Assembly: GCA_049969715.1 (NCBI GenBank)
Contig: JBMFOH010000035.1
Coordinates: forward strand, 1-14,489
Origin: JBMFOH01 sp049969715 [NCBI: bacterium]
GTDB taxonomy: Bacteria > DUMJ01
Length of the DNA: 14,489 nucleotides
Direction of reading: 5' to 3'
Positions 1 through 14,489 of this stretch are shown one piece after another. The position numbers were made by a program, and so were the translations under genes. Below the pieces are notes generated by a model. The model had not been told where the DNA came from. It saw only the letters and a list, made by a program, of their open reading frames with translations, and did not search any database. How positions within the stretch are numbered: the stretch's first letter is position 1; every line of letters begins with the position of its first letter.

Positions 1-361
1 CTCTCAGGCCTTTAATGGCAGAGGTAAGAAGCCTTCTTTTAATGCTAATGATATCATTGAGCTTGCCAATAACTCTATCGGAATAGAATCTAAAGCTATG
101 GAAGAGATCCTTATAAGCAATATAAAGAGACTTCTTATGATAGAAGAAGAGATCGATAAATTCGATAAGCTTCTCTCTGATGGCATTAAAGAAGTCGAGA
201 TAAATGAGATCAGGATTATTTCTTCTATCCCAGGGATTGGAAATTGCTTGGCTACAAGTTTTGTATGTGAACTTCCTAGCATAGATGCATTTAGAAATAA
301 CAGAACTCTTATAGCATTTGTAGGGATTGATCCAGTCACAAAACAATCTGGGAGATACAAA
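1..361 (+). mobile_element. IS110-family transposase, internal fragment (both ends missing)
   Basis: The reading frame beginning at base 2 is open from the window edge and codes for about 120 residues of an IS110/IS116/IS902-type transposase. An Ile-rich, charged alpha-helical stretch is followed by the helix-hairpin-helix element IPGIGNCLATSF (bases about 227-262), the segment FVGIDPVTKQSGRYK, and then an abrupt loss of homology near base 361. In this family the QSG motif of the C-terminal Transposase_20 domain carries the serine nucleophile, and it is present here. What normally follows it, a basic 'KrGsk.lR' helix and about 80-100 more residues, is missing. Instead the frame runs into antisense sequence of the adjacent dppD-like gene. 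The N-terminal DEDD/RuvC-like domain would lie left of the window. No element end, terminal repeat or bridge-RNA region can be seen. It is very likely a dead remnant that marks a rearrangement. Confidence 0.85.
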
Positions 362-362
362 T

Positions 363-812
363 TGGTATACCTACCTTTCTTAGCATCTCTATTGCTATCT
401 GTCTTGCCTGTTCTTCTGTAACATCTTGGTGTAATAAGATTGCCTCTACTATCTGGTTACCTATTGTATATACAGGGGCTAATGATGTCATTGGCTCTTG
501 GAATATCATTGTGATGTCTTTTCCTCTTATCTTTCTAATCTCTTCTCCTTGAGGATTAAGTTTGGTAAGGTCTATAGCCTTACCATCACTATAGAGTATG
601 ATCTCTCCCTCTACTATCTCTCCTCTTGGTCCAAGGATTCTTAAGATAGACTGGGCAGTTATACTCTTACCACAGCCTGATTCTCCAACTACACCAAGGG
701 TCTTACCCTTTACTATCTTAAAATCAATTCCATCTATAGCTTTAACTGTACCCTCATCATAGAAAAAGTAGGTCTTAAGATTCTTAACTTCTAATAGAAC
801 ATTATCTTCCAT
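363..812 (-). pseudogene. DppD/OppD-type ABC transporter ATPase, 3'-truncated
   Basis: This is the N-terminal 150 or so residues of a peptide/oligosaccharide ABC transporter ATPase, a family usually about 320-340 residues long. Visible are the beta-strand start LLEVKNLKTYF, Walker A GESGCGKS near residue 45, and the Q-loop region MIFQEPMTSL near residues 102-111. The frame ends in EMLRKVGIP, where homologues continue with 'NP..R...P..LSGGM.QR', and then crosses into IS110 sequence and a stop. The ABC signature, Walker B, H-loop and the C-terminal oligopeptide-transporter tail are all missing, so it cannot hydrolyse ATP as a normal subunit. The start at 812 has a strong GGGAGGG ribosome site. 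It would have supplied one of the two ATPases for the permeases at 6963-9086. The partner DppF-type gene, normally next downstream, is not in the window. Confidence 0.9.
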
Positions 813-827
813 AATATTTCCCTCCCT

Positions 828-900
828 ATCCTTAGGGATCTGTAGTGAAGCTACAATATGAAATTATTCGCAAATAGTCGCTATTGTGAAATTCATAACT
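828..900. repeat. Cluster of short inverted repeats in the gap before the dppD-like remnant
   Basis: The 89-bp gap between the UroD-like remnant and the dppD-like remnant is unusually long for this operon and contains three foldable elements. They are ATCC-TTAG-GGAT (828-839), a perfect 5-bp stem TGTAG/CTACA with a 5-nt loop (841-855), and an imperfect larger palindrome with ends ATGAAATT and AATTCAT and an inner AATAG/CTATT stem (about 859-896). No run of T follows any of them on the minus strand, so a classical terminator is not supported. They may be a scar of decayed sequence or a processing site. Function is unknown. Confidence 0.35.
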
Positions 901-901
901 C

Positions 902-1557
902 TCAATCAACGCCAATATCTTCTCCGAGAGAATAAAGCTTTCCATCATCTTTGTAAATATATCTCCAGACAGTCTCAAAAGACGCCATTATATTTTCAAA
1001 AGGCATACTATTATCCAATTGGCCTGAAGATGAAGCAGATATTAAACCTCCACCCTTACCAGCTATTTCAAGGAAGCGTTTTGTCTCAGAAATAACTACC
1101 TCAGGTGTTGCAAATGATAGAATCTCTACTGCATCTAAGCCACCTACTAAAACTATTTTATTTCCATATTCTTCCTTAAATGATTCATAATCCATTCCTG
1201 CTGATATCTCAAGAGGATTAAAACCATCTATACCACAACAGATAAGAGCATCCATAGCTTTGCTTACATTCCCATCAGAATGAAATATAACCTTTATCCC
1301 TTTTGAATGAAGTGAATGACAAAATTCATAGATAGAAGGGAATAAGAGTCTTTCTAATATCCCTTTATTATTGGATGGCATAAATCAAGACATTTTGAGC
1401 AAGCTCGTATCCAAGCCTCCTCATCACCTATAGGGATAGGTTTCCCTCCAAAATATTCGAGGATATCATCATTGATAAGATAATCAAATATTGGTACCCT
1501 ATCAGGTATCTCCCTATTTAATACTGCCATTATACGGTCTTTTTTAGTCCAACTCAT
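902..1557 (-). pseudogene. UroD-family (MtaA-like) methyltransferase domain protein, internally deleted and frameshifted
   Basis: Two pieces of one gene lie in different frames. The N-terminal piece starts with ATG at 1557 (MSWTKKDRIMAVLNR..DRVPI), with an AGGTAGG ribosome site that overlaps the stop of the preceding GH4 remnant. It runs about 60 residues to CLDLCHP near 1380. The C-terminal piece (about 1381-902) carries FPSIYEFCHSLHSKGIKVIFHSDGNV, then NPLEISAGMD, VLVGGLDAVEIL and a final YKDDGKLYS tail. These are typical of the uroporphyrinogen-decarboxylase fold as used in MtaA/MtbA and corrinoid methyltransferase relatives, not of haem-pathway HemE. Intact relatives have about 340-380 residues, so roughly 120-150 residues between the pieces are gone and the frame is shifted. 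Such UroD-like genes often sit in sugar operons with no proven role. It is read as non-functional, unless the deletion is an assembly error. Confidence 0.8.
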
Positions 1558-1564
1558 ATATAGC

Positions 1565-2733
1565 CTACCTATAATGTTCACGTAATTCCTTGTGATAAGG
1601 AAGAGCAAATATATCATCAATAAGTTTATTTGCCTGCTCTATAGATGTTACCCATTTGTCTATTAAGACCAATTGAACTAGTAACTCTCGGCTTCCTTTG
1701 TTATAGGCTTCTAGTTCGATCTCAACAGGAGCAACTCTATCCCTTAAAATATGGGCAATTATAGGCTTAGGCAATCCTTTAGTCCGGATCCCCTCGATAC
1801 CACGTTTACTTACGAGGGCAGGGATTTCAACCTCAAAGTCTCTTGGAATTCCAGGTGTATATTCGCCATCGTTCTGTATATTTACAATAATTATCCTAGG
1901 AATATCACAGGTAATAGATTCTATAATAGGTATCATTGGTTCACCAGTAGGCTGTTTTATATCTAACTGAAATGCTTTGGCAATCTTTACTGATTGGTCC
2001 TCCGCTACAACTCTCAGTCTATTAGGAGTATTAGAAATATAATCAACATATTTCCACCACCACTCCCTTGAATCAGTACCCCATCGTTCTTCAACACTCT
2101 TGTCAGAATGGTACCACCATGGCCATGAAGCACCAGTTATACTAGCGGTATCACCAATAGAAATAGCTCCCAACTTACGATATAAATCCATTTTCTTCTT
2201 GCCTAACGTGCCTTCTGGGTGGGTCTTCCAATATTCTTCTGCCTTGGTTTTGAGCCACTCATCTATCATAGGGAATATGTCCTGTCCTTTGTAATATGCG
2301 TGAGTAAGCCATATAAAGTGGTTCACACCTGCTATCTCAAAAGTCATATACTCCCTTTCAAGACCTAATACATCAGCAATTTCATAAACTCCAGCAAAGC
2401 CATAGCAAAGACCAACTAACTTTATATTAGGGTACTTTCGATAGAGATGGGTTGTGCCAGCTAATACAGGATTTGATACTAATAAGTGCCACGCATTAGG
2501 ACAAATTTCAAGCATATCTTCAGTGATACTTTCAAACAATTTCAACTGATAGTAATTTAGCCAGAATGGTTCGTCGTATAGAATATGTTATATGCTGAAT
2601 TTAATCGCTCTTCATTTATATCCATAAGGCTTATAGTAGACCCATATAGATTCGGTGTTAAGCATAAGTCATGTATCAATCCAACAGTAAAAGACCCTCC
2701 AGCTCCTATAATACTTATCTTAATATCACTCAC
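1565..2733 (-). pseudogene. Second GH4 family glycosidase, internally deleted and frameshifted
   Basis: This is a close paralogue of the intact GH4 gene at 4275-5621, broken in the middle. The likely start is GTG at 2733 (protein VSDIKISIIGAGG), because an AAGGAGG site lies 11 nt upstream and the product then begins like its paralogue. The N-terminal piece has the GxGxxxxxG nucleotide-binding loop and the acidic strand end LMDINEERL, then leaves frame after SAYNIF near 2580. The other frame resumes at YDEPFWLNYYQ and runs to 1565 with VSNPVLAG, LVGLCYGF, VNHFIWLTH, WPWWYH and LPYHKELREHYR. Against the paralogue about 60-65 codons are missing, including a large part of the NAD- and substrate-binding N-domain. 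The GH4 metal ligands Cys and His are kept. Its stop overlaps the AGGTAGG ribosome site of the UroD-like gene. It is read as inactive. Confidence 0.88.
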
Positions 2734-2774
2734 AGCAAAATGCGCCTCCTTTTTTATCACCTTAGCGATGAGGT

Positions 2775-4265
2775 CTATGTCCTACAGTAGTTGTACAGTT
2801 TCTTATATAGAGAAAGGTAGTCCTGATATACTTTTTCATAAGAAACAGAGACCTTGGGATCCGGTTTAAAGACTCTAATAATTTTTACTGCCCTCTCAAC
2901 TGCATCTTTGAAATTAGAGAAAATTCCACATCCAATACCTGCTAATATCCCCGCGCCTAAGACAGAAGCCTCACTATAAAGGGGAACTTCGACTGGTAGA
3001 TTTAATACATCTGATTTCATCTGAAGCCAAATATCGCTCTTAGAAGCTCCACCTAGAGCTCTCACCCTCTCTACAGGGATAGAGAGAGACCTTAATAGGT
3101 CTATATTCTCCCTTAGCATAAATGAAACCGCCTCGACTATGGCCCTTATAAAATGAGCTCGGCTATGATTCAAAGTTACACCAACAAATGCTCCTCTAGC
3201 ATTAGGGTTGAAGTTTGGGCAAAAACTTCCGTTAAAATATGGAATAACTATGAGTCCATCAGACCCAGGTGGTATTTGATTTGCAAGGGATAACATCCTA
3301 TCATAATCCTCTATTCCATTGATGGAGGGGAAATTGTCTCTAAACCATCTTAATAGAATTCCTGCTGTCTCTGTATATGGCATAAGAATATATTTGTTCG
3401 GTATACAATGAGGAGAGCATGGAACTCTTCTTTGAGGATCAAAGATAGGTTCATCGGTAGTAGCTATTATAGCTAAGGCAGTGCCAGTAGTCTCCGTTAT
3501 AATACCTGGTTTAATATTCCCTGCACCTAAGGCACCTACCATTTGATCCATACCCCCATTTATAACAGGAATACCTGAGGGTAAACCAAGTTCCTTACTA
3601 ACCTCTAAGTTAATCCTCCCTATCAGAGTATGAGATTCCATAATACTAGGCAGTTTTTCGTGTCCTATACCCAAGATATTTAGCGCATCATCCCACCAAT
3701 CCCTCTTTACAATACTAAGATAACCAGTAGAGGATGAAACTGAAGGATCAGTAACAAATTCACCTGTTAGCTTCCAGATGAGATAGTCTTTTAGCACAAG
3801 AAACTTCGAAGTCTTACCAAAGATATCTGGCTCATTTCTTTTGATCCATAAGATCTTACATATAGGCCACATTGGAGAAACTTCAGGTAATCCGGTAGTT
3901 CTATACCATAGTTCGATAGGAATTTCTCTACCAATAATCTCTGATTCTTCTACCGCCCTCGAGTCTAACCAAACTATCACATTTCTTAGTACTTTCCCTT
4001 CCTTATCCAAGCAGACTAAGGTCTCTCCCTGACTAGATAGACCAATTGCAACTATTGAGGCAGAAGAAACACTAGATTTTTCTAACACATCTCTTATCCC
4101 AGCTTTGCAGCTATTCCAGTATGTATCAGCATAAGATTCTACTCTGTTATTTGAGGAAGTCTTCAGTGAATACTCCTGGATAGATAAAGAAACAAGCCCC
4201 CCTTTTTCATTAATCAATCCAACCTTAATCGAAGTAGTACCTATATCTATCCCCAATAGATACAT
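2775..4265 (-). CDS. FGGY-family sugar kinase (xylulokinase-like)
   Basis: A full-length 496-residue FGGY carbohydrate kinase, the usual size. It phosphorylates a sugar, most often a ketose, with ATP in the cytoplasm. Both actin-like domains are recognisable. The first begins LGIDIGTTSIK (residues 4-14), holds WLDSR (99-103), and ends near the catalytic-base motif GGMDQMVGALG (237-247, Asp240). The second has TETTGTA (257-263), FNPNARGAFVGVTL (352-365), and the adenosine site LGGASKSDIW (404-413) followed by EASVLGAG (432-439). Its length and WLDSR resemble xylulokinases, but this family changes substrate easily and I would not assign xylulose. The ATG is 9 nt after the stop of the GH4 gene, whose AGG-TAG ending doubles as the ribosome site, so the two are probably translationally coupled. 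In the operon it would phosphorylate the ketose made by the isomerase at 11265-12608. Confidence 0.9.
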   Translation of the reverse strand: MYLLGIDIGTTSIKVGLINEKGGLVSLSIQEYSLKTSSNNRVESYADTYWNSCKAGIRDVLEKSSVSSASIVAIGLSSQGETLVCLDKEGKVLRNVIVWLDSRAVEESEIIGREIPIELWYRTTGLPEVSPMWPICKILWIKRNEPDIFGKTSKFLVLKDYLIWKLTGEFVTDPSVSSSTGYLSIVKRDWWDDALNILGIGHEKLPSIMESHTLIGRINLEVSKELGLPSGIPVINGGMDQMVGALGAGNIKPGIITETTGTALAIIATTDEPIFDPQRRVPCSPHCIPNKYILMPYTETAGILLRWFRDNFPSINGIEDYDRMLSLANQIPPGSDGLIVIPYFNGSFCPNFNPNARGAFVGVTLNHSRAHFIRAIVEAVSFMLRENIDLLRSLSIPVERVRALGGASKSDIWLQMKSDVLNLPVEVPLYSEASVLGAGILAGIGCGIFSNFKDAVERAVKIIRVFKPDPKVSVSYEKVYQDYLSLYKKLYNYCRT

Positions 4266-4274
4266 AGGGCTACT

Positions 4275-5621
4275 CTACCTGTAGTGTTCTCTCATCTCTT
4301 TATGATATGGTAGAGATAGTATTTCTTCTAGAAAAGCTCTTGCCTGTTTCTCACTCTTTGTCCAGGGGTCCATAAGGATAAGCTGAAGGAGTTTCTCTTT
4401 ACTACCCTCTATATAAGCGGATAGTTCCATTTCTACCGGCGCTACTCTTTCTCTCAGTATGAGACCAATAATTGACTTTGGTAAACCATTAATCTTTATC
4501 CCCTGAATCCCTTTCTTACTGACCAGCGCAGGTATCTCTACTTCAAAGTCCTGTGGAATCTCCTCTATGAACTTTCCAATGTTTGGTATATTTACTTGCA
4601 ATATTCTTGGTATATCAAGGGCTATAGATTCTACAAGAGGGATAATAACTTCTCCCGAGCTCTTTGGTGGATAGACTTCCGTTAACTTCACAGAACTATC
4701 TTTGGCTAACCTGTTCATTTCTTCTATACGTTGTTTCCCATCCACAAAATATCCTTCATACCAAGTCTTAGGGTCTTCCTTCCATCTCTTTTCTGTCTCG
4801 TCATCTATGTGATACCACCAAGGCCAAGTCCCTCCACCAGGTGTTGCGGTATCTCCAATTGGATATAATCCAAATCTCTTATACACATCTACTGGCTTAG
4901 GTCCCATATGATCGCTGAATCCACAAGTCTTCCAATAGTCTTGTGCCTTTTCTTCAATCCATTTATCTAGCAATGGATAAGCATTCTCCCCTTTATAAGT
5001 AAAATGAGTAAGAAAGACAAAATGGTTTACACCAGGAATCTGAAAGCTTATGTACTCTTTCTCTAGACCAAGGACACTTGCTATATGGTATATACCAGTA
5101 AAACCGTGACAGAGTCCTACAAGCTTTATATCTTTATACTTTCTAGATAAGTAAGTTATACCTGCTAGAACTGGATTTGCGACCTGAATATACCAAGCTG
5201 ACGGACATAATTCTTGCATATTATCTAATATAGATTCAAATAATCTAAACTGGTAAAAGTTTATCCAGAAAGCCTCATCATGGACTATATGAAAACTTCC
5301 GCCAAATCTATAACCGTACTTAAATGCTATAGACCAACCTTCTCTAAGTCTATCGTGACTAGCAGATAGAGCAGAGTTTATAATAAAGTCTGCACCTCTT
5401 AGAGACTCTCTTAGGTCTAGTGTTTTTTCTAAATTTAGTCTAACCCCAAGTTCTTCAGCATACCTCTTACATAGGGTATATACAGTATCTAGTCTCTTCT
5501 CATTTATATCCATAAAACTGATCGTACTTCCCTCAAGACTTGGTGTGAGGCATATATCTCTAACAAGTCCAAGAGAAAAGACTGCGCTTCCTGCACCTAT
5601 AATACTTATTTTTATACTCAT
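4275..5621 (-). CDS. GH4 family NAD-dependent glycosidase
   Basis: An intact 448-residue family GH4 enzyme. The family uses NAD+ and a divalent metal, usually Mn2+, to cleave glycosides by transient oxidation at C3 followed by elimination. Features are the Rossmann loop SIIGAGSAVFSLGLV (residues 6-20), DIN at 38-40, VHDEAFW (113-119), ANP (148-150), the metal-ligand motif CHGF with Cys171, His200 in PGVNHF (29 residues after the Cys, the family spacing), Asp257 in IGDTA, and a Trp-rich WPWWYH (266-271). In GH4 the four residues starting at the Cys track substrate class. From memory CHEV, CHSV and CHGx mark alpha-glucosidases, alpha-galactosidases and alpha-glucuronidases, so CHGF is nearest the glucuronidase type but not proof. 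It has no signal peptide and is cytoplasmic. The start has a GGAGGG site 6 nt upstream and lies 13 nt after the GH30-like stop. Confidence 0.92.
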   Translation of the reverse strand: MSIKISIIGAGSAVFSLGLVRDICLTPSLEGSTISFMDINEKRLDTVYTLCKRYAEELGVRLNLEKTLDLRESLRGADFIINSALSASHDRLREGWSIAFKYGYRFGGSFHIVHDEAFWINFYQFRLFESILDNMQELCPSAWYIQVANPVLAGITYLSRKYKDIKLVGLCHGFTGIYHIASVLGLEKEYISFQIPGVNHFVFLTHFTYKGENAYPLLDKWIEEKAQDYWKTCGFSDHMGPKPVDVYKRFGLYPIGDTATPGGGTWPWWYHIDDETEKRWKEDPKTWYEGYFVDGKQRIEEMNRLAKDSSVKLTEVYPPKSSGEVIIPLVESIALDIPRILQVNIPNIGKFIEEIPQDFEVEIPALVSKKGIQGIKINGLPKSIIGLILRERVAPVEMELSAYIEGSKEKLLQLILMDPWTKSEKQARAFLEEILSLPYHKEMREHYR

Positions 5622-5634
5622 ATCTTTCCCTCCA

Positions 5635-6945
5635 TCACTTTACTGTTGTAATGGTAAATATACTCTTAGGTGGAACAGCAAAAAATATGCCATTATACGG
5701 GTAATTCTGAGTTTTCATCCTAAGTTCCTCAACCTTCGCACAATTTTCCTCTTCGCTAGTTCTATAGTAGGATAAAACCTTATCCTCTATCTCCCCCTCT
5801 ATAGAACCGTTAAGATATAAACTCTCCGATGAAAGGTTCATACCAACTATTGTTAATTCTTTCTTGTCATCATCTGTAAATGCCAAGATTCTTATTTTAT
5901 CAGATCCCAAGATAGTTCTTACCTTTACAAAACTAGGTCTAACAAATCTATATACCTGCTTAGCGGAGTAGTATCTTTTCTTCGGGGTAAAGACCCTCTG
6001 CCCTCTCCTTATTAGACCATATATAGTCCAGGCTTTATCATGATCATGATAGTTGTCGTAGGCATCCCAGTATATTGCTCCGTTAAATCCTCCCTCTAAG
6101 ATATTAAAGAGTCTATAGGTAGTTATCCATGCTACATACCATTCCATCTCTCCAGATTGGTCTAGATCTCCATACTCACCCATCCAGATACTACATTTCT
6201 TACAGAGACTTTCCTTTACCGTATCAACGAACCCTTTAAGGGTCTCTACTGGTATATTAGAGTACATATGCATAGATATTACACCAATCTTTTGAGAGAT
6301 CTCTGGATCATTTATTAGGTGCTTTATATAGTCAGTATTGAAGAATGCCTGCTCAGTTAAAACAAGTTTTATATCTCCTAGCCCATCTTCAAATCTATTA
6401 ATTAGAGCCTTAATGATCTTAGCAAATTCTCCAGAGTCTACCTTCGGACCTTCTGGAGGTCCTATGTCTGTCTCATTTAGAGGACCAAAGAGAGTAAACT
6501 TTATACCTTCTCTATTCTTTACCCAATCTAAAAAAGAGTACATCATTTCTACAAAATAGTCATATCTAACTAAAGTCTTTCCATCACTAGTCATCCAAGA
6601 AGGGACTATTCCACTAGCGGTTATGTAAGGGCTTATCCCCCTTTCATTTAGGTATCTCATCATACCCCATCCATTCTCAAAGTCTTTACTCTTATAGACC
6701 TTTTCATAGTTCTTTTGGTTTAGAGAAGATGGTCCTAATGTATCATCAGGATCTATCCAGTTAGATTTGCCATATACATCAATTCTAAAGAGCCTAGCTC
6801 CAAGATCATCGATTAAAAGATCTAATACTGGTTTTAGAGATCCATTTTCCCAGTATTTAGAATTTATATTTACACCAAAACCATCTATCTTCTGATATTT
6901 CTCAGATAGATCTATTTTGAAAGGGATAACCTCTAAGGGTTTCAT
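5635..6945 (-). CDS. Clan GH-A glycoside hydrolase, GH30-like, cytoplasmic
   Basis: A 436-residue retaining glycoside hydrolase with a TIM barrel (about residues 15-330) and a short C-terminal beta-sandwich (about 335-436), the layout of GH30 and related families. The opening YQKIDGFGVNIN is typical of GH30-type barrels. The acid/base is Glu158 in FGPLNETD and the nucleophile is Glu257 in IWMGEYGD, 99 residues apart, as expected for clan GH-A. SMHMYSN (224-230) and AIYWDAYDNYH (290-300) fit barrel strands 6 and 8. There is no signal peptide or membrane segment, so it should act on imported oligosaccharides. It is downstream of the transporter genes and 13 bp before GH4, which suggests the two act in sequence on one substrate. 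The ATG has a GGGAGGT site. Exact family and linkage specificity are uncertain. GH30, GH39 or an unclassified clan A group are all possible. Confidence 0.78.
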   Translation of the reverse strand: MKPLEVIPFKIDLSEKYQKIDGFGVNINSKYWENGSLKPVLDLLIDDLGARLFRIDVYGKSNWIDPDDTLGPSSLNQKNYEKVYKSKDFENGWGMMRYLNERGISPYITASGIVPSWMTSDGKTLVRYDYFVEMMYSFLDWVKNREGIKFTLFGPLNETDIGPPEGPKVDSGEFAKIIKALINRFEDGLGDIKLVLTEQAFFNTDYIKHLINDPEISQKIGVISMHMYSNIPVETLKGFVDTVKESLCKKCSIWMGEYGDLDQSGEMEWYVAWITTYRLFNILEGGFNGAIYWDAYDNYHDHDKAWTIYGLIRRGQRVFTPKKRYYSAKQVYRFVRPSFVKVRTILGSDKIRILAFTDDDKKELTIVGMNLSSESLYLNGSIEGEIEDKVLSYYRTSEEENCAKVEELRMKTQNYPYNGIFFAVPPKSIFTITTVK

Positions 6946-6962
6946 AATAACCTCCCATTACT

Positions 6963-8078
6963 TTAATATTTGTAAGGGTCCATAGCATCTCTTAAACCAT
7001 CCCCCATAAAATTGAAGGCAACAACAGTAATTATCACAAAGAAGCTTGGAATGAGTAACCAAGGGTGCAATACTAGTGTTCTGAAATTTTGTGCTTGTTG
7101 TAGGAGAACCCCCCAGCTAACTACCGGAGGACGAAGTCCTAAGCCTAAAAAGCTTAGAGCAGTTTCTCCTAAAATCATACCTGGTATAGACATAGTAATA
7201 CTAACTATTAGTAAACTGGCTGTAGAGGGAAGGATATGCCTTAGTATTATTCTTGATTCACTAGCTCCAGCAAGTCTAGCAGCAGTAACAAAATCCTCTT
7301 CCCTTAACTCTAAAACTTTCCCTCTAACGGTTCTTGCAGTTCCACACCAACCAAAAAGTGAGAGTATTATAGTAATGCCAAAGTATACTTTAACTGCAGA
7401 CCAGTCTGGAGGCAGAGCAGCTGCTAAAGCCATCCAAAGAGGCAATGTAGGTAAAGAGATAAGAAAATCTATAATTCTTTGAATAGCCATATCTACTGTT
7501 CCACTATAATATCCGGATATTCCTCCTAGTATAATACCTAAAGTGAATGATAGAAAAACTCCAATAAGTCCTACAGATAAAGAGATTCTAGAGGCCATAA
7601 TGATTCTAGAGTAGAGATCTCTTCCAAGATTATCTGTTCCGAATAGAAAGAGAATATTAGGTTCGTCTATGCCAAATAGATGTATATCCGATCCAAATAT
7701 ACCCCAAAGCCTATACCTATTTCCTCGAATGAACAATCTTATAGAATATCTCTTTGTCTTATCCTCTGTATAGACCTTCTCCCAAGTAATCGGATCTCTC
7801 TCAAATTTTAAACCGTAGACAAATGGGACTAGATGAAATCTTCCATTTTCATCTACAAAGTGTATCTTAGTTGGAGGTAAGAATACTCGATCTTTATCCT
7901 CTTTGAACGGGTCTTGAGTACAGAAGAACTCTGCAAATATGGCTATTGTATATAAAATAAAGAGTATAATCATTCCTAAAACAGCCAATTTATGTTTTTT
8001 AAACCTCCACCATATAAGTTCCCACTGACTAGCGGTATATATATCTTCACCTGTTCTATTAACTCTTCTTTTCCACAT
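6963..8078 (-). CDS. DppC/OppC-type ABC transporter permease
   Basis: The second membrane subunit of a peptide/oligosaccharide-type ABC importer. The better start is ATG at 8078 (371 residues), because AGGTGA sits 5 nt before it. A GTG three codons upstream has no proper site. The order is a cytoplasmic N-terminus with WWRFKKHKLAVLG, TM1 (about residues 31-51), a long external segment of about 90 residues, FGTDNLGRDLYSR (about 146-158), then the five-TM permease core. The EAA loop EEDFVTAARLAGASESRIIL (about 260-279) contacts the ATPase. The C-terminus NFMGDGLRDAMDPYKY is diagnostic for the family. The long segment after TM1 exceeds that of classic DppC and resembles sugar-oligomer transporters annotated in thermophiles. 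It follows the DppB-type gene by 12 nt. No intact ATPase gene for it is present in the window. Confidence 0.93.
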   Translation of the reverse strand: MWKRRVNRTGEDIYTASQWELIWWRFKKHKLAVLGMIILFILYTIAIFAEFFCTQDPFKEDKDRVFLPPTKIHFVDENGRFHLVPFVYGLKFERDPITWEKVYTEDKTKRYSIRLFIRGNRYRLWGIFGSDIHLFGIDEPNILFLFGTDNLGRDLYSRIIMASRISLSVGLIGVFLSFTLGIILGGISGYYSGTVDMAIQRIIDFLISLPTLPLWMALAAALPPDWSAVKVYFGITIILSLFGWCGTARTVRGKVLELREEDFVTAARLAGASESRIILRHILPSTASLLIVSITMSIPGMILGETALSFLGLGLRPPVVSWGVLLQQAQNFRTLVLHPWLLIPSFFVIITVVAFNFMGDGLRDAMDPYKY

Positions 8079-8090
8079 AGATATCACCTA

Positions 8091-9086
8091 CTATCCATAC
8101 CTTATCCTTGGGTCTAATATAGCAAGGAGCATATCAGAGATGAATGTTCCAAATACTGTCATACCAGCAAGTAATAAAACGATGCTACCTCCTAGATACA
8201 TATCCTGAGTTATAAGACTCTGAAGTAAAAGGGGGCCTAGTGTAGGAAGATTGAGGACTATACCTACTATACTCTCCGAAGATATTACCCAAGGGATATC
8301 CCATCCTATTGTACTTACTACAGGATTTAGAGCTATCCTTACAGGATACTTCCAAAGTAGTTTCTTCTCTGGAACGCCCTTAGCCCTGGCGGTGATTACA
8401 TACTGTTTTCTTAACTCGTCCAATAGACAGCCTCTTAATACCCTTATCACTGAGGCAGTGCTAGATATAGCCACTATTACTATAGGTATCCAGAGGTGTT
8501 TAACCATATCTAAAAACTTGCCTATACTCCAAGGTGCAGTGGCATACTGAGGTGAGAAGATACTGCCGATATTCAGGTTAAAGTATCTATAAGCTAGAAA
8601 CATTAATATAAGAGCTAGAAGGAATTGCGGTATCGACATACCTAAAAAACTTATCCCAGAAAATACAAAATCTCCAATAGAGTACTGATGAGTTGCAGAG
8701 TATATCCCTACAGGTATAGATACTAGGTATATAAATATGACACTTAAAAGAGCAATACTAAGGGTAATTGGTAATCTCTCTAAAATGAGATCTTTTACAG
8801 GTTTTCTCCAGGCTAGAGATTGTCCAAGATCTCCATAAAAGACTATACGTTCCATCCATCTTAAATAACGTATATATTCAGGTTGGTCTAGTCCATATAG
8901 CCTTCTGAGTTGAGCCTCATAGGCTACCCTGTCTGCAGGACCCCTTCCGCTCTGCACCAACCTATTTACATATGTAGTTACAAAATCTCCCGGTGGTAGT
9001 TCAATAATGATAAATGTTAGAAGAGATATTATCCAGAGTGTAACAACCATATAAAAGAGTCTTCTTATAATATAACTTAGAAACAT
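8091..9086 (-). CDS. DppB/OppB-type ABC transporter permease
   Basis: A 331-residue inner-membrane permease of the binding-protein-dependent transport family, usual length about 310-340. It has an N-terminal TM helix after MFLSYIIRRLFYM, the typical PPGDF (residues 31-35) and YGLDQP (64-69) external motifs, YGDLGQSL (84-91), five further TM segments, and the EAA loop from YVITARAKGVPEKKLLWKYP (229-248). It ends in LAILDPRIRYG, the conserved family tail. The ATG at 9086 follows a GGAGGAGG site. It forms the translocation pore with the DppC-type protein next door. The gene begins 57 bp after the binding-protein gene, with a stem-loop between them that probably sets the ratio of binding protein to permease. 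Confidence 0.94.
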   Translation of the reverse strand: MFLSYIIRRLFYMVVTLWIISLLTFIIIELPPGDFVTTYVNRLVQSGRGPADRVAYEAQLRRLYGLDQPEYIRYLRWMERIVFYGDLGQSLAWRKPVKDLILERLPITLSIALLSVIFIYLVSIPVGIYSATHQYSIGDFVFSGISFLGMSIPQFLLALILMFLAYRYFNLNIGSIFSPQYATAPWSIGKFLDMVKHLWIPIVIVAISSTASVIRVLRGCLLDELRKQYVITARAKGVPEKKLLWKYPVRIALNPVVSTIGWDIPWVISSESIVGIVLNLPTLGPLLLQSLITQDMYLGGSIVLLLAGMTVFGTFISDMLLAILDPRIRYG

Positions 9087-9113
9087 AACGTTCCTCCTCC
9101 AGGATTGTAATAA

Positions 9114-9136
9114 GGGGGCTCCAATACAGAGCCCCC
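9114..9136 (-). terminator. Intercistronic stem-loop after the binding-protein gene (attenuating terminator or RNA stabiliser)
   Basis: A perfect 8-bp G+C-rich inverted repeat GGGGGCTC/GAGCCCCC surrounds a 7-nt loop and begins 7 nt after the binding-protein stop. On the transcribed strand it is followed by TTATTACAATCC, a weak rather than full U tract. The ribosome site of the permease comes just after. Stem-loops in this position are well known in binding-protein operons, where they protect the upstream message or end part of the transcription, giving more binding protein than permease. Complete termination is unlikely because the operon continues for about 8 kb with no other promoter seen. 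Confidence 0.75.
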
Positions 9137-9143
9137 AGAGAGA

Positions 9144-11234
9144 CTACTTCTGCCAATCAAAGAGTGGAGGTTCAAGATATATGGCTTCTGTATAATAGTA
9201 ATCGATCCAAGCGGTTCCCGCTATACCTCCTCCAAGTCCGGTTGGTGGAAAGTTTCTTATGTTCTTCCTTATAACGATAGGACCTGGAACCATACCCACA
9301 AGACCAATAGTTAATAGCTGTTCAGTGCTCCATCTAATTATCTCTTTACCTAGTCGAGCCATATCAGAGAATGACCTGGCGACTTCAAGTTGTTCCCACT
9401 TCTTAGTGACCTTTAGTATGTCCTCTGGTGGTTTCTCTCCAATCTTACCGTCAGTTAAATACCACTTTACCCACAGAGGACCCCAGGCACCATCGCTCCA
9501 GTCGTGATAGAGGACATAATGGTTAGGAGCCATAAAGAGATTATCATCTGTGCAAGCAGCTCCACCTCCTAGGGATAACTGATGAAGATTCCCTGTAACT
9601 CTCTGATCCCAGAGATCCCCACTAGAACTCTTTATAGTTACATCTAAGCCTATAGCCTTCCAATATTTGACTAAAAGCTCTGCTGTAGCAGAAACATCGT
9701 AACCTTCCGCAGTACCTGTAGCAGTATCAAATATTAAAGATAGTTTCTTACCGTCTGGCCTTAGTCTAAATCCATCTGGTCCCTTCTTTAGACCCATACT
9801 GTCTAAGAGTTTATTCGCCTTAGCAGGATCATACTGAGTATATGTCTTCTCTAACCCCTTAGTGTAGAACATAGAGATAGGTAAGACGGTACTTGCAGTT
9901 GGAGTTCCTTTGCCGAAGAAGAGTATATCATTCATCTCATCCCTATTAATAGCAAGAGATAAAGCGATCCTGAATCTCTTATCCTGGAATATCTTTCTTA
10001 GGGTCAGGTCATCCTTGTATGTCTGATTTACAGATACACATAATCCCCCAGCCCTATTTGCATATGGATAAATAAGAACTTTGTACTGACCCTTTTCTGC
10101 ATTTTTGGCTAGGGCAGGATAGTTTGCAGTAGCTATTCCAGGGGCAAAATCAAGTTCCCCTGCTATTGCCATACTCTCGTAGACTTCATCACTAGAGACC
10201 ATCTTTATAATGATTCTATCTAGATATGGTAACTGCTTTCCCTCAGTGTCTACCTTCCAATAGTAGGGATTCCTCTCTAAGACTATCTGAGTCTGTGATC
10301 TCTCCTTAAGTATATAAGGAGAGAGCGTCGGCATCTCGCATACACCACCCCACCCATGCCTAGCCTTTTCTCCAAAGAGTTCGTACCAGAATTTAAATCC
10401 TGCTTTTTTTGCCATTTCATCTAGTTTCTTGGGATCTGTATACTTGGGATGGAATTGCCTTAGATAATGCTTAGGATATTGACACATCTCTTCAGGACCC
10501 CAAGTAGCGAGTTTATAAAGTATAGCTGGATTTGGCGCAGCAAACTCTATTCGAACAGTATAGTCATCAACCTTCTTAAACTTCCACACCTGTCCCCCTA
10601 ATATCCATCTCCTATCTATCGTCGGTGTGAGATCTTTGTTTAGAAGTATATCTTCATACCAGAACATTATGTCATCTGCAGTGAATGGTTCTCCATCTGA
10701 CCATTTTAGACCTTTTCTTAGATATAGCGTTATAGACTTTAGGTCCCTAGATATATCCCAATTCTTTATTACATTTGGAACATTTGGTCTAGGACGTGCC
10801 TCTTCTAGAGTTAGTCCCACATTTGGTCTTAAAGGTGCCTCCATGTTGTTTATATGTAAGGCATAACCCTGCGAATCTGAAGCAGAAGAAGCGGTAGTTA
10901 CAGCTCCTCCGTAGACACCAGATTTTTCAAAGGGGTTTACAACCAAGGGCTCTTCGGGTAATCTATCCTCTACTGGAGGAAGTTTTCCCTGTTTTACAAG
11001 TTCTGCTAACATAGGAGATTCTTGATACTTACTTATCTTCTTTCCTGTAAGTTCTGTGTACTCTTGGGGTGTACTATAGATCCATCTATGGGTCTTGGCC
11101 TTTGCATACTCTTCATCACTGGCAGGAACCCAGGTATAGGGATAACTCTTTTTAGCCTGGGCAAAGGCACTAACCTGCCATAAACTAGTTAACAAGATAC
11201 TCAATACCACTAATAATGATGCTAACTTCCTCAT
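9144..11234 (-). CDS. Family 5 extracellular solute-binding protein (DppA/OppA type), probably oligosaccharide-binding
   Basis: A 696-residue periplasmic binding protein for the adjacent permeases. It begins with a standard signal peptide, basic MRK then a hydrophobic core and a likely cleavage site SAFA-QA near residue 25. There is no lipobox Cys, so it should be soluble in a periplasm rather than a lipoprotein. The mature protein has SBP_bac_5 marks: LYLRKGLKWSDGEPFTADDI, a central PYLDRIIIKMV, and KRFRIALSLAINRDEMNDILF, with a Pro-rich end. At about 700 residues it is longer than classic peptide-binding proteins (about 530) and similar to the long members that bind oligosaccharides in thermophiles. 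Here it stands next to glycosidases, a sugar isomerase and a sugar kinase, so a carbohydrate ligand is favoured. The start at 11234 has a GAAGGAGGG site. Confidence 0.92.
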   Translation of the reverse strand: MRKLASLLVVLSILLTSLWQVSAFAQAKKSYPYTWVPASDEEYAKAKTHRWIYSTPQEYTELTGKKISKYQESPMLAELVKQGKLPPVEDRLPEEPLVVNPFEKSGVYGGAVTTASSASDSQGYALHINNMEAPLRPNVGLTLEEARPRPNVPNVIKNWDISRDLKSITLYLRKGLKWSDGEPFTADDIMFWYEDILLNKDLTPTIDRRWILGGQVWKFKKVDDYTVRIEFAAPNPAILYKLATWGPEEMCQYPKHYLRQFHPKYTDPKKLDEMAKKAGFKFWYELFGEKARHGWGGVCEMPTLSPYILKERSQTQIVLERNPYYWKVDTEGKQLPYLDRIIIKMVSSDEVYESMAIAGELDFAPGIATANYPALAKNAEKGQYKVLIYPYANRAGGLCVSVNQTYKDDLTLRKIFQDKRFRIALSLAINRDEMNDILFFGKGTPTASTVLPISMFYTKGLEKTYTQYDPAKANKLLDSMGLKKGPDGFRLRPDGKKLSLIFDTATGTAEGYDVSATAELLVKYWKAIGLDVTIKSSSGDLWDQRVTGNLHQLSLGGGAACTDDNLFMAPNHYVLYHDWSDGAWGPLWVKWYLTDGKIGEKPPEDILKVTKKWEQLEVARSFSDMARLGKEIIRWSTEQLLTIGLVGMVPGPIVIRKNIRNFPPTGLGGGIAGTAWIDYYYTEAIYLEPPLFDWQK

Positions 11235-11264
11235 AATAATTCCCTCCTTCTATAAAAATTTTAA

Positions 11265-12608
11265 TTAAACTAATTCAATATTAAGGACCTTACAGAGATC
11301 ACGGATCTCTTCTTTATGGTCCCCGTAAATTACAAGGTAATGCTGAGAGACAATCTTCTGGGCAAACTCTTCTACTGGAACATCTAGTTTGATTTCAAGG
11401 CTTGGGAAGAATGGAGCAGGGGCTTCCCAGCCGAGCTCTTCCCATCTTCTTGGGGGCAGTCCCTCGCCGGTTACCATATGGAGTTTGTAGCTATCTCCTT
11501 TTGAGAATAGCCTAACTAAAGTTAAAGGACCCGTCTTCATCCTTGAGACATTCATAGCACCTTCTGATAACCCTCCCCATCCGGCATACCTAGTGACACA
11601 AACCTTACCCTCTGTAGCCCCAGGCGGAACAAAACCGCAGATACCTACTAAGATCCTATCTTTCATAAACTCATACATCTCTACATAAGGAGCAGGTTGA
11701 CCAGTGAGATAATTTATTATAAGCTGGGTAACTGCACCCAAGGTGTCATCCTCACATATAACAGGTAGTTCTTCTGATAACATTGTAAGTATCATACAGG
11801 GTGGAAAGTTCATATATTTTTTCATACCTTCGACGCATTTTATAGAGATAGCGTTATAAGATCCTTCTTTTATCCTTTCTTTGATTGCTAAATATATACG
11901 GATAGCATTTACAAGAGCTTCTTCTCGAACATCTGGATTGATATTCCAAGACTTTTTCTTCTCTTCAAGAAGATCTTGAACATCCCTATGAGAGACCTTC
12001 TCCATCTTTTGGACTATCTCAAGCATATCGAATACCTCTACTTCAGGTCCTATCTTTGCCCTTAGAGACATACCATCAAACATACAGACATAGAGACCCA
12101 TATCTGCATATCCCATCATACCAACCTTAGAATGTCTCAACTTTTTAATCGTCTTAGCAACCTTAGAAAAGGTAAGGACCTTGTCTATAGACATTGGCGA
12201 ATCAGGAAAATCATATATGTACTTAAACTTATAACCCATAGCCTCTAATGTCCATCTTAATCCACTAGTTCCAGCCTGGGAGGCTGGCGAAACTAGAGAG
12301 CCATTTTGGGTATATCCACCTAATCCCCAAAGAAGTATCGGTTTATCTCTGAACTCATCAGTAACTCTTATAACTATAGGGGATTCGATCCAGCTAGCTA
12401 TACAGAGGATTAAGAAATCGAAGTCTTCTTTCTTTAAATCTCCTATAGCCCTATCCGCTTCTTCGAACGTTCCTACAGGAGGAGTATAGACTAACTCTAA
12501 TCCAGCCTTCTCTAATTCTTCTCTAGCTTTTTCCGATCTTCTTTCTATAACTTCCCTAGGATATGACACACAACCAAAACCTACAAAACCCGCCTTTACC
12601 CTATCCAT
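11265..12608 (-). CDS. FucI/AraA-family sugar ketol isomerase
   Basis: A 447-residue protein of the L-fucose/L-arabinose isomerase superfamily. These metal-dependent enzymes interconvert aldose and ketose through an enediol. The N-terminal half (residues about 1-160) has alternating strands with DFDFLILCIASWIESP and LLWGLGGYTQNG. The middle holds KVGMMGYADMGLY. The C-terminal half has the probable metal-site residues Glu260 (IKCVEGM), the CEDD group at 285-288 and His423 (SQHYLVIYGDH), followed by the family C-terminal helix. It is shorter than FucI (about 590) and AraA (about 500) and fits the diverged 'L-fucose isomerase-like' group, so its sugar is unknown. The aldolase stop TAG overlaps the AGGAGGT site of this gene, spaced 5 nt from ATG, which implies coupled translation. 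In context it turns the aldose released by the glycosidases into the ketose for the FGGY kinase. I assign the family confidently and the substrate not at all. Confidence 0.82.
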   Translation of the reverse strand: MDRVKAGFVGFGCVSYPREVIERRSEKAREELEKAGLELVYTPPVGTFEEADRAIGDLKKEDFDFLILCIASWIESPIVIRVTDEFRDKPILLWGLGGYTQNGSLVSPASQAGTSGLRWTLEAMGYKFKYIYDFPDSPMSIDKVLTFSKVAKTIKKLRHSKVGMMGYADMGLYVCMFDGMSLRAKIGPEVEVFDMLEIVQKMEKVSHRDVQDLLEEKKKSWNINPDVREEALVNAIRIYLAIKERIKEGSYNAISIKCVEGMKKYMNFPPCMILTMLSEELPVICEDDTLGAVTQLIINYLTGQPAPYVEMYEFMKDRILVGICGFVPPGATEGKVCVTRYAGWGGLSEGAMNVSRMKTGPLTLVRLFSKGDSYKLHMVTGEGLPPRRWEELGWEAPAPFFPSLEIKLDVPVEEFAQKIVSQHYLVIYGDHKEEIRDLCKVLNIELV

Positions 12609-12617
12609 AGAGACCTC

Positions 12618-13439
12618 CTATTTTAGTTCCTTCATCGCGGACTCTACTGAGGCATCATCATGGACTATCTTACATATAGCTCTAAGGATAGGTACGGGGT
12701 CTTTCGCCTCCCATATATTACGTCCCATAGAGACTCCACCTGCTCCACAATCCATAGCCTCCCTGATGAATTTTAAAAGTACTTCTGGATCATCTGAGGC
12801 TGGACCACTAAGGACTAAGTATGGAACAGGACAATATTTCACTACTTCTTTGAATGATTCAGGATCACCAGTATAGTATCCCTTTACGATATCTGCCCCT
12901 ACTTCAGCTGCTACCCTGGCAGAAAATTTTATAACTTCAGGATCCTTTGGCCATTCCCTCTCTGCTTTTGTCTCAAACTGATGGATTAATATGTCTGGAG
13001 GTATCATTTCTATCATAAGAGGCATTCCCCACAGGTCGCATAATTCACTCACTTTTCCGTTCTTTTCTATGAGATCTGCCTCTCTAGGCACACCTATAAC
13101 CCCAAAGGTGGCTACAGCATCGGCACCAAACCTAAGAGCTTGCTCTACTGAGGAGATTAAATGATCATTAGTTAGATCTGGCCCTATAGATGTCGCTGTT
13201 CCATCTATCCTTAGCATAAATGAAATATTTCCTGCGACCTCTTTGTATACCTGCTTAGCTATCCCAGGGGTAACTAGAACAGCATCTGCGCCTCCATCTG
13301 TTGCCATCTTTACTATCCTCTTTGGATCTTCTAGACCCTTCATAGGCTTGATACATATGCCATGATCAAGTGTAACAAGGACAAATCGCTTAGATCTAGA
13401 CTTAAACAATCTTGCCAATCTAATCTCTTTTCCTATCAT
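12618..13439 (-). CDS. Class I (Schiff-base) aldolase, DeoC/FbaB/LacD superfamily
   Basis: A TIM-barrel aldolase, 273 residues from the ATG at 13439. I prefer this start because it gives MIGKEIRLARLF, how these proteins usually begin, and has GGATGG upstream. The ATG four codons earlier is almost on top of its AAAGG. VTLDHG has the conserved Asp25, and DIVKGYYTGD has the Schiff-base Lys186. Later come a phosphate-site-like VSMGRNIWEA and a preceding SGPASDD. The position where archaeal-type fructose-bisphosphate aldolases have a catalytic Tyr (as in SYPRG) reads EMIPPD here. Glu144 just before it recalls the catalytic Glu of LacD/YihT-type aldolases. It most likely cleaves the ketose phosphate made by the kinase into dihydroxyacetone phosphate and an aldehyde. 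Transaldol or LsrF-like thiolase activities are alternatives. It is the first enzyme gene after the regulator. Confidence 0.85.
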   Translation of the reverse strand: MIGKEIRLARLFKSRSKRFVLVTLDHGICIKPMKGLEDPKRIVKMATDGGADAVLVTPGIAKQVYKEVAGNISFMLRIDGTATSIGPDLTNDHLISSVEQALRFGADAVATFGVIGVPREADLIEKNGKVSELCDLWGMPLMIEMIPPDILIHQFETKAEREWPKDPEVIKFSARVAAEVGADIVKGYYTGDPESFKEVVKYCPVPYLVLSGPASDDPEVLLKFIREAMDCGAGGVSMGRNIWEAKDPVPILRAICKIVHDDASVESAMKELK

Positions 13440-13461
13440 TTGATACACCATCCTTTCTTTT

Positions 13462-14256
13462 TTATGATAAGATCACCTTAATACCTTTAGATTCTAGTGC
13501 TTTAACCTCTTCAGGATTAGCCTCTCGGTTAGTAACAAGGATATCTATATACTCTGGAGAAGTAATAGGCACTACCCCCCTTTTCCCCACTTTCGTATAG
13601 TCTGCTACAATAATCACCTCCTCTGAATGTTCTGCCATTATCCTTGTAACCCCAGCATTCTCTGGATCATGAGAAGTAACACCTTTCTCAGCAGTAATGC
13701 CATCTGCTCCAATAATAGCTATTGAAGCCTTATAAAGCTGTACCTCTTCTTCAGCTATTGAACCAACAAAACATTCTTCATGGAACTGATAGAGACCTCC
13801 AATCCCTACTATCCGAAGATATGGACATGTCCCTAGCTCTCTAATAACTGGTAAAGAATTAGTAATAACCATTATCCTTTCTCCATTTATTGGCTCATAT
13901 CGTCTTGCTAGTTCTCTTGCTATGTATAAAGCAGTAGAACCTGTATCAAAGAAAATAACTTTCTCTTCCTTCTTACTTTTGATCAATTCTACTGTGGCTT
14001 TAGCGATTCTCTTTTTCTCCTCTTGACGAACCCCTAACTTCATCTCTAGAGTAGAGATATAAGATGATCTTGTAGATAGCTTTATACTTCCATAACCCCT
14101 TGATATAATCCCCTTGGATTCTAAAATACGTAGGTCTCTTGTTATTGAAGCATAGGGAATATCTTTGAGATGAGACAAAAGTTCCTTGATAGATAACTCT
14201 TGTTTCTCTCTAATTATCTCTAATATTCTAATCCTTCTCTCTTCTGTTTTTAACAT
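13462..14256 (-). CDS. DeoR-family transcriptional regulator
   Basis: A DeoR/GlpR-type repressor, the first gene of the operon. I prefer the ATG at 14256 (264 residues), because GGAG lies 6 nt before it and the product starts MLKTEERRIRILEII, standard for the family. The upstream in-frame ATG at 14268 has no ribosome site. The N-terminal winged helix (about residues 17-58) reads LSIKELLSHL, then ASITRDLRILESKGIISRGYGSIKL. The C-terminal sugar-phosphate sensor domain shows FFDTGSTAL (about 102-110), ITNSLPVIREL, GIGGLY, ECFVGSIAEE, IIGADGITAEKGVTSHDPE and VADYTKVGKRGVV, all typical. Members bind phosphorylated sugars and release DNA. Placed directly behind the operon promoter it probably represses its own operon, and the kinase product or an aldolase product is a likely inducer. 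A 22-bp gap separates it from the aldolase start chosen here. Confidence 0.93.
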   Translation of the reverse strand: MLKTEERRIRILEIIREKQELSIKELLSHLKDIPYASITRDLRILESKGIISRGYGSIKLSTRSSYISTLEMKLGVRQEEKKRIAKATVELIKSKKEEKVIFFDTGSTALYIARELARRYEPINGERIMVITNSLPVIRELGTCPYLRIVGIGGLYQFHEECFVGSIAEEEVQLYKASIAIIGADGITAEKGVTSHDPENAGVTRIMAEHSEEVIIVADYTKVGKRGVVPITSPEYIDILVTNREANPEEVKALESKGIKVILS

Positions 14257-14281
14257 TTGTTGCTCCATAACAATAAAATTT

Positions 14282-14328
14282 TGTTTATATTTTACACTAT
14301 ATAGTCAAGAGTTGTCAATATATAAACA
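14282..14328 (-). promoter_or_regulatory. Operon promoter inside a 9-bp inverted repeat (candidate DeoR operator)
   Basis: On the minus strand TTGACA (14318-14313) and TAAAAT (14294-14289) are separated by 18 bp, a near-consensus sigma-70 promoter that would start transcription near 14282, about 26 nt before the regulator ATG. It is framed by a perfect inverted repeat, TGTTTATAT at 14282-14290 and ATATAAACA at 14320-14328, 29 bp apart. The spacer also contains a perfect 10-bp palindrome ACTATATAGT (14296-14305) and a second TTGAC copy. Binding to these elements would occlude RNA polymerase, so they are the best operator candidates. The promoter is well supported; the operator role is inferred. 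Confidence 0.7.
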
Positions 14329-14489
14329 GCAAATTTAAATTAAAATATAATTAAAATCTTGTAAAATCAAAATGATATATAAAATAATTAAAATAAAATT
14401 TGCAATGATTTTACAGATAAAAGATGAGAAAACTTTTAAATTGATGAATAAGTAAATATGTTATATTTTTATTAATAATCTATCTTCCG
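14329..14489. other. AT-rich upstream control region, no gene seen
   Basis: From here to the window edge there is no open frame worth calling. Over 14,281-14,489 only 34 of 209 bases are G or C by hand count, far below the surrounding genes. A and T tracts directly upstream of the -35 box (about 14,331-14,360) could act as an UP element. A possible rightward promoter, TTGATG at 14441 with TATTTT after about 17 bp, is weak. A divergent gene may start beyond the edge. Confidence 0.5.
14360..14415. repeat. 10-bp perfect inverted repeat TGTAAAATCA / TGATTTTACA
   Basis: TGTAAAATCA (14360-14369) and its exact reverse complement (14406-14415) are 36 bp apart, upstream of the operon promoter. The shared core TGTAAAAT occurs a third time across the -10 box on the minus strand (14296-14289). 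Three copies of one 8-mer in about 130 bp suggest a regulator binding motif, possibly with looping. The very low G+C makes chance repeats more likely, so this remains a candidate. Confidence 0.45.

What the first reader, a model, noticed from the sequence alone, without database searches (positions are those of the whole stretch)
2775..13439. Unassigned isomerase-kinase-aldolase sugar pathway with its own importer and glycosidases
The sequence shows a FucI/AraA-type isomerase, an FGGY kinase and a Schiff-base aldolase in one operon with a family 5 ABC importer, a GH30-like enzyme, a GH4 enzyme and a DeoR regulator. Known isomerase-FGGY kinase-aldolase routes (fucose, rhamnose) use class II aldolases. 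FucI-like isomerase with a LacD-like aldolase is known from sulfoglycolysis variants, but no sulfo-specific reductase, dehydrogenase or exporter is visible here. The combination with GH4 fits no pathway I can name, so the released sugar may be an uncommon aldose (deoxy, uronic, methylated or sulfo-sugar).
Basis: partly seen in the sequence, partly recalled or inferred. Interest (0 to 1): 0.65.

Follow-up and report, generated by a model that had tools for sequence, protein, structure and literature searches.

The report
Unnamed isomerase-kinase-aldolase sugar operon
A bacterial operon that seems to import some sugar compound, cut it, and split the freed sugar with an unusual mix of enzymes; similar gene sets recur in other bacteria, but which sugar they serve is not known.

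Summary
Nine genes on the minus strand (14268 to 2775, gaps 3-57 bp) encode a DeoR regulator, a Schiff-base aldolase, an AraA/FucI-fold isomerase, a family-5 binding protein, two permeases, a GH30-like hydrolase, a GH4 enzyme and an FGGY kinase. Residues checked in isomerase, aldolase, GH30-like and GH4 enzymes are kept, except AglA Arg263 in GH4.

Similar sets recur. In the class of one Chloroflexi MAG, 20 aldolase loci had an isomerase nearby in 12 and an FGGY kinase in 15, against 0 and 6 of 20 control loci. The GH4 subfamily occurs in 7 of 298 genomes; in 3 it sits with aldolase and isomerase, between MTTB-type methyltransferase genes. But the window's aldolase is on another branch, with one close relative (67%), also beside an isomerase and part of a kinase.

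Best reading: aldose to ketose to ketose-1-phosphate to DHAP plus an aldehyde, from an unidentified, possibly methylated sugar. Sulfoglycolysis is not supported. New variant of a known kind; substrate unproven.

The parts
14289..14318 (-). promoter-like site TTGACA-18-TAAAAT before the operon
   Evidence: best-scoring site of the window, 11 of 12 positions; 45 sites found against a mean of 45.4 in shuffles, so weak
13462..14268 (-). DeoR-family regulator
   Evidence: DeoRC 135.8 bits, HTH_DeoR 29.9 bits
12618..13451 (-). class I (Schiff-base) aldolase of the DhnA/ADHS/archaeal FBA group; Lys190, Asp29, Arg244 conserved
   Evidence: DeoC 143.4 bits; PRK07226 over cut-off; best PDB MJ0400, 212.9 bits; residues
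11265..12608 (-). AraA/FucI-fold sugar isomerase; putative Mn ligands E286, E310, H423
   Evidence: AF2 pLDDT 84.3; AraA Z 33.5, FucI Z 30.2; ligand alignment
9144..11234 (-). family-5 substrate-binding protein of an ABC importer
   Evidence: SBP_bac_5 243.8 bits
8091..9086 (-). OppB-type permease
   Evidence: BPD_transp_1 96.2 bits
6963..8087 (-). OppC-type permease
   Evidence: BPD_transp_1 104.3 bits, OppC_N 56.7 bits
5635..6945 (-). GH30-like glycoside hydrolase, E158 and E257 as putative acid/base and nucleophile
   Evidence: PDB AcXbh30A 7n6h 5e-12, and 2.8e-16 with a two-row profile; 50% identical relative in L161
4275..5621 (-). GH4 NAD/Mn-dependent glycosidase, AglA-like; C171, H200, D257 kept, AglA R263 position is T
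   Evidence: Pfam GH4 131.3 and 120 bits; 1obb 4.9e-102; alignment A4
2775..4265 (-). FGGY sugar kinase with motif SSQGET
   Evidence: FGGY_N 229.7 bits; TIGR01312 387.3 vs 380.25; motif
1565..2733 (-). second GH4, broken: about 60 codons missing and frame changed
   Evidence: residues 4-50 in frame -2, 111-447 in frame -1 against L107 GH4
902..1557 (-). URO-D family (MtaA/MtbA-like) methyltransferase, broken: middle of about 200 residues missing
   Evidence: URO-D 41.4 bits; MtaA/MtbA-type models at E 7.5e-9 to 6e-6, far under cut-offs
336..812 (-). N-terminal part of an ABC ATPase (OppD-like by eye), cut
   Evidence: ABC_tran 44 bits over 124 residues
2..421 (+). IS110-family transposase piece at the edge of the window
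   Evidence: Transposase_20 46.4 bits

Best explanation
A catabolic operon for an unidentified glycoside, presumably induced by it through the DeoR regulator. The family-5 ABC system brings in a small glycoside or oligosaccharide; the GH30-like hydrolase and the GH4 enzyme cut it inside the cell; the AraA/FucI-fold isomerase turns the freed aldose into a ketose; the FGGY kinase phosphorylates the ketose, most likely at C1; the Schiff-base aldolase splits the ketose-1-phosphate into DHAP and an aldehyde. This is the logic of the fucose and rhamnose pathways with a class I aldolase of the DhnA group in place of the class II enzyme. Shown: genes, order, families, fold and metal site of the isomerase (by model and alignment), active-site residues, recurrence of like gene sets. 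Inferred: order of the steps, C1 phosphorylation, the products. Unknown: the sugar.
For: Nine genes with gaps of 3-57 bp behind one regulator gene. Isomerase fold and metal ligands. Aldolase keeps the Schiff-base Lys190 and the GRN arginine R244 (shared by all 23 census and 21 control aldolases, so they support aldolase chemistry only). Recurrence: in 20 aldolase loci (three seed loci left out) an AraA/FucI-fold isomerase lies nearby in 12 and an FGGY kinase in 15, against 0 and 6 of 20 control DhnA-type aldolase loci (Fisher p 5e-5 and 0.01, loci not independent). The window's own closest aldolase (67% identical, L098, one of the 20) stands next to a FucI-fold isomerase and an FGGY C-terminal half. 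GH4 + isomerase + aldolase together in G798, G825 and G849. GH30-like + GH4 + OppBC + SBP_bac_5 together in G975.
Against: The window's aldolase is on another branch of the tree than the 23 aldolases of the recurring sets, so the parallel is of pathway layout, not of orthologues; for its own branch n is 2. Most isomerases of those sets are of the Arabinose_Iso_C type, not the window's type. Four of the seven GH4-subfamily loci have no isomerase, kinase or aldolase hit in the stretches fetched (three are cut by contig ends), so GH4 is not tied to this route. The kinase passes the XylB cut-off, and XylB makes a 5-phosphate that needs no aldolase. The downstream end of the operon is decayed and no ATPase is intact, so the operon may be on its way out in this strain.
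Confidence: 0.6

Rival explanations
1. Ordinary pentose or deoxyhexose use (for example xylan or arabinan oligosaccharides): the isomerase and kinase handle D-xylose, L-arabinose, D-arabinose or a 6-deoxyhexose, and the aldolase is a spare fructose-bisphosphate aldolase.
For: Kinase over the XylB equivalog cut-off; nearest solved relative of the GH30-like enzyme is AcXbh30A and most other matches are GH30 xylanases; nearest fold of the isomerase is L-arabinose isomerase.
Against: Isomerase far under every equivalog cut-off (AraA model 35.3 of 622, FucI model 19.4 of 850). Kinase has Q-G-E where XylB has Q-M-H in the printed alignment. Aldolase and isomerase are neighbours in 12 of 20 loci, which fits one pathway better than a spare enzyme.
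Confidence: 0.22
2. A sulfoglycolysis variant: the sugar is sulfoquinovose or another sulfosugar and the aldehyde is sulfolactaldehyde.
For: The best NCBIfam model for the isomerase is the sulfoquinovose isomerase SftI; sulfo-EMP has the same isomerase-kinase-aldolase logic.
Against: SftI score 91.7 against a cut-off of 700. No sulfolactaldehyde reductase or dehydrogenase, no sulfoquinovosidase, no DUF4867 and no exporter among the 13 window proteins scanned. The kinase is FGGY, not PfkB/PfkA. An isomerase relative beside sulfite reductase genes (L031) is only 22.6% identical. The rest of the genome could not be searched.
Confidence: 0.06
3. A decaying, no longer working operon, so that no function needs explaining in this strain.
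For: Three downstream genes broken next to an IS110 piece.
Against: The nine upstream genes are all open, and the residues checked in four of their enzymes are in place except AglA R263 in GH4. ATPases can be supplied by another Opp system. The breaks could also be assembly errors.
Confidence: 0.1

Closest known systems
L-fucose (FucI-FucK-FucA) and L-rhamnose (RhaA-RhaB-RhaD) pathways
   Same: isomerase, FGGY kinase, aldolase to DHAP plus an aldehyde; the isomerase has the FucI/AraA fold and metal site
   Different: class I Schiff-base aldolase instead of the class II metal aldolase (class of FucA and RhaD recalled); isomerase 12-19% identical to the solved AraA and FucI chains; family-5 importer, GH4 and GH30-like hydrolases
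Sulfo-EMP / sulfo-EMP2 / sulfo-TAL sulfoglycolysis
   Same: ketose-1-phosphate logic in sulfo-EMP and EMP2; YihT is a class I aldolase of the same Pfam family (PF01791), SqvD a FucI homologue
   Different: kinase family (PfkB or PfkA there, FGGY here), no sulfo-specific partners in the window, isomerase not over the SftI equivalog cut-off
Recurring aldolase + FGGY + AraA-like isomerase + class III aminotransferase + DeoR loci in the class of G001, a Chloroflexi MAG (found here; no published name found)
   Same: three core enzyme families, often DeoR and an ABC importer; in G798 and G825 also the GH4 subfamily
   Different: aldolase on another branch; isomerase mostly of the Arabinose_Iso_C type; importers of other families; MTTB-type rather than URO-D-type methyltransferase genes beside GH4; no aminotransferase in the window
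Thermotoga GH4 enzymes AglA (1obb) and TM0752-type (1vjt)
   Same: GH4 family, Cys and His metal ligands, Asp260 equivalent
   Different: the window GH4 forms a subfamily with relatives of 52-59% identity over full length; it lacks the AglA Arg263 equivalent and has the motif GDTxxxxGxxWxxWYH

Membership tests
Fucose/rhamnose-type kinase-aldolase pathway | aldose isomerase of the AraA/FucI fold with its Mn ligands | tested here: met
   Z 33.5 to AraA, 30.2 to FucI; ligands E286, E310, H423 by alignment
Fucose/rhamnose-type kinase-aldolase pathway | FGGY kinase | tested here: met
   PF00370 and PF02782
Fucose/rhamnose-type kinase-aldolase pathway | class II (metal) aldolase | tested here: not met
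   aldolase is PF01791 with the Schiff-base lysine K190; no class II aldolase among the window proteins scanned
Fucose/rhamnose-type kinase-aldolase pathway | ketose phosphorylated at C1 and split to DHAP plus aldehyde | not testable with these tools
   needs enzymes in hand
Sulfoglycolysis (sulfo-EMP, EMP2, TAL) | sulfoquinovose isomerase SftI/SqvD or YihS | tested here: not met
   SftI 91.7 bits, cut-off 700; no YihS-type gene among the proteins scanned
Sulfoglycolysis (sulfo-EMP, EMP2, TAL) | sulfolactaldehyde reductase or dehydrogenase, sulfoquinovosidase, exporter | tested here: inconclusive
   none in the window, but the genome is not held
Xylulokinase (XylB) | NCBIfam TIGR01312 cut-off | tested here: met
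   387.3 vs 380.25 bits
Xylulokinase (XylB) | Gln-Met-His at the sugar site | tested here: not met
   window Q-G-E vs XylB Q-M-H in the alignment to 2itm; that these are sugar contacts is taken from PMC3245297 (passages) and recall
GH4 | Pfam GH4 domains with Cys/His metal ligands and Asp | tested here: met
   residue roles recalled
GH4 alpha-glucosidase AglA | NF041089 cut-off and Arg263 | tested here: not met
   362.8 vs 650 bits; T at the R263 position
GH30 | two catalytic Glu in a GH30 sequence context | tested here: met
   E158 and E257 align with Glu of 7n6h; that these are its catalytic pair is recalled
GH30 | curated family model over cut-off | tested here: not met
   only GH59 at 23.4 vs 27 bits; AF2 of the single sequence failed
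AI-2 degradation (LsrK/LsrF) | LsrK and LsrF equivalog cut-offs | tested here: not met
   AI-2 kinase model 251 vs 528, LsrF-type thiolase model 149.3 vs 297 bits
Archaeal ADH synthase (TIGR01949) | equivalog cut-off | tested here: not met
   233.6 vs 299.45 bits; only the broader PRK07226 is passed

The most novel reading that the evidence does not exclude
The operon belongs to a corrinoid-linked route for methylated sugars in anaerobes: a MTTB- or URO-D-type methyltransferase takes a methyl group off an O- or N-methylated glycoside or sugar, GH4 (and the GH30-like enzyme) frees it, and isomerase, FGGY kinase and class I aldolase split it. In this window the methyltransferase (902-1557) is broken; in G798, G825 and G849 MTTB genes stand on both sides of the GH4 gene.
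Probability: 0.12. Interest if true: 0.75.

Novelty: new variant of a known kind. Interest (0 to 1): 0.45.

Why it matters
If the reading is right, there is an unrecorded sugar route whose layout recurs in one class of Chloroflexi (25 aldolase genes in 21 of 298 genomes fall above a clear score gap), and a GH4 subfamily whose specificity cannot be read from known members. It gives a small, testable enzyme set for finding the sugar, and a possible link between glycan use and corrinoid methyltransferases.

Tried and rejected
Rejected or without result: (1) A special acid/base signature of the aldolase (Glu in place of TtFBA Trp144, loss of Tyr146): the Glu is present in all 24 aldolases of window and census loci, but also in 18 of 21 control aldolases, so it marks nothing. 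(2) My first mapping of the FucI ligands by eye was wrong; the alignment with E. coli AraA and FucI put it right. (4) Methyltransferase link: in the census URO-D 4 of 20 vs 1 of 20 and MTTB 3 of 20 vs 0 of 20 are not significant, the MTTB queries came from L107 and L052, and MTTB genes are common in these genomes (0 to 17 per genome, 16 of 20 genomes positive); what remains is that 3 of 9 (G798), 3 of 10 (G825) and 2 of 8 (G849) such genes lie by GH4, and G798 and G825 are near-identical there. (5) Taxonomic place of the window: not settled; no genome held, GC 36-42%. (6) GH30-like structure: AF2 on one sequence gave pLDDT 41.6 and was not used. (7) Viral contigs with the GH30-like protein and the aldolase: no relative. 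Plasmids: GH30-like none, isomerase 15 records, best 22.6% identity, aldolase 295 records, all under 60%. (8) Isomerase in 350 genomes of the phylum of G001 (E <= 1e-60: G001 only) and 398 of the phylum of G004 (E <= 1e-35: three, of which only G004 under 1e-60). (9) GH4 in 279 genomes of the phylum of G004: one match at E <= 1e-100, 39% identity. (10) Papers: nine searches; none of the titles and abstract starts listed showed this gene set; I read passages of PMC12890257, PMC9594981 (also its section 9) and PMC3245297, and only listings of the rest. Absence from this open-access library is weak evidence.

'Class of G001' is not named by the tools.


Full report
What is there. The window holds nine open genes on the minus strand, from DeoR (14268) to an FGGY kinase (2775), with gaps of 10, 9, 30, 57, 3, 17, 13 and 9 bp, preceded by the best promoter-like site of the window, 11 of 12 positions (45 such sites against 45.4 in shuffles). 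Families: DeoR; DeoC/LacD-type aldolase; isomerase; SBP_bac_5; OppB; OppC; a GH30-like enzyme; GH4; FGGY. The importer therefore has no intact ATPase in this window.

Isomerase. By sequence it is weak: Fucose_iso_C 28.0 bits (cut-off 29.3), AraA_central 27.8 bits (cut-off 24), SftI 91.7 bits (cut-off 700). An AF2 model from eight related sequences has mean pLDDT 84.3. It matches L-arabinose isomerases over 434 of 447 residues (Z 33.5, rmsd 3.4) and FucI (Z 30.2, rmsd 3.4, 434 aligned); the first unrelated rows are at Z 10.8. Aligned with E. coli AraA and FucI, window E286, E310 and H423 fall on FucI E337, D361 and H528; that these three are FucI's Mn ligands I recall. The enzyme is thus well supported as a metal-dependent aldose-ketose isomerase of unknown specificity.

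Kinase. It passes the xylulokinase model (387.3 vs 380.25 bits). But in the printed alignments XylB (2itm) and gluconate kinase (3gbt) have Gln-Met-His where the window has Gln-Gly-Glu, and LsrK (5ya0) has Met-Arg-Glu. Two signature residues of glycerol kinase, Arg83 and Glu84, are given in PMC3245297 (passages); that they fall on this pair I take from recall of the GlpK sequence. The motif SSQGET or SSHGET occurs in the window kinase and in 7 of 19 kinases of the census loci (L042, L049, L090, L091, L093, L107, L108); 10 have other motifs, mostly SSQGGT, 2 are not covered there, and the 6 control kinases lack it.

Aldolase. Schiff-base Lys190, Asp29 and Arg244 are kept, as in all 23 census and 21 control aldolases. 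The closest solved relative is MJ0400 (212.9 bits). The closest relative found is in G996 (67% identity; locus L098), where it lies next to a FucI-fold isomerase (34% to the window's), a zinc dehydrogenase and the C-terminal half of an FGGY kinase that ends at a run of N.

Recurrence. A profile of four aldolases (window, L042, L049, L054) found 25 genes over 246 bits in 21 of 298 genomes of the class of G001 (a MAG titled Chloroflexi bacterium; G001 is itself a seed), then a gap to 204 bits. I examined 23 loci (three of them the seeds, chosen because of their neighbours) and 20 control loci round lower-scoring aldolases, of similar mean length (13.4 and 14.8 kb). Without the seeds: isomerase 12 of 20 vs 0 of 20 (p 5e-5), FGGY 15 vs 6 (p 0.01), class III aminotransferase 10 vs 1 (p 0.003), DeoR 11 vs 1 (p 0.001), URO-D 4 vs 1, MTTB 3 vs 0, GH4 2 vs 0 (last three not significant). 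Four of the 25 hits (G1036, G786:C35, G1025, G849:C45) were not in the census; several loci are close kin, and some queries came from test loci (L097, L098, L100, L107), so the p values are too small; the isomerase and kinase loci were the same with outside queries. A tree puts 23 recurring-set aldolases (22 of the 23 census loci plus L158; L098 falls outside) in one clade (100/100) and the window with L098 elsewhere (100/99). So the layout recurs with two different aldolase lineages.

GH4 and GH30-like. The window GH4 has seven relatives of 52% identity or more in 298 genomes (one a partial gene of 67%); the next are at 46% or less (at most five candidates a genome were scored). In G798 and G825 (near-identical loci) the order of transcription is binding protein (by eye) - two permeases - MTTB - MTTB - GH4 - MTTB - aldolase - isomerase - FGGY - aminotransferase - Gfo/Idh; in G849 it is DeoR - MTTB - GH4 - MTTB - binding protein - permeases (by eye) - aldolase - isomerase, with no FGGY hit in the 20 kb stretch. 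In G957, G1002 and G975 the GH4 stands by a LacI-like gene (by eye) and a long gene which in G975, the one scanned, is a methylmalonyl-CoA mutase; a class III aminotransferase is seen in G957 and G975. There is no isomerase, FGGY or aldolase hit in the stretches fetched for these three; G869 is cut short and shows none either. The GH30-like protein is rare: 2 of 298 genomes, G957 and G975, both GH4-positive (chance 5e-4 if genomes were independent, which these two are not: their GH4 are 89% identical). In G975 GH30-like, an SDR, an S15-type hydrolase, OppB, OppC, SBP_bac_5, aminotransferase and GH4 lie together. Thus the harvest part of the window (importer, GH30-like, GH4) recurs as a unit at least once, apart from the isomerase-kinase-aldolase part.

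Residues. GH4: Cys171, His200 and Asp257 (AglA C174, H203, D260) are invariant in six members, while AglA Arg263 is absent in all six (the roles of these AglA residues are recalled). GH30-like: E158 and E257 align with Glu of 7n6h.

Mechanism and substrate. The simplest reading is uptake, hydrolysis, isomerisation, phosphorylation at C1, aldol cleavage to DHAP and an aldehyde. The C1 step is inferred from the aldolase type and from the retained arginine of the GRN motif. The sugar cannot be named. Sulfosugars are unlikely: no partner genes in the window, a different kinase family and a low SftI score; and sulfo-EMP2 pairs the FucI-like isomerase with a class II aldolase (PMC9594981 section 9; PMC12890257 passages), though hybrid clusters are reported there. 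Methyltransferase genes of two kinds keep company with this GH4 (MTTB in three genomes, a broken URO-D-type gene in the window), which makes a methylated sugar worth testing, but the statistics do not carry it.

Verdict. It is a new variant of the isomerase-kinase-aldolase kind rather than a new kind.

Noticed in passing
L107/L111 6996-12945, L108/L112, L158 11596-16050: GH4 genes flanked on both sides by MTTB-superfamily (trimethylamine methyltransferase-like) genes inside a sugar operon.
   Followed up: partly
window 336-2733: Run of three broken genes (GH4, URO-D-type, ABC ATPase) ending at an IS110 transposase piece: local decay or assembly breaks.
   Followed up: partly
L161 (G975) 399-13911: GH30-like, SDR, S15-type hydrolase, Opp importer, aminotransferase, GH4, LacI-like gene and a methylmalonyl-CoA mutase in one stretch; a LacI-like gene and a similar long gene also stand by GH4 in L159 and L160.
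   Followed up: partly
L048 (G370) 6218-19001: Another layout: class II FBA, FGGY, FucI-fold isomerase, DUF4432, ABC importer genes (by eye) and GH4 within 13 kb.
   Followed up: partly
L031 3113-12486 (Chlorohelix plasmid): L-fucose/L-arabinose isomerase family gene next to PPi-type phosphofructokinase, Gfo/Idh oxidoreductase, nitrite/sulfite reductase and siroheme genes; could be a sulfosugar cluster with its own sulfur assimilation.
   Followed up: no
L042 1-18412 (Chloroflexi RBG_19FT_COMBO_62_14): Three isomerase genes (one cut), two FGGY kinases, two URO-D genes, an aldolase and a class III aminotransferase on one 18 kb contig.
   Followed up: partly
L049 9795-11279, L090 10163-11629: A protein of about 490 aa between or beside kinase and isomerase in five loci (L049, L089, L090, L091, L093), with no Pfam or NCBIfam match in the one copy scanned (L049).
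   Followed up: no
L029 3866-11408 (Rhizobium sp. X9 plasmid): TRAP transporter, 2-hydroxyacid dehydrogenase, DhnA-type aldolase, zinc dehydrogenase and FGGY kinase in a row between IS elements.
   Followed up: no
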